Below, in pieces: positions 1 to 64,000 of a stretch of DNA of 64,000 nt; positions within the stretch are counted from its first letter, which is position 1, and the number at the start of each line of letters is the position of its first letter. This stretch comes from Chryseobacterium binzhouense (GTDB lineage: Bacteria; Bacteroidota; Bacteroidia; Flavobacteriales; Weeksellaceae). Made by a program: the position numbers and the translations under genes. The notes below the pieces were generated by a model. That model was given only the letters and a program-made list of their open reading frames with translations. It had not been told where the DNA came from and ran no database searches. The stretch lies in assembly GCF_007474545.1 (NCBI RefSeq), contig NZ_VKOG01000004.1:186001-250000 (forward strand), in the 5' to 3' direction.

Positions 1-342
1 CTTCCTGAAGGAGATTTCCACGCTGAAGTTCCTGATTTTTACCTTCCTGAAAAAGCGGATGTTTATCAAAAAATGGAAGCATTAATCTATCATTTCAAAA
101 TTGTAATGGGAGAAACAGATGTACCAAAAGGTGAAGTGTACCATGCTGTAGAAGGTGGAAACGGAGAATTAGGTTTTTATCTTGTTAGTGATGGAGGAAG
201 AAGCCCTTACAGGTTACATTTCAGAAGACCTTGTTTTATATATTATCAGGCATATCCTGAAATGATTACGGGTTCTGTAATATCTGATGCTATCGTTACG
301 ATGTGCAGCATGAATATTATTGCCGGAGAATTAGACGCATAA
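1..342 (+). CDS. nuoD: NADH-quinone oxidoreductase subunit D, C-terminal part
   Basis: The open frame runs in from the left edge with no start, so only the last 113 residues are present. They match the C-terminus of the 49-kDa subunit of complex I: a K-G-E-x-Y-H-A-V-E-G-G-N-G-E-L-G-F-Y stretch, then S-P-Y-R-L-H-F-R-R-P-C-F, and a C-terminal I-A-G-E-L-D-A in place of the usual G-E-V-D-R. In the family this subunit lines the quinone pocket at the junction of the peripheral and membrane arms. It is followed by nuoE after a 105-nt gap holding a 7-bp-phased inverted repeat. The identity is firm because of the downstream nuoE-N order. Confidence 0.95.
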   Translation, partial: LPEGDFHAEVPDFYLPEKADVYQKMEALIYHFKIVMGETDVPKGEVYHAVEGGNGELGFYLVSDGGRSPYRLHFRRPCFIYYQAYPEMITGSVISDAIVTMCSMNIIAGELDA

Positions 343-351
343 AAAGAAGAC

Positions 352-445
352 GTCAGACATCAGATTTTAGATGTTAGACTCTTTACCTTATATATAAAAT
401 TTAAAATCTGATGTCTGAAATCTGGCATCTGAAATCTTAGATAAA
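352..445. repeat. 7-bp-phased inverted array A (nuoD-nuoE gap)
   Basis: Left half, 352-386, reads in 7-mers GTCAGAC ATCAGAT TTTAGAT GTTAGAC TCTTTAC. Right half, 404-445, reads AAATCTG ATGTCTG AAATCTG GCATCTG AAATCTT AGATAAA. Positions 353-369 and 402-418 are perfect reverse complements (17 bp) around a 32-nt spacer, so the transcript can form a strong hairpin. The array ends 2 nt before the nuoE start codon. There is no U-tract after the stem, so it does not look like an ordinary terminator. Confidence 0.8.
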
Positions 446-447
446 AA

Positions 448-957
448 ATGAGCGAAACAATAGCTTTTAAACCGGAAAGTTTAGCACAGGTTCACAAAAT
501 TATTGCAAGATATCCGGAAGGGAAACAAAAATCTGCTCTTCTTCCTGTACTGCATTTAGCACAGAAGGAGTTCGGAGGCTGGCTGGATGTTCCTGTCATG
601 GATTATGTTGCAGAATTATTAAGCATTAAGCCAATTGAAGTATACGAAGTAGCTACTTTTTATACTATGTTTAACATGAAACCAGTCGGCAAATATGTTT
701 TGGAAGTCTGCAGAACAGGACCTTGTATGGTTTCAGGAAGTGAAAAAATTCTTAACCATATCAGAACCAAGCTCAACATCAAAGACGGACAGACTACTGA
801 AGACGGAATGTTTACTCTGAAGCCAGCTGAATGTTTAGGTGCATGTGGATATGCTCCAATGCTGCAGTTAGGAAAATTCTATCATGAAAATTTAACGATA
901 GAGAAAGTAGATGAAATTCTTGATCTATGCAGAGAAGGACAAATCGCTTTAGACTAA
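448..957 (+). CDS. nuoE: NADH-quinone oxidoreductase subunit E
   Basis: A 169-residue 24-kDa-type subunit of the NADH dehydrogenase module of complex I, with a thioredoxin-like fold that carries the [2Fe-2S] cluster N1a. The four ligands are visible as C88-x4-C93 and C129-x3-C133, in the contexts CRTGPC and ECLGAC. An N-terminal helical region (about 10-80) precedes them, as in the family, and the length is normal. It works with NuoF, which binds FMN and NADH, on the cytoplasmic side. It lies in the nuo operon, 87 nt before nuoF; that gap contains GC dinucleotides spaced 7 nt apart, possibly a weak relative of the phased arrays nearby. The ATG start directly follows array A. Confidence 0.97.
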   Translation: MSETIAFKPESLAQVHKIIARYPEGKQKSALLPVLHLAQKEFGGWLDVPVMDYVAELLSIKPIEVYEVATFYTMFNMKPVGKYVLEVCRTGPCMVSGSEKILNHIRTKLNIKDGQTTEDGMFTLKPAECLGACGYAPMLQLGKFYHENLTIEKVDEILDLCREGQIALD

Positions 958-1044
958 AAATAAATTTTAAATTAATTAAAAAGGCGTACAGCTATCACAC
1001 TAAGTTCATCGAAGTGTAAAGCCATTCGCTAAAAGCATATAACA

Positions 1045-2397
1045 ATGAGTAAAAAACTTTTACTTAAAGACGCACACATAGAAGGTATCCGCTACTTTGA
1101 AACTTACCGCAAACAGGGAGGTTACGGAGCGGCAGAAAAAGCTTTGAAGATGACTCCGGACGAAATTCTGGAAGAAGTAAAAGCTTCCGGACTTCGTGGA
1201 CGTGGTGGTGCAGGTTTCCCTACCGGTATGAAATGGAGCTTTTTGGCTAAACCGGAAGGCGTTCCAAGACACTTGGTAGTAAATGCTGATGAATCTGAAC
1301 CGGGAACTTTCAAAGACAGATACCTAATGGAATTTCTTCCTCATTTGTTGATCGAAGGAATGCTTATTTCATCTTACTGTTTAGGCTCAAATGTTTCTTA
1401 TATCTATATCCGTGGAGAATACTCATGGATTCCTGATATTTTAGAAGAAGCCATTGAAGAGGCTAAAGCAGCAGGATTTTTAGGTAAAAATATTTTGGGA
1501 AGCGGTTTTGATTGTGAAATTTACGTTCAAAGAGGAGGTGGAGCATATATATGCGGTGAAGAAACTGCATTGCTTGAATCTCTTGAAGGTAAAAGAGGCA
1601 ACCCAAGACTAAAACCACCATTCCCGGCTGTAAAAGGGCTTTGGGAAAGACCAACGGTTGTGAATAATGTAGAATCTATTGCAGCAGTTGTTCCTATCAT
1701 AGATATTACAGGGGCTGAATATGCTAAAATAGGAGTGGGAAAATCTACAGGTACTAAATTAATTTCTGCTTGTGGAAATATCAACAAACCTGGAGTTTAT
1801 GAAATTGATATGACGATTACGGTTGAAGAATTCATTTACTCTGACGAATATTGCGGTGGAATTAAGGACGGAAAAAAATTAAAAGCCTGTATTCCCGGAG
1901 GAAGCTCAGTTCCGATCGTTCCGGCTAACTTGTTATTAAAAACCGTAAACGGTGAACCAAGATACATGAACTATGAATCTCTTGCTGATGGTGGTTTTGC
2001 TACCGGAACTATGATGGGTTCGGGAGGTTTCATTGTTTTAGATGAAGATCAGTGTATTGTAGAACATACAATGACTTTGGCGAGATTTTATAATCACGAA
2101 AGTTGCGGACAATGTACTCCTTGCCGTGAAGGAACTGGATGGATGTACAAAATTTTAAAGAAAATAGAAAACGGCCAGGGTAAAATGGAAGATATTGATC
2201 TTCTTTGGGACATCCAGAGAAAAATCGAAGGAAACACCATTTGTCCGTTGGGTGATGCAGCAGCATGGCCTGTTGCAGCGGCGATCCGTCATTTCAGAGA
2301 TGAATTTGAATGGCATATCAAAAATCCGGAATTGTGTTTAACACAAAACTACGGATTGGCAAATTATGCAGATCCAATTCCATCACCTGCCGTTTAG
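1045..2397 (+). CDS. nuoF: NADH-quinone oxidoreductase subunit F
   Basis: A 450-residue 51-kDa-type subunit that oxidises NADH through FMN and passes electrons to cluster N3. The FMN/NADH glycine-rich motif GRGGAGFPTGMKW is at about residues 52-64, a second glycine-rich stretch (QRGGGAYICGEETAL) is near residue 165, and the [4Fe-4S] ligands are in SCGQCTPCREG near residue 353 plus the cysteine of TICPLGD near residue 400. The length and motif order are standard. It is co-directional with nuoE and is followed, after only 22 nt, by a non-nuo gene for a predicted outer-membrane protein that separates it from nuoG. Confidence 0.97.
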   Translation: MSKKLLLKDAHIEGIRYFETYRKQGGYGAAEKALKMTPDEILEEVKASGLRGRGGAGFPTGMKWSFLAKPEGVPRHLVVNADESEPGTFKDRYLMEFLPHLLIEGMLISSYCLGSNVSYIYIRGEYSWIPDILEEAIEEAKAAGFLGKNILGSGFDCEIYVQRGGGAYICGEETALLESLEGKRGNPRLKPPFPAVKGLWERPTVVNNVESIAAVVPIIDITGAEYAKIGVGKSTGTKLISACGNINKPGVYEIDMTITVEEFIYSDEYCGGIKDGKKLKACIPGGSSVPIVPANLLLKTVNGEPRYMNYESLADGGFATGTMMGSGGFIVLDEDQCIVEHTMTLARFYNHESCGQCTPCREGTGWMYKILKKIENGQGKMEDIDLLWDIQRKIEGNTICPLGDAAAWPVAAAIRHFRDEFEWHIKNPELCLTQNYGLANYADPIPSPAV

Positions 2398-2419
2398 TTA
2401 TAATTTAGTTTAAGCACAA

Positions 2420-3235
2420 TTGAAAAAGAAGTTTTTATTACTGCTGTTATTAGCAGTAGCTTCATTTGCAAGCGCACAAACAGAGCCCTTCAAAAAAGGA
2501 TCTGTAATGATTTTCTGGGGTTGGAACAATGCAAAATATTCAAACTCTGATATTCATTTTAAAGGAAAAGGGTATGATTTCCAGCTTGACAATGTGGTTG
2601 CTAATGACAGACAGACAAAGTTTGAATGGAATGTATATTTTAATCCGGCAAACCTTACCATTCCTCAGGTAAATTACAGGATTACCTTTTTCCCGAAAGA
2701 TAATTTCGGAATTAGCCTAGGGATGGATCACATGAAATATGTGATGGATCAAAACCAGACCGTAAACTTTAAAGGACATATTGATGATCCTAAATACGCG
2801 GAAATGGTAAATAATGGTAAAGTAGACCTTAGTGATGCAGAATTTTTAACATTCGAACATACAGACGGTCTTAATTATATCAATATTGGAGCACAGAAAT
2901 ATCACAATGTTTTAAACAAAAAAAATGTTGATATATTTTTGAGTTACGGAGCAGGATTAGGAGCTTTACTGCCTAAATCTAATGTGAGGCTGATGGGAAA
3001 TGAAAGAAGCGACAGATTTCATCTCGCAGGCTTCGGACTGGATGCAAGAGCTGCGGTGAGTGTGGTTGCCTTAAGACATATTGTTGTACAGGCAGAAGGC
3101 AAATTAGGATACATTAATATGCCGGATATAAAAACCACGCTGAACAACAAGCCAGATAAAGCCATGCAGGATTTTGTCTTTGCACAGTTTAATTTCGGAA
3201 TAGGATATACATTTAATACGAAAAAGTATAATTAA
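2420..3235 (+). CDS. Predicted outer-membrane beta-barrel protein inside the nuo operon
   Basis: A 271-residue protein I cannot assign to a named family. It begins with a clear signal peptide (MKKKFLLLLLLAVASFASA-Q), which supports the TTG start at 2420: an in-frame TAA lies just upstream and the next Met would discard the signal. The mature part has alternating polar/hydrophobic and aromatic stretches and ends in a strand-like, aromatic-containing segment (FNFGIGYTF), as outer-membrane barrels do. It sits 22 nt after nuoF and 45 nt before nuoG on the same strand, so it is probably co-transcribed with complex I although its likely location is the outer membrane. A function in complex I is not implied by the sequence. 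A periplasmic or surface protein is the main alternative. Confidence 0.7.
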   Translation: MKKKFLLLLLLAVASFASAQTEPFKKGSVMIFWGWNNAKYSNSDIHFKGKGYDFQLDNVVANDRQTKFEWNVYFNPANLTIPQVNYRITFFPKDNFGISLGMDHMKYVMDQNQTVNFKGHIDDPKYAEMVNNGKVDLSDAEFLTFEHTDGLNYINIGAQKYHNVLNKKNVDIFLSYGAGLGALLPKSNVRLMGNERSDRFHLAGFGLDARAAVSVVALRHIVVQAEGKLGYINMPDIKTTLNNKPDKAMQDFVFAQFNFGIGYTFNTKKYN

Positions 3236-3280
3236 ATAGAGCTTAAAAGCTTTTAACAGCATAAGCGAAAAGCATAGAAT

Positions 3281-4279
3281 ATGAGCGAAGAGGTTAAAAA
3301 ATTTAAAATAACTATAGACGGACAGACTACCGAGGTCTTACCTGGAACTTCTATTTTGGAAGCTGCAAGACAAATCGGCGGAAAATCTGTTCCTCCTGCA
3401 ATGTGCTACTACAGTAAGCTGGAAACCAGTGGAGGCAGATGCAGAACTTGTCTTGTGGAAGTTTCTAAAGGATCTGAAGCAGACCCGCGTCCTATGCCCA
3501 AATTGGTAGCAAGCTGCAGAACCAATGTGATGGATGGCATGGAAGTGAAAAACCTTTCTTCTGAAAAAGCACAGGAAGGCAGAAAGGCAGTTACCGAATT
3601 TCTATTGGTAAACCATCCTTTAGATTGTCCTGTTTGTGATCAGGCAGGAGAATGTCATCTTCAGGATTTGGGTTACGAGCATGGAAATCTGGAAACCAGA
3701 ACCGAATTTGAAAGAAACACTTATGATGCAGACGACTTAGGTCCGAACATCAAATTAAATATGAACCGTTGCATCTTGTGTGCGAGATGTGTATTAGCAG
3801 CAAACCAATTAACAGGAGAACGCGAACACGGAATCCTTTTCAGAGGAGATCATGCTGAAATTTCTACTTATCTGAATAAAGCTTTGGATAATGATTTCAT
3901 CGGTAACGTGATTGATGTTTGTCCGGTTGGTGCGTTAACCGATAGAACGGCTCGTTTTGCAAGCAGAGTTTGGTTTACAAAGCCTATGAATGCTTCTTGT
4001 AAATGCGATAAATGTTCAGGGAAAACCACGGTTTGGATGAAAGGTGACGAGATCGTAAGAGTAACTGCAAGAAAAGATCAGTGGGGAGAAGTTGAAGAGT
4101 TTATCTGTGATACCTGCCGTTTTGAAAGAAAAAATCTGAGCGACTGGAATATTGAAGGACCAAGACATATCGACAGACACTCGGTAATTTCTTTAAACCA
4201 TTATGAAAAGCCAAAAGATGAATTACGAGTTTTAGACAATCCGATGGCTAAAGAAATCAGCGAAAAAGACGAAAAATAA
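3281..4279 (+). CDS. nuoG: NADH-quinone oxidoreductase subunit G, short form
   Basis: A 332-residue 2Fe-2S/4Fe-4S subunit of complex I. Ligand sets are visible in order: N1b-type [2Fe-2S] C42, C54, C57, C79; N5-type H112, C116, C119, C125; N4-type C164, C167, C170 with C214. A further group, C240, C242, C245, C276 and C279, lies where E. coli NuoG has cluster N7 but does not follow its C-x2-C-x3-C-x27-C spacing. The protein then ends, lacking the large molybdopterin-oxidoreductase-like domain of the roughly 900-residue proteobacterial NuoG. Short NuoG proteins are usual in Flavobacteriia, so this is not a truncation. It is followed by array B and nuoH. Confidence 0.93.
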   Translation: MSEEVKKFKITIDGQTTEVLPGTSILEAARQIGGKSVPPAMCYYSKLETSGGRCRTCLVEVSKGSEADPRPMPKLVASCRTNVMDGMEVKNLSSEKAQEGRKAVTEFLLVNHPLDCPVCDQAGECHLQDLGYEHGNLETRTEFERNTYDADDLGPNIKLNMNRCILCARCVLAANQLTGEREHGILFRGDHAEISTYLNKALDNDFIGNVIDVCPVGALTDRTARFASRVWFTKPMNASCKCDKCSGKTTVWMKGDEIVRVTARKDQWGEVEEFICDTCRFERKNLSDWNIEGPRHIDRHSVISLNHYEKPKDELRVLDNPMAKEISEKDEK

Positions 4280-4286
4280 TTAATAA

Positions 4287-4363
4287 GATTTCAGATTTCA
4301 GACATTAGATAACAGACTTTTGTAATTCTAATTTCTAATTTCTAACTTCTAATATTTATAAAA
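4287..4363. repeat. 7-bp-phased array B (nuoG-nuoH gap)
   Basis: Eleven consecutive 7-mers keep phase without a slip: GATTTCA, GATTTCA, GACATTA, GATAACA, GACTTTT, GTAATTC, TAATTTC, TAATTTC, TAACTTC, TAATATT, TATAAAA. The first half carries (C/T)AGA every 7 nt and the second half carries its complement, TCTA, every 7 nt, so the array is half-inverted like array A, but here the variable 3-nt spacers do not pair. It ends 6 nt before the nuoH ATG. Confidence 0.8.
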
Positions 4364-4369
4364 ATAAAA

Positions 4370-5434
4370 ATGGATTTAATTACATTTAAATTAATACTTG
4401 TATTTGCGCTTTTTCTGTTATCATTAACGATAGCCGCCTACTCTACATGGGCAGAAAGAAAAGTGGCAGCAATCATGCAGGACAGAATAGGACCCAACAG
4501 ATCAGGACCATTCGGTTTGCTGCAGCCTCTTGCAGATGGTGGTAAATTTTTCTTTAAAGAAGATTTTACACCTGCTAATGCTGAAAAGTTTCTTTTCGTA
4601 TTGGGACCTGCATTGGTGATGTTCATTTCATTAATTACCGGAGCTGTTATTCCTTGGGGGAAAACACTTAATATTGGAGGCACTTCTTTCGATCTGCAAA
4701 TTGCAGATATTGATATAGGTGTACTATTTATTATCGGAATGGCTTCTATAAGTGTTTATGGAATGATGATCGGAGGATGGGCTTCAAACAACAAATATTC
4801 TTTATTAGGAGCTATCCGCGCATCTTCGCAAATGATTTCCTATGAACTAGCAATGGGTTTATCTCTTTTAGCAATCATTATGATGAGTGGAAGCTTAGAT
4901 TTAAAAGTTATAACCGAAAATCAAGCAGAGGGAAAACTTTGGGGAATTATACCAATTGGTTCCGGTCTTAACTGGAATATTTTCTACCAACCTTTAGCAT
5001 TTCTGATTTTCTTCGTGGCTGCTTTGGCAGAAACCAACCGTCACCCTTTCGATTTACCTGAATGTGAATCTGAATTGGTAACAGGTTACTCAACAGAATA
5101 TTCATCTATGAAATTAGGTTTATATATGTTTGGTGAATATGTGAATATGTTTATTGCCAACGCATTTTTAGTTGTACTTTTCTTCGGGGGCTACAATTAT
5201 CCTGGAATTGAATGGGTAACTCAAAACTGGGGAGAAAATACAGCAGGAATATTAAGCATTGTAGCATTTTTAACGAAAACGGTTGTCGGAATTTTGATCT
5301 TCATGTGGATCAGATGGACGTTACCAAGATTCAGATACGATCAGTTGATGCATTTAGGATGGAAAACTTTAATTCCGCTTGCATTGTTGAATCTGATGAT
5401 TACAGGAGCTGTAATTTTAGCGTTCGGTAATTAA
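4370..5434 (+). CDS. nuoH: NADH-quinone oxidoreductase subunit H
   Basis: A 354-residue integral membrane subunit (ND1 homologue) with about eight transmembrane segments that forms part of the quinone chamber and the link between the peripheral and membrane arms. Both family signatures are present: AERKVAAIMQDRIGPNRSGP near residues 28-47 and the loop ALAETNRHPFDLPECESELV followed by TEYSSMKLGLYMFGEY near residues 220-260. The length is usual. It starts with ATG directly after array B. The downstream gap of 137 nt to nuoI holds an AT-rich hairpin and array C. Confidence 0.97.
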   Translation: MDLITFKLILVFALFLLSLTIAAYSTWAERKVAAIMQDRIGPNRSGPFGLLQPLADGGKFFFKEDFTPANAEKFLFVLGPALVMFISLITGAVIPWGKTLNIGGTSFDLQIADIDIGVLFIIGMASISVYGMMIGGWASNNKYSLLGAIRASSQMISYELAMGLSLLAIIMMSGSLDLKVITENQAEGKLWGIIPIGSGLNWNIFYQPLAFLIFFVAALAETNRHPFDLPECESELVTGYSTEYSSMKLGLYMFGEYVNMFIANAFLVVLFFGGYNYPGIEWVTQNWGENTAGILSIVAFLTKTVVGILIFMWIRWTLPRFRYDQLMHLGWKTLIPLALLNLMITGAVILAFGN

Positions 5435-5453
5435 GAAAGTATTTGAAAATCTG

Positions 5454-5489
5454 ATGATGAGATAATTTAAAAATTAACATTATCATCAT
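5454..5489. repeat. Bulged inverted repeat downstream of nuoH
   Basis: ATGATGAGATAAT (5454-5466) can pair with ATTATCATCAT (5479-5489), leaving a two-base AG bulge. No U-tract follows, and nuoI lies downstream on the same strand, so this is more likely an mRNA processing or stability hairpin than a terminator. This is an inference from pairing only. Confidence 0.45.
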
Positions 5490-5514
5490 TTTAAAATATA
5501 ATAGTAAATAATTA

Positions 5515-5567
5515 AGATAACAGACAAGATTAGTCTAAATCTAATGTCTAACATCTAATATCTATAA
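5515..5567. repeat. 7-bp-phased array C (nuoH-nuoI gap)
   Basis: TCTA occurs at 5534, 5540, 5547, 5554 and 5561, spaced 6, 7, 7 and 7 nt, giving 7-mers TCTAATG, TCTAACA, TCTAATA, TCTATAA. AGA-containing 7-mers precede them (AGATAACAGACAAGAT), so the same half-inverted layout as arrays A and B is recognisable. The array ends about 5 nt before the nuoI ATG. Confidence 0.7.
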
Positions 5568-5571
5568 TTAA

Positions 5572-6129
5572 ATGAAACTTACAAACAGATCTAAAGTTGT
5601 TTCAAATAAGGAGATGACCTTTTCTGAGAAAATCTACCTTCCGGCGATTTTCAAAGGAATGGGGATTACCTTCAAGCATGCTGTAAGAACAGTGATGAAA
5701 GGTGCTCCTGCAGTTTACTCATATCCTGAAGTACAAAAACCAAGAACTGAAATCTGGAGAGGTCAGCACGTTCTGAAAAGAGATGAAGAGGGAAGAGAAA
5801 GATGTACAGCCTGCGGATTGTGTGCTGTAGCCTGTCCTGCTGAAGCAATTACCATGACTGCAGCAGAAAGAACGAAGGAAGAAAAACATCTTTACAGAGA
5901 AGAAAAATATGCATCAGTATATGAAATCAATATGCTGAGATGTATTTTCTGCGGTATGTGCGAAGAGGCTTGTCCTAAATCTGCAATTTATCTAACAGAC
6001 AGACTGGTAGACGTAGAAACCAACAGAGGTTCTTTCATCTACGGAAAAGATAAATTGGTTGAAAAAATAAATGAAAGGATTGATATCACTGAAAGACAAT
6101 CCGAGAAACAAAAAAATGCGGTAAAATAA
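5572..6129 (+). CDS. nuoI: NADH-quinone oxidoreductase subunit I
   Basis: A 185-residue ferredoxin-like subunit (TYKY) carrying clusters N6a and N6b, which pass electrons towards N2 and quinone. Two classical [4Fe-4S] motifs are present: C78, C81, C84, C88 (CTACGLCAVACP) and C124, C127, C130, C134 (CIFCGMCEEACP). The N-terminal amphipathic stretch matches the membrane-associated part of the family. The stop codon overlaps the nuoJ start by one base (TAATG), indicating translational coupling. Confidence 0.97.
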   Translation: MKLTNRSKVVSNKEMTFSEKIYLPAIFKGMGITFKHAVRTVMKGAPAVYSYPEVQKPRTEIWRGQHVLKRDEEGRERCTACGLCAVACPAEAITMTAAERTKEEKHLYREEKYASVYEINMLRCIFCGMCEEACPKSAIYLTDRLVDVETNRGSFIYGKDKLVEKINERIDITERQSEKQKNAVK

Positions 6130-6626
6130 TGGATCAGTTTTTATTTTTCTTGGTGGCGTTTTTAGCAGTGGCAAGTGCCGTTTATTTTGTATTTGCAAAA
6201 AATGCTTTATATGCTATTTTGTCATTAATTGTTACAATGTTTTCAATTGCCGGAATGTATATTCTTTTGAATGCACAATTTCTTGCTATTATCCAGATCA
6301 TCGTTTATGCAGGAGCCATCATGGTTTTATTCCTCTATATCTTAATGATGCTTAATCTCAATAAGGAAGACGAAAGTAAGAAGAACAATACTTTAAAATT
6401 TATTGGAGTTTTTACTGCCGGTATTTTATTAGTAGGTGTTCTGGGAGTCTTCAGAGGGGTTCAGGAAAAACACATTTTGGTTGAAAATGTTGATCAGGGT
6501 GTAGGTCTTACGAAAAATCTCGGGAGACTTTTATTCAATGAATATGTTTTACCGTTTGAGCTTGCTTCCATCCTGATTTTGGCAGGTATTGTAGGTGCGG
6601 TACTAATCGGTAAAAAAGATTTATAA
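6129..6626 (+). CDS. nuoJ: NADH-quinone oxidoreductase subunit J
   Basis: A 165-residue membrane subunit (ND6 homologue) with about five transmembrane segments. The family-typical segment IIQIIVYAGAIMVLFLYILM, which forms the helix next to the central proton axis, is present near residues 56-75. The start overlaps the nuoI stop by one base, and nuoK begins 4 nt after its stop, so expression is tightly coupled. Length and position in the operon are standard. Confidence 0.96.
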   Translation: MDQFLFFLVAFLAVASAVYFVFAKNALYAILSLIVTMFSIAGMYILLNAQFLAIIQIIVYAGAIMVLFLYILMMLNLNKEDESKKNNTLKFIGVFTAGILLVGVLGVFRGVQEKHILVENVDQGVGLTKNLGRLLFNEYVLPFELASILILAGIVGAVLIGKKDL

Positions 6627-6630
6627 AATT

Positions 6631-6960
6631 ATGGGAGAAGTTAATACATTTATGCAAAGCATCCCTTTGGAATATTTCATCACTCTTTGCTCAGTTTTAT
6701 TCTGTCTGGGAGTTTTGGGAGTATTGCTCAGAAAAAATGCGATTGTAATTTTGGGTTGTGTAGAGCTTATGCTTAATTCTGTAAACCTTTTATTGGCTGC
6801 ATTTGCGGCATACAAAGGGAACAGCGACGGACAGCTGCTGGTTTTCTTCATCATGGTCGTTGCTGCAGCCGAAGTTGCGGTTGGTCTTGCAATTATTGCG
6901 ATGTTGTATAGAAATACCCGTTCTGTAGATGTAGGAATTTTTAATAAATTAAAAGGATAA
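6631..6960 (+). CDS. nuoK: NADH-quinone oxidoreductase subunit K
   Basis: A 109-residue membrane subunit (ND4L homologue) with three transmembrane helices. The two conserved intramembrane glutamates used in proton translocation are visible as E45 in CVELMLNSVN and E81 in AAAEVAVGLAI. The ATG follows nuoJ by 4 nt and nuoL starts 6 nt after its stop. The protein is slightly longer than many NuoK proteins because of a short N-terminal extension. Confidence 0.96.
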   Translation: MGEVNTFMQSIPLEYFITLCSVLFCLGVLGVLLRKNAIVILGCVELMLNSVNLLLAAFAAYKGNSDGQLLVFFIMVVAAAEVAVGLAIIAMLYRNTRSVDVGIFNKLKG

Positions 6961-6966
6961 GAAAGA

Positions 6967-8880
6967 ATGGAGAATTTAATTTATGCAATAGTACTTTTAC
7001 CACTTATAGGTTTTCTTATCAACGGACTTTTTGGCAAAAATCTTCCAAAGATCGTAGTCGGAAGTTTGGCAACAGCAGCAGTTTTTGCTTCTTTTTGTAT
7101 TGCGGTAAGCTTATTTTTAAATTTTGACTCAGAAAGTCCGGCAGTTGTCGTTAAAGCTTTTGAATGGTTCAGAGTAAACGGAGTTCAGATTAATTTTGGT
7201 TTTCAGATTGATCAGCTGTCATTAATGATGGTCATGATTATCACAGGAATCGGGTCGTTAATTCACCTCTACTCTATCGGATATATGAGCCATGACAAAG
7301 GTTTTTATAAGTTTTTTACTTATCTGAATCTTTTTATCTTCTCAATGTTGCTTTTAGTAATGGGAAGCAATTACATGATCTTATTCATCGGTTGGGAAGG
7401 TGTAGGTCTTTGTTCTTATTTATTAATCGGATTCTGGTATACTAATCAGGAATATGGTAAGGCAGCAAGAAAGGCTTTTATCATGAACAGAATCGGCGAC
7501 CTTGGTCTATTGATTGGAATCTTTATGATTGCCTCTCAGACCAACTCTGTAGATTATATTTCAGTAGCACAAAATGCTGCTAAATTTGAATTGGACGGCA
7601 ATATCATTATTTTTATTACTGCAAGTTTATTTATCGGAGCAATCGGTAAATCAGCTCAGGTTCCATTATATACATGGTTACCAGATGCGATGGCGGGTCC
7701 TACTCCTGTTTCTGCGTTGATTCACGCAGCGACGATGGTTACCGCTGGTATTTATTTGGTTGTAAGATCGAACTTCTTATTTACTTTAGCACCGACTGTT
7801 CAGGACGGAATTTTACTCATAGGATTTTTAACCGCAGCTTTGGCGGGATTCTACGCTCTTCGTCAGAACGACATCAAAAAAGTTTTGGCATATTCTACCG
7901 TTTCGCAGCTTGGTTTTATGTTTATCGCCCTAGGTCTTGGTGCTTACACAACAGCAATGTTTCACGTAATGACGCATGCTTTCTTTAAGGCACTATTATT
8001 CTTGGGAGCGGGTTCTGTAATCCATGCGATGAGTAACGAACAGGATATGCGTTTCATGGGAGGTTTAAAAAAATATATTCCTCTTACACACATTACTTTT
8101 CTTATCGGAACATTGGCAATTTCAGGTTTCCCATTATTATCAGGGATGATTTCTAAAGATGAAATTTTAGTAGCGGCTTTTGCTAAAAATCCAATTTACT
8201 GGGTTATGTTATTTATTTTAGCTGCTGTTACGGCAACCTATATGTTCAGACTGTATTATTTAACTTTTCACGGAGAATTCAGAGGAACAGAAAAGCAAAA
8301 ACATCATTTGCATGAAAGTCCGTTGAACATGACTTTACCTTTGATTATTCTGGCAGTACTTTCCGTAGTAGGAGGTTTTATTAATCTTCCTCACTTTATA
8401 GGTCACGGTCATTATGCTAAATTGATGGAATGGCTGAAACCTGTTTTAACAGAAGAAAGCTTCAAACAAATGGAAGCAACTCTTTCGGGTGTTGATTTTA
8501 ATACCGAAATGATTCTTTTAGGAGCTACAGTTTTAATGTTCTTTACCGTTTGGTTTATTGTTAAAAACATTTATGTCAACAAAAAGAAAGTAGCAAAAGC
8601 AGAAGAAGATTACACCGGCTGGGAAAAACTTTCTGCCAAAAAATTATATGTGGATGAGCTTTACAATGCTTTGATTGTAAAAACTTTTGAAGGACTTGGG
8701 CGTGGTGGAAAAATGTTTGATAAAGGCGTTCTAGACCGTTTTGTAGATTACATAGGAGAAGGTGCTGAAGACAGCGGTAGATCTATGAAGCGTATTCAGA
8801 ACGGAAATGTTGAGAACTATGTTCTTATCATGACTTTAGCTGTGGGAATTATACTGATTGTTAACTTTATACTACAATAA
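6967..8880 (+). CDS. nuoL: NADH-quinone oxidoreductase subunit L
   Basis: A 637-residue antiporter-like membrane subunit (ND5 homologue) at the distal end of the membrane arm. The proton-antiporter core signatures are present: FIGWEGVGLCSYLLIGFWY near residue 140, the AMAGPTPVSALIHAATMVTA helix near residue 240, and HAFFKALLFLGAGSVIHAM near residue 336. A C-terminal hydrophilic stretch followed by a last transmembrane helix corresponds to the lateral helix region. The nuoM start overlaps its stop by one base (TAATG). Confidence 0.97.
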   Translation: MENLIYAIVLLPLIGFLINGLFGKNLPKIVVGSLATAAVFASFCIAVSLFLNFDSESPAVVVKAFEWFRVNGVQINFGFQIDQLSLMMVMIITGIGSLIHLYSIGYMSHDKGFYKFFTYLNLFIFSMLLLVMGSNYMILFIGWEGVGLCSYLLIGFWYTNQEYGKAARKAFIMNRIGDLGLLIGIFMIASQTNSVDYISVAQNAAKFELDGNIIIFITASLFIGAIGKSAQVPLYTWLPDAMAGPTPVSALIHAATMVTAGIYLVVRSNFLFTLAPTVQDGILLIGFLTAALAGFYALRQNDIKKVLAYSTVSQLGFMFIALGLGAYTTAMFHVMTHAFFKALLFLGAGSVIHAMSNEQDMRFMGGLKKYIPLTHITFLIGTLAISGFPLLSGMISKDEILVAAFAKNPIYWVMLFILAAVTATYMFRLYYLTFHGEFRGTEKQKHHLHESPLNMTLPLIILAVLSVVGGFINLPHFIGHGHYAKLMEWLKPVLTEESFKQMEATLSGVDFNTEMILLGATVLMFFTVWFIVKNIYVNKKKVAKAEEDYTGWEKLSAKKLYVDELYNALIVKTFEGLGRGGKMFDKGVLDRFVDYIGEGAEDSGRSMKRIQNGNVENYVLIMTLAVGIILIVNFILQ

Positions 8881-10373
8881 TGTCTTATTTACTATTAACA
8901 TTATTACTATTACCTCTTGTAGGTTCGGGATTAGTTTTTGCTTGGAAAAATGCTTCTAGCAAATATTTGGCGTTGGGAATTGCTTTAATACAGATGCTGC
9001 TTACATTTTATGTGCTTTCGGATTTCAGTTTTGAACCGACAGTTGATAGTACTTTGCAGCACGAAATCAATTATCCCTGGTCACAATTTATAAAAAGCAG
9101 CCTTCGTTTCGGAATAGACGGAATGAGTATGCTTCTTTTGCTGCTGACCAACATTCTTTCGCCTCTAATTATTTTATCATCATTTAACGAAAACACTGGC
9201 TACAAAAACTCATTTTACGGGCTGATTCTGATGATGCAATTTGGTCTTATCGGAGTATTTACAGCTTTAGATGGTTTGTTATTTTATATTTTCTGGGAAG
9301 TAACACTAATTCCGATCTGGTTCATTGCAGCACTTTGGGGACAAGAGAACAAAAGATTTGAATTTACTACAAAATTCTTTGTGTATACATTTGTAGGATC
9401 TTTGTTTATGCTAGCTGGAATTATATATGTAGGAATATATTCAGCTTCTTATGCATTAACAGATATGTATAATGCTGATTTAGGCGAAACAAAACAGATT
9501 GTTATATTCTGGTGTATTTTCTTTGCATTCGCAGTAAAACTTCCGGTTTTCCCTTTCCATACATGGCAGCCGGATACCTATACTTACTCTCCTACTCAGG
9601 GATCTATGCTTTTATCAGGAATTATGCTGAAAATGGCGATCTATGGAGTAATAAGATATTTACTGCCTATCACTCCAACAGCGATATTAGGAATTTCCGG
9701 ACAAATTGTAATTATTCTGGCTATTATCGGAATCGTACATGGAGCTTTAATTGCCATCATTCAGAATGATATGAAAAGAATCATTGCGTATTCTTCTTTT
9801 TCACACGTTGGATTGATGGTTGCTGGTATTTTTGCTTCAGCTGTTCTTACATTAAGAGGAACATTTACCATTGAAGGTGCTGAAGGAGCATTGGTACAGA
9901 CGTTTGCTCACGGTGTAAACGTAGCAGGATTGTTTTTCTGTGCTGATATTTTATACAAAAGATTTAAAACGAGAGATATCAGACAAATGGGAGGTCTTGC
10001 AAAAGTAGCTCCTAAATTTGCTGTACTTTTCCTTTTGATTATTTTGGGATCAATGGGAGTTCCGTTGACTAATGGATTCATTGGTGAATTTATCCTCATT
10101 AAGTCTGTTTTTGATTTTAATGTTTTAGCTTCAGTAATTGCTGGTTTAACGATCATTCTTTGTGCAGTTTATCTTTTGAGATTTTACGGTAAAGCAATGT
10201 TTGGTGAAGGTGATGCAGCAGTTTTAAGCACGGCTAAAGATTTGTCAGCTGTAGAATTTTCTGTACTGGCGAGTATTGCAGTATTTGTAATTCTTCTGGG
10301 AATATTTCCTCAGCCGATTATTGATATGGTAGGAAGTTCGTTGAAGTTTGTATATTCATCAATGATTAATTAA
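8880..10373 (+). CDS. nuoM: NADH-quinone oxidoreductase subunit M
   Basis: A 497-residue antiporter-like subunit (ND4 homologue). The conserved FYIFWEVTLIPIWFIAALWG segment (near residue 139) carries the glutamate of the proton channel, and the KLPVFPFHTWQPDTYTYSPT helix (near 220) and the KRIIAYSSFSHVG motif (near 297) match the family. Length is usual. It is coupled to nuoL by a one-base overlap and separated from nuoN by a 122-nt gap filled by array D. Confidence 0.97.
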   Translation: MSYLLLTLLLLPLVGSGLVFAWKNASSKYLALGIALIQMLLTFYVLSDFSFEPTVDSTLQHEINYPWSQFIKSSLRFGIDGMSMLLLLLTNILSPLIILSSFNENTGYKNSFYGLILMMQFGLIGVFTALDGLLFYIFWEVTLIPIWFIAALWGQENKRFEFTTKFFVYTFVGSLFMLAGIIYVGIYSASYALTDMYNADLGETKQIVIFWCIFFAFAVKLPVFPFHTWQPDTYTYSPTQGSMLLSGIMLKMAIYGVIRYLLPITPTAILGISGQIVIILAIIGIVHGALIAIIQNDMKRIIAYSSFSHVGLMVAGIFASAVLTLRGTFTIEGAEGALVQTFAHGVNVAGLFFCADILYKRFKTRDIRQMGGLAKVAPKFAVLFLLIILGSMGVPLTNGFIGEFILIKSVFDFNVLASVIAGLTIILCAVYLLRFYGKAMFGEGDAAVLSTAKDLSAVEFSVLASIAVFVILLGIFPQPIIDMVGSSLKFVYSSMIN

Positions 10374-10380
10374 TTTTAAA

Positions 10381-10492
10381 GAGTAAAGAATTAAGAGAGA
10401 GGAATTAAAGAATCAAGATAAAAGTAAAAGGTATCAAACCTTAAATTCTGAACCTTGAACTTCAAATTTCGCATCTCAAATCTCAAATATAA
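10381..10492. repeat. 7-bp-phased array D (nuoM-nuoN gap)
   Basis: Sixteen 7-mers can be laid end to end with no slip. The right part (10444-10492) is the most regular: AATTCTG, AACCTTG, AACTTCA, AATTTCG, CATCTCA, AATCTCA, AATATAA. The left part is purine-rich (GAGTAAA, GAATTAA, GAGAGAG, GAATTAA) and is roughly the complement in style of the right part. The array fills the gap and ends 3 nt before the nuoN ATG. Confidence 0.75.
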
Positions 10493-10495
10493 ATT

Positions 10496-11881
10496 ATGAG
10501 TGTTTTAATTATTGTTTTCCTTACAGCGGTTGCTGCACTATTCTCGGGAGTTTTTGAAAAAGGAAAATTCGCAAGATACATCGGGATTTTTGGATTAATC
10601 ATCGCCTTGTATGTAAGTTTTTTACCGGAAGCTTCTTTCTTCGAAAAATACAGATTAATGTATGAATACGGAGCCAATACAGCTTTATTTACAAAAATTT
10701 CTATTGTAACAACTTTGCTGTTATTCTTCCTTGGAGGATTTGCATTCAGCAACCACAGAAATCACCAGTCAGAATTGTATGCGCTGATGCTTTTTGCACT
10801 TTGCGGAGGTTTCGTATTATTCGGGTTTCAGAATTTAGTAACTTTGTTCATCGGAGTTGAGATCTTGTCTATACCTTTATACGTAATGGCGGGAGCTAAC
10901 AAAACAGATCTAAGATCAAACGAAGCTTCTTTAAAATATTTCCTGATGGGAGCGTTTGCCACAGGTTTTTTATTGCTGGGAATTGCATTTATCTACGGAA
11001 GCACAGGAACATTTGATTTATATAGAATACAGGATTTCAGTACAGTAAATCCTAAAAACGGAATGCTGATTCTTGGTGCAGTATTAATGCTATGCGCAAT
11101 GGCTTTCAAAGTAGCTTTAGCACCTTTCCACATGTGGAGTCCGGATGTTTATCAGGGTTCACCTTCACTGATTACGGCTTTCATGGCAAGTGTGGTAAAA
11201 ATTTCTGGTTTTTTCGCATTATTCAGATTAATGACCATCGGTTTCTCCGGAATTACCCACGAATGGATCCATATTTTAGGCGTTTTTCTAATCATCACTT
11301 TATTGTTGGCAAACGTAATGGGTCTTGCACAGACTAATGCTAAAAGAATGCTGGCATATTCTTCTGTTTCTCATGCCGGTTACATTGGTTTGGTATTTTT
11401 TGGAATGAATGCATTATCAACATATACTTTAGCTTTTTATCTATTCGCTTATTCATTAGCTACCGTTGGAGTTTTCATGTGTTTAATCTGGGTTGAAAAA
11501 CTTAAAAGAGAAACATCTTACGGAGCCTTTAAAGGCTTGGCTAAATCTGAACCGCTTTTAGCTGTGGTTGCTACTATTTCTTTATTGTCAATGGCAGGAA
11601 TACCATTAACTGCAGGGTTCATGGGTAAGTTTTCATTATTTGCACAGGCTCTAGCAAAAGACGATAATACTTTTTTGGTTATTGTAGCTGTTCTAGGCTC
11701 GGCGATTTCTATTGCTTATTATTTAAGACTGATTATTGCCATGTTTTTCTACAAAGAATCCAGTTTTAAAACGACAGAAAGAGTCACCATTACGTACAAT
11801 ATTGTAGCCGTTGTAATTATTGCTTCACTGGTTATCCTGGGTATCTTCCCTGATCTGTTTGCCAAGCAGTTTGGATTATAG
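10496..11881 (+). CDS. nuoN: NADH-quinone oxidoreductase subunit N
   Basis: A 461-residue antiporter-like membrane subunit (ND2 homologue), the last gene of the nuo operon. Family features include the VTLFIGVEILSIPLYVMAG helix with its conserved glutamate near residue 122, the MAFKVALAPFHMWSPDVYQG stretch near residue 201, and KRMLAYSSVSHAGYIGLVF near residue 283. It starts at the ATG directly after array D. A Rho-independent terminator follows 20 nt after the stop. Confidence 0.97.
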   Translation: MSVLIIVFLTAVAALFSGVFEKGKFARYIGIFGLIIALYVSFLPEASFFEKYRLMYEYGANTALFTKISIVTTLLLFFLGGFAFSNHRNHQSELYALMLFALCGGFVLFGFQNLVTLFIGVEILSIPLYVMAGANKTDLRSNEASLKYFLMGAFATGFLLLGIAFIYGSTGTFDLYRIQDFSTVNPKNGMLILGAVLMLCAMAFKVALAPFHMWSPDVYQGSPSLITAFMASVVKISGFFALFRLMTIGFSGITHEWIHILGVFLIITLLLANVMGLAQTNAKRMLAYSSVSHAGYIGLVFFGMNALSTYTLAFYLFAYSLATVGVFMCLIWVEKLKRETSYGAFKGLAKSEPLLAVVATISLLSMAGIPLTAGFMGKFSLFAQALAKDDNTFLVIVAVLGSAISIAYYLRLIIAMFFYKESSFKTTERVTITYNIVAVVIIASLVILGIFPDLFAKQFGL

Positions 11882-11900
11882 AAATCCTTTAAAATAAACA

Positions 11901-11930
11901 AAAGCACAGCCATCGGGTTGTGCTTTTTTT
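11901..11930 (+). terminator. Rho-independent terminator of the nuo operon
   Basis: AAAGCACA (11901-11908) pairs with TGTGCTTT (11919-11926) around a 10-nt loop, and a run of T follows to 11930. It lies 20 nt after nuoN and marks the end of the complex I operon. Confidence 0.85.
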
Positions 11931-11931
11931 A

Positions 11932-11939
11932 TAACTTTG
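11932..11939 (+). promoter_or_regulatory. Bacteroidota -7 element before the GAF-domain gene
   Basis: TAACTTTG matches the Bacteroidota -7 consensus TAnnTTTG and lies just after the nuo terminator. It predicts a transcript start near 11946, which would exclude the TTG at 11918 and the GTG at 11939 as starts of the next gene. A convincing -33 element was not seen. Confidence 0.5.
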
Positions 11940-11959
11940 TGCCACAAAAACAATCAGGT

Positions 11960-14260
11960 TTGGCAGAACTGTACACAGAAGATACTCCGTTTCAGATTTT
12001 CATTTCATTCAAAAAATATTTGGATGTTCTGGAACATATCAGGTACAATGACCGTTTGGAATACAGAGCCAACTATGCCGAATCTTTAATCGAAAAAACT
12101 AAAAAATTTCCGGAACTGAGAGAAGGCTTTCAGGATCTTTCTCTTCTTGAAAAACATTCTGAACTGATAAGGCTTCTTCTTGCAGATCTCTTTCCTACCG
12201 GTCTTACTCATAACGAAATTAAAGCTGCAAGTATTCCTTTGGCTGATATAACCTTCAATTATACGGAGAGATTTAAAAATATACTTGCCGATGCAGGAAC
12301 AGATTTTGAGATAAAGCTAAGAGATATTAACCAAAACGAATTTTATATTTTCTGCTGCTGTATTATTCTTCAGGTTCATTACAATACAGATTTCAAAGCC
12401 AGTCTTCCGCTTTATTATGATATTCCCAATAAGTACGGGATCATGAAGCATTATAAAATAACAGTCAATTCAGATTTTACGGATATTTATCCTCAAGAAG
12501 ATACACAGATTCCTGATTTGGATACTGTAGAAATGCTTCTGGAAAACATGGATGATATTTCTCTCTGGAAAAAACATTTTCCTCCGAAGTCTTGGGTTAT
12601 GTGTGGTTTTGCGATTATTTCACTTGTAGACTGCACATCAGAAGTAGCCTTATCAGATCTGAAATCAACCATGATTGAGATTGATATTGAAAATCCTCAA
12701 CCTAACGAAAATCTGCTGGAAATCTTCAAATCCTACTTTGATGTACCCGATCTTAATTTCGGATTGATGATTTACAATAAAAAAGACCGGAAACTCGAAA
12801 ATGTTCCTATTTACGAAAATGTATTTACAAGTTACATTCTCGATTTCTGGCTGAAAACATTCAATGAAGAAATAAGACAAACTACCCTTGAAAACATAAG
12901 CTATAACTCGAAGCCTATCGTGGTTGCCAACGTTGACAAGATAGATGAAGAAATCAAAAAACTGCCGTCTTTTCAGCTATTGAAGCAGGCGAATATAAAC
13001 AGTTTTATCATCATTCCGATTATGAAAAACGGCGAACTGATGGCAATTATGGAGTTTACCTCATCACAGCCAAATAGCCTGAATGGTTTAAAACTTAAAA
13101 AAATTGAATTTTTTACCGAAATGATTCTGTTTTCGGTTTCCCGTTTCAACTCTGAAAGAAATAACCAGATTGAAGCTATTATTCAGCGAGAATACACGAC
13201 CATTCATGACAGTGTCGTTTGGAAGTTCAGAAATGAAGCAGAGAAATACTTCAATGCTGTTTTGTCTAGAAAAATCTATACACTCAAAGAAATTTCGTTC
13301 AAAAATCTGTCGCCTCTTTTTGGATTCTCAGACATTCGTTCTTCTTCTGAAAAACGTTTTAACCTGATGAAAGAAGATCTCAATGCACAGCTTGATGTAC
13401 TGTATGCATTGTTTACAACGATCAATTCAGATTCTGAAAAGTACCTTTTGGCAATAGAAATTTTTGAAAACGAACTGAATAATGAAATTAAAGCCGATAC
13501 TGAACAAAGATTTCAACGTCTTCTTCAGGATGAAATCCACCCCTATCTACAGGCAAAAGTAGAAACTGATCCAAGAGCAGAAATTAAAGAAAATATCAAA
13601 ACTTATTTTAAGCAGATCAACAATCCGAATCAGCTTTTTTATCACCGACGAAAAAATCTTGATGAATCAATAACACTAGTCAACCGGAAGCTTGCGGACA
13701 TTTTAGACAATAGGCAAACTACAGCTCAGGAGATTTTCCCGCATTATTACGAGCGTTTTAAGTCTGACGGAATTGAGCATAATCTGTACATCGGTCAAAA
13801 TATTGCACCCAATCTGGACTATTCACAAAAATATCTGAATCAGCTCCGTTTCTGGCAGCTGGAAACCATTTGCAAAATGGAAGCCGAGTTCAGAAAATTC
13901 AAATCATCTCTTCCGATTTCGCTGGATATTGCATCATTGGTTTTTGTTTATAACGAAAAAATAGACATCCGTTTCCGAATGGATGAAAAACGCTTTGATG
14001 TAGACGGTGCATACAATTCCTATTACGAAATCATCAAAAAAAGACTTGACAAAGCCCACATTAAAGGCAGTGAAGAAAGAATCACTGCACCAGGGAAAAT
14101 CGTCATCGTATATTTCGGAATGGAAAACCAAAAAGAATACCTTCAATACATTAACACTCTTCAAAAACAAAACATTCTGAAAAATGATGTCGAATTTCTA
14201 AAAGTAGAAGATCTGCAGGGAATTTCAGGACTGCTTGCTTTGAGGGTTTCGCTATATTAG
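11960..14260 (+). CDS. GAF-domain-containing protein
   Basis: A cytoplasmic protein of about 766 residues without signal peptide. A GAF-like sensory domain is recognisable at about residues 290-400 (a V-x-N-V-D-K-I region followed by INSFIIIPIMKNGELMAIMEF). The N-terminal part and the long helical C-terminal part are not assignable by eye. The open frame extends up to 11918, but that start lies inside the nuo terminator; I chose the TTG at 11960 because the only promoter-like element is at 11932-11939. GTG at 11939 is the alternative. No output domain such as a kinase or HTH was seen, so the role (ligand or redox sensing) is inferred from the GAF domain only. Confidence 0.75.
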   Translation: MAELYTEDTPFQIFISFKKYLDVLEHIRYNDRLEYRANYAESLIEKTKKFPELREGFQDLSLLEKHSELIRLLLADLFPTGLTHNEIKAASIPLADITFNYTERFKNILADAGTDFEIKLRDINQNEFYIFCCCIILQVHYNTDFKASLPLYYDIPNKYGIMKHYKITVNSDFTDIYPQEDTQIPDLDTVEMLLENMDDISLWKKHFPPKSWVMCGFAIISLVDCTSEVALSDLKSTMIEIDIENPQPNENLLEIFKSYFDVPDLNFGLMIYNKKDRKLENVPIYENVFTSYILDFWLKTFNEEIRQTTLENISYNSKPIVVANVDKIDEEIKKLPSFQLLKQANINSFIIIPIMKNGELMAIMEFTSSQPNSLNGLKLKKIEFFTEMILFSVSRFNSERNNQIEAIIQREYTTIHDSVVWKFRNEAEKYFNAVLSRKIYTLKEISFKNLSPLFGFSDIRSSSEKRFNLMKEDLNAQLDVLYALFTTINSDSEKYLLAIEIFENELNNEIKADTEQRFQRLLQDEIHPYLQAKVETDPRAEIKENIKTYFKQINNPNQLFYHRRKNLDESITLVNRKLADILDNRQTTAQEIFPHYYERFKSDGIEHNLYIGQNIAPNLDYSQKYLNQLRFWQLETICKMEAEFRKFKSSLPISLDIASLVFVYNEKIDIRFRMDEKRFDVDGAYNSYYEIIKKRLDKAHIKGSEERITAPGKIVIVYFGMENQKEYLQYINTLQKQNILKNDVEFLKVEDLQGISGLLALRVSLY

Positions 14261-14263
14261 GCA

Positions 14264-14482
14264 TTTAATCACCGTAGGAATACCCTCGCACCCTCCTTCG
14301 GCAATACTGCCACTAGGATCTACAGGCTGGGTAGAGACATCATTGCCGTTGCAGGGCTCAGGAGTCGGGTTTTCTGCAGGACAAGAGGAGCAGTCACCAC
14401 CTCCGGGACTGCCCACCATTCATTGCCGATGGGTGCTTCTGCAATTCTCTTGCATTGTAAACTAATAACTACTTCCCAAGGC
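14264..14482 (-). pseudogene. Frameshifted remnant of a JAB-lipoprotein gene
   Basis: Read on the minus strand, this matches the middle of the gene at 15697-17289. It encodes a stretch ending L-Q-C-K-R-I-A-E-A-P-I-G-N-E-W-W-A, then, after a one-base deletion (GCAGGTCCC in the intact gene, GCAGTCCC here), continues in another frame through E-P-C-N-G-N, S-T-Q-P-V-D-P-S-G-S-I-A-E-G-G-C-E-G-I-P-T-V-I and stops. Both the N-terminal lipoprotein part and the whole C-terminal JAB-like domain are missing. Homology breaks right after P-T-V-I, exactly where the intact gene enters its C-terminal domain. The remnant runs into the last bases of the GAF gene. Confidence 0.85.
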
Positions 14483-14496
14483 TTTATTTAAAAAGT

Positions 14497-14519
14497 AAAA
14501 AAACCTCTTTTTAGAGGTT
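14497..14519 (-). terminator. Rho-independent terminator of the JAB-lipoprotein operon
   Basis: AACCTCT (14502-14508) and AGAGGTT (14513-14519) form a 7-bp stem with a 4-nt loop. Read on the minus strand it is followed by a run of T. It sits 6 nt after the stop of the gene at 14526-15101 and before the remnant. Confidence 0.85.
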
Positions 14520-14525
14520 CTCATT

Positions 14526-15101
14526 TTACTGCTTCGTAAAAACCATATTCAATGGAAATGTTGTTCCCGATTGATAATAAATCGTTCCTGTTCTTGGGCG
14601 ATCATAAGTATTTTCGCCTATTTTTCCTGTAAATTTTAGCTGAGTCGGAGATAACTTCTCCAATGTGACTTCATAGCTAGTACCCCTGTATACGTCTTTA
14701 AAAAGAAAGCTACTAATTGTACTATCACACAAAATACTAAAGTTTACATTTAAATAATCCTGCAAAAGATTTTCCCCAGAAGTATCAATTAAGATAACTC
14801 CATTTTCTTTATAGGTATAATATCCAACTAGCCTATCCTCATAATAATTATTATTAGCATAAGTATTGACATGATATTTTGTTTGCTTTAATAAAGTTAA
14901 TACCATTTCTCTGTTCCCTTCTGCCCATTTCCATGTGCCTATATAGGGAGTATATATATTACTTATATCTTTTAGGTATACACTTCCATTTTTAGTGTTA
15001 TAGTGAGGATTAGCACATCTATTGACAATATCTATAATATTTGTTTGAGATTTACAACTGATTGTTATCAGTAAAATCATTACTAAAAATATTCTGTTCA
15101 T
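14526..15101 (-). CDS. DUF6705-like small lipoprotein, copy 2
   Basis: A 191-residue lipoprotein: a hydrophobic signal followed by the lipobox-like I-T-I-S-C. The mature part contains GTWKWAEGNREMVLTLLKQTKYH and a C-terminal TGKIGENTYDRPRTGTIYYQ. I read this as the DUF6705 type common in Flavobacteriia, by recognition only. It is a clear paralogue of the adjacent gene at 15103-15678, with near-identical ends and a divergent middle, and follows it after one base, so the two arose by tandem duplication. Position behind a JAB-domain lipoprotein suggests an immunity or accessory role, but nothing in the sequence proves it. Exported to the periplasm or outer membrane. Confidence 0.8.
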   Translation of the reverse strand: MNRIFLVMILLITISCKSQTNIIDIVNRCANPHYNTKNGSVYLKDISNIYTPYIGTWKWAEGNREMVLTLLKQTKYHVNTYANNNYYEDRLVGYYTYKENGVILIDTSGENLLQDYLNVNFSILCDSTISSFLFKDVYRGTSYEVTLEKLSPTQLKFTGKIGENTYDRPRTGTIYYQSGTTFPLNMVFTKQ

Positions 15102-15102
15102 T

Positions 15103-15678
15103 TTATTGCTTCGTAAAAACCATATCTAAAGGGAATGTTGTTCCCAATTGATAATAAACAGTTCCTGTTCTTGGGCGATCATAAGTATTTTCACCTATTT
15201 TTCCTGTAAACTTTAGCTGAGTTGGAGATAGCTTCTCCAAAATGACTTCATAGCTGATGTCTCTAAATTTGTCTTGAAAAAATGCTGTGCTAACATTATT
15301 ATAGCAATCCGTATCGAAATTCACACTTATTCCAAAATCTTGTAAAAGATTTTCTCCTGAAGTATCAATTAAACTAACACCATTTTCTTTGTATATGTAA
15401 TACCCTAATAACCGATCTTCAAAATAATTATTTGTATATGTATTTAGATGATACTTAGTTTGCTTCATTAAAATAAGAGTCATTTCTCTGTTCCCTTCTA
15501 TCCATTTCCACGTCCCAATATAAGGTGCATAAACATTACTTATATCTTTTAAATATAAATTTCCATTGCTCCTGTTCAATGGTGCATGATTACATCTGTT
15601 AACAATATCAATAATATTCGTTTGAGCTTTACAACTTAAGGTTGTAACTACAATTATCAATAAAAATATTTTGTTCAT
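15103..15678 (-). CDS. DUF6705-like small lipoprotein, copy 1
   Basis: A 191-residue lipoprotein with the lipobox-like T-L-S-C after a short hydrophobic signal. It shares GTWKWIEGNREMTLILMKQTKYH and the C-terminal GENTYDRPRTG block with the neighbouring copy at 14526-15101; differences are concentrated between about residues 100 and 140. It starts 18 nt after the JAB-lipoprotein stop and is separated by a single base from copy 2, so all three genes form one operon closed by the terminator at 14497-14519. Function unknown; a partner of the upstream protein is the most economical reading. Confidence 0.8.
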   Translation of the reverse strand: MNKIFLLIIVVTTLSCKAQTNIIDIVNRCNHAPLNRSNGNLYLKDISNVYAPYIGTWKWIEGNREMTLILMKQTKYHLNTYTNNYFEDRLLGYYIYKENGVSLIDTSGENLLQDFGISVNFDTDCYNNVSTAFFQDKFRDISYEVILEKLSPTQLKFTGKIGENTYDRPRTGTVYYQLGTTFPLDMVFTKQ

Positions 15679-15696
15679 TTTGTTTTCTAATTTTTG

Positions 15697-17289
15697 TTAT
15701 AAAGGACAATTTTCTTTTGTTATATTTCCATTGGAATCTATATTCAGCTTCCCCCATCCATCAGAGTCTTTTCTATAAATATGCAGTCCGTTACCTGATC
15801 CAATTTTTGAATCATGAATGACTTTCATAAATAGTTTTTCGGCATCTGCCTGATTATATGCTTTTTTATCTTCCTGTCCATTTTCTTTAAAAATTTTTAG
15901 AACTTCGGCTTTTGCGAAATCCTTCTGAGCTTTAGTCGTTGTAGCTGTACCGATATTCATACCTGCAAAAAACGTATCCAAGGCAGAAGGATCATTCATC
16001 TTTATTGCATAAGTTGTTCCGTTAAAGTTAACCAAATAAGAAATAAAAACTTTTTTTCTGTATTTATAAAGATATGTATAAGAATCGTAGATGTTTACAA
16101 TGTCTCCAAAAGCATATATCGGGATATGACCCGGAGGATGGTTATGTATATCGGCAATGTCATTATTGGTTCCCACACCCGAAACACCTGTGTATCCTGC
16201 ACCCGAAGATGGTTTTACATATGTATTATAGATGATTGTTCCGTTAGGTTCTTTAGTTACTACAACCATGGTCTCGTGCTTATCAGGGTTTGCTTTAGTA
16301 ACCAATGTTTTTAGGCTGTCTCTTTTTGCTACCAGAGTTTGGTTTTGGTCGTTTTCTTTTAAAATATCGCAGGGCGTTTTATCATCTGGATTCGGAAACT
16401 CTATCACCGTAGGAATTCCCTCGCATCCTCCTTCGGCAATACTGCCACTAGGATCTACAGGCTGGGTAGACACACCATTGCCGTTGCAGGGTTCCGGCTC
16501 AGAATCTGTAGGACAGTCAACACACGGCTCTCCGCCACCGCCACTTCCTCCACCGCTTCCGGGACCTGCCCACCATTCATTACCAATAGGCGCTTCTGCG
16601 ATGCTTTTACATTGCAGATAATAGTCTTTTATAGGTTTAGATTTTACTTTTGCACCACAAGCATTGCTGCCCTCTCCGTTAAAGTGCTCATTAGCACTAC
16701 AAGCGGTGTATCCCACGATATACGACTGCCACACACAGCTTTGGTTAGATTTAGCTCCTAGCGGATTATATACCGTACCATCCAAGAGCGTTACCGTTGT
16801 TTTATCCTGGGTATCTACATATTCACCCGACATCATCATCTGCTTTTCCTGAGGCGTCAGATTATAGCTGATGAGCATTTCTCTATAACTCCCGTCTGTA
16901 GCCGGGATCAGTACCAGATTTTCTATAGGATCTGTCGGTAAAGCATTTTGACGGGTAAGATGAAACGTGTAGGTGTGAAAGTTGGGACCGTTCTCAATGT
17001 ACATTACATGATCGGTATCAATAGATACTCCATCTACGTAATTAATTTTCCCTTTAGCATTTTTCTGCCCATAGGCTTTAATCCCAACCTCTGCTTTTTG
17101 AAGCTCGGGTAAAAGCTTTGTTCTGTGCTTAGATTCGTTAAGGGAAATTCTTTGGGAAGTCAGCCGCAAGCCGGTGTTGCCTTGAGTTTCTTCCTCATTG
17201 TGAAATTCTTCGGTGCGGCAGGAGAATGCCGAGACACCGATAAGGAACATCAGGCAGAGCCTGAGAAATAAATGTTTTTTCATAAGCAT
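15697..17289 (-). CDS. Lipoprotein with C-terminal JAB-like (HNHP) domain
   Basis: A 530-residue exported lipoprotein: MLMKKHLF... signal, lipobox-like A-F-S-C near residue 24. Residues about 25-240 form an unassigned N-terminal region; a Gly/Ser-rich and Cys-rich linker (GPGSGGGSGGGG) follows near 243-255; the C-terminal part has D-I-H-N-H-P-P-G near residues 380-387 followed by a G-D, resembling the H-x-H...D metal site of JAB/JAMM-type domains, including those found as toxins. The usual Ser of that motif is not at its normal place. The start could be the second Met at 17283. It heads an operon with two DUF6705-like lipoproteins. Function is not known; a peptidase/toxin role is inference. 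Confidence 0.75.
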   Translation of the reverse strand: MLMKKHLFLRLCLMFLIGVSAFSCRTEEFHNEEETQGNTGLRLTSQRISLNESKHRTKLLPELQKAEVGIKAYGQKNAKGKINYVDGVSIDTDHVMYIENGPNFHTYTFHLTRQNALPTDPIENLVLIPATDGSYREMLISYNLTPQEKQMMMSGEYVDTQDKTTVTLLDGTVYNPLGAKSNQSCVWQSYIVGYTACSANEHFNGEGSNACGAKVKSKPIKDYYLQCKSIAEAPIGNEWWAGPGSGGGSGGGGEPCVDCPTDSEPEPCNGNGVSTQPVDPSGSIAEGGCEGIPTVIEFPNPDDKTPCDILKENDQNQTLVAKRDSLKTLVTKANPDKHETMVVVTKEPNGTIIYNTYVKPSSGAGYTGVSGVGTNNDIADIHNHPPGHIPIYAFGDIVNIYDSYTYLYKYRKKVFISYLVNFNGTTYAIKMNDPSALDTFFAGMNIGTATTTKAQKDFAKAEVLKIFKENGQEDKKAYNQADAEKLFMKVIHDSKIGSGNGLHIYRKDSDGWGKLNIDSNGNITKENCPL

Positions 17290-17324
17290 TTATGTTTTAG
17301 TGGTTTAAAGATATAAATTTTTTA

Positions 17325-17354
17325 CAAATATATAAAACAATTTTAAATGAGCAA
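17325..17354 (-). promoter_or_regulatory. Promoter of the JAB-lipoprotein operon
   Basis: On the minus strand, TATATTTG (17332-17325) matches the -7 consensus TAnnTTTG, and TTG (17354-17352) lies 19 nt upstream as the -33 element. The predicted transcript starts near 17318 and has a leader of about 30 nt before the ATG at 17289. The -33 element overlaps the first codons of the divergent XRE gene, which could allow that regulator to control both genes. Confidence 0.6.
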
Positions 17355-17634
17355 ATTTGCCTATTTAAAATTTGTTACAAAATCGAACCTTTACATTGTG
17401 AAAGATTTAGATTTAGATTTAAAAAAATTAAAAAAAATTGGTAACAGACTGAAAAAAATACGTCTGCAAAAAAATCTCACACAAAAAGATCTGGCCTTTT
17501 TAATAGATGTAGAGATCTCTCAAATTACAAGAATTGAGAGGGGCATTATTAATACTTCTATACTTAACATCATAAAAATTTCAGAAGCATTAGAAATACC
17601 TCTAAGCGATTTTTTTAAAGATTTTGAATTATAA
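17347..17634 (+). CDS. XRE-family helix-turn-helix regulator
   Basis: A 95-residue small DNA-binding protein. The HTH_3-type domain covers about residues 32-92: KKIRLQKNLTQKDLAFLIDV then ISQITRIERGIINTSILNIIKISEAL and a C-terminal IPLSDFFKDFEL. The N-terminal 17 residues are not typical and a GTG at 17398 (giving 78 residues) is an alternative start. It is divergent from the JAB-lipoprotein operon and its 5' end covers that promoter, so it may regulate the locus. Its last 6 bases overlap the convergent HD-domain gene. Base composition is very AT-rich. Confidence 0.8.
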   Translation: MSKFAYLKFVTKSNLYIVKDLDLDLKKLKKIGNRLKKIRLQKNLTQKDLAFLIDVEISQITRIERGIINTSILNIIKISEALEIPLSDFFKDFEL

Positions 17635-18795
17635 ACTCAGAAACGCGTACCCGAAAGCCAGCACCGAGATAATAATTCCTGCCATGAAAATAGCATACGT
17701 CGTAGAAAGCAGCTTATATTTCCTGTCTAAAACCTTTCCCAGAAAATACAGATCCTTGATCATCGAATCGTAGATATAATCGCGGTCTTTCAGCATATCT
17801 CTCATCGAATGATGATAATCATCAAAAAGCATCTGATGAAAATTCCCGAAAAACAGAAGATTTACTTTTCGCTTGACAACATCGTCCTGTGTAAATTGGG
17901 TTTTGGTGACATTCGGTTTTGTGGAAAGTATGGCAAAAACAATGGTAAGCACACTCGAAAAAAGCAACAAAAATGTGGGGATAATCAGGTGCACATTTTT
18001 AGGAGTATCCAGCTTCGGAACCAATACAGAAAGACAGACCGAAATAATGATGGCATTTACCGAAAGTAATATATTGGCTTTGCTGTCGGCAATATCGCTC
18101 AGGCGGGTGTGGTTGTTGAGAGTAACTCTGAATAAGGTATCAATACTTCTGTCAGATTTAGGATCTTTCTTATCTGCTTCTTTATCTTTATTCTGTTTCT
18201 CTTCTTTGTTCAGCTTTTTTTCAAGTTTTTTTACATTCTTCATCTTCAGCGGTTCCCAGTGTTCTTTAGCGTAATCGGTAAAATACTGGTGCTTATTTTT
18301 CAAGAAATCAATATTCAGCTCATTCCATTCATCATTAGAAAAGCAGGTTCCGCCCGTAAGTTCCCACTCTTTTCGTAAGGCTTCGGAAGTATCATGGTAA
18401 GACGGACTGGCAAAGTGGCTGAAATCTGCATCTTTCATTATTTTTTCAGATACATTCTGAGGCTGATAATATTTTTCGGTGGAAAGAATAAGCTGATAAA
18501 CGTCTTCAATATAATCCTGCGGATAATGTTCTTTCAGCAAAAAATCTTTCATGAGTTCGGCGCTTCTTTTTTCGTGCCCTTCCGCATTGCAGTCTGTAAA
18601 TCCCACATCATGAAACCAAAGCGCAAGAATCACTTTTTCTCTTTCCGCATCAGAAATTCCGGTATGTTTTATAATTTCTTCCGCTTTGCCGACCGCAAAA
18701 GAGGTATGGATAAAATTGTGATAAAAGTATACTGAAGATAACTTATCTTTGAATAAATTTTCAACATAATTTTTAGCCTTGTCTAATATGTTCAT
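17629..18795 (-). CDS. HD-domain hydrolase fused to a Pycsar-effector-like membrane domain
   Basis: A 388-residue protein with two parts. Residues about 1-190 form an HD-type phosphohydrolase: a histidine in YHNFIHT, the HD pair in LALWFHDVGF, and a distal Asp in KIMKDADFSHFA. A highly charged Lys/Glu linker (about 190-215) leads to a C-terminal domain with D-T-L-F-R-V-T-L-N-N-H-T-R-L-S-D-I-A-D-S-K-A, two adjacent hydrophobic helices (about 245-295) and a last one (about 366-386). This matches the PycTM/DUF5706-type effector domain known from Pycsar antiphage systems. No cyclase gene is adjacent. TTG at 18801 and GTG at 18798 are in frame, but ATG at 18795 is preferred. Only 26 bp separate it from the divergent metallophosphoesterase gene. 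Confidence 0.8.
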   Translation of the reverse strand: MNILDKAKNYVENLFKDKLSSVYFYHNFIHTSFAVGKAEEIIKHTGISDAEREKVILALWFHDVGFTDCNAEGHEKRSAELMKDFLLKEHYPQDYIEDVYQLILSTEKYYQPQNVSEKIMKDADFSHFASPSYHDTSEALRKEWELTGGTCFSNDEWNELNIDFLKNKHQYFTDYAKEHWEPLKMKNVKKLEKKLNKEEKQNKDKEADKKDPKSDRSIDTLFRVTLNNHTRLSDIADSKANILLSVNAIIISVCLSVLVPKLDTPKNVHLIIPTFLLLFSSVLTIVFAILSTKPNVTKTQFTQDDVVKRKVNLLFFGNFHQMLFDDYHHSMRDMLKDRDYIYDSMIKDLYFLGKVLDRKYKLLSTTYAIFMAGIIISVLAFGYAFLSL

Positions 18796-18821
18796 CACCA
18801 AATTTTTCTAATTGTAAATGT

Positions 18822-21800
18822 ATGAATTTATCTTCTAAATATATTCTCAAAAATCTTTCTGCACTTGTAAAACTCACCGTGTTCTCCGCACTTGTTATAT
18901 CCTGCGCTACCTATAACGTAAAAAAAGGAAAAAACTTGCCGGAGATACAAAATAACAGCGCAGAAATTGCCAATGATTTTCAGATTTTTCTCATTGGTGA
19001 TGCCGGAAATGCAGAAGAAATTCAGGCTCAGCAGACATTGCAGCTTCTCAAAAACAAATTAGATTCAGCAGATCAGAATGCTATGGTCATTTTTTTAGGG
19101 GATAATATCTATCCTTTGGGAATGCCAAAAGAATCAGATAAAGGATATGCTCTGGCAAAGCAGAAAATGGAAAACCAGCTTGCCATCACTAAAGATTTTA
19201 AGGGAAAAACACTGGTAATTCCCGGAAATCACGATTGGTATCACGGTCTGGAAGGTCTGAAGGCACAGGAAGATTTTGTAAAGTCTTATCTGAAAGACAA
19301 GAAATCTTTTCTCCCTAAAAACTCCTGCCCTATTGATGATATCAGCTTAACAAAAGACATCAAGCTTATCGTCATAGATTCTGAATGGTCGTTAGTTGAC
19401 TGGGACAAATATCCGGGAATCAATAAAAACTGCGACATCAAAACGCAGGAAGATTTTTACACAGAGTTTAAAGACTTAATCATAAAAAATCAGGATAAAA
19501 GAATTATTGTTGCGCTTCATCATCCGGTAATCAGCTCGGGAGTTCATGCAGGTTTCAATTCGGCAAAATCTCAACTTTTTCCGCTCAGAGGGAAGATTCC
19601 GGTTCCGGGGATTGCTACATTAATCAATATTCTGAGAAGTTCTTCCGGAGTTAGCATGGAAGATCTCAGCAACAGACATTATACTGATTTTGCCAACAGG
19701 ATCAAAAGCATTATTCAGGATAAAGATAATGTCATTCTGGTTTCCGGGCACGATCACAATCTGCAGTATCATCAGGACAGGAACATCCGCCAGATTATCA
19801 GCGGCGCCGGCTCGAAAACAGATCCTTCCACGATTGTAAAAAACACTGATTTTTCTTATGGAGGAAGTGGTTTTGCGGTGTTGAATCTAAAAAAAGATTG
19901 CAGCTCCGAAGTCGAATTTTTCTCTACAAGAAATAATAAACTTGAAAAACTTACCCAAATTTCGGTGATCGAAAAACCTAAAGATTTTGAAAACAATTTT
20001 CCTGACAAACTTACCGACAATAAGATCTCAACCCTTTATCCTGAAAAGCTTACCCAAAGAGGAGGAATTTACCGATGGCTTTGGGGAAATCATTACAGAA
20101 AATACTACGCAATGCCCATTGAAGCTGAGGTTGGAGATCTTTCTGCTTTAAATGGCGGTTTTACGCCTTTCAGAGAAGGCGGAGGAAACCAATCAAACAG
20201 TCTTCGTCTTAAAGCTCATGACGGACAGGAATTTGTGATGCGCGGAATTAAAAAAAGTGCTGTCCGTTTTCTCAACGCACAGGCTTTCAAGAAAAACACT
20301 TTCGGAAACGAACTTACCAATACTTTCCCTGAGAGATTTCTTCTTGACTTTTATACGACCAATCATCCGTTCACCGGTTTTGCAGTCAATAATATGGCTG
20401 ATAAAATCGGGCTTTTTCACAGCAATCCGAAACTGTATTTTATTCCAAAACAAAAAACTCTCGGAAGGTATAACGAGCATTACGGTGATGAGCTTTATAT
20501 GATTGAAGAGCGGTTCTCTTCCGACCAAAAGACGCTGCAGTATTTAGACAATGCTTCAGATATACTTTCTACGGCAGATGTACTGAAAAACATGCGTAAA
20601 GACAGCAAATATTCTGTAGATAAAGAAACTTACATCCGTGCAAGAATTTTTGATATGCTGATCGGTGACTGGGACCGTCACGAAGATCAATGGAAATGGG
20701 CAGAATATAAAAAAGGTGACCAAATCATCTACAAACCAATTCCTAAAGACCGGGATCAGGCGTTCAGCAATTACGATGGAGCCGCTTTCAAAATCATCAT
20801 GAATATCCCGATGATCCGCCACATGAAGTCTTTTAAAGATGACATCAAAAATGTACGGTGGATGAATATGGAGCCTTATCCTTTAGATTTAATCTTCCTG
20901 AAAGACTCTTATGAAAAAGACTGGGAAAATCAGTCAAAATACATTCAGCAAAACCTTTCTGATAAAGATATTGATGAAGCGTTCAATAACCTTCCCAAAG
21001 AAGTGCAGGATGAAACTCTTGCCGATATTAAAAGAAAACTAAAGCTCAGAAAGGAAAAAGTACACGTGTATGCCAATGACTACTATCACATTCTTCAGGA
21101 AAAAGTTCCTTTAGCAGGAACTGTGAACCGTGACAAATTTGTCATTATAAAGCATAAAGATTCTGTAGAAGTAAAGCAATTCAAATTCAATAAAGATCAA
21201 TCTGAAGAGCTGGTTTTTGAAAAAGTTTATCACTCAAAGCATACAAAAGAACTCTGGATTTATGGGCTTGAAGAAGATGATATCTATGAAGTTTCCGGAA
21301 ACGGAAAGTCTAAAACCACCATTCGTCTCATCGGCGGCTATAATCATGATACTTACCAGGTTGCCAACGGAAGCAAAGTGAAAATCTATGATTTTAAATC
21401 ACAAAAGAATACATACAACACCAAAAACACTTCTAAAAGAATAACAGACGATTATAACATCAATACTTATAACTGGAAACATCCGAAATACAATTTTGTG
21501 GCAGGATATCCTAATGCTAATTTTAATCCGGATGACGGAGTGATTCTGGGATTTGTAGCCAATTATACCGTCAATAATTTTATCAGAGATCCTTTTACTC
21601 AGAAACATAGTCTCAGTGCCAATTTTTATACTGCAACAGGAGGGTTTAATCTCAAATACAAAGGGATTTTCAAAAAAGCTGTTTTTGGATGGGATGCGGG
21701 GATTGATGCTTCATACACCACTCCATATTTTGCCAGAACATTTTTTGGCTTAGGAAATGAGAGCATTAATAACGCTGACGAAGATGACAGAAATTACAAC

Positions 21801-22535
21801 AGAGTGAGAATTTCGCAGTTCAGATTTGCGCCTTCTGTTTCTACAACCAGCTGGCTGAGTTTCAGACATCAGTTTCAGCTCAGTTTTGAAAACTCCAAAG
21901 TGCAGAGAAATGATGACCGGTTTATTGCTGTCTCCGACGAGGTAAGACCCGAAGTTTTTAACGACCAGCAATTTGGAGGAGCCAATTATACCTTTAGTTT
22001 CAAAAATTTTGATAACAATGCTTTTCCAACATTGGGAATGGAATTTTTTATCAATGCAGGATGGAAAGCCAATCTTCAGGAACTTGACAGAAATTTTGCT
22101 GCACTCTCCGGGAAAATGAGCATCTTTCACAGAATTGACAAGAAAGGAAAATTTGTTTTTGCCAATTCTACTCATGCCATGATGATCAACAATAATCAAT
22201 TTGAGTTTTTTCAGGCAGCTGCAATCGGTGGTAACAATGCGATGAGAGCCTATAGAAACGAAAGATTTGCAGGTAAATCTTACCTTGCCAATAATTCGGA
22301 AATACGGTGGGATTTTGGAAGGGTAAAAAACAATATCGTTCCGGTAAATATGGGAATTTTAGTAGGATATGATATTGGAAGAGTCTGGATCGACAATGAA
22401 TATTCCCGAAAGTGGCATCAGGGTGCAGGTGCAGGCTTCTGGCTAAATATTCTGGAATCTTTTTCCGCCAAAATTCAGTACTTTGTAGGAGAAGATGGCG
22501 GAAGAATTTCTGGTGGTCTTGGAATGAATTTCTAA
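18822..22535 (+). CDS. Metallophosphoesterase lipoprotein fused to a BamA-like beta-barrel
   Basis: A 1237-residue exported protein. A signal with lipobox-like V-I-S-C (about residue 28) is followed by a calcineurin-type metallophosphoesterase domain with its metal ligands in order: GDAG near 59, GDNIYP near 93, GNHDW near 132, HHPV near 231 and GHDHN near 307. A long middle region (about 390-860) is unassigned. The C-terminal region (about 870-1237) looks like a surface-antigen/BamA-type outer-membrane barrel, ending in the barrel-like IQYFVGEDGGRISGGLGMNF. Such fusions are found in Bacteroidota. It probably hydrolyses phosphoesters at the cell surface or in the periplasm; substrate unknown. 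Divergent from the HD-PycTM gene, with a palindromic repeat element downstream. Confidence 0.85.
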   Translation: MNLSSKYILKNLSALVKLTVFSALVISCATYNVKKGKNLPEIQNNSAEIANDFQIFLIGDAGNAEEIQAQQTLQLLKNKLDSADQNAMVIFLGDNIYPLGMPKESDKGYALAKQKMENQLAITKDFKGKTLVIPGNHDWYHGLEGLKAQEDFVKSYLKDKKSFLPKNSCPIDDISLTKDIKLIVIDSEWSLVDWDKYPGINKNCDIKTQEDFYTEFKDLIIKNQDKRIIVALHHPVISSGVHAGFNSAKSQLFPLRGKIPVPGIATLINILRSSSGVSMEDLSNRHYTDFANRIKSIIQDKDNVILVSGHDHNLQYHQDRNIRQIISGAGSKTDPSTIVKNTDFSYGGSGFAVLNLKKDCSSEVEFFSTRNNKLEKLTQISVIEKPKDFENNFPDKLTDNKISTLYPEKLTQRGGIYRWLWGNHYRKYYAMPIEAEVGDLSALNGGFTPFREGGGNQSNSLRLKAHDGQEFVMRGIKKSAVRFLNAQAFKKNTFGNELTNTFPERFLLDFYTTNHPFTGFAVNNMADKIGLFHSNPKLYFIPKQKTLGRYNEHYGDELYMIEERFSSDQKTLQYLDNASDILSTADVLKNMRKDSKYSVDKETYIRARIFDMLIGDWDRHEDQWKWAEYKKGDQIIYKPIPKDRDQAFSNYDGAAFKIIMNIPMIRHMKSFKDDIKNVRWMNMEPYPLDLIFLKDSYEKDWENQSKYIQQNLSDKDIDEAFNNLPKEVQDETLADIKRKLKLRKEKVHVYANDYYHILQEKVPLAGTVNRDKFVIIKHKDSVEVKQFKFNKDQSEELVFEKVYHSKHTKELWIYGLEEDDIYEVSGNGKSKTTIRLIGGYNHDTYQVANGSKVKIYDFKSQKNTYNTKNTSKRITDDYNINTYNWKHPKYNFVAGYPNANFNPDDGVILGFVANYTVNNFIRDPFTQKHSLSANFYTATGGFNLKYKGIFKKAVFGWDAGIDASYTTPYFARTFFGLGNESINNADEDDRNYNRVRISQFRFAPSVSTTSWLSFRHQFQLSFENSKVQRNDDRFIAVSDEVRPEVFNDQQFGGANYTFSFKNFDNNAFPTLGMEFFINAGWKANLQELDRNFAALSGKMSIFHRIDKKGKFVFANSTHAMMINNNQFEFFQAAAIGGNNAMRAYRNERFAGKSYLANNSEIRWDFGRVKNNIVPVNMGILVGYDIGRVWIDNEYSRKWHQGAGAGFWLNILESFSAKIQYFVGEDGGRISGGLGMNF

Positions 22536-22563
22536 GAGAAATCACATTTTTTTTAACTTAAAA

Positions 22564-22677
22564 TTTGTCATTTTGAATGAAGCGAAACGGAATGAAGAAT
22601 CTCATCTTAAAACATTCCAAATACCACACGGATTTAAAAATATTTTGTTGAGATTCTTCCTTCGTCAGAATGACAAA
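22564..22677. repeat. Palindromic intergenic repeat (GTCATTCTGA type)
   Basis: Left arm 22564-22604 starts TTTGTCATTTTGA and ends GAAGAATCTCA; right arm 22648-22677 reads TTGAGATTCTTCC...GTCAGAATGACAAA. The outer 12-13 bp and inner 11 bp are near-perfect reverse complements; the middle differs in length. The GTCATTCTGA...AGAATCTC wording is a recurring intergenic palindrome in many bacterial genomes. It lies between two converging genes and may act as a bidirectional transcript end. Confidence 0.75.
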
Positions 22678-22684
22678 CCGGAAA

Positions 22685-23554
22685 CTATTTAATTAAAAAT
22701 TTATAAACATTTCCGCCTTCCTTTTTATCCTTTTCATCGGCAATCATCAGTGTTTTATCATCAATAAATACAACAGCTTCTTTTTGGGAATTATGATCTA
22801 AAGATATTTTCTGAATAGTAGCCGCATTGAAATCATCTTTGGTAAAACCTGTTACCACATGAATGTTTTTGTGGGTTAAAAGAACAATCTGATTTTTTGA
22901 ATTGATCGCTGCCGAAGTAATCGCAGCATCATTATATCCTCCTTCAAGTTTTAATCTGCCAACAAGTTTTGCCTCAAAATCACCCTGCTGATTCGGGATT
23001 TTAAACACCAGAAAAGTTCCGTCAAAGCCCTTGCTTCTGTTTTTTGTAAACAAATAGAAGTAGCCGTCTTTTTCTATAAAAGCTTCACAATCATACAGCC
23101 AGTTGGATTTTTTTGGTGGAAATTCAGTTTGACCTTCGTAATGAAATGTTGTAGTTTGGATAACTTTTGTGGATGTCTGATTTTCGTTATTCAGATCAAT
23201 TTTAATGATCGAAAGATTTTGTCGGTCATTATCATTATTCCCAAAATCACCAATATATATATTTCCTGCTGAATCTGTCGTAATATCTTCCCAGTCATTG
23301 TTTTCAGCATTTTCTACCAAAACATCTGCAATTTGGTTTCCTTCCGGATCCAAACCGTAGACTACATTTTTATTACCTGCATCTTCAATTGCCCAAATCG
23401 TTTTTTTATCTTTAGACAAAGCAATTCCGGAAACTTCCTTCAGTTTTTTAGGAAGAGAAAATTCAACCTTCAACTCATCTGCTTTTGAAGAATCCTGAGC
23501 TTTGGGATTACAGCTCAACAGTAAGAATGATGATAAAACTACAACGCGCAACAT
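22685..23554 (-). CDS. Predicted beta-propeller lipoprotein
   Basis: A 289-residue lipoprotein (signal ending L-L-L-S-C near residue 15). Repeated short blocks such as KLKEVSGIALSKDKKTIWAIEDAG, NDWEDITTDSAGNIYIGDFG and KEAVVFIDDKTLMIADE look like blades of a propeller of the SdiA-regulated/NHL type, a guess from pattern only. Enzymatic residues are not evident. It is the last gene of the mazG-FUSC operon, starting 2 nt after the FUSC gene stop, so it is co-transcribed, but a functional link to MazG or FUSC is not apparent. Confidence 0.7.
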   Translation of the reverse strand: MLRVVVLSSFLLLSCNPKAQDSSKADELKVEFSLPKKLKEVSGIALSKDKKTIWAIEDAGNKNVVYGLDPEGNQIADVLVENAENNDWEDITTDSAGNIYIGDFGNNDNDRQNLSIIKIDLNNENQTSTKVIQTTTFHYEGQTEFPPKKSNWLYDCEAFIEKDGYFYLFTKNRSKGFDGTFLVFKIPNQQGDFEAKLVGRLKLEGGYNDAAITSAAINSKNQIVLLTHKNIHVVTGFTKDDFNAATIQKISLDHNSQKEAVVFIDDKTLMIADEKDKKEGGNVYKFLIK

Positions 23555-23556
23555 AT

Positions 23557-24636
23557 CTATTTTTTTAATTTTTTAAACTGAAAATAAGAGAATCTGATAT
23601 TTTTCTCTAAGTTATTAATAATCTGCTGATGATGCAGGAAAAATCCTGCCGCTAAGCCAATAAGACTTCCAATAACGGTATCAATGAGTCTTGCCGTCAT
23701 TAACGTTTCCACATTATGATAAGTTTCACTTGCAGTTTCTGCCAAAAGAATGGTTAAAGGGGTGATAAAAATTACTGCAAAGCCATAATTTCTTACAATC
23801 AGCAATTCAATAATGAACTGTAAAACCGTAATCATAAAAATTATTTCAAGCATTTCGGGATTAAACAAAAGAATCAGCCATACAAAACCAATTCCTATGA
23901 ATGTTCCCAGAATCCTGTGCATATTTCTCTGTCGGACATGCTCAAAATTCCTTCCCTGAATGATGGCAACCGTTGCAATGGAAATCCAGTAAGTGTTTTT
24001 AAATTCCAGAAGATGACCGATAACCAAAGTAAGAGCCATAAAAAATCCGATGATCGTACTTTCAACAAATTTTGTATACCTTCGTTTGTTAAAGCTTCTT
24101 CTCGGAACATTTACCACTTTGCTTTTCTCTATGAAAACCGAGTACAGAAAGGCAAAAGAACACGATAATATCGCTCCCATTGCAACCAGTCCGACTCTTG
24201 TGGGAATCATTTCAAGATCAAATTTATATGTACTCGCCATTGCGGCAACCATGATGAAGAAAAAGTTTCCCGGCGGCGGAATTTTAAAATAAGAGGAAAT
24301 GAAATGTGCCAGAAAAGAAATAATTCCGACCGATAAAGCTGCAAAATAAATATTAAACCCGAAAAAAGAACTTACCGTAAAAGAGAAAACAATTCCGAAA
24401 GCACAGATGGCGAGATGAATCATTCTCTGCGTAATGGAAGCCGAAGTAAAATATAAAATCGTTAAAGCTCCTAAACTTGAAAGCGCACCGTAATTGGGTT
24501 TTCCTGAAAAATGTCCTATGAAAAGACAGCTCCCGATGCAAAGTGCAGCAAGAAAAGGAAAATGCCATTTCCTTTCCGTTTGCTTAAACTCCAATAAATA
24601 CTGAAATCTGTTCTGTGTGGGGTTCTGTACTTTCAT
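23557..24636 (-). CDS. FUSC-family membrane transporter-like protein
   Basis: A 359-residue inner-membrane protein with about ten hydrophobic segments in two blocks separated by a basic loop (VPRRSFNKRRYTKF near 180-195). The second block contains NTYWISIATVAIIQGRNFEHVRQRNMHRILGTFIGI, the typical FUSC_2 (aromatic acid exporter/fusaric acid resistance-like) signature with a conserved R-x-x-G-T. The ATG directly abuts the mazG stop codon, so translation is coupled. Substrate unknown. The family exports aromatic or acidic compounds in characterised members. Confidence 0.85.
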   Translation of the reverse strand: MKVQNPTQNRFQYLLEFKQTERKWHFPFLAALCIGSCLFIGHFSGKPNYGALSSLGALTILYFTSASITQRMIHLAICAFGIVFSFTVSSFFGFNIYFAALSVGIISFLAHFISSYFKIPPPGNFFFIMVAAMASTYKFDLEMIPTRVGLVAMGAILSCSFAFLYSVFIEKSKVVNVPRRSFNKRRYTKFVESTIIGFFMALTLVIGHLLEFKNTYWISIATVAIIQGRNFEHVRQRNMHRILGTFIGIGFVWLILLFNPEMLEIIFMITVLQFIIELLIVRNYGFAVIFITPLTILLAETASETYHNVETLMTARLIDTVIGSLIGLAAGFFLHHQQIINNLEKNIRFSYFQFKKLKK

Positions 24637-25404
24637 TTATTGTAGACGCTTAGCTTTTTCCCATAAAACATCCATTTCTTCCAAAGAAAGATCGGCAAGT
24701 TTCAGATCCTGTTCCAAAGCTAAGGTTTCCATCTTCTGAAACCTTGAAATGAATTTAAGATTGGTTCTTTCGAGTGCAGAATCGGGATTGATTCCCGAAA
24801 TTCGTGCGTAATTGATTAATGAGAAAAATACATCACCCAATTCCTGTTCTTTTTTATCCAAATCTGTTTCTGCATGAAACTCCTGAATTTCTTCATCTAC
24901 TTTTTTCCACGCATCTTCCGCATCATGAAATTCAAAACCTATTCCTTTCACTTTATCCTGAATTCTATAGGCTTTTACCAGACTCGGCAGACTTTTCGGT
25001 ACGCCGCCCAAAATGGACTTATTTCCTTCTTTCAGTTTTAGTTTTTCCCAGTTCTGTTTTACCTCTTCTTCGTCTTTCACTTCTGTGTCCCCGTAAATAT
25101 GAGGATGGCGGAAAATTAATTTCTCGTTTAAAGAATTAATGACATCCGCAATATCGAAACTGCCTTTCTCAGAGCCTATTTTGGCATAAAAAACCAGATG
25201 AAGCAGCACATCTCCCAACTCTTTTTTTATTTCCTGCAGATCATTCTGCAAAATGGCATCCGAAAGCTCGTAGGTTTCCTCCAGCGTTAAATGACGAAGC
25301 GATTCCAGCGTCTGTTTCTGATCCCACGGACATTTTTCACGCAGACCGTCCATAATGTCCAATAATCTTCCGAAAGCTTCCAGTTTTTCCTGTTTGGTAT
25401 TCAT
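24637..25404 (-). CDS. mazG: Nucleoside triphosphate pyrophosphohydrolase MazG
   Basis: A 255-residue cytosolic house-cleaning enzyme that hydrolyses NTPs to NMP and PPi. Two MazG folds are visible: the first with LTLEETYELSDAI and KKELGDVLLHLVFYAKIG, the second with VDEEIQEFH and KEQELGDVFFSLINYARI, giving the E-E-x-x-E...E-x-x-D metal site. CPWDQKQTLESLRHL is the family signature near the N-terminus. A start five residues upstream (25419) is possible, but the promoter element at 25434-25427 predicts a transcript start near 25420, so the ATG at 25404 is preferred. First gene of the operon with FUSC and the propeller lipoprotein. Confidence 0.95.
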   Translation of the reverse strand: MNTKQEKLEAFGRLLDIMDGLREKCPWDQKQTLESLRHLTLEETYELSDAILQNDLQEIKKELGDVLLHLVFYAKIGSEKGSFDIADVINSLNEKLIFRHPHIYGDTEVKDEEEVKQNWEKLKLKEGNKSILGGVPKSLPSLVKAYRIQDKVKGIGFEFHDAEDAWKKVDEEIQEFHAETDLDKKEQELGDVFFSLINYARISGINPDSALERTNLKFISRFQKMETLALEQDLKLADLSLEEMDVLWEKAKRLQ

Positions 25405-25426
25405 ATTCTGAGAATTCAAAGTGATG

Positions 25427-25434
25427 CAAATTTA
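25427..25434 (-). promoter_or_regulatory. -7 element of the mazG operon
   Basis: On the minus strand TAAATTTG matches TAnnTTTG. It predicts transcription from about 25420, giving a short leader before the ATG at 25404. No good -33 TTG was found. Confidence 0.5.
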
Positions 25435-25615
25435 CGGGAAATCTTTGTGAAAGTGCTTTTGTCTTGAAATAAAAGAATGTTTGTGCTGGCTAAGTACAGC
25501 CGACGGTGATGTGGTTTATTATTTATTATTATTGTAGAAGCGGATTGAGTAAACATACTTAGATTTTTAATCCTAAAAATATAACTCCTGAACATTAGCA
25601 AGAGTTATGTACATC

Positions 25616-25645
25616 AATAAATTCAGTATTTTTACTGAATTTATT
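25616..25645. repeat. Perfect 13-bp inverted repeat
   Basis: AATAAATTCAGTA (25616-25628) and TACTGAATTTATT (25633-25645) are perfect reverse complements with a TTTT loop, followed by an AT-rich stretch. No gene ends here, since both neighbours are transcribed away from it, so it may be an operator, a small-RNA terminator or a relic of the inserted segment. Confidence 0.7.
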
Positions 25646-25829
25646 AAAATTATTCTTCTTTACATTTGCTATGAGGAAAACCGTAATGAAACACAAGTCT
25701 TACAATATATTTTTGTAGTCAACAATTATAATTTATAAAGAATAATTTAAGTCTTTCAAATAAGAATTTAAAATTACAGATTTTTATAACTCTTTTTCAT
25801 TAAAATTTAACCAATTCTATAATAATGAT

Positions 25830-27317
25830 ATGTTACAAAAAACAAATTTATATAGCTTATATCGAGCTAACTTTGACTTTGACGAAAAAACATTTTTAGC
25901 TTATCTAAAATTTCATTCCATAAAAATTAAAACAAACGAACTTTTAGATTTAATAAAATGTATTAAGGCATTATTGGCTCCAGGAATGGCTAAATACAGA
26001 GCATTTGAATACTTTTCATTTGGCTTTGTGATTCCTCAAATAGGAAAGGAATTTGATTTACTACGTTTTGGAATTAGATCAATTATAAACATAGAATTAA
26101 AATCTGAAAGTACTGCTGATAAAATTAAAGATCAGTTATTAAAAAATAAATATTATTTAAGATTCCTAAATTTAAAATTATATCTATTCACTTATGTTTC
26201 AAGCGAAAATAAGTTTTATAATTTAAATGATGATGATGAATTACAATTAACTGAGATTTCACGAATAATCGCTTTGTTAAATCAAGAAACAGTAAATACA
26301 GATATTGACTTATCAACAATTTTTAATCCTTCTGATTTTTTAGTTTCTCCATTTAATTCCACCGAAAAATTTATTAATAAAGAATATTTTTTAACCACTG
26401 AACAAGACCAATTTAAAAAGAAAATACTTAAAGATATTGAAACAGATCACAAACAATTTATTGTTGTTAAAGGTCAACCAGGCTCAGGCAAGACATTACT
26501 TATATATAATTTAGCTGAATATTTTTCCACGAAAAAAAATACAATAATAATACATTGTGCTAATCTAAATGATGGTCAGATTGAACTTATTCATAATTAT
26601 AGTTGGAATATTATTCCTGTTAAAGAATACTCAAAAATAGTTAATCAAAAAATTGAGTTTATCATTGTAGATGAAAGTCAAAGAATAAGAAAAGCTCAAT
26701 TAGAACAAATTATTGATCATGCTAAAAAAAACAACATTGTTATAATTTTTTCATATGATGAAAAACAAGTTCTTCATTCTTCAGAAAAAAGAAATAAAAT
26801 ACCTGATTTTATTCAAGACAAAACTTCACCAGAAATATATAGTTTAACTTCTAAAATAAGAACTAATAAGGAGATTACTGCGTTTATAAAATCATTATTT
26901 GACAAGAAAAGAATAATAGAACAATATCGGTACGAATCTGTTGAGTTAGTGTATTTAAATAATATGGAGGAAACTAAAGCATTCATGGCAAGTGATATTG
27001 TGGGAGATTGGACGGTAATAAATTACACCCCTTCATTATACGACAAACACCAATATGAGAATTATCATAATCCTCAAGTTTCAAAAAAAACACATAGTGT
27101 AATAGGTCAAGAATTTGATAAAGTGATAGTTGTTGTAGATCAAGATTTCAATTATATAAATGATTCATTAGTATATACAAAAAGATGTTTTTATGACCCT
27201 GGCTTTATGTTGTATCAAAACATAACTAGAGCAAGAAACAAAATAAAAGTAGTAATAGTAAATAATATTGAAGTTATGAATAGATGTCTACATATTTTAA
27301 ATATTCAAAAAAAATAG
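25830..27317 (+). CDS. PD-(D/E)xK nuclease-like plus SF1 helicase protein (DUF2075-like)
   Basis: A 495-residue solitary protein. The N-terminal domain has D76 in GKEFDLLRFG and E89-x-K91 in NIELKSES, the spacing of a PD-(D/E)xK nuclease core. A P-loop helicase follows: Walker A G215-QPGSGKT, Walker B IIVDESQ (D281-E282), a K-I-R-T-N-K-E-I-T motif, SVIGQEFDKVIVVVD and a C-terminal QNITRARNKIKVVIV, i.e. SF1/DUF2075 motifs. It is much richer in A+T than its neighbours and splits the mazG and ruvX-def-DUF5606 neighbourhood. Nuclease-helicase single proteins include antiphage proteins such as Nhi; defence is inferred, not shown. A repair or DNA-processing role is the alternative. ATG start; no promoter recognised. 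Confidence 0.75.
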   Translation: MLQKTNLYSLYRANFDFDEKTFLAYLKFHSIKIKTNELLDLIKCIKALLAPGMAKYRAFEYFSFGFVIPQIGKEFDLLRFGIRSIINIELKSESTADKIKDQLLKNKYYLRFLNLKLYLFTYVSSENKFYNLNDDDELQLTEISRIIALLNQETVNTDIDLSTIFNPSDFLVSPFNSTEKFINKEYFLTTEQDQFKKKILKDIETDHKQFIVVKGQPGSGKTLLIYNLAEYFSTKKNTIIIHCANLNDGQIELIHNYSWNIIPVKEYSKIVNQKIEFIIVDESQRIRKAQLEQIIDHAKKNNIVIIFSYDEKQVLHSSEKRNKIPDFIQDKTSPEIYSLTSKIRTNKEITAFIKSLFDKKRIIEQYRYESVELVYLNNMEETKAFMASDIVGDWTVINYTPSLYDKHQYENYHNPQVSKKTHSVIGQEFDKVIVVVDQDFNYINDSLVYTKRCFYDPGFMLYQNITRARNKIKVVIVNNIEVMNRCLHILNIQKK

Positions 27318-27425
27318 TCACAAAACAATTTACGACTAAGCAATTTTTTACGAATATAATATAAATGGCTGCAGATACATAATTTTAAAAAAGAATGCTC
27401 TTTTGTTAACACTTAGACAGTTAAA

Positions 27426-27455
27426 GTAAAAACCTCATCATTTCTGACGAGGCTT
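27426..27455 (-). terminator. Rho-independent terminator of the ruvX-def-DUF5606 operon
   Basis: AACCTCATC (27431-27439) and GACGAGGCTT (27446-27455) pair with one wobble around a 6-nt loop. On the minus strand the hairpin is followed by TTTTT. It lies 25 nt after the DUF5606 stop. Confidence 0.8.
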
Positions 27456-27479
27456 ATATTTTAAATTAAGATCAATGAA

Positions 27480-28040
27480 TTATCCCATTTTTCTATGTGT
27501 GCTTTTTGCAGCTGCTTTTGCTCCTGTATTTGCTTTTACTTTAGGAGTAGCCGGCTTTTCAGCTTTTGGAGCAGCCTTCTTTGGTGCTTCCTGATCAAGA
27601 CTTACTTCTTCCGCTTTTTCTCCGTCAGTAGTTTCAGGTTCTGCTTTTACAAAGCTTTCAGGCGTAATGTATCCTGCTTTGTGAAGAATATTATACCATT
27701 GAGCCAGTTTTTTAATATCTGATGTATATACTCTTTCCGTATCATAATTAGGAAGAGAGGCCGACATAAAATCAGTAAGCTCTGCTTCTGATGATTTATG
27801 AGAAATAGTTTCTTTGTAATCGGTATTTTTAGCAATATTTTCGAAAACTTCAAACAAAGGCACTTCTTTGTCGAATGTAAACATGGCAATATTATCCAAA
27901 AGACTTACCTGACTGGAGTTGCCGATGCTTACTTTCTTTTTTGAAGTAACATCTTCAATGATAAATCCGTTTCTCAATTGCGAAACCAACTTGTAAAGTC
28001 CTGGTTTTCCGGAAATTGAAATTATTTTTTCTAACAGCAT
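27480..28040 (-). CDS. DUF5606 domain-containing protein
   Basis: A 186-residue cytoplasmic protein of a Bacteroidota family of unknown function. Residues 1-140 hold the conserved domain: LLEKIISISGKPGLYKLVSQ, the SKKKVSIG block and LAQWYNILHKAGYITPE at its end. The last 45 residues are a low-complexity Lys/Ala/Pro/Thr tail, suggestive of nucleic-acid contact but not proof of it. It is the last gene of an apparent operon with ruvX and def (70-nt gap after def) and ends at a clear terminator. Confidence 0.88.
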   Translation of the reverse strand: MLLEKIISISGKPGLYKLVSQLRNGFIIEDVTSKKKVSIGNSSQVSLLDNIAMFTFDKEVPLFEVFENIAKNTDYKETISHKSSEAELTDFMSASLPNYDTERVYTSDIKKLAQWYNILHKAGYITPESFVKAEPETTDGEKAEEVSLDQEAPKKAAPKAEKPATPKVKANTGAKAAAKSTHRKMG

Positions 28041-28109
28041 AATTTTTTTATTTTTAATTTCAACAAAAGCTTTCGGCTTTCTATTTTTATAATTTACTCA
28101 GTTATATTT

Positions 28110-28682
28110 CTATTTTGGGAATCTCATTTTATAATTGATAGAGACATCTCCTTGCGTAATTTTTGTAAGCTTACCTTTTACAAGCTTCTTTTTGAGGGCA
28201 CTCAGATGATCTGTAAAAAGCGTGCCTTCTATGTGATCATATTCATGCTGAATTACGCGGGCTCTAATATCGGAAAAAGTTTCTGTATGCTTCACAAAAT
28301 TTTCATCAAAATATTCGATCAGAATTGTACTTTTTCTTTTGACATCTTCCCGCACATCCGGAATGGAAAGGCAGCCTTCATTAAACTTCCATTCTTCCCC
28401 GGATTCTTCAAGAATTTTTGCATTGATGAAAACTTTTCTGAATTCCTTCAGCTCATCTGCAATATCTTCATAATCTTCATCTTCTGCCAAAGGAGTAACA
28501 TCTACGATGAATAATCTGATATCCAAACCAATCTGCGGCGCAGCCAGACCAATTCCGTTGGCACTGTACATGGTTTCAAACATATTATCAATCAGCTCCT
28601 GAAGGTCAGGGTAATTTTTATCTATTTCTTTTCCTGTTTTCCTTAAAACCGGATCTCCAAAAGCTCTTATTGGTAAAATCAT
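28110..28682 (-). CDS. def: Peptide deformylase
   Basis: A 190-residue metalloenzyme that removes the N-formyl group from nascent proteins. All three family motifs are present: G43-I-G-L-A-A-P-Q, E102-G-C104-L-S with the metal-binding cysteine, and H146-E-Y-D-H150 with the two histidines and catalytic glutamate. The insertion EDEDYEDIADELKE (about 67-80) is an acidic loop common in Bacteroidota def proteins. The start overlaps the ruvX stop by 4 nt, showing translational coupling. Confidence 0.97.
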   Translation of the reverse strand: MILPIRAFGDPVLRKTGKEIDKNYPDLQELIDNMFETMYSANGIGLAAPQIGLDIRLFIVDVTPLAEDEDYEDIADELKEFRKVFINAKILEESGEEWKFNEGCLSIPDVREDVKRKSTILIEYFDENFVKHTETFSDIRARVIQHEYDHIEGTLFTDHLSALKKKLVKGKLTKITQGDVSINYKMRFPK

Positions 28683-29095
28683 CTTGTTTTCTGTTCTAAA
28701 AAATTCTGCAATATAATTGTTGCGCTTACTTTATCTATCAAACCTTTCTGTTGTCGCTGCTTTTTACTTTTTCCGCTTTGGGATATAAAAAATGATGCCA
28801 TTTTTGAAGTGAAGCGCTCATCGAATCTTTCTACTTCAATATGAGGATATTCTGTTTTAAATTTTTCAATGAAACTTAAAATATCCTTTTCTACTTCAGA
28901 AAGCTGACCTTTCAAATCTACAGGAAGTCCTACTACGATAGTTTCTACTTTATTTTTATTGAAATATTCCGTAAAAAATTCCATTAAGAATTTGGTTTCT
29001 ACGGTATCAAGTCCGCTTGCAATAATCTGCAAATCATCTGTTGCTGCAATGCCGCAACGGGCTTTTCCGTAATCAATCGCAAGGATTTGTCCCAT
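28679..29095 (-). CDS. ruvX: Putative pre-16S rRNA nuclease / Holliday junction resolvase-like protein
   Basis: A 138-residue RNase H-fold protein of the YqgF/RuvX family, implicated in 16S rRNA 5' processing. The first catalytic aspartate lies in ILAIDYGKARCGIA (D8), VGLPVDLKGQ near residue 76 matches the family, and VERFDERFTSK near residue 105 carries the next acidic residue. Length is standard. First gene of the operon with def (4-nt overlap) and DUF5606. Confidence 0.95.
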   Translation of the reverse strand: MGQILAIDYGKARCGIAATDDLQIIASGLDTVETKFLMEFFTEYFNKNKVETIVVGLPVDLKGQLSEVEKDILSFIEKFKTEYPHIEVERFDERFTSKMASFFISQSGKSKKQRQQKGLIDKVSATIILQNFLEQKTR

Positions 29096-29102
29096 AAGTC
29101 TG

Positions 29103-29110
29103 CAAATTTA
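29103..29110 (-). promoter_or_regulatory. -7 element of the ruvX operon
   Basis: TAAATTTG on the minus strand matches TAnnTTTG, 7 nt before the ATG at 29095. Transcription would begin at or next to the start codon, so the mRNA may be almost leaderless. No -33 TTG was seen. Confidence 0.45.
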
Positions 29111-29296
29111 ATAAAATTTACTGATTTTATTTATTACACAGTTTTTTTTGTGAAATCATATTTTTTTTAATTAATTTTTCTTTAATTTTATGTTCCTCAA
29201 AATCAATGCTATGAAACTGTCATAATCCTATTTGAGTCATTAGCACCATAGAATACAGCAAAATACATGGCAAATAAACGATAAAAAAAACTATAT

Positions 29297-29779
29297 ATGA
29301 AAAAACTTATACTCGTAAGACATGCAAAAAGTGACTGGCCGGAAGAAACTGATGATTTTGACAGACCTTTGGCTGATAAAGGTTTGCAGGATGCTTTGAA
29401 AATGTCTAAATTTCTAAAGACCAACAATATTGATATAGATTATTTAATTTCCAGTCCTGCTGTAAGAGCTTTAAATACGTGTAAAATTTTTAATCAAACT
29501 TATCATCTTGAATTAACCACCAATGACAAGCTTTATCATCCATCTGAAAGTAATTTTTTGTCTGTAATTTATGATCTTGATGACAGCCTGAATTCTGTTG
29601 CTTTATTCTCTCACAATAACGGAATTTCTAATTTTGCCAATTCTATTTCTGAAGATATTTTTCATTTTCCTACCTGCGGAGTTGCCGGTTTTGAGATTGA
29701 ATGTGACTCCTGGTCACAGTTTGACGGAGCAAAAAAGAAACTTCTTTTCTTCTACGAACCCGGGAAGATAAAAGTTTAA
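29297..29779 (+). CDS. SixA-type histidine phosphatase
   Basis: A 160-residue cytosolic protein of the histidine phosphatase (RHG) superfamily. The phosphate-binding motif LILVRHAKSDW (R8-H9) is at the N-terminus, D-x-x-R-P-L-x-x-K-G is typical of the SixA branch, and the second histidine lies in VALFSHNNGIS. Characterised SixA removes phosphate from phosphohistidine proteins. It stands alone, diverging from ruvX, and is followed by a repeat element. A different small phosphomonoester cannot be excluded as substrate. Confidence 0.88.
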   Translation: MKKLILVRHAKSDWPEETDDFDRPLADKGLQDALKMSKFLKTNNIDIDYLISSPAVRALNTCKIFNQTYHLELTTNDKLYHPSESNFLSVIYDLDDSLNSVALFSHNNGISNFANSISEDIFHFPTCGVAGFEIECDSWSQFDGAKKKLLFFYEPGKIKV

Positions 29780-29790
29780 AGCAAAAAATT

Positions 29791-29845
29791 CCCCTCCTTT
29801 GGAGGGGTGGCGAAAATTCGACAGAATTTTTGACGGGGTGGTTAA
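29791..29845. repeat. Double-hairpin intergenic element (CCCCTCC type)
   Basis: CCCCTCC (29791-29797) pairs with GGAGGGG (29801-29807) around TTT, and AAAATTC (29813-29819) pairs with GAATTTT (29824-29830) around GACA, followed by GACGGGGTGGTTAAA. The high GC of the first hairpin is unlike its surroundings. The wording resembles a repeated intergenic element I have seen in Flavobacteriia genomes; only one copy is in the window. It lies between two converging genes and could terminate both. Confidence 0.6.
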
Positions 29846-29892
29846 ATATTTTCTAATCTAAGATTAAATTTAAGCCAATTTATACAAAGAAA

Positions 29893-31434
29893 CTATTTTC
29901 TCTTCAAATCCAGATCATCAAAATCAAAACTGAAATCTGTAACATCAGAAATCGCTTTCATTTTTGCTGATTCGGCTTTACCATTTTCATTATAGTTAAA
30001 AATCAGATAAGCATCGGCATCATAACTTCTGTCATCCCATTTGATGATGAACGTGTTGTTTGAATAAGGCAGCATTTCACCTTTTAATCTTGGTGAGTTT
30101 TTACAAAAAATCCTGTAAGTATTTCCCGTTTGAGAAATTTCAACATCTCCGAACCATTGGTCGTTATAAGTTCCTGTAAACTGTTCAGGTTTTGGATGAA
30201 GATGCTTCTCTTTTCTGAATGCTTCAGATTTGGCAAATGTTTCTTTCTTCTGCTTATTAAATTCTTCCTCCAATTTTTTCATTCTTTCGCTGTAAGTTTT
30301 CAGCCAGTTTCTGTCGGCAATGCTCAGATAAGAATCTTTCACTGTATTTGTAATCGTGTTGAATGCTGCACCCGACTGTTGATTGGTTAAAACAACAATT
30401 CCCAATTTCATATCCGGAATCAGGGTAAACTGCGTTACGGTTCCGATCAGTCCGCCTGTATGCTGAATTTGCTTATGACCTTTTACATCACTTAGAAACC
30501 AGCCCAAACCGTATCCGTAGAAACTTGTGTCATAAGGATTTTTCATTGCAACTCCACTCGGAATCTGCAGGCTCCACAGCTGCTGAATATTTTTATCGGA
30601 AACCAGTTTCTTTCCGTCTTTTGTTGTAAAATTATTCAGAAGACATTCTGCCCATGTCGTCATGTCTTTGATGTTGCTCATAATCCCTCCTGCTGCATTG
30701 GCTGTTTCGTTCCAGTCGTGCGGAACAGCAATCGCTTTACCGTCTACCGGAGCGTGCGCATCAATTTTGTTGGTAACTGATTTTGCTCTGTTGTAACTTC
30801 CGAAACTTGATGTCATTCCGACAGGTTTCATAATTTTTTGCTCAATAAAATCAGCCCAGCTTAATCCGGAAATTCTGGTAATTACTTCTCCGGCAACGAT
30901 AAACATGATATTGTTGTAATCTAAAGTCGTTCTGAAAGGATTCTCAGGCTTCAAATATCTCACATTATGTACAATATCATTTACCGTTAAACTTCCGCCT
31001 TCCGGAAAAAACATGAGATCTCCCTGTCCCAAACCCAATCCTGCTCTATGAGTAACCAAATCTTTGATGGTAACATTTTGTGAAACATACGGATCATACA
31101 TCTGAAATTCAGGAATATATTTTGAAACTTTATCATCCCAATTCAGCTTCCCTTCATCAGCCAGAATTGCCAGAGCAACACAGGTAAAAGCTTTTGAATT
31201 AGAAGCAATTCCCACCAGAGTATTATCATCCATCGGCTGTCTGGTTGTTAAAGAACGAACTCCGAAACCTTTGGAATATATAATTTTGCCATCTTTGATG
31301 ACACCTACCGACATTCCCGGAACATCAAATGTTTTTATCGTATTTTGAATGAGTTCGTCCAGTTTTTTTTCTTCGATCTGCCCAAAACAGATAAGAGATA
31401 AGAGAAGAAAGAAGAAAGAGAAATTTTGCTTCAT
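29893..31434 (-). CDS. Serine hydrolase of the class C beta-lactamase / PBP4* family
   Basis: About 513 residues, exported (signal MKQNFSFFFLLLSLICFG-Q). The frame extends upstream to 31515, but the signal peptide and the -7 element at 31459-31452 fix the ATG at 31434. Family motifs are S-x-x-K in IASNSKAFT, Y-x-N in TLDYNNIMF and H-T-G in QHTGGLIG, giving the serine acyl-enzyme machinery. A C-terminal part (about 400-513) resembles the DUF3471 beta domain of such periplasmic hydrolases. Substrate unknown: characterised members are esterases, D-amino peptidases or beta-lactamases. Stands alone. Confidence 0.9.
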   Translation of the reverse strand: MKQNFSFFFLLLSLICFGQIEEKKLDELIQNTIKTFDVPGMSVGVIKDGKIIYSKGFGVRSLTTRQPMDDNTLVGIASNSKAFTCVALAILADEGKLNWDDKVSKYIPEFQMYDPYVSQNVTIKDLVTHRAGLGLGQGDLMFFPEGGSLTVNDIVHNVRYLKPENPFRTTLDYNNIMFIVAGEVITRISGLSWADFIEQKIMKPVGMTSSFGSYNRAKSVTNKIDAHAPVDGKAIAVPHDWNETANAAGGIMSNIKDMTTWAECLLNNFTTKDGKKLVSDKNIQQLWSLQIPSGVAMKNPYDTSFYGYGLGWFLSDVKGHKQIQHTGGLIGTVTQFTLIPDMKLGIVVLTNQQSGAAFNTITNTVKDSYLSIADRNWLKTYSERMKKLEEEFNKQKKETFAKSEAFRKEKHLHPKPEQFTGTYNDQWFGDVEISQTGNTYRIFCKNSPRLKGEMLPYSNNTFIIKWDDRSYDADAYLIFNYNENGKAESAKMKAISDVTDFSFDFDDLDLKRK

Positions 31435-31451
31435 TGTTTTTTTAATTTTTC

Positions 31452-31459
31452 CAAAGTTA
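31452..31459 (-). promoter_or_regulatory. -7 element of the serine hydrolase gene
   Basis: TAACTTTG on the minus strand matches TAnnTTTG. It predicts transcription near 31445, about 11 nt before the ATG at 31434 and downstream of the longer open frame start, supporting the shorter protein. Confidence 0.55.
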
Positions 31460-31633
31460 ATCAATTCGGGATTATTGAGTAAATTTGTGACTTGTTTAAA
31501 CCGCAAAAGAAACAAAAAAGATTTTATTTGTTAAAGGTTCCAAAGTTCCCAAAAACCTATGTGAACGATCTTGTAATCTTTTGAAAATACTATCCATTAT
31601 CTTATGTAACTTTTGCTGTATAAAAAATTGAAA

Positions 31634-32134
31634 ATGACCAAAATTCTTCTCCTTTCCGATTCTCATTCTTATATTGATGACAGAATTTTAGAATACGCCC
31701 AGCAAGCTGATGAAATATGGCATTGCGGCGATTTTGGCAGTTTTGAAATCATTGAGCAGCTTGAGAAAATAAAACCTTTAAGAGGTGTTTACGGAAATAT
31801 TGACGGCGCAAAAATCCGCTCGGAATTTCCTGAAGTGAACCGATTTATGTGTGAAAATACGGAAGTAATGATGATTCACATCGGCGGTTACCCAGGAAAA
31901 TATTCTCCTTTAGCCCAAAAAGAACTATCGGAAAGTGCCCCAAGATTATTTATTTCCGGACATTCTCATATTTTAAAGGCAATGTATGATGATAAAAACA
32001 AATTACTGCATCTCAATCCCGGAGCCTGTGGAAAACAGGGATGGCATAAAATGAGAACTATGATGCAGTTTGTGATTGACGGCGAAGAAATAAAAGATCT
32101 GGCTATCATTGAATTAGGAATGAAGGTTGAATAA
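31634..32134 (+). CDS. YfcE/MJ0936-type metallophosphoesterase
   Basis: A 166-residue cytosolic phosphodiesterase. Metal-site motifs in order: LLLSDSHSY near residue 5, WHCGDFGSF near 34, GVYGNIDG near 53, MIHIGGYPG near 82 and FISGHSHI near 112, followed by LNPGACG. This is the full small-MPE set and the length is normal. The frame opens with TTG at 31613, but ATG at 31634 gives the conserved N-terminus. It stands before a putative structured RNA and the Smr gene on the same strand. Confidence 0.92.
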   Translation: MTKILLLSDSHSYIDDRILEYAQQADEIWHCGDFGSFEIIEQLEKIKPLRGVYGNIDGAKIRSEFPEVNRFMCENTEVMMIHIGGYPGKYSPLAQKELSESAPRLFISGHSHILKAMYDDKNKLLHLNPGACGKQGWHKMRTMMQFVIDGEEIKDLAIIELGMKVE

Positions 32135-32169
32135 TTATTGTAAGGCTGGATGTATTCGTCAGGATAAAA

Positions 32170-32260
32170 TTAGCCCCATTGCAGCGGTTACCCCGCAACA
32201 AGCGAAGGAAAAAGCTTTGGAGTGAGGAGTATGAGCGGAAAGCAGGTTCCCGGCTTCTAA
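32170..32260 (+). ncRNA. Putative structured RNA or repeat resembling Flavo-1-type elements
   Basis: A GC-richer island between two genes. TTAGCC near 32170 can pair with GGCTTCTAA at 32252-32260, and the interior has CAGCGGTTACCCCGC and GAGCGGAAAGCAGG. This arrangement resembles conserved Flavobacteriia intergenic RNA-like repeats (the Flavo-1 motif comes to mind), but the match is from memory and not confirmed. It lies 13 nt before the GTG start of the Smr gene. Confidence 0.45.
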
Positions 32261-32272
32261 AAAAAATATTGT

Positions 32273-32767
32273 GTGAGAATTGGTGATCAAATATCTGTAT
32301 TAGATGAAAATTTGAGCGGAATCATAACTTCCGTGAATGGAAATATCGTGGTTTTTAAAGACGAGTATGGTTTTACCTATCAATATCCGAAAGAAAAACT
32401 GGTACCGAAAAATGCTTCTATCTACGAAAACATAGAAATCATAAGAAAAGCGGAACCAAGAAAAGTGATTTCTAAAAAGCATGATAAAAACCCTTTGATT
32501 CTTGACCTGCACTTTCATAATCTGGTTAAAAATCCTACTGACTACGACAGTTTTGAGAGACTTTTTATTCAAAAAGAAAAATTAATTGATACCATCAGCT
32601 TTTGCCGGAAAAACCACCTGAAGAGACTTGAAATTGTTCACGGGATCGGTGACGGCGTTTTGCAGAAAATGGTTTGGGACATTCTTGAAAGCCAGACGAA
32701 TCTGGATTTTTACAATAAAGAGATTCTGCATCATCAATCGGGGGCAATAATGGTAGAATTTCACTAA
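32273..32767 (+). CDS. Smr-domain protein with N-terminal KOW-like region
   Basis: A 164-residue protein starting with GTG. An N-terminal barrel-like region (about 1-45: V-L-D-E-N-L-S-G-I-I-T-S-V-N-G-N) precedes a Smr (small MutS-related) nuclease-like domain with LDLHFHNL near residue 82 and IVHGIGDGVL near residue 123, the signature L-D-L-H and H-G-x-G. Such stand-alone proteins relate to the C-terminal domain of MutS2; endonuclease or ribosome-associated functions are known for the family. It is followed by the DUF3822 gene after a few bases with its own -7 element. Confidence 0.9.
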   Translation: MRIGDQISVLDENLSGIITSVNGNIVVFKDEYGFTYQYPKEKLVPKNASIYENIEIIRKAEPRKVISKKHDKNPLILDLHFHNLVKNPTDYDSFERLFIQKEKLIDTISFCRKNHLKRLEIVHGIGDGVLQKMVWDILESQTNLDFYNKEILHHQSGAIMVEFH

Positions 32768-32772
32768 ATTTG
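32765..32772 (+). promoter_or_regulatory. -7 element before the DUF3822-rsmD pair
   Basis: TAAATTTG matches TAnnTTTG and overlaps the Smr stop codon. It predicts a transcript start near 32779, after the first ATG (32774) and before the second (32786). Confidence 0.5.
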
Positions 32773-32785
32773 CATGAATTGCAAT

Positions 32786-33502
32786 ATGAACTTACTACAT
32801 TTACTTTTTACAAAAGACGGACTGATTTACCAGATTGCTAAAAATAAAAGCATTCTGGAGGAAAAATCTTTTTTCGTCAACGAAGAATCACCGGTGAATT
32901 TTATCTCTGAAAAGCTGGAAGAAGTTTTACTGAAGCAAAGATATGATGAGATTTCCGTCATTTCTGCCCTGAATCATTTTACGTTGATGCCTGAAGGTTT
33001 TAATGACCACGAATCCGGCTACGAACTGATTGCATATAACGCTCCAGTGGATAAGGAAAATGAAGAACTGATGCTTTCGGTGAATAAAAAGTTTAAAGTT
33101 CAGTTTTACTATACATTTCCGAAAAATTTTTACAAAAAGATAAAGGATCTTTCAATCCCTGTGAAGTTTAATTTTTCGGGAGAAAAGTTTTTAAATTCTA
33201 TTTATCATAAAAACAGCAAAGAAATTCATATCAATCTTTATCATAACCAATGTGAGTTTTTTGCAATATCCAATAAAAAGATCATTTTATACAATAATCT
33301 TGATGTAAATTCGGAAGTAGATTTTCTTTATTTTGTGATGTTCACTTTAAGCAAAATCGGTTTCGGAATTAATGAGACTCAATTTTATGTTTATGGTGAA
33401 ACTACGGAAAATGAAACATTTATCTCAGAACTTCAGAAGTTTGTGAAGAATATAAAGATTGTTTTTGATAATATTCCGAATAAGAATTTCATCCTTAATT
33501 AG
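32786..33502 (+). CDS. DUF3822 family protein
   Basis: A 238-residue cytoplasmic protein of a Bacteroidota family of unknown function, usually found directly before rsmD, as here. The fold is expected to be ribonuclease H/actin-like (ASKHA) from family resemblance; the IHINLYHNQCEFFAIS and LLHLLFTKDGLIYQIA segments fit paired beta sheets. A start four codons upstream is possible, but the -7 element at 32765-32772 favours the ATG at 32786. The 67-nt gap to rsmD contains array E. Confidence 0.8.
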   Translation: MNLLHLLFTKDGLIYQIAKNKSILEEKSFFVNEESPVNFISEKLEEVLLKQRYDEISVISALNHFTLMPEGFNDHESGYELIAYNAPVDKENEELMLSVNKKFKVQFYYTFPKNFYKKIKDLSIPVKFNFSGEKFLNSIYHKNSKEIHINLYHNQCEFFAISNKKIILYNNLDVNSEVDFLYFVMFTLSKIGFGINETQFYVYGETTENETFISELQKFVKNIKIVFDNIPNKNFILN

Positions 33503-33506
33503 TTTG

Positions 33507-33569
33507 TAGGACGCTGTTTTAGGATTAGTTCTACTGCATCCCACACCCAACATCTAACACCCAACATTT
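33507..33569. repeat. 7-bp-phased array E (before rsmD)
   Basis: Reading back from the rsmD ATG, 7-mers AACATTT, AACACCC, AACATCT, CACACCC, TGCATCC keep phase, and GTTCTAC, AGGATTA, CTGTTTT, TAGGACG follow less regularly upstream. The last 7-mer abuts the rsmD start codon. Confidence 0.65.
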
Positions 33570-34151
33570 ATGTACAGAATAATCTCCGGCAGATGGAAAG
33601 CCAAAAAAATAGCCGCACCAAAACATTTTGACGTAAGACCTACGACGGATTTTGCGAAAGAAGCTCTATTCAGTATTTTGGAAAATACATACGATATGCA
33701 GTCGATTGCTGTGCTTGATTTATTTGCAGGAATTGGTTCTATAACCTTGGAGTTTGCTTCAAGAGGCTGTCAGGATGTGACTTCTGTGGAAATGAATCCC
33801 AAACACACGGCTTTTATAAACTCAACTGCTTCAGAGTTGGACATGAGTTTGCAAATCAATACGCAGCGTGGCGATGTTTACGACTGGCTCAAAAAATTCC
33901 GTAATAAGAAATCCTATGAGATCGTTTTTGCGGATGCTCCTTTTGAAACAGACGAAAAAAAATATCAGGAATTAATTTCCTTAGTCTTGAATAATAAATA
34001 CCTGAAACCGAACGGAATTCTGATTGTAGAACACCAAAGCAGGTTAAAACTGGATCATCCGAATTTTAAGTCTACAAGAAAATACGGTAATGTGAGCTTC
34101 AGCTTCTATGAACCCAACCAGGAAGAAAGCACAGACATTCAACCTGAATAA
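33570..34151 (+). CDS. rsmD: 16S rRNA (guanine(966)-N2)-methyltransferase RsmD
   Basis: A 193-residue SAM-dependent methyltransferase acting on 16S rRNA G966. The N-terminal RIISGRWKAKKI and RPTTDFAKEALFSIL are the family signature, D-L-F-A-G-I-G-S-I is the SAM motif I, and the catalytic motif IV appears as A-D-A-P-F in place of the usual D-P-P-Y/F. The second Pro of the motif is kept, the first is Ala. It ends at a bidirectional terminator shared with convergent murI. Confidence 0.93.
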   Translation: MYRIISGRWKAKKIAAPKHFDVRPTTDFAKEALFSILENTYDMQSIAVLDLFAGIGSITLEFASRGCQDVTSVEMNPKHTAFINSTASELDMSLQINTQRGDVYDWLKKFRNKKSYEIVFADAPFETDEKKYQELISLVLNNKYLKPNGILIVEHQSRLKLDHPNFKSTRKYGNVSFSFYEPNQEESTDIQPE

Positions 34152-34155
34152 AGCA

Positions 34156-34179
34156 AAAAGACTCTGAAATGAGTCTTTT
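34156..34179. terminator. Bidirectional terminator between rsmD and murI
   Basis: AAAAGACTC (34156-34164) and GAGTCTTTT (34171-34179) form a perfect 9-bp stem with a 6-nt loop, flanked by A and T runs on both sides. Confidence 0.85.
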
Positions 34180-34184
34180 ATTAT

Positions 34185-35015
34185 TTATAGCACCCGAAGT
34201 TCCAAATCTATTGTTTTCCCAAAGAACTTCTTAGAAATTTTTTCAAAATTTTTGGTGATATCTGAAAGATAAAACTGATAAGTTGGTCTGGAATTGTTTT
34301 CGTTCAGCAAATGATATTTATCTAAAATAATCTTCAGCTGATTGGCAACAATATTAGGAGAGTCTATAACGCGTACACGATTGCCGTAATACTGCTTGAT
34401 TTCATCTATCAATAAAGGATAATGTGTACATCCTAAAATTAAAGTTTCAATATTTTTCAGCTTGCTATTGCTGAGATAATTATAAATAATTGCATGAGTG
34501 ATGGGATGATTTTTAAACCCTTCCTCAATAGCAGGAACCAAAAGCGGCGTTGCCAGTTCATCAACTTTGATAAATTTGTTGTGTTTCCGTATTGATTTTT
34601 TGTAAAGTCCGGAATTTACAGTTGCTTTGGTAGCAATTACCCCTACGTTATTGTGAATTTCGTACGAAACTTTTTCAGCAACCGGATTGATTACGTCGAT
34701 CACGGGAACTTTTCCCTGTACAGAATCCATTACTTCATTTAAAGCATTTGCTGTAGCTGTATTACAGGCAATAACAATCGCTTTGCAATTTTGTTCTAAA
34801 AGAAAGTTTGAAATTTTTGTAGAGTACCCAATAATCGCTTCTTTTGACTTCTCACCATAAGGAAGGTGTTTGGTATCGCCAAAGTAGATAAGATTCTCAT
34901 TGGGCAGCAATCTTTTGATCTCTTTGGCTACAGTAAGCCCTCCCACACCGCTGTCGAAAATTCCGATAGGCTGATCAGGGGAGAGATGCGAATAATCCGG
35001 CTTTTTATTTTTCAA
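34185..35015 (-). CDS. murI: Glutamate racemase
   Basis: A 276-residue cofactor-independent racemase that makes D-glutamate for peptidoglycan. The two catalytic cysteines are in AIVIACNTATANAL near residue 82 and LILGCTHYPLL near residue 195; IGIFDSGVGGLTV near residue 17 is the family signature and D-I-K-P-like aspartate-bearing segments flank it. The start codon is TTG: the frame has no ATG upstream and the -7 element at 35043-35036 predicts a transcript start near 35029. Convergent with rsmD. Confidence 0.95.
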   Translation of the reverse strand: MKNKKPDYSHLSPDQPIGIFDSGVGGLTVAKEIKRLLPNENLIYFGDTKHLPYGEKSKEAIIGYSTKISNFLLEQNCKAIVIACNTATANALNEVMDSVQGKVPVIDVINPVAEKVSYEIHNNVGVIATKATVNSGLYKKSIRKHNKFIKVDELATPLLVPAIEEGFKNHPITHAIIYNYLSNSKLKNIETLILGCTHYPLLIDEIKQYYGNRVRVIDSPNIVANQLKIILDKYHLLNENNSRPTYQFYLSDITKNFEKISKKFFGKTIDLELRVL

Positions 35016-35035
35016 AACTGAACTGAAATTTTATA

Positions 35036-35043
35036 CAAAAATA
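35036..35043 (-). promoter_or_regulatory. -7 element of murI
   Basis: TATTTTTG on the minus strand matches TAnnTTTG; transcription would start near 35029, giving a leader of about 14 nt to the TTG start at 35015. Confidence 0.5.
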
Positions 35044-35052
35044 AACAATTTG

Positions 35053-35135
35053 TTGGATGCAGGAAGATGGATATCACAAGTTTTTCAAATACCGTTTTCC
35101 AGATTGAAGTTTCAGGACTTCAGACTAAACAATAA
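35053..35135. repeat. 7-bp-phased array H (hemW-murI gap)
   Basis: GGA recurs at 35055, 35062 and 35069 in the left half, and 7-mers AGATTGA, AGTTTCA, GGACTTC, AGACTAA, ACAATAA run from 35101 to 35135. Read on the minus strand the right half is CTGAAGT CCTGAAA CTTCAAT CTGGAAA. The array includes the hemW stop codon (35125-35127), so it overlaps coding sequence. Confidence 0.6.
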
Positions 35136-36249
35136 ACAAATCAGAAGCAATTCCGTCTGCCATAAACCAATGCTTTTCAGGAATTTTAAGATGATCATCT
35201 TCAATTTTCAGAATTTCTTCTGCTAATTTATCTTGAATTTCTTTATGAAAATGATATAATATATCATCAGAAAATTTCTGTTTCAAATGATTGATATTTA
35301 CTCCCCAAATTGTTCTGAGACCAATCATGATCATTTCGTTAAACTGATCTTTCTGAGAAAGAATTTCCGTTTCTGCAGCCAGTAACCCGGAATTCAGCTT
35401 CTTAATATATTGCTGATTATTAGCAACATTCCAGCTTCGAACGTCATTTCCGTTATATGAATGCGCTGAAGGACCAATGCCGAGGTATTCCTGATACTTC
35501 CAATACGCAGAATTATGTTTTGAATGAAAACCAGGTTTGGCAAAGTTGGAAATTTCATAATGCTCAAAACCATTTTCTCTCAAAAAGTCTTTCATATAAT
35601 AAAATTCATGGTTCTGTTCTTCTTCTTTTGGAGTAGCAACTTTCCCTTTTGCTACCCAGTTTTCCAAAGCTGTTTTGGGTTCTACAGTTAGGGCATAAGA
35701 AGAAATATGAGGAATTTCCAAGGCAATGGTTTTGCTTAAATTTTGCTTCCAAATCTCTAAGTTGGAAGTTGGCGAACCGTAGATCAAATCAATACTTAAA
35801 TTTTCAAATCCGAAATCTTGAGCTCTTTTGATTGAACTTTCTGCTTGTGAAGCGTCATGTGCGCGGTTCATAAGCTTGAGATCTTCTTCAAAAAAACTTT
35901 GTGTTCCTATAGACAGACGGTTTACAGGTGATCCTGATAGTGCTTTTAAGAAGTTTTTGTCTAAATCATCCGGATTTGCTTCCAATGTTACCTCTATGTC
36001 TTTATCAAAGCTGAAATATTTTAAAATTTCATCAATTAAAGAATTAATTTCATTAGCTGAAAGAATTGAAGGTGTTCCACCTCCAAAATACAGTGACTTC
36101 AGGCTTTTATTTTGGAGTTCATCTTTACGAAGCCTGATTTCATTATTTATCGCAGCAATCATCTCATCTTTAAACTGTAAAGATGTTGAAAAATGAAAAT
36201 TGCAGTAGCTGCATTTGTGTTTGCAAAAGGGAATGTGAATGTAAATCAT
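35125..36249 (-). CDS. hemW: Radical SAM heme chaperone HemW
   Basis: A 374-residue radical SAM protein. The [4Fe-4S] motif C-K-H-K-C-S-Y-C-N near residue 8 and the preceding I-H-I-P-F are typical, as are YFGGGTPS near 55, S-I-G-T-Q-S-F near 120 and the C-terminal KHNSAYWKYQEYLGIGPSAHS. HemW delivers heme and is often mis-annotated as oxygen-independent coproporphyrinogen oxidase (HemN); HemN normally has an extra cysteine and a longer N-terminal part, absent here. Its ATG lies directly after the T-run of the porP terminator, and its promoter overlaps that terminator. Confidence 0.92.
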   Translation of the reverse strand: MIYIHIPFCKHKCSYCNFHFSTSLQFKDEMIAAINNEIRLRKDELQNKSLKSLYFGGGTPSILSANEINSLIDEILKYFSFDKDIEVTLEANPDDLDKNFLKALSGSPVNRLSIGTQSFFEEDLKLMNRAHDASQAESSIKRAQDFGFENLSIDLIYGSPTSNLEIWKQNLSKTIALEIPHISSYALTVEPKTALENWVAKGKVATPKEEEQNHEFYYMKDFLRENGFEHYEISNFAKPGFHSKHNSAYWKYQEYLGIGPSAHSYNGNDVRSWNVANNQQYIKKLNSGLLAAETEILSQKDQFNEMIMIGLRTIWGVNINHLKQKFSDDILYHFHKEIQDKLAEEILKIEDDHLKIPEKHWFMADGIASDLFIV

Positions 36250-36278
36250 AAAAAAAGCTCCGAAAAAAATTCAGAGCT
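36250..36278 (-). terminator. Rho-independent terminator of the porP/sprF-like gene
   Basis: AGCTCCGAA (36256-36264) and TTCAGAGCT (36270-36278) pair with one wobble; on the minus strand a run of T (36255-36250) follows and abuts the hemW ATG at 36249. It lies 25 nt after the end of the PorP-like gene. Confidence 0.8.
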
Positions 36279-36286
36279 CAAATTTA
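36279..36286 (-). promoter_or_regulatory. -7 element of hemW
   Basis: TAAATTTG on the minus strand matches TAnnTTTG. The predicted transcript start near 36272 lies inside the porP terminator hairpin, leaving a leader of about 23 nt before the hemW start. This explains how hemW is transcribed despite following a terminator. Confidence 0.55.
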
Positions 36287-36303
36287 TTCAAATTAAATTG
36301 ATA

Positions 36304-37254
36304 TTAGTATCTAAATCCTCTATGATTGATGAAGTTATCAAAGTTGTAACCAAGTCCGATCATAAAGCTGTTTCCTCCGTAAGTCTGGATGTCAGACATT
36401 CCAAGGTTATAAGTAGCTCCCACCATAAATTTGTTGAATCTAACTTTTACAATTGGTGAAATACTCAACTGCTGATTATCAAATCTGTTTTGAACAGCTC
36501 TGTAACTTGCTCCGATAGAGAATGCATTGATATCATTTGAAAAAGTTGCCATCAGGTTGAAATCTGTCATTCTTGTAGAGTTGGTATTCAAATTAACCAA
36601 AACAGAAGGCGTAAGTGCAATATTGTCTGCAAGCTTCCAGTCGTATCCTAAATTTAAAAAGAATTTGATTGGAGAAGGCTCATAATTATTTACAATAGAT
36701 TCGTCGTTACTCAAAGCAATATCATTTACTGATACACCTCCGAAGATTCCTCTGTACGTAGCAGCTAAACCGAAGTTGGCATATACCATAAAGATGTTGC
36801 TCTCGTTACCTTGTAACAAAGGGTCAAAACCGTCTTCTGTATTAATTTTAGAATAATCAAAATTCATATTGTAAAAATTAACACTCGTACCAAAAGAAAA
36901 CTGATCTTTTCTCTCTCCTTCACTGCTTAGCGGAATAAAGTAAGATGCTCCTGCTGTGATACCACCCGCAGAAATAGGACCATTGCTGTCTCTAAAAACG
37001 GAAATACCCGCTCCAACTCTGTCAAAAATATTAGCGTTGATCCCCACAGACTGTACGTTTGGAGATTCGCTGAATTTTGAAAATTGCTGTTGATAGTTTA
37101 GATTAAGCTGTACATAGTCCGTTTTACCGTATTGTGCAGGGTTGAACAGGAACTCACCATCCAAAAGATATTGCTGATAGTATGGTAATGATTCTTGTGC
37201 TTTGTATGCATTCGACAAAAGAGCTAAACATACGATAGCATATAGTTTTCTCAT
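36304..37254 (-). CDS. PorP/SprF-family type IX secretion membrane protein
   Basis: A 316-residue outer-membrane barrel with a signal peptide ending at N-A-Y-K-A-Q. The N-terminal E-S-L-P-Y-Y-Q-Q-Y-L-L-D-G-E-F-L-F-N-P-A and the DRVGAGISVFRD block, plus the C-terminal SFMIGLGYNF, are typical of PorP/SprF proteins that partner with T9SS cargo (often SprB-like or gliding adhesins). No large SprB-like adhesin gene is next to it, unlike many such pairs. The frame reaches 37272, but the -7 element at 37285-37278 and the signal peptide favour the ATG at 37254. Confidence 0.88.
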   Translation of the reverse strand: MRKLYAIVCLALLSNAYKAQESLPYYQQYLLDGEFLFNPAQYGKTDYVQLNLNYQQQFSKFSESPNVQSVGINANIFDRVGAGISVFRDSNGPISAGGITAGASYFIPLSSEGERKDQFSFGTSVNFYNMNFDYSKINTEDGFDPLLQGNESNIFMVYANFGLAATYRGIFGGVSVNDIALSNDESIVNNYEPSPIKFFLNLGYDWKLADNIALTPSVLVNLNTNSTRMTDFNLMATFSNDINAFSIGASYRAVQNRFDNQQLSISPIVKVRFNKFMVGATYNLGMSDIQTYGGNSFMIGLGYNFDNFINHRGFRY

Positions 37255-37277
37255 AACAAATCTTGATTTCAATTCAA

Positions 37278-37285
37278 CAAATATA
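37278..37285 (-). promoter_or_regulatory. -7 element of the porP/sprF-like gene
   Basis: TATATTTG on the minus strand matches TAnnTTTG; transcription would start near 37271, which excludes the upstream ATG at 37272 and leaves a leader of about 17 nt to 37254. Confidence 0.55.
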
Positions 37286-37305
37286 AAAAAATTCTCAATA
37301 TATTT

Positions 37306-38370
37306 TTAGTTTTCTAAATAATTTCTCCATTTTTTTACGGCATCCGCCATATCTTTCGGCATCGGACTCTCAAAATACAATTCCTTTTTAGTTGTGGGGT
37401 GTACAAAACCGAGAGTATGAGCGTGCAAAGCATGTCTTGGTAAAATTTCAAAAACATTCTTTATAAATTGTTTGTATTTTGGAAGATTAACTCCTCTCAA
37501 AGCGATATTTCCTTCATATCTCTCATCATTGAACAAAGTATGACCAATGTGTTTAAAATGCGCCCTGATCTGATGTGTTCTCCCCGTTTCAAGTTTGCAC
37601 TCCACCCATGTCATATACCTGAAACGTTCTAAGACTTTGTAATGGGTAACGGCGTGTTTACCCTGGCTTCCGTCAACGTAAGTGTGCATCTGCATCCGGT
37701 TCTTCGGATGCCTGCCGATATGTCCTGTAATTGTACCTTCATCATCCTGTACATTTCCCCAGACAAAAGCCCAGTATAATCTTCGGGTTTTTCTTTCAAA
37801 AAACTGTTTGGCGAGAAAGCTTAAAGCGTATTCATTCTTCGCAATCACCAAAAGCCCGGAAGTATCTTTATCAATTCTGTGAACCAATCCTACTCTGTCA
37901 AGGTCAGATTTTTCACCTTTTTTCTGAAAATGAAAAGCCAATGCATTTACCAGTGTTCCGTCCCAATTTCCAAATCCGGGATGCACCACCATTCCTGCAT
38001 CTTTGTCTACAACAATTAAATCATCATCTTCATATACAATATTAATGGGAATATCCTGTGGAATAATGACATTCTGACGTGGAGGATGAGCTAGCAAAAC
38101 AGAAATTTTGTCGCCAGGCTTTACTCTGTAGTTTTGCTTTACAGGAACACCGTTGACTACTACATTTCCGGCACGACAAGTTTGGGAAATCTTATTCCGT
38201 GAAGAATTCTGCCTGAAAATAAGAAGATATTTATCAATTCTCAGAGGCTCCTGTTTATTATCGGCTGTGATGTTAAAGTGCTCGTAGAGACCTTTGTTTT
38301 CATCATCAATATCCGTTGCATGAGAATCTAAAAATTCTTCGTCCAAAAAATCTTCGTTATCGTCTGTCAT
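37306..38370 (-). CDS. rluD: RluA-family pseudouridine synthase (RluD-like)
   Basis: A 354-residue tRNA/rRNA pseudouridine synthase. An N-terminal S4 RNA-binding domain (about 40-105: L-R-I-D-K-Y-L-L... S-R-N-K-I-S-Q) precedes the catalytic domain with HRIDKDTSGLLVIAKN, whose aspartate is the nucleophile, near residue 165, and R-T-H-Q-I-R near residue 265. The first 35 residues are acidic and unconserved. RluD modifies helix 69 of 23S rRNA; RluC-like specificity cannot be excluded from sequence alone. It follows the PASTA gene after a terminator. Confidence 0.9.
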   Translation of the reverse strand: MTDDNEDFLDEEFLDSHATDIDDENKGLYEHFNITADNKQEPLRIDKYLLIFRQNSSRNKISQTCRAGNVVVNGVPVKQNYRVKPGDKISVLLAHPPRQNVIIPQDIPINIVYEDDDLIVVDKDAGMVVHPGFGNWDGTLVNALAFHFQKKGEKSDLDRVGLVHRIDKDTSGLLVIAKNEYALSFLAKQFFERKTRRLYWAFVWGNVQDDEGTITGHIGRHPKNRMQMHTYVDGSQGKHAVTHYKVLERFRYMTWVECKLETGRTHQIRAHFKHIGHTLFNDERYEGNIALRGVNLPKYKQFIKNVFEILPRHALHAHTLGFVHPTTKKELYFESPMPKDMADAVKKWRNYLEN

Positions 38371-38384
38371 TACTTTCCTTATAT

Positions 38385-38414
38385 AAAAAGCTTCAACATT
38401 ATTACAGTTGAAGC
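38385..38414 (-). terminator. Rho-independent terminator of the PASTA-protein gene
   Basis: GCTTCAAC (38390-38397) and GTTGAAGC (38407-38414) form a perfect 8-bp stem with a 9-nt loop, followed on the minus strand by TTTTT. It separates the PASTA gene from rluD. Confidence 0.8.
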
Positions 38415-38436
38415 CATTATTATATTTTAAATTATA

Positions 38437-39468
38437 TTAATTAATTACTTTTTTAGCTTTTGGCTTATCCTGTGGTTGTGAAGCTGGCGTAGCTGCAGCT
38501 TTAGGTTTATCTGTGGAAGCTTTTGCAGCAGGTGTTCCAGACTTTGCCGGATCCTGTTTAGGAACTTCTTTCCTTTGAGGAACTACGGGAGCAGGAGCAG
38601 GCTCTGTAATCACCGGTTCGTCAACATACGGTACTTCCTCGTACCTGATAGGCGGCAAAGTGGTATCTATTTTCATTCGATACATAGAATTTAGCTCATT
38701 AATCTTATTGCGCAATTCAGCAGGAGTTTTTTTACTCGCCCAAAGATCAATCTGCATTCCCTGATCACGAATATCTCCTGAAGCAGGATCCTGATAATAT
38801 ACAATATCCGAATCATCATTACCTCCATCTTCATGATTAACTGATCCCAATTCAAAAAGATTTCTTGCAATAACCATTTTTGCCTCTTTTACAGTTAAAC
38901 CTACAACATTCGGTACAGAAATATTTCGCAAAGGACCAGAACCTACTACAACATCCACCAAAGAGAATCTCGGAATTTTGGTTCCCGGTTTTATCGGATT
39001 TCCTTTAAATAAAATTCTAAGAACAGCATCTTTCTGAATGCTCGGCTCATAGATAGTATCAGAAACTTTCAGCCCTACCTGTTCCAGCCTTTGAAAAGCT
39101 AAACCTGAATATTTATTAATTACATCCGGAATTGCGACAGGAGCCCAGCTTTTAGGATTTACCATGAGCTGAATTGCTCTTCCGTCTTTTACACGTGAGC
39201 CGGGCGAAGGATAAACTTTCAAAACCTGAAGCGGTCTGTATTTGGGATTATAAGCTGCACTGTCAACTTCATAATCAAGTCCTGCATCCTCTAATATCTT
39301 TACAGCATCATGTACTGATTTATTAATCACATTAGGCACAGGAACTTCCTGCCCATGATTGGTATGGTGCTCCAGCCAACGGAAAGTAAGATAAACCAAT
39401 CCTACAAAAACGCCTACAGCAAGAACTAAATTAAGTAAAACTTTCCAGTTGAAAAGTGATTTAAGCAT
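38437..39468 (-). CDS. PASTA-domain membrane protein
   Basis: A 343-residue protein with one N-terminal transmembrane helix (about 10-30) and a periplasmic part with three PASTA repeats (about 40-105, 112-180 and 185-250): V-P-N-V-I-N-K-S, I-P-D-V-I-N-K-Y, V-P-N-V-V-G-L-T are their starts. A Pro/Ala/Lys-rich disordered tail of about 70 residues follows. PASTA domains bind peptidoglycan or muropeptides. No kinase or transpeptidase domain is attached, as usual for this Bacteroidota family, so it is a PASTA-only accessory protein of unknown cell-wall function. Confidence 0.9.
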   Translation of the reverse strand: MLKSLFNWKVLLNLVLAVGVFVGLVYLTFRWLEHHTNHGQEVPVPNVINKSVHDAVKILEDAGLDYEVDSAAYNPKYRPLQVLKVYPSPGSRVKDGRAIQLMVNPKSWAPVAIPDVINKYSGLAFQRLEQVGLKVSDTIYEPSIQKDAVLRILFKGNPIKPGTKIPRFSLVDVVVGSGPLRNISVPNVVGLTVKEAKMVIARNLFELGSVNHEDGGNDDSDIVYYQDPASGDIRDQGMQIDLWASKKTPAELRNKINELNSMYRMKIDTTLPPIRYEEVPYVDEPVITEPAPAPVVPQRKEVPKQDPAKSGTPAAKASTDKPKAAATPASQPQDKPKAKKVIN

Positions 39469-39493
39469 ACTTTAAAATACTTTAATATTAAGG

Positions 39494-39501
39494 CAAAGAT
39501 A
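39494..39501 (-). promoter_or_regulatory. -7 element of the PASTA-protein gene
   Basis: TATCTTTG on the minus strand matches TAnnTTTG; the transcript would start near 39487, about 18 nt before the ATG at 39468. Confidence 0.5.
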
Positions 39502-39587
39502 AATAATAATTTTATATTGAAGTTTTTATTGAACCGAATTACTGCAACAAAAATTCTGCTGATGATGAATTGTTCCTGTTTTATGAA

Positions 39588-39621
39588 ATAAAAAACTACT
39601 TCATACAGGATAAAGTAGTTT
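39588..39621 (-). terminator. Rho-independent terminator of the RsmB-like gene
   Basis: AAACTACTT (39593-39601) and AAGTAGTTT (39613-39621) form a perfect 9-bp stem with an 11-nt loop; on the minus strand a T-rich run follows. Confidence 0.8.
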
Positions 39622-39647
39622 GCATTTTTGATATTTTATTGAAACAA

Positions 39648-40853
39648 TTAAGACATTCTCTCTATTAAAGCCATATAAAAACCATCATAACCTTCACTTG
39701 GCATTACTTTTTCGTCTTTTATGAGTTTAAAATTAGGATTATTTTTGATGAATTCTGTTACCTGTTCGTTATTTTCAGAAGGAAGAACGGAACATGTTGC
39801 ATACACCATTTTTCCGCCTACTTTCAGCATTTTAGAATAATCCTGAATAATCTGCTGCTGTTCTTTTTTTATTCTGTCGATAAAATCCTGATCTATTTTC
39901 CACTTGCTGTCGGGATTTCTTTTTAAAACGCCCAATCCTGAACAGGGTGCATCAATCAAAAGACGGTCTGCTTTCTCATGAAGACGTTTAATTACTTTAT
40001 TGTCTGTAATAACTCTTGTCTCAATATTGTGGGCTCCTGCTCTTTTTGCCCGGCGTTTAAGCTCGGCAAGCTTCCATTCGAAAATATCTAAAGCGATAAT
40101 CTGTCCTTTATTGCCCATCAAAGCTGCTAAATGAAGTGTTTTTCCGCCCGCTCCTGCACATGCATCCACGACACGCTGCCCTTCTTTCACATCCAAAAAG
40201 TAAGCGATTTTTTGTGAAGACGCATCCTGCACTTCAAACAAACCTTCTTTGAAAGCGGTAGTAAGAAAAACATTTTTTTTCTCTTCCAGCTGTACCGCAT
40301 CGGGATAGTTTCTCACCGGATAAGACACTACATTTTCATCAGCAAGATCAGAAATCAGCTCTTTTATAGTCGTTTTCAGAGAATTTGCTCTTAAAACAGT
40401 AGGAGCCTGCTCATTAAGAGCCTGCATTTCTCTTTCCCATCTTGAGCCCAGCTCTTTTTCCAGAGTTTCAGCAAGCCATTCCGGGATAGAATGTTCAATA
40501 GCTTTGGTAGGAACTGTTCCTTTCTTCAGTTTTGTAAGAATATCTGCGATTTTTATTCCGTCAAATTCTTCAAACTTTTTATAATTGGTTTTGCTCCAAA
40601 GAAGATATGCGAGCATCAGTTTATAAACATTGTTCGGCTTTACGCCTTCTCCCATATAATATTCCAGACGCTTTTTCCAGCGGATAATATTGTAGAAAAT
40701 CTCAGATACAACGGCTCTGTCTTGGCTGCCCCATTTTTTGTGGGCTTTTAAAAGTCTTTCAATAACTTTATCTGCGTATTTGTTTTTTTCGAAAAAAGTT
40801 TCCTGTAAAGCATCGTGAATACCGATTGCAAGGTTTCTGTGTATCAATTCCAT
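39648..40853 (-). CDS. RsmB/NOP-family RNA 5-methylcytosine methyltransferase
   Basis: A 401-residue NOL1/NOP2/Sun-type enzyme. The N-terminal part (about 1-140) resembles the NusB-like RNA-binding region of RsmB. SAM motif I is V-V-D-A-C-A-G-A-G-G-K-T near residue 228, the catalytic motifs are L-I-D-A-P-C-S-G-L-G-V-L with the P-C dipeptide and Y-A-T-C-S-V-L-P-S-E-N-N with the T-C nucleophile. Target probably C967 of 16S rRNA by analogy with RsmB, but RsmF-like specificity is possible, so no symbol is given. Transcribed alone between two terminators. Confidence 0.9.
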   Translation of the reverse strand: MELIHRNLAIGIHDALQETFFEKNKYADKVIERLLKAHKKWGSQDRAVVSEIFYNIIRWKKRLEYYMGEGVKPNNVYKLMLAYLLWSKTNYKKFEEFDGIKIADILTKLKKGTVPTKAIEHSIPEWLAETLEKELGSRWEREMQALNEQAPTVLRANSLKTTIKELISDLADENVVSYPVRNYPDAVQLEEKKNVFLTTAFKEGLFEVQDASSQKIAYFLDVKEGQRVVDACAGAGGKTLHLAALMGNKGQIIALDIFEWKLAELKRRAKRAGAHNIETRVITDNKVIKRLHEKADRLLIDAPCSGLGVLKRNPDSKWKIDQDFIDRIKKEQQQIIQDYSKMLKVGGKMVYATCSVLPSENNEQVTEFIKNNPNFKLIKDEKVMPSEGYDGFYMALIERMS

Positions 40854-40875
40854 AGGGAAGTTTTAAAAAATTTAA

Positions 40876-40909
40876 TTCCGGATACTACTCCGAAATTTTC
40901 GCAAAAATA
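40876..40909 (-). promoter_or_regulatory. Leader of the RsmB-like gene: -7 element and inverted repeat
   Basis: TATTTTTG (40909-40902, minus strand) matches TAnnTTTG. Just downstream, AATT-C-C-G-G-A (about 40874-40882) mirrors T-C-C-G-A-A-A-T-T (40889-40897) as an imperfect palindrome inside the predicted leader, overlapping the likely start of transcription, where a repressor could bind. Confidence 0.4.
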
Positions 40910-40986
40910 AGCATTTTTAATGAGTGTGGACGGTAATAACAATTTTACTTCAGAAAACGGCTTTCATTACTTCATTGATTTATTAC

Positions 40987-41016
40987 AAAAAACCGCTTCA
41001 AAAATGAAACGGTTTT
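40987..41016 (-). terminator. Rho-independent terminator of sucC
   Basis: AAAACCGCTTCA (40989-41000) pairs with TGAAACGGTTTT (41005-41016), with one mismatch, around AAAA. On the minus strand it is followed by TTT, 25 nt after the sucC stop. Confidence 0.8.
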
Positions 41017-41040
41017 GTTTTATCTGAAAAAATCTTAGTT

Positions 41041-42231
41041 TTAAGCTAAAACTTCTTTTACTTTATTTGCAGCTTCTTCCAAAGTAATTGCAGAGTGAAC
41101 CGGAAGACCAGATTCATCAATTAATTTTTTAGCTTCAACAGCATTCGTTCCCTGCAATCTCACGATCAAAGGAACAGGAAGACTTCCCATTGCTTTGTAA
41201 GCATCTACAACACCTTGCGCAACTCTGTCGCATCTTACAATACCTCCGAAGATATTAATCAAGATTGCTTTTACGTTTGGATCTCTCAAGATAATCCCGA
41301 AAGCAGTCTGAACTCTCTGAGCATCTGCTGTACCACCTACATCAAGGAAATTTGCAGGATTACCACCTGATAATTTGATGATATCCATAGTAGCCATTGC
41401 AAGACCTGCTCCGTTTACCATACAAGCAACATTACCGTCTAGTTTCACGAAGTTAAGACCTGCTTCACCAGCTTCCACATCCATAGGATCTTCTTCTCTT
41501 GTATCTCTTAATTCAGCTAAATCTTTGTGACGGAACAATGAGTTGTCATCCAAAGTTACTTTAGCATCTACAGCAATAATTTTATTATCAGAAGTCTTCA
41601 AAACAGGGTTGATCTCAAAAAGAGAAGCATCAATTCCTGTATAAGCAGCATAAAGATTAGAAATAAACTTCGTAAATTCTTTGAAAGCATTTCCTTCAAG
41701 ACCTAAATTGAAAGCAATTTTTCTAGCCTGGAAACCTTGAAGACCGATTGCAGGATCAATTAATTCATTATGGATCAAATGAGGAGTTACTTCAGCAACA
41801 TGCTCAATATCCATCCCACCTTCAGTAGAATAAACGATTACGTTTTTACCTTCAGCTCTATCTAAAAGAATAGAAACATAAAATTCTTTAGTTTCAGTTT
41901 CCCCCGGATAATATACATCTTCTGCAACCAAAACAGAATTTACTTTTTTACCTTCAGCAGAAGTTTGTGGAGTTACCAACTGCATTCCGATGATGTTCTG
42001 AGCGTTTTCTTTAAGTTTATCCATGTTTGGAGAAAACTTTACACCGCCTCCTTTTCCACGTCCACCTGCATGGATCTGAGCCTTTACTACCCATCCCTGA
42101 GCTCCGGTTTCGGCAGTTAGTTTTTCAGCAGCTGCTACAGCTTCATCTACGTTGTTTGCAACGAAACCACGTTGGATAGCTACTCCATACTTTGATAAAA
42201 TCTCTTTTGATTGATACTCGTGAAGATTCAT
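41041..42231 (-). CDS. sucC: Succinate-CoA ligase (ADP-forming) beta subunit
   Basis: A 396-residue TCA-cycle enzyme subunit. ATP-grasp features are visible: MNLHEYQSKEILSKYGVA at the N-terminus, the glycine-rich V-K-A-Q-I-H-A-G-G-R-G-K-G-G-G near residue 50, L-F-E-I-N-P near 210 and the C-terminal INIFGGIVRCDRVAQGV with the phosphate-binding loop. Length is standard. It makes ATP/GTP from succinyl-CoA with the alpha subunit SucD, which is not in the window, so the two are separately encoded here. Own promoter and terminator. Confidence 0.97.
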   Translation of the reverse strand: MNLHEYQSKEILSKYGVAIQRGFVANNVDEAVAAAEKLTAETGAQGWVVKAQIHAGGRGKGGGVKFSPNMDKLKENAQNIIGMQLVTPQTSAEGKKVNSVLVAEDVYYPGETETKEFYVSILLDRAEGKNVIVYSTEGGMDIEHVAEVTPHLIHNELIDPAIGLQGFQARKIAFNLGLEGNAFKEFTKFISNLYAAYTGIDASLFEINPVLKTSDNKIIAVDAKVTLDDNSLFRHKDLAELRDTREEDPMDVEAGEAGLNFVKLDGNVACMVNGAGLAMATMDIIKLSGGNPANFLDVGGTADAQRVQTAFGIILRDPNVKAILINIFGGIVRCDRVAQGVVDAYKAMGSLPVPLIVRLQGTNAVEAKKLIDESGLPVHSAITLEEAANKVKEVLA

Positions 42232-42271
42232 ATTATTTTTAGTATTTAATTTTTTAAAATTTAAAGGTTGA

Positions 42272-42279
42272 CAAATTTA
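42272..42279 (-). promoter_or_regulatory. -7 element of sucC
   Basis: TAAATTTG on the minus strand matches TAnnTTTG; transcription would start near 42265, giving a leader of about 34 nt to the ATG at 42231. Confidence 0.55.
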
Positions 42280-42491
42280 CTAAAAATGAACAAAGCAGGA
42301 AAGAAATTTATTGATGTTTTAATTTAATCGTCAAAACTGATTTCATTCTTGAAAAAGAATTCCGGACAGAGACCTGATTCTTCTGCAAAACAAACAATAA
42401 TAGAAAATGAGCAATCTTATATAAAATCATCATTTTTTGAGTAAGCCATTTAATTTTTTAACCGGTCAGTTTACATTTTAAAATTGAAAAC

Positions 42492-42525
42492 TTGTGTATT
42501 TGCACACATAAATTGTTTAATTTTG
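42492..42525 (+). promoter_or_regulatory. Promoter of ddl
   Basis: TAATTTTG (42518-42525) matches TAnnTTTG. A TTG lies 23 nt (42492) or 15 nt (42500) upstream as possible -33 element. Transcription would start near 42532, 13 nt before the ATG at 42545. Confidence 0.55.
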
Positions 42526-42544
42526 CCTTTATTGACAATTATAT

Positions 42545-43534
42545 ATGAGCAAAAAGCAAGTCGCCGTGGTTATGGGCGGTTATTCTGATGAATATAAAGT
42601 TTCTCTAAAAAGCGGACAATTGATATACGAGTCGCTTGATCGTGATCTTTACGATGTTTATAAAGTAATTATCCTGAAAGACGAATGGTATTATTTAAAT
42701 GAAAACAACGAGAAAAAAACCATCAACAAAGGAGATTTTTCTGTAAATACAGATAACGGAAATCTAAAATTTGATGTCTGCTTCAATATCATCCACGGAA
42801 CTCCGGGAGAAAACGGTGTCCTTCAGGCGTATTGGGACGCTATCGGACAAAAATATACCGGTTGTGACTTTTATCAGAGCGCTTTAACATTTAATAAAAA
42901 AGATACATTAGCCGTACTTTCAAAATACGGAATTCCTTCTGCGAAAAGTGTTTACCTGAGAAAAGGTGAAGAAATTAAAACGGATGAGATTATAGAAAAT
43001 CTGGGGCTTCCTGTTTTCGTTAAACCCAACCAATCCGGTTCTTCTCTGGGAATTTCTAAAGTGAAAGAAAAATCTGAATTAATTGCTGCTACAGAGCTTG
43101 CTTTTAAAGAAGATGATGAGATTTTAATTGAAAGTTTCCTCAACGGAATGGAAGTTTCGGTGGGAGTTATAGACTTTAAAGGGGAAACTATCGTACTCGG
43201 AATTACTGAGATTGTTCCTAAAAACGAGTTTTTTGATTACGAGGCTAAATATGAAGGGGCTTCAGAAGAAATTACCCCAGCAAGAATAGACGACGCAACC
43301 AGAATCCGTGTGGAAGAAATTGCAAAAAGAGCTTACAACTCTCTCGGAATGAGCGGATTTTCCCGAAGCGAATTTATTCTGATGGACGGAATTCCATATA
43401 TGCTGGAAATGAATACCAATCCTGGATTTTCTCCGGCAAGCATTCTTCCGCAACAGGCAAAACATTACGGAATTTCTATTAAAGATCTTTGTGGGAATGA
43501 AGTTGAAAAGGCTTTAGATAAAGTTAGAAGTTAG
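42545..43534 (+). CDS. ddl: D-alanine--D-alanine ligase
   Basis: A 329-residue ATP-grasp ligase that makes the D-Ala-D-Ala dipeptide for peptidoglycan. Family features: VAVVMGGYSDEYKVSLKSG at the N-terminus, FNIIHGTPGENG near residue 80, VFVKPNQSGSSLGISKV near 155 and MLEMNTNPGFSPASILPQQ near 280. Its last codons (K-V-R-S-stop) lie inside the tandem AGTTAGA repeat of array F, so the C-terminus has been shaped by the repeat. First of an apparent pair with coaD. Confidence 0.96.
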   Translation: MSKKQVAVVMGGYSDEYKVSLKSGQLIYESLDRDLYDVYKVIILKDEWYYLNENNEKKTINKGDFSVNTDNGNLKFDVCFNIIHGTPGENGVLQAYWDAIGQKYTGCDFYQSALTFNKKDTLAVLSKYGIPSAKSVYLRKGEEIKTDEIIENLGLPVFVKPNQSGSSLGISKVKEKSELIAATELAFKEDDEILIESFLNGMEVSVGVIDFKGETIVLGITEIVPKNEFFDYEAKYEGASEEITPARIDDATRIRVEEIAKRAYNSLGMSGFSRSEFILMDGIPYMLEMNTNPGFSPASILPQQAKHYGISIKDLCGNEVEKALDKVRS

Positions 43535-43564
43535 AAGTTAGAAGTTATGCAAAACTAACTTTTC
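43522..43564. repeat. 7-bp-phased array F (end of ddl)
   Basis: AGTTAGA occurs three times in exact tandem at 43522-43528, 43529-43535 and 43536-43542, then AGTTATG. AAGTTA (43542-43547) can pair with TAACTT (43556-43561). The first two units contain the last codons and the stop of ddl. The 3' half (CTAACTTTTCTT) is the complementary style. Confidence 0.75.
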
Positions 43565-43614
43565 TTAAAAAACCTAATGATGAATTCAAAAATAAAAAAA
43601 CAAAATTCTTACGC

Positions 43615-44082
43615 ATGAAAATTGCCGTTTTCCCGGGATCTTTTGACCCGATTACATTAGGACATTACGACATCATTGAAAGAGCAGCACCTCTTTTTGA
43701 TAAATTAATCATTGCTATCGGGCAGAACTCTCAGAAGAAATATATGTTTCCTCTTGAAAAAAGAATGGAATTTATCCGGAATTCTGTAGCGGAATTTCCA
43801 AATGTGGAAGTCGATTTTTTTGAAGCACTCACTGTTGATTATTGTTTTGAAAAAAATGCACAGTACATCATCCGCGGACTCAGAAACCCTGCCGATTTTG
43901 AATTTGAGAAAGCTATTGCTCATACCAACAGGACTCTGGCTCACAAAAAGCTGGAAACCGTTTTTCTTTTAACTTCATCAGGAAAATCTTTTATCAGCAG
44001 CAGCATCGTAAGAGAAATCATCAATCATAAAGGAGAATATGAACTTTTGGTTCCTGAAGCGGTGAGAATTGAAAATAAATAA
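43615..44082 (+). CDS. coaD: Phosphopantetheine adenylyltransferase
   Basis: A 155-residue nucleotidyltransferase of coenzyme A synthesis. The HxGH-type nucleotide motif appears as FPGSFDPITLGHYDII near residue 6, the N-R-T-L-A region is present, and the C-terminal FISSSIVREI corresponds to the I-S-S-T-x-x-R motif. Length is standard. It follows ddl by 80 nt without a terminator and is probably co-transcribed. Confidence 0.96.
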   Translation: MKIAVFPGSFDPITLGHYDIIERAAPLFDKLIIAIGQNSQKKYMFPLEKRMEFIRNSVAEFPNVEVDFFEALTVDYCFEKNAQYIIRGLRNPADFEFEKAIAHTNRTLAHKKLETVFLLTSSGKSFISSSIVREIINHKGEYELLVPEAVRIENK

Positions 44083-44139
44083 TAGGTAAGATCAAAATAT
44101 ACAAAATTTAACTTGAGTCTTTATCAGCACCAATCATAA

Positions 44140-44772
44140 ATGCACGAAAACTTCAGCCTTATTATAGAAATTCTTGGAACGATCTCTTTTTCGATGTCGG
44201 GAAGTTTTGCTGCGATGCAGAAAAGATTAGATCCTTTCGGAGTTCTGATTATTGCTTTTGTGACTTCAGTGGGTGGAGGAACGGTAAGAGATTTACTGCT
44301 TGGCATTCCTGTCTTTTGGATGCATGATTTATTGATGTGTGGATTGATTCTGGCAACAAGCATTTTCGCAATGGTTTTCAAATCCATCGAAAAGAATTTT
44401 AAAGTAACCTTATTTATTTTCGACAGTTTCGGATTAGGTTTATTTACCATTATTGGCGTTCAGAAAGGGCTCAATGCAGAAATTCATCCATTAATTTGTA
44501 TTGCTTTAGGAACAATTACAGGCTGTTTTGGCGGAATCATCCGGGATATTCTGCTCAATCGAATTCCTTTAATTTTCAGGAAAGAAATCTATGCAAGTGC
44601 ATGTATTATTGGCGGATCAGTTTTTTTGCTCCTTACCAGTTTCACCAATCTTTCTTATACATTCATCCAGATTTTCACTATTCTTCTTATTGTTTCAGTA
44701 AGAACTCTGGCTGTAAAATACCATTGGCAAATGCCTAAATTTTACGGATACGAACAAAACTCAGAAATGTAA
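44140..44772 (+). CDS. TRIC-type (UPF0126/YicG) cation channel-like membrane protein
   Basis: A 210-residue inner-membrane protein with about seven transmembrane helices in two repeats of three plus one. The glycine motifs V-G-G-G-T-V-R-D-L-L-L-G near residue 45 and F-G-G-I-I-R-D-I-L-L near residue 127 are the duplicated signature of prokaryotic trimeric intracellular cation channels. It stands 57 nt after coaD on the same strand. Ion specificity is not deducible. Confidence 0.92.
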   Translation: MHENFSLIIEILGTISFSMSGSFAAMQKRLDPFGVLIIAFVTSVGGGTVRDLLLGIPVFWMHDLLMCGLILATSIFAMVFKSIEKNFKVTLFIFDSFGLGLFTIIGVQKGLNAEIHPLICIALGTITGCFGGIIRDILLNRIPLIFRKEIYASACIIGGSVFLLLTSFTNLSYTFIQIFTILLIVSVRTLAVKYHWQMPKFYGYEQNSEM

Positions 44773-44970
44773 ATATTATGAACCACAATTGACAACGAGA
44801 GAGAACCAAGCTATTTCATAGGCTATATTGTAAATTTAAAAATCAAATAAATTAGATTTTTACAGAATACATGCACAAGCCCCCAGTATTACTGAATTTT
44901 ATCAAAACTACCACCAATTTGTTTAAACAAAATACCCTAATTGAATATCGTAATAAAATCATCACCATTT

Positions 44971-45002
44971 AAACAAAAAAGCACCTGATTTCTCAAGTGC
45001 TT
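44971..45002 (-). terminator. Rho-independent terminator of the TPR-like gene
   Basis: AAGCACCTGA (44979-44988) and TCAAGTGCTT (44993-45002) pair with one wobble around TTTC; a run of A on the plus strand gives the minus-strand T-tract. It lies 20 nt after the stop of the gene at 45022. Confidence 0.8.
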
Positions 45003-45021
45003 AATCTTTATTCCTAAAATA

Positions 45022-45591
45022 TTAAAAGAATTTTCCTCTGTTTCTCATATTGGGATTATGCATATGCTTTTGCATGGTCGGCATTTTCAGCTGATCTTTC
45101 AGCATTTTGATCTGATCAGCCATCATTCCTGCAGAATCCAATCTTTTAGCTTCTTCCAAAAGCTTTTGACCTTCCTGTCTCCTGCCTTTAGAAATTGCAC
45201 CCGCTGCGAGGTTTAAGGTAGCCATTGCACGGTCGTGTTTCATATTCAGACCATAATCTAAAGCTTTTTTCATCAAAGGTTCTACTTTGGTTGGATGATC
45301 CTGTGCCAAAATCAAACCTTGCAGATAATGATAATATCCATATTGGTTTTTGTGAAGCTCTGTTCTGTAATTTTTGATATTACCTAAAAATTTGGAAGCC
45401 TTTACCATATTCTGTTTTCTCAATTGCCAGAAAGCAAGCAAGATATTTTCATTTTTGAAAAATAAGAAAATTGGCAAAGCAGAAAGAAGAAAAACAACAA
45501 TTCCCCATCCCAAACTTCTGGTATAAAACATCATGTAAAGACCGCCTAAAATAAGAAGCGCAGCCACTATGATTTTTATGTTTTTATTCAT
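45022..45591 (-). CDS. Membrane protein with TPR-like region
   Basis: A 189-residue protein with two N-terminal transmembrane helices (about 5-22 and 27-46) and a cytoplasmic helical part. The segments L-Q-G-L-I-L-A-Q-D-H-P-T-K-V-E-P-L-M-K-K-A-L and ATLNLAAGAISKGRRQEGQKLLEEAKRL look like two TPR helices. No enzyme motif is seen. Unknown function. It sits downstream of folA across array G, on the same strand, so it may be its operon partner. Confidence 0.75.
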   Translation of the reverse strand: MNKNIKIIVAALLILGGLYMMFYTRSLGWGIVVFLLSALPIFLFFKNENILLAFWQLRKQNMVKASKFLGNIKNYRTELHKNQYGYYHYLQGLILAQDHPTKVEPLMKKALDYGLNMKHDRAMATLNLAAGAISKGRRQEGQKLLEEAKRLDSAGMMADQIKMLKDQLKMPTMQKHMHNPNMRNRGKFF

Positions 45592-45600
45592 GATTAAATT

Positions 45601-45658
45601 TTAGAAGTGCAAAGATAAAACATTTAAAGGTTAGATGCTAAAAGTTAAGCCTTAGAAT
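45601..45658. repeat. 7-bp-phased array G (after folA)
   Basis: 7-mers TTAGATG, CTAAAAG, TTAAGCC, TTAGAAT run in phase from 45631 to 45658; TTAGAAG, TGCAAAG, ATAAAAC, ATTTAAA precede at 45601-45628 with a two-base phase shift. Weaker than arrays A-D. Confidence 0.5.
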
Positions 45659-45674
45659 TACGGCAACTATTCTT

Positions 45675-46160
45675 TCAAATTTTTTCATAAGTCTGAAAGC
45701 AAAAATCATATTGATTTTTCTCGTCTTTTTCGTGGCATACTTCGTTTGTTTTTTTCCATATTTTAGAATCAATTTTAGGAAAATAGGTATCAGCTTCAAG
45801 GTTTGCCTCTACCAGAGTTACTTCCAGCTTATCAACAATTTCCATTGTCTGGTCATAAATAGTACCACCACCAATGATAAAAATGTCTTCATCTATCTTT
45901 TTTGCAAACTTTATAGCCTCTTTGATGCTTCCTACAATTAAGATCCCTTCTTCAAACCAGTCTTTTTTTCTGGAAATAACAATGTTGGTACGGTTGGGAA
46001 GAGGTTTTCCGATACTTTCGTATGTTTTTCTTCCCATAATCACGGGATGTCCGGAAGTAATTTCTTTAAAATGTTTTAAATCTTTGGGAAGATGCCATAA
46101 CAATTGATTATCAGAACCAATTTCATTATTTTTCCCCATTGCAACCACAATTGTTGTCAT
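45675..46160 (-). CDS. folA: Dihydrofolate reductase
   Basis: A 161-residue enzyme that reduces dihydrofolate with NADPH. The N-terminal T-I-V-V-A-M-G-K-N-N-E-I-G and L-L-W-H-L-P-K-D-L-K-H-F are the family signature (the conserved acidic residue of helix B is D27 in P-K-D), V-I-M-G-R-K-T-Y-E-S-I-G is the NADPH-binding loop and F-I-I-G-G-G-T-I-Y is the second glycine motif. Length is standard. Divergent from the lemA operon; the two promoters lie head to head. Confidence 0.97.
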   Translation of the reverse strand: MTTIVVAMGKNNEIGSDNQLLWHLPKDLKHFKEITSGHPVIMGRKTYESIGKPLPNRTNIVISRKKDWFEEGILIVGSIKEAIKFAKKIDEDIFIIGGGTIYDQTMEIVDKLEVTLVEANLEADTYFPKIDSKIWKKTNEVCHEKDEKNQYDFCFQTYEKI

Positions 46161-46175
46161 TTATTAAATTTTATG

Positions 46176-46203
46176 CAAAATTAGCACTTAATTTGTATAT
46201 TTG
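46176..46203. promoter_or_regulatory. Head-to-head promoters of folA and the lemA operon
   Basis: CAAAATTA at 46176-46183 is TAATTTTG on the minus strand (folA), and TATATTTG at 46196-46203 serves lemA. Only 12 bp separate the two -7 elements, so the -33 regions overlap the opposing promoters and polymerase could bind only one at a time. Predicted starts are near 46169 (minus) and 46210 (plus). Confidence 0.6.
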
Positions 46204-46245
46204 AGTAGCACAAAAAGCATTAAAAAAATTAAACAAAATTCAAAC

Positions 46246-46854
46246 ATGAAAAACAAAGGCTGTTTCAGTGCCGGAACCATCGGCATTGCATTACTTATTA
46301 TTTTAGTATTAGTATTTTTCTGGGGTAAAAGCGGTTACAACAATTTTGTAGCTCAGGAACAAACGGTAGATGCAAAGTGGTCTAATGTACAAACCGTATA
46401 TCAAAAAAGAGCCAACCTCATTCCGAATCTGGAAAGAACCGTAAAATCTTATGCCAAATTTGAGCAGGAAACTTTAACAAAAGTAATTGAAGCCCGCTCT
46501 AAAGCAACTTCAATCAATATCAATCCTACCAACCTTACGGAAGAAGACATGGCGAGATTCCAGGCTGCGCAAGGTGAATTGACCGGAGCTCTCAGCAGAT
46601 TGATGGCAGTAGTAGAATCTTATCCTAATCTGAAAGCAGACCAGCAGTACATTAATTTCCAGAGAGAATATATTGCGATTGAAAACAGCATCAGAATGGA
46701 AACGGTAAATTACAATGATGCTGCAAGAGACTATAATATTTTGATCAAACAGTTCCCGAACAATATTCTGGCAAATTTTACCAATTTTAAAGAAAAGCCA
46801 TTATTTAAAGCACAGGCAGGAGCTGAAAATGCACCTAGCGTATTTACTGAATAA
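46246..46854 (+). CDS. lemA: LemA family protein
   Basis: About 202 residues with one N-terminal transmembrane helix and a cytoplasmic/periplasmic helical domain. The family core Q-E-Q-T-V-D-A-K-W-S-N-V-Q, N-L-I-P-N-L-E-R-T-V-K and A-A-R-D-Y-N matches LemA (conserved in Bacteroidota as partner of TPM proteins). An upstream TTG start (46201) lies within the -7 element and is rejected in favour of the ATG at 46246. Its stop overlaps the next TPM gene by one base, so the three genes form an operon. Confidence 0.9.
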   Translation: MKNKGCFSAGTIGIALLIILVLVFFWGKSGYNNFVAQEQTVDAKWSNVQTVYQKRANLIPNLERTVKSYAKFEQETLTKVIEARSKATSININPTNLTEEDMARFQAAQGELTGALSRLMAVVESYPNLKADQQYINFQREYIAIENSIRMETVNYNDAARDYNILIKQFPNNILANFTNFKEKPLFKAQAGAENAPSVFTE

Positions 46855-47282
46855 TGAATCGCTTTTTAACAGATCATCAAATAGCTTCCCTTGTGGAAGC
46901 TATTCAATCGGCAGAAAGTCTTTCTACCGGAGAAATCCGCGTACATATAGATTCTACAACTGATGACAAGGTTGCCGAAGCGGCTTTTGAAGTTTTTAAA
47001 GAACTCTGTAAAGACAAAACAGCAGAAAAAAACGCAGTACTTTTTCATGTTAACTTTGAGCAGAAATATCTCACAATTATTGGTGATACAGGAATTCACG
47101 AAAAAGTACATCAGTCTTTCTGGGATCACCTTCACGACTATATTACTTCAGAATTTGCAAAAGGACACTTTTATCAGGCTTTAAAAAGTGCTATTCTGGA
47201 AACCGGAAAAGAACTGAAAAAACATTTTCCAGCCAACGGAAAAAATCATAACGAACTACCCGATGAGATTACATTCTCTTAA
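46854..47282 (+). CDS. TPM-domain protein (Psb32/TLP18.3 type)
   Basis: A 142-residue soluble TPM-fold protein, second gene of the lemA operon. Recognisable elements: I-A-S-L-V-E-A-I-Q-S-A-E near the start, S-T-G-E-I-R-V-H-I-D-S, and L-T-I-I-G-D-T-G-I-H. Its C-terminal K-E-L-K-K-H-F-P-A-N-G overlaps the first 20 bases of the following TPM gene in another frame. TPM proteins are acid phosphatase-like or membrane-quality-control partners in plants; function here unknown. Confidence 0.85.
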   Translation: MNRFLTDHQIASLVEAIQSAESLSTGEIRVHIDSTTDDKVAEAAFEVFKELCKDKTAEKNAVLFHVNFEQKYLTIIGDTGIHEKVHQSFWDHLHDYITSEFAKGHFYQALKSAILETGKELKKHFPANGKNHNELPDEITFS

Positions 47283-48060
47283 AATATTTTTTACTTTTTT
47301 TATTTCCTGCTGTTTTAATATTATTTCAGCACAATATACAATTCCCGAAAAACCTGCCGTTTTGTATCCTGTGTATGATGAAGCTAATCTTCTTACCCAA
47401 CAGGAAAAAGATGCATTAAACAACAAACTCATTCGTTTTGCAGATTCTACTTCTACAGAAATTGAGGTCATCATTATCCCTTCAACAAAAGGTGAAGATA
47501 TTAATTTTCTGGCTGCAACTTTCGGTGAAAAATGGGGAATCGGACAAAAAGAAGTAGATAACGGAGTGGTTTTTCTAATTGCAAAAGAAGACCGAACTAT
47601 GTCTATCCAGCAAGGAAGAGCCGTTGAACAATATCTTACCGCTTCTGTTGCCGGACAGATTTTAGACTATATTGTAACGCCACAATTTAAAAAAGGAAAA
47701 TGGTACGAAGGCATTGATGACGGAACGTCTGCCATTATGGAGGCAGTTCAGGGGAAATTTAAACCCTTGCAGAAAAATCATAAAGGCAGCTCAGGAGGGG
47801 CTAAACTGATCATTATCGCATTTATTATCTTCATTATTATTGTCATCATTACGAGCAAAGGCGGAGGAAATAATGACGACGGAGACATTATTCTCAGCCG
47901 AAGAGGACGCAGAAATTATCCGGGAGGATTCTTTCCTTTCCCTGGAAGCTTTGGCGGTGGCGGCTTTGGCGGTGGAAGTTCCCGTGGTGGCGGTGGCGGA
48001 TTCGGAGGCTTCGGCGGTGGCGGAAGTTTTGGAGGCGGTGGTGCTTCGGGAGGATGGTAA
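47263..48060 (+). CDS. TPM-domain protein with glycine-rich C-terminus
   Basis: A 265-residue exported protein: N-terminal signal, TPM domain (about 30-160: P-V-Y-D-E-A-N-L-L-T, T-E-I-E-V-I-I-I-P-S, K-W-G-I-G) and one transmembrane helix near residue 190 followed by a Gly/Ser/Phe-rich tail ending G-G-A-S-G-G-W. The YgcG-type layout with a glycine tail is usual in this family. It overlaps the upstream TPM gene by 20 nt, so translation is coupled. Third gene of the lemA operon. Confidence 0.9.
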   Translation: MRLHSLKIFFTFFISCCFNIISAQYTIPEKPAVLYPVYDEANLLTQQEKDALNNKLIRFADSTSTEIEVIIIPSTKGEDINFLAATFGEKWGIGQKEVDNGVVFLIAKEDRTMSIQQGRAVEQYLTASVAGQILDYIVTPQFKKGKWYEGIDDGTSAIMEAVQGKFKPLQKNHKGSSGGAKLIIIAFIIFIIIVIITSKGGGNNDDGDIILSRRGRRNYPGGFFPFPGSFGGGGFGGGSSRGGGGGFGGFGGGGSFGGGGASGGW

Positions 48061-48336
48061 TTACTTGTTACATGAAATTTTCAATTATATCAATTTCTGA
48101 ATATTTTAAATTATTTAAAGATTTACTCTAAGAATAATATTTAATTTATCACCTATAGTTGTAAAAAATCAAGCTTTATTTATCATAACAACCATTCAAT
48201 AAAGACAGAACATTAAAAACTTATTGACGGTAAATAAATTGAAATCATCTCTCAACTTCAATTAAAATTTCATTAAACTTACCATCACCATTCCTATTTT
48301 ACTCATTTTTCATTATATTTACGAAAAACGGGTTGT

Positions 48337-48858
48337 ATGAAGAAAACGCTGGTTATTTTTGCTCATCCTTATCTTGAACATTCTAATTCAAACGTAGAAC
48401 TCATCAATTTCTACGTGCGTCATCAGCATTTTACACTTCGCGATTTATACGAAGAATATCCCGACTTTCATATTGCCGCTTTCAGAGAAAGAAAAAGACT
48501 TCAAAATTATGACCGTTTTATTTTTCAGTTTCCTATCATTTGGTTCGGAGTTCCGCCTTTGCTAAAATTGTGGATTGATGAGGTTTTTGACCGCAACTGG
48601 CTGAACGAAGGGGAAATCAATCCATTAGAAAATAAAGAAGTTTATATTGTCGTTACAACAGGTGGCAAAGAAAGATCCTTCTCTAAAGAAGGAACCTATA
48701 AATATACAATCGACGAAATAATCAGCGGACTTATTGTATCGCTGAATGTTTTTAAAGCTAACATAAAAGATATTACCATCGTTTACGAAGCCAACAAATT
48801 ATCTAAAAAAGAAATTATTTTACAGAAAAAGAAATTTGTAGAAATCCTGAATCAATAA
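48337..48858 (+). CDS. KefF-like NAD(P)H-dependent oxidoreductase
   Basis: A 173-residue flavodoxin-like quinone reductase-type protein: V-I-F-A-H-P-Y-L-E-H-S-N near the N-terminus, F-Q-F-P-I-I-W-F-G-V-P-P-L-L-K-L-W-I-D near residue 69 and T-T-G-G-K-E near residue 110. The following gene, 1 nt after its stop, encodes a KefC-like antiporter, so the pair mirrors E. coli KefF/KefC, in which the oxidoreductase activates the channel. The conserved pairing is the main support. Confidence 0.88.
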   Translation: MKKTLVIFAHPYLEHSNSNVELINFYVRHQHFTLRDLYEEYPDFHIAAFRERKRLQNYDRFIFQFPIIWFGVPPLLKLWIDEVFDRNWLNEGEINPLENKEVYIVVTTGGKERSFSKEGTYKYTIDEIISGLIVSLNVFKANIKDITIVYEANKLSKKEIILQKKKFVEILNQ

Positions 48859-48859
48859 T

Positions 48860-50740
48860 ATGGAAAACACTCTAGCGATGAACACCCTTTTATTCTTAGG
48901 TGTAGCCATCATTATGGTTCCACTCGCAAGGAAATTGGGTTTAAGCTCGGTTATCGGATATATTTTAGGAGGTATTATCATTGGTCCCTATGTTTTAAAA
49001 CTGACCGGAAATGATGTAAACGACATCATGCACGCCAGTGAATTCGGGGTAATCATGCTGCTTTTTTTAGTCGGACTTGAATTAGAACCCAGAAAATTCT
49101 GGGAGATGAGGAAAAAAATTATTGGTTTGGGACTTACTCAGATGGCGTTAACCATTTCCATACTTTTTCTGATTTTCATCTGGGCTGGCTGGAAAGTTGA
49201 TAAATCTATTGCGATTGCCATGTGTTTTGCACTTTCCTCTACTGCCATTGTGCTTCAGACCTTACAGGAAAAAAACAATCTGAAAACTACAGCAGGTGAA
49301 GCATCTTTTTCCACTCTGCTGTTTCAGGATATTGCCGTGATTCCCATTCTGGCAATTTTGCCGATAATTGCCAATTATAAAGCCAGACATCAGGATAATG
49401 AAGTGCAGATTCTCATTCAGAAACTCCCGGAATGGCTTCAGGCAGGTACCGTAATTTTTGGGGTTATCATTTTAATTTTATTAGGCAGGTATGTTTTTGT
49501 TCCTTTCTTAAGGTATGTTTCCAAAGCAGGAATGCCCGAGCTTCTTACCGCTTCATCGCTTTTTCTGGTTATCGGCGTTTCAGAATTAATGATTGCGATT
49601 GGTATTTCTCCGGCTTTAGGAGCCTTTTTAGCAGGTGTGATGCTGGCAAACAGTGAATTTCGTCATGAGCTTGAAGCACAGATCAACCCGTTCAAAGGAT
49701 TGTTGCTTGCCGTCTTTTTCGTAAGTGTAGGCTCTACGATGAATTTTAATGTTATTCAGAATGGCGCAGTCTTTATTTTCAGTACTGTTTTTGTAGTTCT
49801 GGCTGTAAAATTTCTCGTGCTGTTTGCGATTGGAAAATTTTTTAAGCTTGATAATCCACAGACTTTGTTTTATGCCTTTGCACTTTCACAGGTAGGAGAA
49901 TTTGCTTTTGTACTGATCAACTATGCTTCAGATCTGTATTTATTCGGAGCAGAACTCAATGCACAGTTAATGGCTGTGTCGGCAATTACCATGTGTATTA
50001 CTCCAATTCTTTTAATTATTAATGACAAAATTATCACACCAAGATTCATCAAAGAAGTTCCGGATTCTGATTCTGACTTTAATATTCTTGAGAAAAATAT
50101 TGATCAGAAGAAAATTATCATCGTAGGTTTCGGACATTTCGGAAGCACTGTAGGACGGCTTTTAAAAGCAAATAAAGTAACAGCTACTGTTCTGGACAGA
50201 GATTCGGATCGTGTAAAAATGCTGAGAAGCTACGGTTTTAAAGTTTATTATGGTGATGCAACCCGTCTTCCTGTTTTGAGAGCTGCCGGAATTGAAGATG
50301 CAAAAATTCTCGTCCTCTGTCTGGATGACCCCGAAATGAATAAATTTGTCGCCGATTTGGTAAGAGAACAATATCCTAATGTAAAAATATTTGTTCGTGC
50401 TAAAAACAGAATTGACGCCTATGATTATCTGGATAACGGAATAGAGAATATTTACCGTGAAACACTGGGAACTGCGGTAGATATGGCAGTAGATGTACTC
50501 CACGAAACAGGAATGAGAAAATACGCTGCCAGAAGATTGGGACAAAGATTTATGGCTATTGACAAAGCATCGGTACGAAGACTGGCAAAAACAGATAAAG
50601 ACGAAGAAATGCATCTTTTTACCACAAAAGAAATCCTCCAGATAGAGGAGGATTTATTAGCTTTTGATAATCTGAATTTTGACCGAAAAGATTGGGAAAC
50701 ATTAGCTTCAGAAGATGAAGAAACTGATATTCAGCTTTAA
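48860..50740 (+). CDS. Monovalent cation:proton antiporter-2 family protein (KefB/C-like)
   Basis: A 626-residue inner-membrane protein with about 12-13 transmembrane helices (about 1-395) of the CPA2 type (G-Y-I-L-G-G-I-I-I-G-P-Y-V-L near 33, L-L-F-L-V-G-L-E near 66) and a C-terminal TrkA-N (RCK) domain near 410-530 with K-I-I-I-V-G-F-G-H-F-G-S-T-V-G-R and V-Y-Y-G-D-A-T-R. The last 40 residues are acidic. It probably exports K+ or Na+ in exchange for protons under control of the preceding oxidoreductase. The stop is separated by one base from the convergent DUF2807 gene. Confidence 0.92.
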   Translation: MENTLAMNTLLFLGVAIIMVPLARKLGLSSVIGYILGGIIIGPYVLKLTGNDVNDIMHASEFGVIMLLFLVGLELEPRKFWEMRKKIIGLGLTQMALTISILFLIFIWAGWKVDKSIAIAMCFALSSTAIVLQTLQEKNNLKTTAGEASFSTLLFQDIAVIPILAILPIIANYKARHQDNEVQILIQKLPEWLQAGTVIFGVIILILLGRYVFVPFLRYVSKAGMPELLTASSLFLVIGVSELMIAIGISPALGAFLAGVMLANSEFRHELEAQINPFKGLLLAVFFVSVGSTMNFNVIQNGAVFIFSTVFVVLAVKFLVLFAIGKFFKLDNPQTLFYAFALSQVGEFAFVLINYASDLYLFGAELNAQLMAVSAITMCITPILLIINDKIITPRFIKEVPDSDSDFNILEKNIDQKKIIIVGFGHFGSTVGRLLKANKVTATVLDRDSDRVKMLRSYGFKVYYGDATRLPVLRAAGIEDAKILVLCLDDPEMNKFVADLVREQYPNVKIFVRAKNRIDAYDYLDNGIENIYRETLGTAVDMAVDVLHETGMRKYAARRLGQRFMAIDKASVRRLAKTDKDEEMHLFTTKEILQIEEDLLAFDNLNFDRKDWETLASEDEETDIQL

Positions 50741-50741
50741 A

Positions 50742-51551
50742 TTACTGCAGACTGACGCTACCGCCACTGCTTTCTTCTTTGGAAACTGTCGTCACATTTC
50801 CTTTTTTAATGCCGTTCACACTTCCGCCAGACGAAGCATGGGCTTCAAACCTTGATGCTACTCCTACTTCTATTCCTGCTCCGCTGGAAGATTCTGCCTT
50901 CACAAAATCTGCAATCATTTCTTTTGCCGCAATATCACTTCCGGAAGATGCTTTCAAATCAGCAGTCTTAGCTTTTCCTGAAACTTCAACAGTTGCGCCT
51001 GAAGAAGCTTCCACAGAAAGATTTACTGCCCAGATCTTTCCTGTAAAGTTACCACTGCTTCCTGCATTAATGGTAAATTCATTGGCTTCAAGCTTTCCTG
51101 ATATTTCTCCCGAACTTGACATCTCCAGATCTGTTTTATCCTGAGTAAACTGATCTTTAACCGCAATAACAGCTGCTGAATTAGCTGTAAGTTTTGTAAA
51201 ATCCTTTGCATAAATTTTAGCCTTTACTTTAGAGCTGTTTATTACGCGAAATCCTCTTTTATAATGAATATGGAGTTCTCCCCCATTATTTTCTACCAAA
51301 ACCTCATCAATGATATTTTCAGGAGCAGAAATCACTACTTTTTCCACGTCTGATTTTATGATTTCAGCTTCAATAGCCTGCGAAACTTCAACCTTATCAA
51401 AATCTCCTGCAAATTCTTTTTGCTTTACAGGTCCATGATCAGAATTGGTGGCATTAGGAAGCCATTCGTTTTTTTGCTCTCTCTTGTCATTCTTATTACA
51501 GGAAGCCAGCAAAACAAGTCCTGAAAAAATTAAAATTGTACTAGATTTCAT
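50742..51551 (-). CDS. DUF2807 head-GIN-domain lipoprotein
   Basis: A 269-residue lipoprotein (signal, lipobox L-L-A-S-C). The mature part is a right-handed beta-helix-type DUF2807 repeat region with many S-S-G, S-G-S and A-S-S-G-A steps, and the D-F-D-K-V-E-V-S-Q-A-I-E-A-E-I start that defines the family. Probably located in the periplasm or outer membrane. No function known for the family. Convergent with the CPA2 gene with 1 bp between. Confidence 0.9.
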   Translation of the reverse strand: MKSSTILIFSGLVLLASCNKNDKREQKNEWLPNATNSDHGPVKQKEFAGDFDKVEVSQAIEAEIIKSDVEKVVISAPENIIDEVLVENNGGELHIHYKRGFRVINSSKVKAKIYAKDFTKLTANSAAVIAVKDQFTQDKTDLEMSSSGEISGKLEANEFTINAGSSGNFTGKIWAVNLSVEASSGATVEVSGKAKTADLKASSGSDIAAKEMIADFVKAESSSGAGIEVGVASRFEAHASSGGSVNGIKKGNVTTVSKEESSGGSVSLQ

Positions 51552-51688
51552 GATATGATGTTTAAAAGTTTAGTTTTTAATATCTTTATACTTTAATAAC
51601 AACTAAAATATGAAATCTGTTACAATTGACAGCGAAATGTAAATTAAAAAATACCTGATTTCATATATTATTCTAAAAAATAAAGTAG

Positions 51689-53836
51689 ATGTATATAAAA
51701 AACATTTCCTCGGCACTGCTAATTTCTGCTTTAGCATTTAACTATTCATGCACCACAATGAAAACACCCGACACTCAAAAAGAAATTCCCGTTCCTGATG
51801 CTTCGCTTTCCTCAAACCCTTTGATGAAAAAAAGCAAACTTCAATACGAAGCTCCGGAATTTGACAAAATTAAAGATGAACATTTTAAACCTGCTTTTGA
51901 ATTTGGACTAAAACAGCATGATGCAGAGATTTTGAAAATTGCCAATAATCCTGAAAAGCCAACTTTCGAGAATACCCTTGTTGCACTTGAAAAAAGCGGC
52001 GAGGTTTTAAAGAGAGCTGTGATTGTCTTCTCAAATCTTACAAGTGCGAATACCAATCCTACATTGCAGGCTTTAGACGAAGAATATGCACCTGTTTTTG
52101 CAGCCCATTCTGACAAGATGTATTTGAATGAAAATCTTTATCAAAGAATAAAATCAATTTCAGAAAATGGATTAGATTCAGAAAGTAAAAGACTGCTTCA
52201 GTATTACAAACAAAATTTTGAAATTGCAGGAGCTAATCTTTCTGCTGCTGATAAAGAGAAACTAAAACAAATCAACCAGGAACTGGCTTCTCTTTCCACA
52301 CAATATTCCAACAAACTACTGGAAGCAAGAAAACAGGGCGGAGTTTTCTTTACTGATGTAAAGGAACTTGACGGACTTTCTTCTGACGAAATTGCAGCTG
52401 CTGCAAATGATGCGAAAAATGCAGGTAAACCTGGACAATATCTTCTTACTTTACTTAACACCACTCAGCAGCCTCTTCTGCAAAATCTCAACAACAGAGC
52501 AACCAGAGAAAAACTTTTCAAAGCATCATGGGAAAGAGCAGAGAGAAACGATGGAAATGACACAAGAGAGACCATTGAAAAACTGGCTGCTTTAAGACTC
52601 AAAAAAGCGCAGATTTTAGGAAATAAAAGCTTCGCAGAATGGAAGCTGCAGGATCAGATGGCAAAAAACCCTGAAGCTGCAGTTAAACTTATGAATCAGC
52701 TGGCTATCCCGGCTGTGGAAACCGCAAAGCGTGAAGCTAAAGATATTCAGGATCTCATTGATAAGCAAAAAGGCGGCTTTAAAGTGCAGCCATGGGACTG
52801 GAATTATTACGCAGAGCAGGTAAGAAAAGCAAAATTTGATCTTGACGAAAGCGAAATTAAACCTTATTTCGAAATCACAACGGTACTAGAAAAAGGCGTT
52901 TTCTTTGCTGCTGAAAAATTCTACGGGCTTACCTTCAAAAAAAGAACCGATCTTCCTGTCTATCATCCTGATGTGGTTACTTATGAAGTTTTTGATCATG
53001 ACGGAAAATCTCTGGCGATCTATTACCTTGATTTTTATACCAGAGATTCTAAAAATGGCGGTGCGTGGATGAGTAACTTTGTTGAGCAATCCTACCTTTT
53101 AGGAACAAAACCAGTGATTGTCAACTGCTACAATTATCAGAAACCAGCAGAAGGAAAACCGTCACTAATCAGTTTTGACGATGTAGAAACCATCTTCCAT
53201 GAATTTGGACACTCTATTCACGGGATGTTTGCGAGCCAGAAATATCCATCTCTTTCAGGAACAAATGTCCCGAGAGATTTTGTTGAATTCCCTTCACAAA
53301 TCAACGAACATTGGGCTTTAGATCCTGTCGTACTGAAAAATTATGCTATTCATTACGAAACAAAACAGCCCATTCCTCAAAGTCTAGTTGATAAAATTAA
53401 AAAAGCTTCGACTTTTAATCAGGGATATATGACCACAGAACTTGTTTCTGCAGCTTCTGTGGATATGGATTGGCATTCCGTAACCAGCGAAACACAGCTT
53501 CTTCCTGTGTTGGATTTTGAAAAACAATCTTTAGCAAAACACGGTTTCACATTAGCAACTGTTCCGCCAAGATACCACACTCCATACTTTGCCCACATTT
53601 GGGGCGGCGGTTATTCAGCAGGATATTATGCTTATCTGTGGTCTGAAACTTTAGACAGCGATGCCTGGGAATGGATTGAAAAAAATGGCGGGCTTACCCG
53701 GGAAAATGGCGACCGATTTAGAAAATATATTCTTTCTGTAGGAAATTCTGTCGATCTTAATCAGGCATTCAGAGATTTCGCGGGTCATGACCCTGACATT
53801 AAACCTTTACTAAGGAACAGAGGTTTTATTAAATAA
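51689..53836 (+). CDS. M3-family metallopeptidase (Dcp-like)
   Basis: A 715-residue peptidyl-dipeptidase or oligopeptidase. The zinc motif H-E-F-G-H-S is near residue 504 (F-H-E-F-G-H-S-I-H-G-M-F), and the thimet-type second part (E-F-P-S-Q-I-N-E-H-W) and the C-terminal Y-A-H-I-W-G-G-G-Y-S-A-G-Y-Y are present. It has an N-terminal signal with a lipobox-like N-Y-S-C, so it is exported, as is usual for Bacteroidota Dcp. It cleaves small peptides. Own terminator 6 nt after the stop. Confidence 0.93.
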   Translation: MYIKNISSALLISALAFNYSCTTMKTPDTQKEIPVPDASLSSNPLMKKSKLQYEAPEFDKIKDEHFKPAFEFGLKQHDAEILKIANNPEKPTFENTLVALEKSGEVLKRAVIVFSNLTSANTNPTLQALDEEYAPVFAAHSDKMYLNENLYQRIKSISENGLDSESKRLLQYYKQNFEIAGANLSAADKEKLKQINQELASLSTQYSNKLLEARKQGGVFFTDVKELDGLSSDEIAAAANDAKNAGKPGQYLLTLLNTTQQPLLQNLNNRATREKLFKASWERAERNDGNDTRETIEKLAALRLKKAQILGNKSFAEWKLQDQMAKNPEAAVKLMNQLAIPAVETAKREAKDIQDLIDKQKGGFKVQPWDWNYYAEQVRKAKFDLDESEIKPYFEITTVLEKGVFFAAEKFYGLTFKKRTDLPVYHPDVVTYEVFDHDGKSLAIYYLDFYTRDSKNGGAWMSNFVEQSYLLGTKPVIVNCYNYQKPAEGKPSLISFDDVETIFHEFGHSIHGMFASQKYPSLSGTNVPRDFVEFPSQINEHWALDPVVLKNYAIHYETKQPIPQSLVDKIKKASTFNQGYMTTELVSAASVDMDWHSVTSETQLLPVLDFEKQSLAKHGFTLATVPPRYHTPYFAHIWGGGYSAGYYAYLWSETLDSDAWEWIEKNGGLTRENGDRFRKYILSVGNSVDLNQAFRDFAGHDPDIKPLLRNRGFIK

Positions 53837-53841
53837 ATTTT

Positions 53842-53870
53842 AAAAGCATTCAATTATTTGGATGCTTTTT
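53842..53870 (+). terminator. Rho-independent terminator of the M3 peptidase gene
   Basis: AAAAGCATTCAA (53842-53853) and TTGGATGCTTTT (53858-53869) pair with one wobble around TTAT, followed by T. Confidence 0.85.
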
Positions 53871-54011
53871 CTATTAAATGAAGATTTGAAAATTTCAGGA
53901 GTTATGATCAATTTTAAAAAATTCCATTTAAATTTTTTCATTTATTTCATCCAATCTAAAAAATATGTAACTTAGTCATACTAAAATGATTAATTATAAA
54001 ATATATAAACT

Positions 54012-55175
54012 ATGAAAAAACATTTATTTCCTATTCTTTTGGTTTTACTTGGAAATACCGTAAATGCACAGCAGGATTTTTTTGCACTTACCGGTAAAAA
54101 TTCCCCAAGAATTGAATTTAATGATTTCCGCACAATGAATGCAGACGGAACATCCGGCGAAACCGTTTTCGGAGTTTCTTCTTCTGCCAGTGTCATATCG
54201 CAGGCACGAAAATCTGCCGTTTCGGAAGATAAAAATTCTTTTCATAACTCTCAGGCGATGAATCTTGCTGCTTTAGCATACGATTCTTCAGGAAACAATC
54301 TGGTTTATATGCCGATGTTCTCTTCAAACATTTATGTATTAAACCAAAAAACCAAAGAAATAACGTTAGTTGAAAATAATGTAGCAAGAGTAACACCGTG
54401 TGATATCAATTCACACATTACAAGAATGGCGACAGGATACAACGGAAATATTTATGCGATCAACAATTCAGGAACGCAGTTTATTGAGATCAGCAAAAAG
54501 AATGATCAGTTTACCGTAAAAGATCTTGGCATCATCAAAGACGACGAGTCTAATGGTAAAAACTCTTTTACTGCAATGGAAACAGGTTTTGGCGGAGATA
54601 TGATTGCTGATGCCGACAATAATTTCTACGTTTTTTCTGTGACAGGAAATGTTTTTAAAATTTCAACAAAAGAATTAACTGCAAAATTTGCAGGAAAAAT
54701 CACGGGGCTGCCGGAAAACTACTCCGTAAACGGTGCTGCGGTAAACTCTAAAGGAAATATAGTTGTAGCAAGCGCAAAAGGTGCTCCCATGTACGAGTTT
54801 AGCCTGAAAAATCTTGAGGCAAAACAACTTTCCGGTGAACAAAACCTCCACATTTATGATTTGGCGAGCCGATATTTTGCCAATGACAAAGTTACGCAGG
54901 CAAATACAATGGCAAACATTGATGTTTATCCTACAAAAGTGGAAGATCAGACAATTACCGTAAATGTAAACGACAAAAACATTAAAGGAAATATCAAAGT
55001 AACTTTATTTGATATTTCAGGAAAATCTGTTTTCAATATCAGTCTTTCAGTAAAAGACGGCAACCTCAATCAGCAGATTCAGCTGAGAAATTTCTCAATA
55101 GGTGCTTATATTGTGAATATCACCGAAGAATCCGGAAAAACTTTACTTACAAAAAAGATTTTAGTTACAAAATAA
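54012..55175 (+). CDS. Secreted T9SS cargo protein with propeller-like repeats
   Basis: A 387-residue secreted protein with signal peptide. The middle has repeated blocks (N-L-V-Y-M-P-M-F-S-S-N-I-Y, N-G-N-I-Y-A-I-N-N-S, K-G-N-I-V-V-A-S-A-K-G) typical of a beta-propeller. The last 80 residues form a type A T9SS sorting domain: N-I-D-V-Y-P, V-T-L-F-D-I-S-G-K-S-V, F-S-I-G-A-Y-I-V-N-I and K-K-I-L-V-T-K. It is exported through the outer membrane by type IX secretion and then anchored or released. No catalytic motif seen. Confidence 0.9.
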   Translation: MKKHLFPILLVLLGNTVNAQQDFFALTGKNSPRIEFNDFRTMNADGTSGETVFGVSSSASVISQARKSAVSEDKNSFHNSQAMNLAALAYDSSGNNLVYMPMFSSNIYVLNQKTKEITLVENNVARVTPCDINSHITRMATGYNGNIYAINNSGTQFIEISKKNDQFTVKDLGIIKDDESNGKNSFTAMETGFGGDMIADADNNFYVFSVTGNVFKISTKELTAKFAGKITGLPENYSVNGAAVNSKGNIVVASAKGAPMYEFSLKNLEAKQLSGEQNLHIYDLASRYFANDKVTQANTMANIDVYPTKVEDQTITVNVNDKNIKGNIKVTLFDISGKSVFNISLSVKDGNLNQQIQLRNFSIGAYIVNITEESGKTLLTKKILVTK

Positions 55176-55199
55176 AATCTGAACTATATTCAGTATATC

Positions 55200-55237
55200 G
55201 AAGCCTTTTCCACTCTCAGGAAAAGGCTTCTTATCTT
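55200..55237 (+). terminator. Rho-independent terminator of the T9SS cargo gene
   Basis: GAAGCCTTTTC (55200-55210) and GAAAAGGCTTC (55220-55230) form a perfect 11-bp stem with a 9-nt loop, followed by TTATCTT. Confidence 0.85.
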
Positions 55238-55244
55238 AAATTTG
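55237..55244 (+). promoter_or_regulatory. -7 element of malQ
   Basis: TAAATTTG matches TAnnTTTG just after the preceding terminator; transcription would start near 55251, giving a leader of about 52 nt to the ATG at 55303. No convincing -33 element was seen. Confidence 0.45.
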
Positions 55245-55302
55245 ATTCATCAAGTATTTATTTTTAAAATTTAAACCGTATTTTTAGACAAAAATATATG
55301 AG

Positions 55303-57951
55303 ATGAAATTGTATTTTAACCTTAATTATTACACAAAACCGGGCGAAAATTTAGAGCTTGTCACCCATGAAAGCGACCATGCAGAAAGAGTTCATAAAAT
55401 GTTTCATACCGGAAATGGTGAATGGAAATGCGAAATAGATTTTTTTTCTAAAAACATAGAATACCATTATCAGCTATGCGATGACCATAGAAAAGTTCTT
55501 AGAAAAGAGCCCGTAAAGCATCATCATACTTTCCCTCACAACTATAAAGAATTTCTGATTTTTGACGAATGGAATTCTAAAAATCTTCCGGAAAATTATC
55601 TCAACAACAAAATTTTAAAGAATAAACTTCAACAAAAAGGTTCACAGAAAATTTCTATTTTAAAAAAACATACTCATCTTTTCAAAATAGAAGCTCCACT
55701 TTATAATCCCGACTGGGAAATTGCACTTATTGGAAGCACGCCTTCTCTAGGAAACTGGAATTATGAAGATGCAATTCGCTTAACACAAACCGATCCCGGT
55801 ATTTGGAAAGCAGCTGTTGAAGTACCCGAAAACTATGTTATTGAATACAAATATTCTATTTTTGACAAAAAACTTCAGAAAATAATTGATGTAGAAACAG
55901 GTGATAACAGATCTGCTTTTCCAAATAGTCAGAAAGAGGTACTGCAGATTATATCTGATCATTATTTCAGATTTAAGTCTTATCAGATGTATCATGCAGC
56001 CGGAGTCGCTGTACCAGTTTTTTCATTGCGGACAGACGACGGTTTTGGAGTCGGGGAATTTTTAGATTTAAAAAAGCTTGCAGACTGGGCTAAAAATACT
56101 TCGCTTGAAATTATACAGATTCTGCCGATCAACGATACAACCGCAAATTATACATGGACTGATTCTTATCCCTATGCTGCCGTTTCTGTATATGCACTGC
56201 ATCCGCAATATATTTCGCTGGAAAATCTTGATTTTAAAATACCAAAAAATTTAGAAGAGAGTTTTGCTCAGGAAAAGGAACATCTAAATTCATTAGAACT
56301 CATTGACTACGAAAAAATGATTGCTTCTAAGTGGAAATATCTGAAAGCTATTTTTACTACCGAAAAAGAGAAAATCTATAAAGACAGAAATTTTAAAAAA
56401 TTTCTTAAAGATAACGAAGCCTGGCTTCTTCCCTACTCTGCTTTTTGTGTATTGAGAGATAAATACAAATCACCGAATTACAATCTCTGGAAAACTCACA
56501 AAAAATATATTGCAGGAAAAATTGCACCTTTCTTTAATGCAAAAAACAAAGATTATGACGCTGCAATGCTGCACTCGTGGGTACAGTATCAACTTGATAA
56601 ACAGCTGAAAAATTCTGTTGAATATATTCACAGTCTCGGAATTTCTCTAAAAGGAGACTTGCCGATAGGAATCTACCGGTATTCTGTAGAAGCATGGACT
56701 GAACCTGAACTTTTCGGAATGGATTTTCAGGCTGGAGCACCACCAGATCAGTTCACAGAAATTGGTCAAAACTGGGAATTTCCTACTTATAATTGGGAAG
56801 CCATGAAAGCCGATGGCTACCAATGGTGGAAAAACCGTTTCAAAGCCCTTGAGCAGTATTTTGATGCTATGAGAATAGATCATATTCTCGGTTTTTTCAG
56901 AATATGGAGAATGCCTGTTTCAGCAACACAAGGCATTTTAGGCTATTTTTATCCTGCAATTCCTGTTACTTGGGATGAGTTCAAAGCCCGTCACATTCCT
57001 TTTAATTTCGAAAGATACTGCAAGCCTTACATCAATGACGAAATTTTATGGAAATATTTTGGAGACCAAACCGGCAAAGCACTTGATTTTTTAGAAAGAA
57101 AATCAGATGGTACTTATCAGTTTAAAGAAAATTTTAATACCCAAAGAAAAATATCAGAACACTTTCAGGGGAAAATGGATGATTTTTCCGATCAACTGAT
57201 TACACTGTGTGCTAATGTATTGTTTCTTACTGAAGAGAGAAATGGAGAAAAGGTTTATCATCCTAGATTTAACGCATTCAAAACAGAATCTTATCATTTT
57301 CTGTCTGACTGGGAAAAGACTTCGGTATACGAACTATATCAGGACTACTTCTTCAAACGTCAGGATTATTTATGGAAACAAAGTGCAATGGAAAAACTCC
57401 CTGTTATTCTGAATGCAACCGATATGCTGATTTGCGGTGAAGATTTGGGATTGGTTCCGGACTGTGTTCCTGAAGTAATGGATGAACTTGCTATAGTTGC
57501 ACTTAAAGTACAGAGAATGCCTTCGGAAAACATTCCGTTTTACAATCCTAAAATAGCTGATTATATGAATGTTGTGACGGCTTCTTCTCACGATAGCTCA
57601 ACACTCAGACAATGGTGGAAAGAAAACCCGTCATTAACTCAAAAATATTTTAATCAGCAGCTTGGTCAGTTTGGAAAAGCACCAGAAAATCTGGAACCGT
57701 ATCTGGCAGAAATCATCATGAAACAGCATCTTTACAATGATGCAATGCTGGCTATTTTTCCTATTCAGGAGTTTTTTGCAACAGATGAGAATCTCATTAA
57801 CAGAAAAACAGATAATGAACGAATTAATAATCCCGCAGTATTTCCACACTATTGGCGTTACAGAATGCACATAAAACTGGAAAACATTATTAATTATTCA
57901 GAATTTAATCATAAAATATCAGATTGGGTGAAAGACAGCGGAAGAAACTAG
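55303..57951 (+). CDS. malQ: 4-alpha-glucanotransferase with N-terminal starch-binding domains
   Basis: An 882-residue amylomaltase (GH77). Two N-terminal carbohydrate-binding (CBM20-like) domains lie at about 1-110 and 120-225: I-G-S-T-P-S-L-G-N-W-N-Y is the second one. The catalytic part has P-I-N-D-T-T, Y-P-Y-A-A-V-S, D-L-P-I-G-I near residue 450, Y-F-D-A-M-R-I-D-H-I-L-G-F with the nucleophile Asp (about 526), G-E-D-L-G with the acid/base Glu and S-S-H-D-S-S-T-L-R-Q-W-W. Length is typical of the Bacteroidota type and longer than E. coli MalQ. Cytosolic glycogen/maltodextrin metabolism. Own promoter after the preceding terminator. Confidence 0.95.
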   Translation: MKLYFNLNYYTKPGENLELVTHESDHAERVHKMFHTGNGEWKCEIDFFSKNIEYHYQLCDDHRKVLRKEPVKHHHTFPHNYKEFLIFDEWNSKNLPENYLNNKILKNKLQQKGSQKISILKKHTHLFKIEAPLYNPDWEIALIGSTPSLGNWNYEDAIRLTQTDPGIWKAAVEVPENYVIEYKYSIFDKKLQKIIDVETGDNRSAFPNSQKEVLQIISDHYFRFKSYQMYHAAGVAVPVFSLRTDDGFGVGEFLDLKKLADWAKNTSLEIIQILPINDTTANYTWTDSYPYAAVSVYALHPQYISLENLDFKIPKNLEESFAQEKEHLNSLELIDYEKMIASKWKYLKAIFTTEKEKIYKDRNFKKFLKDNEAWLLPYSAFCVLRDKYKSPNYNLWKTHKKYIAGKIAPFFNAKNKDYDAAMLHSWVQYQLDKQLKNSVEYIHSLGISLKGDLPIGIYRYSVEAWTEPELFGMDFQAGAPPDQFTEIGQNWEFPTYNWEAMKADGYQWWKNRFKALEQYFDAMRIDHILGFFRIWRMPVSATQGILGYFYPAIPVTWDEFKARHIPFNFERYCKPYINDEILWKYFGDQTGKALDFLERKSDGTYQFKENFNTQRKISEHFQGKMDDFSDQLITLCANVLFLTEERNGEKVYHPRFNAFKTESYHFLSDWEKTSVYELYQDYFFKRQDYLWKQSAMEKLPVILNATDMLICGEDLGLVPDCVPEVMDELAIVALKVQRMPSENIPFYNPKIADYMNVVTASSHDSSTLRQWWKENPSLTQKYFNQQLGQFGKAPENLEPYLAEIIMKQHLYNDAMLAIFPIQEFFATDENLINRKTDNERINNPAVFPHYWRYRMHIKLENIINYSEFNHKISDWVKDSGRN

Positions 57952-57997
57952 AAAAATATTCATACTGATTATCAATAACTTAAAAATTTATTATATT

Positions 57998-58031
57998 GAA
58001 GTTTTATCTTAGGATTTAACTTCTTTTTTTT
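57998..58031 (+). terminator. Probable terminator of malQ
   Basis: GAAGTT (57998-58003) and AACTTC (58018-58023) form a 6-bp stem with a 14-nt loop followed by a run of T. The stem is short, but the T-run and location 47 nt after the stop support it. Confidence 0.6.
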
Positions 58032-58089
58032 ATCTGCATCAAAAAGACAAGAACGAAAGTTTTTATTTAACCAATTAATTACTGAAAAA

Positions 58090-59040
58090 ATGAAAAGAAT
58101 ATTTATAGGATTTGCACTCAGCTTAGCAACTTTAACCTTTGCTCAGCAATATCCGAACAACGGATGGGGCAACGATGGATATTACGGAAATAACGACGGA
58201 TATTATAGTGATGAGGATGACCGAAATTTTTTCCCGGACGATTATTATTACAATTATCCGCAAGATTATTATCCGCAAGATTATTACCAAAGTTATTATA
58301 ATGACTACAGACAAAGCATTATAAATATCAACTGGAATCGTTTTTTTGTACAGCACAGACTCAACCGCTGGCAAATAGACCAGATTCTGTATCTGAATAA
58401 TTTATACTCCAGTTTTGCAGCATGGAATAATTTTTACAGATTTAATCCGGACAGATGGTATTATGACAGATACTATGCAATGGAAAGGATTTTGGGACCT
58501 AGAGTCTTTGTAATTTTCCAAAACAATTATTATCAGGGTGCTCATCCGATTGTCTATTTTCAGAATTACAGAAGAACATATTATGTACCGAGATTCAGAG
58601 TAATGCCGCGTTACAGAAATGTAAACATCAATGTTTACCGTGTTGACAGAAACAGTTTCAGACGTGCAGATAATCCTACGCTGAATGTGGTAAGAAATTC
58701 AGGGTTCCGAAATGGAAACGGTAATTCTTCAGGATTCAGAAATGACAATGGAAACACAAGACCTAATAACGGATTCAGAAATTCTGATAATGGCGGATCA
58801 AGAAATAAAGCTGACAACGGCGTAAGAAACAACGGAGGGTTTAGAAATAACGAACCTAGAAACAATGGCGGTATGAGATCTGAAAGCAATACTACTCCTC
58901 CAAGGAATAATGAAGGTTTCAGAAATCAGCCGAAAAGAGAAAATTCGAGTCCGAGAATTCAGAATAATACTCCGAGACAGGAAAATAACAGAGGTGAAGG
59001 AAGAGGTTCAGGTTTTAGAGGCAGTTTAGTAAGAAATTAG
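58090..59040 (+). CDS. Secreted Tyr/Asp- and Asn/Gly/Arg-rich low-complexity protein
   Basis: A 316-residue exported protein with a signal peptide ending T-L-T-F-A-Q-Q. Residues 20-75 are rich in Tyr, Asp and Asn (N-N-D-G-Y-Y-S-D-E-D-D, Y-P-Q-D-Y-Y repeated). The middle (about 75-190) has ordered, Trp/Tyr-rich segments. Residues 195-316 are a low-complexity Asn/Gly/Arg/Ser region in which G-F-R-N recurs about eight times. No family recognised. The composition suggests a surface or extracellular matrix protein. It stands alone, before the Spy-like gene on the same strand. Confidence 0.75.
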   Translation: MKRIFIGFALSLATLTFAQQYPNNGWGNDGYYGNNDGYYSDEDDRNFFPDDYYYNYPQDYYPQDYYQSYYNDYRQSIININWNRFFVQHRLNRWQIDQILYLNNLYSSFAAWNNFYRFNPDRWYYDRYYAMERILGPRVFVIFQNNYYQGAHPIVYFQNYRRTYYVPRFRVMPRYRNVNINVYRVDRNSFRRADNPTLNVVRNSGFRNGNGNSSGFRNDNGNTRPNNGFRNSDNGGSRNKADNGVRNNGGFRNNEPRNNGGMRSESNTTPPRNNEGFRNQPKRENSSPRIQNNTPRQENNRGEGRGSGFRGSLVRN

Positions 59041-59078
59041 TTTTTTTAGTTTTTCATATATTATATTTGAGTGGTGTT

Positions 59079-59108
59079 GAGAGTGAATATTTTATTCACT
59101 CTCTTTTA
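59079..59108 (+). terminator. Rho-independent terminator of the low-complexity secreted protein gene
   Basis: GAGAGTGAATA (59079-59089) and TATTCACTCTC (59093-59103) form a perfect 11-bp stem with a TTT loop, followed by TTTT. Confidence 0.88.
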
Positions 59109-59226
59109 ATTAAAACAATATATTAAAAATATGATAATAAAATTTAACTTATTTTATGAATTTAACTTTTAACTTTTTCTAAAAAACTTTATCAAAAAGA
59201 TATAACAAACAAATAAATCATAACAC

Positions 59227-59676
59227 ATGAAAAAATTAGTATTAGCGTTATTTATTGCTACAGGAACTTTAGCCATAGCGCAGACAAAGCAGGATGGAAG
59301 AAAATTTAATAAAGAAGAAATGCAGCAAAAGATGCAGATGAAGGAACAGGAAAGAATGGCTGAAATGCAGAAAGAACTGAACCTGAATCAGGCACAGGTA
59401 GATAAAATAAAAAACCTTCACGAAAAGCGGAGAGCTGAAATGAAAGCTGAGTTTGAAAAAAACAAAGGTGAAAGACAGGCAAAAATGGAACGCATGAAAG
59501 CAAGACAGCAGCAGATGGACAGTGAGATGAAAAACATTCTTTCTACTGAACAATACGAAAAGTGGCAGGCTTCCAGAGAAGCAAAAATGAAGGAAAGAAA
59601 AGCAATGATGAAAGAAAAAAGAGCCAATAGTGAAAGAAGAATGATGCAGAAACGCCAGTCTGGAACAGCGATGTAA
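59227..59676 (+). CDS. Spy/CpxP-like periplasmic helical protein
   Basis: A 149-residue exported protein: signal peptide, then an almost wholly helical, Lys/Glu/Met/Gln-rich chain (E-E-M-Q-Q-K-M-Q-M-K, K-A-R-Q-Q-Q-M-D, A-K-M-K-E-R-K) with the L-N-L-N-Q-A-Q-V-D-K-I and L-S-T-E-Q-Y-E-K-W motifs seen in Spy/CpxP-like (or DUF4890) proteins. Probably a periplasmic chaperone or metal/stress-responsive protein. High coiled-coil propensity. Stands alone with its own terminator. Confidence 0.8.
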   Translation: MKKLVLALFIATGTLAIAQTKQDGRKFNKEEMQQKMQMKEQERMAEMQKELNLNQAQVDKIKNLHEKRRAEMKAEFEKNKGERQAKMERMKARQQQMDSEMKNILSTEQYEKWQASREAKMKERKAMMKEKRANSERRMMQKRQSGTAM

Positions 59677-59716
59677 TTGAAGAAAAGAGTTTATAATTTT
59701 TGATTTTTAATGTTGG

Positions 59717-59744
59717 AGGGCAGAATTTTTTCCTGTCCTTTTTT
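59717..59744 (+). terminator. Rho-independent terminator of the Spy-like gene
   Basis: AGGGCAG (59717-59723) and CTGTCCT (59733-59739) pair with one wobble around a 9-nt loop, followed by TTTTT. Confidence 0.75.
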
Positions 59745-59778
59745 GTATTCATTCTAAACCTAAATTTAGGTCAAAACT

Positions 59779-59808
59779 TTTGATTTTGCCTTTTAATCAG
59801 TAATTTTG
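59779..59808 (+). promoter_or_regulatory. Promoter of the ferritin gene
   Basis: TAATTTTG (59801-59808) matches TAnnTTTG and TTTG (59779-59782) lies 18 nt upstream as -33 element. Transcription would start near 59815, 10 nt before the ATG at 59825. Confidence 0.6.
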
Positions 59809-59824
59809 AATATAAATTTATATT

Positions 59825-60334
59825 ATGGTAAGTGAAAAAATTGCACAGCTCATCAACGAGCAGATTGCTCACGAGCAATACGCAGCACAATATTATCTTT
59901 CAATGTCTGCATGGTTTTCAGCAAAAGATCTGGATGGCATTGCCAATTATTTCCGCGTGCAAAGCAAAGAAGAACTCATGCATGCGGACAAAATGTTTGA
60001 TTATCTGAATGATGTAGGCGGTGAAATTATTTTAGGCGAGATTCCGAAACCTCCGCATAGCTTTGAAAATGCGACCGATATTTTCGAAAAAGCGCTGGAA
60101 CATGAGAAAAAAGTGACGAGAAGTATTTTCAACATCGTTAAAAACGCCAACGAAGAAGGAGATTTTGCTACAACGTCATTTTTGCAGTGGTTTATCAATG
60201 AGCAGGTAGAAGAAGAAGCGAGCGCATCACAATTGGTGACTAAAATCAAAATGGTTTCTGACAACCCTTCTGCTCTGTATCTTTTTGATCAGGAATTGGC
60301 AAAAAGAGTTTTTTCTCCTGATGCAACAGCGTAA
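59825..60334 (+). CDS. ftnA: Non-heme ferritin
   Basis: A 169-residue iron-storage protein. The ferroxidase-site residues are visible: the first Glu in E-Q-I-A-H-E-Q-Y-A-A-Q-Y-Y near residue 12-20, E-E-L-M-H-A-D-K near 50, and the C-helix/D-helix Q-W-F-I-N-E-Q-V-E-E-E-A near 125. The N-terminal helix with two Glu/His and the length are typical of bacterial ferritin (no heme-binding Met of bacterioferritin). It forms 24-mer cages that oxidise and store iron. Ends at a strong hairpin. Confidence 0.95.
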   Translation: MVSEKIAQLINEQIAHEQYAAQYYLSMSAWFSAKDLDGIANYFRVQSKEELMHADKMFDYLNDVGGEIILGEIPKPPHSFENATDIFEKALEHEKKVTRSIFNIVKNANEEGDFATTSFLQWFINEQVEEEASASQLVTKIKMVSDNPSALYLFDQELAKRVFSPDATA

Positions 60335-60351
60335 AAAAATTTAAAAATCTA

Positions 60352-60384
60352 TTTCGGCGGAGCCTTTGGCTCCGCCGAAAATTT
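60352..60384. terminator. Strong bidirectional terminator between ferritin and the AddA-like gene
   Basis: TTTCGGCGGAGCC (60352-60364) and GGCTCCGCCGAAA (60368-60380) form a perfect 13-bp stem with a TTT loop, GC-rich in the middle and A/T-rich outside, between two converging genes. Confidence 0.9.
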
Positions 60385-60396
60385 AGAATATCATAA

Positions 60397-63300
60397 CTAC
60401 AAATATATCAGCTTCGTTTTCAAAACTTTCCTGCCAAGTTTTTCAAGAACATTTTTATAAGTCTGAATCTGCCTTTCGTCTTTCTCCGTTGGCTGACCCG
60501 TTTTAAAATCTAAAATAACGTAGCCTTCATCATTTTGCAGGATACGGTCGGGACGGTAAATCTGGCTGATTCCGTTTTCAGTAATCATGATGTCTTTTTC
60601 ATTGATGACTTTCCATTTTTCATCAAAAAATTCAGAATGCTCTGTAATGATTTTCATTAAATCCGAATTAATTTCAGTTTTTTCGTCAAGTGTAATCTGA
60701 CCTTCCAAAACATAAGCTTCCAAAACTTTATCTATATCTTTTTCAGTATTTATTTTTGACAGCAACTCATGCACAAAAAGTCCGATTCTCACTTTTTCAT
60801 TTCTTACCTGATAATTTTTTGACGGCGTTGCTATTTTTACGGAATCTGTTTCTTCGTGCTTGTTACGTAGTTTCTGAATATTCTGGGTTTTGAATTCGGA
60901 ATAAGGATGAGCAATTTGCTTTTTCAGCATTTCAGGAGAAGTTTCGTACAGATCAAACTCATCAAGATCCTGAGGATTTTTAGATTGAACAAATTCCAGA
61001 ATTTCCAGATTATTGGATGTTTTGTTTTGTTTCTGAAGATAAAAAAACAACTGTTCTACAGGTCTTGTAGTTGCTACGTATTGCAGACACAGCCTGTCAA
61101 CCAGATTTTTATATGAGTTTTCCAGATTAAATTTTTCGATCCCCTCATCATACGCTTCCAGATTTTTGCTGAACTGATTAATATTAACCGATTTCAAAGC
61201 ACTTTCTGTGTCAGTCTCAAACCAATTGCTAAATTCAGAGTCCCTGTTTTTGTTCATCATAGGAATAAAAACGACAGGAAATTCAAGTCCTTTTGCTTTA
61301 TGAATTGTCATGATCTGAATAGCATCAATATTTTCTGATGCCTGAATGGTATGCTTAGAAGCTTCTTCGTCCCAGTATTTCAAAAATTCTTTGGTACTTG
61401 CTCCTGCATTTTGGGTAAAATTAAAAAGCATTTCCAAAAAATTCAGGAGAAAATCAGTTTCCTTATTTTCAAAAGAAAATTCGTTGATGTAATATTCTAT
61501 AAAATTATACAGGTTAAATTTGGGAAATTTATCCTGTCTGAGATGCAGACTGTATTTCTTTTCTATAAAATCAAGAATTTCCTCGTGTGCATCTAAAGAA
61601 AGAATTTCTTTCATCCCAAAAGTAAAATCAAGGATCGTAATTCTTCCCAACCTGTTGAGATAAAACATCATCATCATCAGATGCGGTTTGTTTTTGGGAT
61701 TGGCTTCCCATTTAAGATATTGAACCACCGCTTGTATAGTATCTGATAATTCGAGAGTAAGACCTTTGTCTGAAATGGTTTTAATATTAGTTTCTGTTCC
61801 GTTGTAAGTAACTTTAAGGTTTCCAAGCTTCTGTGAATATGAAAATATATCAAAATTTCCGCGGCACAGAATAGTGATATCAGAAAATCGAAATCCATTA
61901 TCCAGACATTCCTGTATATCTTTCTGCATTTTCACTGAAACATCATCATAAAATTCTTCATTGGTTAAATTCTCAACCAAATTCACCTTTACCCTTCCAT
62001 CAATAGACGATTTGGGGTTTTGTTCTCCATCAGATCCAAAAATCTGCCGATGCTCATCATGAAGATTCTGAGAATGAAAATGATACAATTCATTATTAAA
62101 TTTCACAATATTTTTTGCGCTGCGCCAGTTATCTTTCAGTACAAGTAAATCTGCCTGCTTTGGAGAAATCTCGGTGTTATTAATAATATCAAGCATCAGT
62201 TTACTTTCGCCGCCCCGAAAGCGGTAAATACTCTGTTTGGGATCGCCCACTAAAGTAAAAGAAGTGTTTTCTGTTGAAATACTGTGATCTCTCAACGGAA
62301 CAAAATTCTGCCATTGCAATTCTGAAGTATCCTGAAACTCATCAAAAAAATAATGCTGAAACTGAGATCCCACCTTTTCATAAATAAATGCAGACGGCTC
62401 GTTTTTCAGATTTTCATTGATTAAAATATTAAACTTAGACAATAGAACCAGATCATTTTCACTCTCAATTTGTCTGAGTTGATCCTGAATATCTTTATTC
62501 ACCTTCAAAGGAAGCAGTGCCGAAAGAATTTTTTCTTTTTTTTGAGTTTCAATGTAGAGTAAAATGAGCTTCATCCGGTTTTCCAGAAGCTGTTCCAGAA
62601 TTTCTGAAATATCGGCTTCTTTATGTTTTGATTTTGCAGAACAGCCTTTCCTGTATTTTTCTACGACAGATTCTTCGGTTGAGCTTGGAAAGGGAAATCC
62701 TATTCTCTTTTTCTCATAAAATTCTACAGCTTTTACAAAAAAACCGCCCAATCCGTTTTTACCCTGTGCAAAATCTTCTATTTCAATATTCCTGTTCTTA
62801 TAGAGCTGTATGGATTCCAGAGCGAGTGCTAAAGATCTTTTTTTATTATCAGAAATCTCAGTCCGTAAACTGTTTTTGATATTTTCATAATTATGGTCAT
62901 CAAACTCATTATTATTTTTAAGATGTTCATAATGAATATCTTTCACAAATTCCTTTGCAGAATCGTACAGGCTTTTATTGAGATTGATTCTTTCATTATT
63001 ATCAAGACTGTAATCTACATAATCCATAAACGAATCTGAAATTTTATCATTTTCACCAATCTGATCCAGCATTTTATCTACCGCTTCAATCAAAAAAGGT
63101 TCTGCATCAATTTCCAGATTAAAATTTTTCGCCAAACCGAGTTCGTAAGAAAAACTTCGTACTAATCTGGAGTTAAAACGGTCTATTGTTCCAATGTTTA
63201 ATGTGGAATAATTATGAAGAATATAATCCAGAAGTTTTTTTGAGCGATGGTGAAGCTCATCCAGTGTTATCTTTAAACCTTCGTTTTCAAATGCTTTCTG

Positions 63301-63537
63301 AATGTTTTTAAGATCATTATTATCCGTATAGCTTTCTGCTGTAAATTTTCCGAGCCACGAAAGAATTCTTTCTTTCATTTCGTTGGCAGCCTTATTTGTA
63401 AAGGTAAGAGCCAGAATATTTCTGATGATCTGCTGCTGATTGGGATACCTGAGACAAATCATCAACAATCTCTGTACAAGAGCATAGGTTTTCCCTGATC
63501 CGGCAGAAGCATTAATGACTGTATAAGAATTTGACAT
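60397..63537 (-). CDS. UvrD-type helicase with C-terminal nuclease domain (AddA-like)
   Basis: A 1046-residue DNA repair enzyme. Helicase motifs: Walker A N-A-S-A-G-S-G-K-T-Y-A-L (residues 9-20), T-F-T-N-K-A-A-N-E-M near 46, Walker B F-F-D-E-F-Q-D-T-S near 390-400, G-D-P-K-Q-S-I-Y-R-F-R-G-G and T-I-H-K-A-K-G-L-E-F-P-V near 740. The C-terminal part has G-L-F-V-H-E-L-L-S and V-I-L-D-F-K-T-G-Q with D-x-K, a RecB/AddA-type nuclease core. It works on DNA double-strand breaks. No AddB-like partner is in the window; the neighbour upstream is transcribed away. Close relatives are annotated as UvrD-helicase proteins. Confidence 0.92.
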   Translation of the reverse strand: MSNSYTVINASAGSGKTYALVQRLLMICLRYPNQQQIIRNILALTFTNKAANEMKERILSWLGKFTAESYTDNNDLKNIQKAFENEGLKITLDELHHRSKKLLDYILHNYSTLNIGTIDRFNSRLVRSFSYELGLAKNFNLEIDAEPFLIEAVDKMLDQIGENDKISDSFMDYVDYSLDNNERINLNKSLYDSAKEFVKDIHYEHLKNNNEFDDHNYENIKNSLRTEISDNKKRSLALALESIQLYKNRNIEIEDFAQGKNGLGGFFVKAVEFYEKKRIGFPFPSSTEESVVEKYRKGCSAKSKHKEADISEILEQLLENRMKLILLYIETQKKEKILSALLPLKVNKDIQDQLRQIESENDLVLLSKFNILINENLKNEPSAFIYEKVGSQFQHYFFDEFQDTSELQWQNFVPLRDHSISTENTSFTLVGDPKQSIYRFRGGESKLMLDIINNTEISPKQADLLVLKDNWRSAKNIVKFNNELYHFHSQNLHDEHRQIFGSDGEQNPKSSIDGRVKVNLVENLTNEEFYDDVSVKMQKDIQECLDNGFRFSDITILCRGNFDIFSYSQKLGNLKVTYNGTETNIKTISDKGLTLELSDTIQAVVQYLKWEANPKNKPHLMMMMFYLNRLGRITILDFTFGMKEILSLDAHEEILDFIEKKYSLHLRQDKFPKFNLYNFIEYYINEFSFENKETDFLLNFLEMLFNFTQNAGASTKEFLKYWDEEASKHTIQASENIDAIQIMTIHKAKGLEFPVVFIPMMNKNRDSEFSNWFETDTESALKSVNINQFSKNLEAYDEGIEKFNLENSYKNLVDRLCLQYVATTRPVEQLFFYLQKQNKTSNNLEILEFVQSKNPQDLDEFDLYETSPEMLKKQIAHPYSEFKTQNIQKLRNKHEETDSVKIATPSKNYQVRNEKVRIGLFVHELLSKINTEKDIDKVLEAYVLEGQITLDEKTEINSDLMKIITEHSEFFDEKWKVINEKDIMITENGISQIYRPDRILQNDEGYVILDFKTGQPTEKDERQIQTYKNVLEKLGRKVLKTKLIYL

Positions 63538-63692
63538 TTCGAACTAAAGGATTTTGTGCAATTTAAATAAAATTTAGCTGATAATTTTAACATTTAAGGC
63601 TCAATATTTTAACAGTTATATGCCAACAATCAAAAAAAGTCCTAAATGCCGTTAAGTCTGGTTAAACTTCAATTTAAAATGAAAAATAATTT

Positions 63693-63700
63693 TAGCTTTG
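63693..63700 (+). promoter_or_regulatory. -7 element before the last gene
   Basis: TAGCTTTG matches TAnnTTTG; transcription would start near 63707, about 13 nt before the GTG at 63720. Confidence 0.5.
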
Positions 63701-63719
63701 TCTATCAAAACAATAATCT

Positions 63720-64000
63720 GTGAAAATTAAACTATTTTTTATTCTTCTTTGTTTTTTCGCTTTGAACGCCCAAGCTCAGGAATATATTTTCGGTAAAATT
63801 GTGGGTGAACAAAATCTGCAAATCTCTGATGTTACCGTGATCAATATCCGGACTGACGAGAGGGTTTTCAGCAATAAAGACGGGCATTTCATGATTTCCG
63901 GAAAAGCAGGAGACATTCTTAGATTTATAAAAATAGGCTTCGACAGACTGGATCATAAAGTCATTCCGGAAAATGCAAAGTCTTCTTTAAATATTAATAT
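63720..64000 (+). CDS. Secreted protein with carboxypeptidase-regulatory-like domain, partial
   Basis: The frame begins with GTG at 63720 and runs off the right edge (93 codons seen). A signal peptide (K-I-K-L-F-F-I-L-L-C-F-F-A) ends near A-L-N-A-Q-A-Q-E. The following I-F-G-K-I-V-G-E-Q-N-L-Q-I-S-D-V-T-V-I-N and F-S-N-K-D-G-H-F-M-I-S-G-K-A-G-D-I-L-R-F pattern matches the CarboxypepD_reg-like beta domain found at the N-terminus of Bacteroidota outer-membrane and TonB-dependent proteins. What follows the domain is beyond the window, so the full type is unknown. Confidence 0.8.
   Translation, partial: MKIKLFFILLCFFALNAQAQEYIFGKIVGEQNLQISDVTVINIRTDERVFSNKDGHFMISGKAGDILRFIKIGFDRLDHKVIPENAKSSLNIN

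Follow-up and report, generated by a model that had tools for sequence, protein, structure and literature searches.

Heptanucleotide arrays in operon gaps of Chryseobacterium and their association with S23/IVP genes

Why should short words that differ from copy to copy recur at exact 7-nt steps in the gaps between the genes of an operon? The question is raised by a 64,000-nucleotide stretch of the Chryseobacterium binzhouense genome (the window; host genome 3.6 Mb in 16 contigs), for which an initial annotation described eight sites where such words keep a 7-nt phase, the left half in the clearest cases carrying a word and the right half its complement. Four of these sites lie between genes that we take, from gene order and sequence, to be nuo genes. 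A feature invisible from the window alone is that similar pairs of arms border open reading frames (ORFs) for S23/IVP proteins, and it is on this association that the account below is built.

Each of the eight site ranges was compared, through its best lag-7 segment, with 2000 first-order Markov shuffles. Seven exceeded their shuffles (p≤0.016; Table 1) and 35053-35135 was marginal and is not convincing, in a set of ranges that had been picked for their periodic look and whose p-values are uncorrected for that choice. At all eight sites lags 4-6 and 8-10 scored below lag 7. The phase described by the annotation stands for seven sites and is doubtful for one. A fairer test took in every window gap of 40-800 bp, 41 in number: five scored at least 12 at lag 7 and 0-2 did so at other lags; shuffles of these gaps gave a mean of 1.3 such gaps and a maximum of 6 in 300, and the excess over shuffled sequence is weaker here than site by site. 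Because the window sites were picked for looking periodic, relatives offer the stronger test of periodicity.

The half-inverted layout is clearest at 352-445, with a 17-nt exact inverted match, and is visible by word at 4287-4363, 5515-5567 and 10381-10492. In the nuoM-nuoN element the left arm is purine-rich and the right arm pyrimidine-rich. The array with the word CAYCYAA runs up to the start codon of a gene for a Cons_hypoth95-like methyltransferase (PF03602), the AGTTAGA array overlaps the 3' end of ORF 42545-43534, and the whole nuoH-nuoI gap is absent from the significant gaps of the own-genome lag-7 gap test. No close copy of the 10374-10500 array was found by nucleotide search, the best other place being 73% identical across 84 bases of the query (E 3e-5). 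The exact pattern YAGANNN x4 was rejected as an array detector, with 38 matches against 34 for its reversed control; the search is uninformative because the reversed control is able to match the same arrays.

Table 1. Heptad arrays and candidate arrays of the window, in window coordinates; p-values are from the Markov shuffles described in the text.
Feature	Position	Strand	Evidence
ORF-less heptad element, nuoD-nuoE gap	343..447	+	lag-7 score 34 over gap; 352-445 p=0.0005
Arms of nuoD-nuoE element	left ~352-379 (YAGANNN); right ~403-441 (NNNTCTR)	+	
ORF-less heptad element, nuoG-nuoH gap	4280..4369	+	lag-7 score 26.6; 4287-4363 p=0.0005
Arms of nuoG-nuoH element	left ~4286-4317; right ~4326-4358	+	
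nuoH-nuoI gap with array 5515-5567	5435..5571	+	array p=0.003
ORF-less heptad element, nuoM-nuoN gap	10374..10495	+	lag-7 score 29.2; 10381-10492 p=0.0005; species comparison
Heptad array, word CAYCYAA	33503..33569	+	33507-33569 p=0.0005
AGTTAGA x3 left arm and short right arm	43522..43564	+	lag-7 score 19, p=0.0005
Weaker heptad array between two minus-strand ORFs	45592..45674	-	45601-45658 p=0.0155; significant in gap test
Weak candidate, flanked by minus-strand ORFs on both sides; unconvincing by itself	35016..35124	-	35053-35135 p=0.054

The nuo operons of related genomes were represented by the best 80 of 541 confirmed loci, the closest nuo relatives being Chryseobacterium species. In 719 intergenic gaps of 60-600 bp from these loci and the window (105 kb), identity at lag 7 was 0.413. 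Lags 3-6 and 8-13 gave 0.29-0.34, and the signal recurred more faintly at lag 14 (0.375) and lag 21 (0.349). Coding DNA gave 0.26. As the annotation held, 7 nt is not a codon period, and the phase shows the enrichment in related genomes for which it had proposed to look. Gap by gap (40-700 bp, significance being a score above the 99th percentile of a gap's own shuffles), lag 7 was significant in 73/81 nuoD-E, 41/72 nuoE-F, 74/80 nuoG-H, 53/81 nuoH-I and 50/56 nuoM-N gaps, and around the ORF that lies between nuoF and nuoG in 0/65 gaps before it and 31/74 after it. The corresponding counts at lag 8 were 1, 0, 18, 26, 34, 0 and 1, and these signals are taken to be slipped arrays.

It is the phase that persists in these gaps and not the words. 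The nuoD-E gap carries words of the CAGACAT, TTGTACA, AAAAGAA or ATCTAAA families according to species, and in one pair of loci (L038 and L051) the 200-bp coding flanks are 100% and 99% identical while the nuoD-E arrays are unalignable; the annotation had already noted, among the copies in the window, that the words change while the 7-nt step is kept. The comparison of orthologous gaps that it recommended showed the nuoM-N array replaced by a 16-bp spacer in 23 of the 78 other loci with a parsed gap, the other 55 having at least 40 bp. The whole stop-to-start gap differs between species in the manner of a cassette, and among the nuo and carA-carB gaps compared no clean empty site with a target duplication was found. 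Polarity is shared more widely than words: among 95 of the 106 distinct ORF-less nuo alleles (those with a lag-7 score of at least 9), 68 have a G-rich left and a C-rich right half, 2 are reversed and 25 mixed. As inverted repeats (score at least 14) an allele's own halves matched in 22% of the 106, against 9% for swapped halves, and the half-inverted layout that is plain at 352-445 is therefore modest over the nuo alleles as a whole.

The nuoH-nuoI gap links these arrays to a gene. In three loci (L021, L047 and L055) it is about 560 bp long and its heptad arms enclose an ORF (broken in L055, intact in the other two) for an S23/IVP four-helix-bundle protein that scores far above cut-off for both PF05635, named '23S rRNA-intervening sequence protein', and TIGR02436. 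None of the other 78 of the 81 nuo loci, the window included, has an S23 match, and the window arrays are without an S23 ORF; by eye, similar arms are present but enclose no ORF in the nuoH-I gaps of L070 (279 bp) and L086 (195 bp). The genome from which the window comes has eight PF05635 places. One S23 gene lies between two genes that we take from their sequence to be carA and carB, and its YAGANNN arms have a word in common with the window arrays 352-445 and 4287-4363. Four of the six own-genome loci scored pass the flank threshold; L145 and L146 fall below it, with flanks that look interrupted-periodic by eye, L144 was flagged by the gap test, and L139 lies outside the scored set.

The carA-carB gap was parsed in 28 of 30 loci (L327-L356) and holds S23 in 10. 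That these represent one S23 with switched words was considered and rejected: there are two S23 clades, each with its own word, with 82-92% nucleotide identity within and 69-74% between them (the broken L347 left out). Elsewhere the gap is filled by other sequences, and the operon gap acts as a landing hot spot. Depending on the species it contains S23, RAYT-like ORFs (so named from their sequence) with REP-like hairpins, a hairpin repeat of the form GTCATTCTGAA...GGAATGACA, or solitary remnants of a right arm.

Across Bacteroidota, 126 S23 loci were chosen by search rank or listing with their flanks unseen, and 120 remained after six without a parsable intact ORF had been dropped. A lag-7 segment scoring at least 9 was present in a 140-nt flank at 99 of the 120, against about 18% of 104 control genes, all from one genome (G020), and lags 5, 6, 8 and 9 gave 5-17% of the S23 loci. 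The two arms of a locus matched as inverted repeats (score at least 14) in 76% of loci, compared with 17% for arms exchanged among S23 loci and 19% for control genes. When shared sites were collapsed, 37 of 52 distinct sites were heptad-flanked, with arms inverted at 30, direct at 1, tied at 1 and undecided at 5, and the remaining 15 had no flank above threshold. G exceeded C in 28 of 33 left arms (2 reversed), and C exceeded G in 26 of 27 right arms. Both neighbours were co-directional with the S23 gene at 106 of the 120 loci, at least one was opposite at 7, and a close parsed neighbour was missing at 7. In Bacteroidota, S23/IVP genes are thus reproducibly accompanied by heptad arrays, which lie in operon gaps, are inverted in most cases and have their G-rich side on the left. 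The window arrays agree with them in words, in class of site and in polarity; the ORF-less nuo arrays have the polarity of the S23 sites but match less well as inverted repeats.

Of 60 genomes sampled from the genus, 59 have a PF05635 match, as do 90 of 118 sampled from the phylum (a few genus members included), and none of 14 control genomes has one. Protein similarity and word similarity are weakly linked (Mantel r 0.17; 500 permutations gave a mean of 0.003, sd 0.059 and maximum 0.183). No near-identical pair of S23 proteins at different sites occurred among 99 proteins, the highest similarity being 0.77, and there is accordingly no sign of recent transposition.

The orientation of the gaps bears on whether mutation alone could make such arrays. 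In a 400-kb sample of the window's own genome (about 11% of a genome with eight S23 places) taken together with the window, significant gaps numbered 13/190 same-strand, 0/42 divergent and 0/40 convergent, and the control lags 5, 6, 8, 9, 10 and 11 gave 3, 0, 4, 1, 1 and 1 of the 272 gaps. Convergent and divergent gaps together yielded 0/215 in this set, G046 and G020, and 0/68 in four more samples. Among same-strand gaps, arrays were found in 21/387 from four S23-bearing samples and 1/211 from three S23-free ones, these being small samples that differ in species and base composition. The S23-bearing counts were 9/165 in the own sample, 10/148 in G020 and 2/43 in G091, while G123 has 11 S23 matches and yet 0/31 significant same-strand gaps; two of the 21 arrays, both in the own sample, border one S23. 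Of the S23-free samples, two distant genomes gave 0/60 and G046 1/151, which is at background (4 gaps at lag 8). Polymerase slippage in 7-nt steps, with hairpin template switching in weakly constrained gaps and no protein involved, would explain why the arms of one array often carry the same word while arrays differ, as template switching predicts, and the idea that 7 nt matches the polymerase contact length is cited by Rehm (2015, PMC4692102). Against it stand the lack of significant arrays in convergent and divergent gaps, their scarcity in S23-free samples and their concentration beside S23 genes, and it appears quite improbable. G046 is the sole genus genome of the 60 without a PF05635 match, and its nuoD-E and nuoG-H gaps have heptad arrays; the arrays therefore need no resident S23, and can outlive one or arrive without one.

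Complementary arms might instead have been kept as mRNA hairpins that serve coupling, insulation or RNase III processing, S23 simply being common in such gaps. Arm pairing is long in some alleles, 352-445 with its context folding at -32 kcal/mol; the folds of mRNA strands are slightly more stable than those of shuffles (mean z from -0.8 to -1.7); and the rRNA intervening sequence (IVS) of Coxiella is cut by RNase III (Warrier, 2016, PMC4990558). In three of five gaps, however, it is the complement strand whose mean z is lower, and mismatches between arms fail to favour the G-U type: 32 distinct S23 sites have 50 G-U against 60 A-C, and 58 ORF-less nuo alleles have 33 against 107, the opposite of what RNA pairing predicts, although the shortage in the nuo alleles may reflect G avoidance before start codons. 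In the nuoD-E allele aligned over 16 loci (the window and 15 species' loci chosen by eye), the RNAalifold covariation term was -0.05, and both compensatory pairs came from the single locus L068, where a two-base change is compensated on both arms. No match to an Rfam family above gathering score was found in window positions 1-12000. RNA pairing as an explanation of the arms has little support from these tests, which were negative or weak, and the suggestion of selection for RNA structure in the initial annotation is not supported; as the 7-nt step would also be left unexplained, we regard hairpins kept for their own sake as very unlikely.

The account that we favour, and hold to be moderately probable, is that the window arrays are the paired flanks, mostly gene-less, of a small intercistronic S23/IVP element. 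A full element would consist of an inward-reading G-rich heptad array, an S23/IVP gene (PF05635) and an inverted C-rich heptad array, set between co-directional genes and with its S23 gene, in Bacteroidota, nearly always in sense; from the co-directional gap and the sense gene it follows that the element would ride the host transcript. ORF-less arrays would descend from S23-bearing ones or be kept in trans by S23. The S23 ring would recognise heptads through a core of a few bases followed by a loose spacer, each subunit taking one unit, much as spaced triplets are read by TRAP, which such a core at a constant step brings to mind. Hairpin-driven copying would make the two arms alike, and an unusual copying process, also raised by the annotation, may lie behind the arrays. 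REP relates to RAYT, and MITEs to transposons, in a way that offers analogues for gene-less and gene-bearing copies, REP/BIME families with a RAYT having few gene-bearing copies, more numerous short gene-less relatives and inverted ends. The present arrays resemble these in that gene-less copies outnumber gene-bearing ones and the ends are inverted; they differ in the protein, a Y1 transposase in REP/RAYT whereas the gene between heptad arms matches PF05635, and the RAYT-like ORFs of the carA-carB gap are separate, in other species.

Ends that point inward, are G-rich and flank a gene, in a family where copies lacking the gene outnumber those that have it, resemble terminal repeats to which a protein binds. 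The obvious candidate for the binder would be S23: the solved relatives 2gsc and 2rld are listed with five chains each, and the Xanthomonas S23p is described as a homopentameric ring (Warrier, 2016, PMC4990558). The number of units per arm (median 5.1 in both arms, commonest 4, range 2-15) was considered as a reflection of a five-subunit ring; with four the commonest count and so wide a range, it is not evidence. The presumed mobility of the element is read from its distribution alone, as neither recent S23 duplicates nor clean insertion junctions were seen.

A ring-shaped RNA-binding S23 could also be cast as a trans-acting regulator, for which left arms would be binding sites, right arms antisense switch partners and the ORF-less arrays a regulon. 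Besides the five-chain structures, this reading draws on the conserved core, which recurs at a fixed step beside a loose spacer, on array ends near start codons and on the restriction of significant arrays to co-directional gaps. It is hard to reconcile with operons that are unrelated to one another, with the many words within one genome, with related species that have unrelated words or 12-16-bp gaps instead, and with the persistence of arrays in the S23-free G046, and we consider it unlikely.

An intercistronic S23/IVP element has its nearest published counterpart in the IVS of 23S rRNA, which likewise comprises an S23-family ORF between complementary borders, lies within a host transcript and is sporadic (Warrier, 2016, PMC4990558). 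The present elements differ in lying in the gaps of mRNA operons and not in rRNA helices, in that most copies have no ORF, and in their heptad arms, a feature known here from the operon-located copies alone. The window arrays lie between protein genes and hold no S23 ORF, the same gap being gene-bearing in L021 and L047; complementary borders are present at 352-445 and at most heptad-flanked S23 sites and are weak in the nuo allele set. The protein Avd of diversity-generating retroelements (DGR) is held to be homologous to PF05635 (PMC10053308), and one S23 (L140) matches bAvd and DivGenRetAVD below their cut-offs.

Other families of 7-nt repeats have been described from Bacteroidota and beyond. 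The initial annotation had pointed to the cyanobacterial STRR, first reported in 1990, and the arrays do resemble these. STRR usually have 7-bp units, have hairpin potential and lie in gaps such as hupS-hupL (PMC2670836). The window arrays are likewise made of tandem 7-bp intergenic units, and, in our judgement as to the STRR label, heptamers of this kind border S23 genes on plasmids of Nostoc, Calothrix and Anabaena. Units on those plasmids are often near-identical, whereas those of the window mostly differ at two or three of the seven positions, 43522-43564 being an exception.

GGGNATC repeats of Xanthomonas and Nostoc have 7-nt units between aligned ORFs, are G-rich in the 50 bp that follow a stop codon or, when they precede an ORF, on its antisense strand, a polarity like that found here, and form many inverted pairs in Xanthomonas and few in Nostoc PCC 7120, whose plasmids have none of the repeats (Rehm, 2015, PMC4692102). 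They are related there to G-quadruplexes. The YAGA and CTCAAAT words of the window lack G-tracts: GGG is on neither strand at seven of the eight sites, and at the eighth, 33507-33569, the complement has it three times. The TAACTGA repeats known from Beggiatoaceae, from cyanobacteria and from five Bacteroidetes are also intergenic heptamers, most of which end by start codons, and are described as direct repeats of a single word (MacGregor, 2015, PMC4679880); TAACTGA has no occurrence on either strand at the eight sites. The terms 'S23' and 'four helix' have no match in the text of either paper (PMC4692102, PMC4679880).

The same pattern was seen beyond the phylum in a small sample of plasmids. 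A plasmid protein search with one S23 returned 28 records, 22 of them cyanobacterial, and 16 places were read (14 cyanobacterial, 1 Azospirillum and 1 Gemmatirosa). A heptad flank was found at 13 of these 16 (12 cyanobacterial and the Azospirillum one), a sample without control genes, and was lacking at L357, L367 and L372. The words include GGGAACA, AGGGAGT, GTCAGAA and GGTGTAG, which we judge to be heptamers of the STRR kind; L358 and L364 have arms that look direct, and S23 is antisense to both neighbours in L357, L359 and L362. These genera are known to be rich in such repeats, and for this reason, together with the want of control genes, the recurrence of the pattern in other phyla is suggestive. 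Three of the cyanobacterial plasmid S23 genes lie inside CRISPR-Cas operons (L358, L365 and L367), in the order cas6-S23-cas4 twice and cas10-S23-Cmr3 family once.

A search of the open-licence literature gave, among the matches listed, no paper that links S23/IVP or 'four helix bundle' with heptamer repeats, and we know of no report of such a link. It is possible, though rather doubtful, that STRR, GGGNATC, TAACTGA and the present arrays, in Bacteroidota, Cyanobacteriota and Pseudomonadota, would all be the inward-reading ends of S23/IVP elements, read by a pentameric ring at one heptad per subunit, with S23 making or keeping the 7-nt repeats. If so, the factor behind the 7-nt repeats of bacterial genomes would be a protein that has so far been met chiefly as a passenger in split rRNA genes. 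The papers cited give no settled function or partner protein for STRR, GGGNATC or TAACTGA (PMC2670836, PMC4692102, PMC4679880), and S23/IVP proteins are described as of unknown function; the S23-heptad tie makes both questions testable with one protein and one short RNA or DNA. It would also set the intervening sequences of 23S rRNA, as the members located in rRNA, within a larger population of elements located in operons.

Several further observations concern operon gaps. The ORF between nuoF and nuoG (window 2420-3235) looks by eye like an outer-membrane protein; it has a tblastn match in 80/80 related nuo loci, and 2507-3232 has no Pfam match. In nine loci (L010, L025, L027, L038, L039, L042, L043, L060 and L072) the nuoH-I gap contains a near-perfect hairpin, AACCTAACAGGTTT or AACCTTATAGGTTT with its inverse, which lies upstream of the heptad array, so that these operon gaps hold a second repeat family. 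The genome of the window has an intercistronic ORF upstream of a sufC-like gene (L144:240-620), presumably GxxExxY-like and with no obvious heptad arms, and an S23 remnant is found near it, between the sufC-like and a sufD-like gene. A four helix bundle protein gene between those for guanylate kinase and nicotinate-nucleotide adenylyltransferase, in a phage region of Flavobacterium columnare (PMC5524665), may be another intercistronic S23 element.
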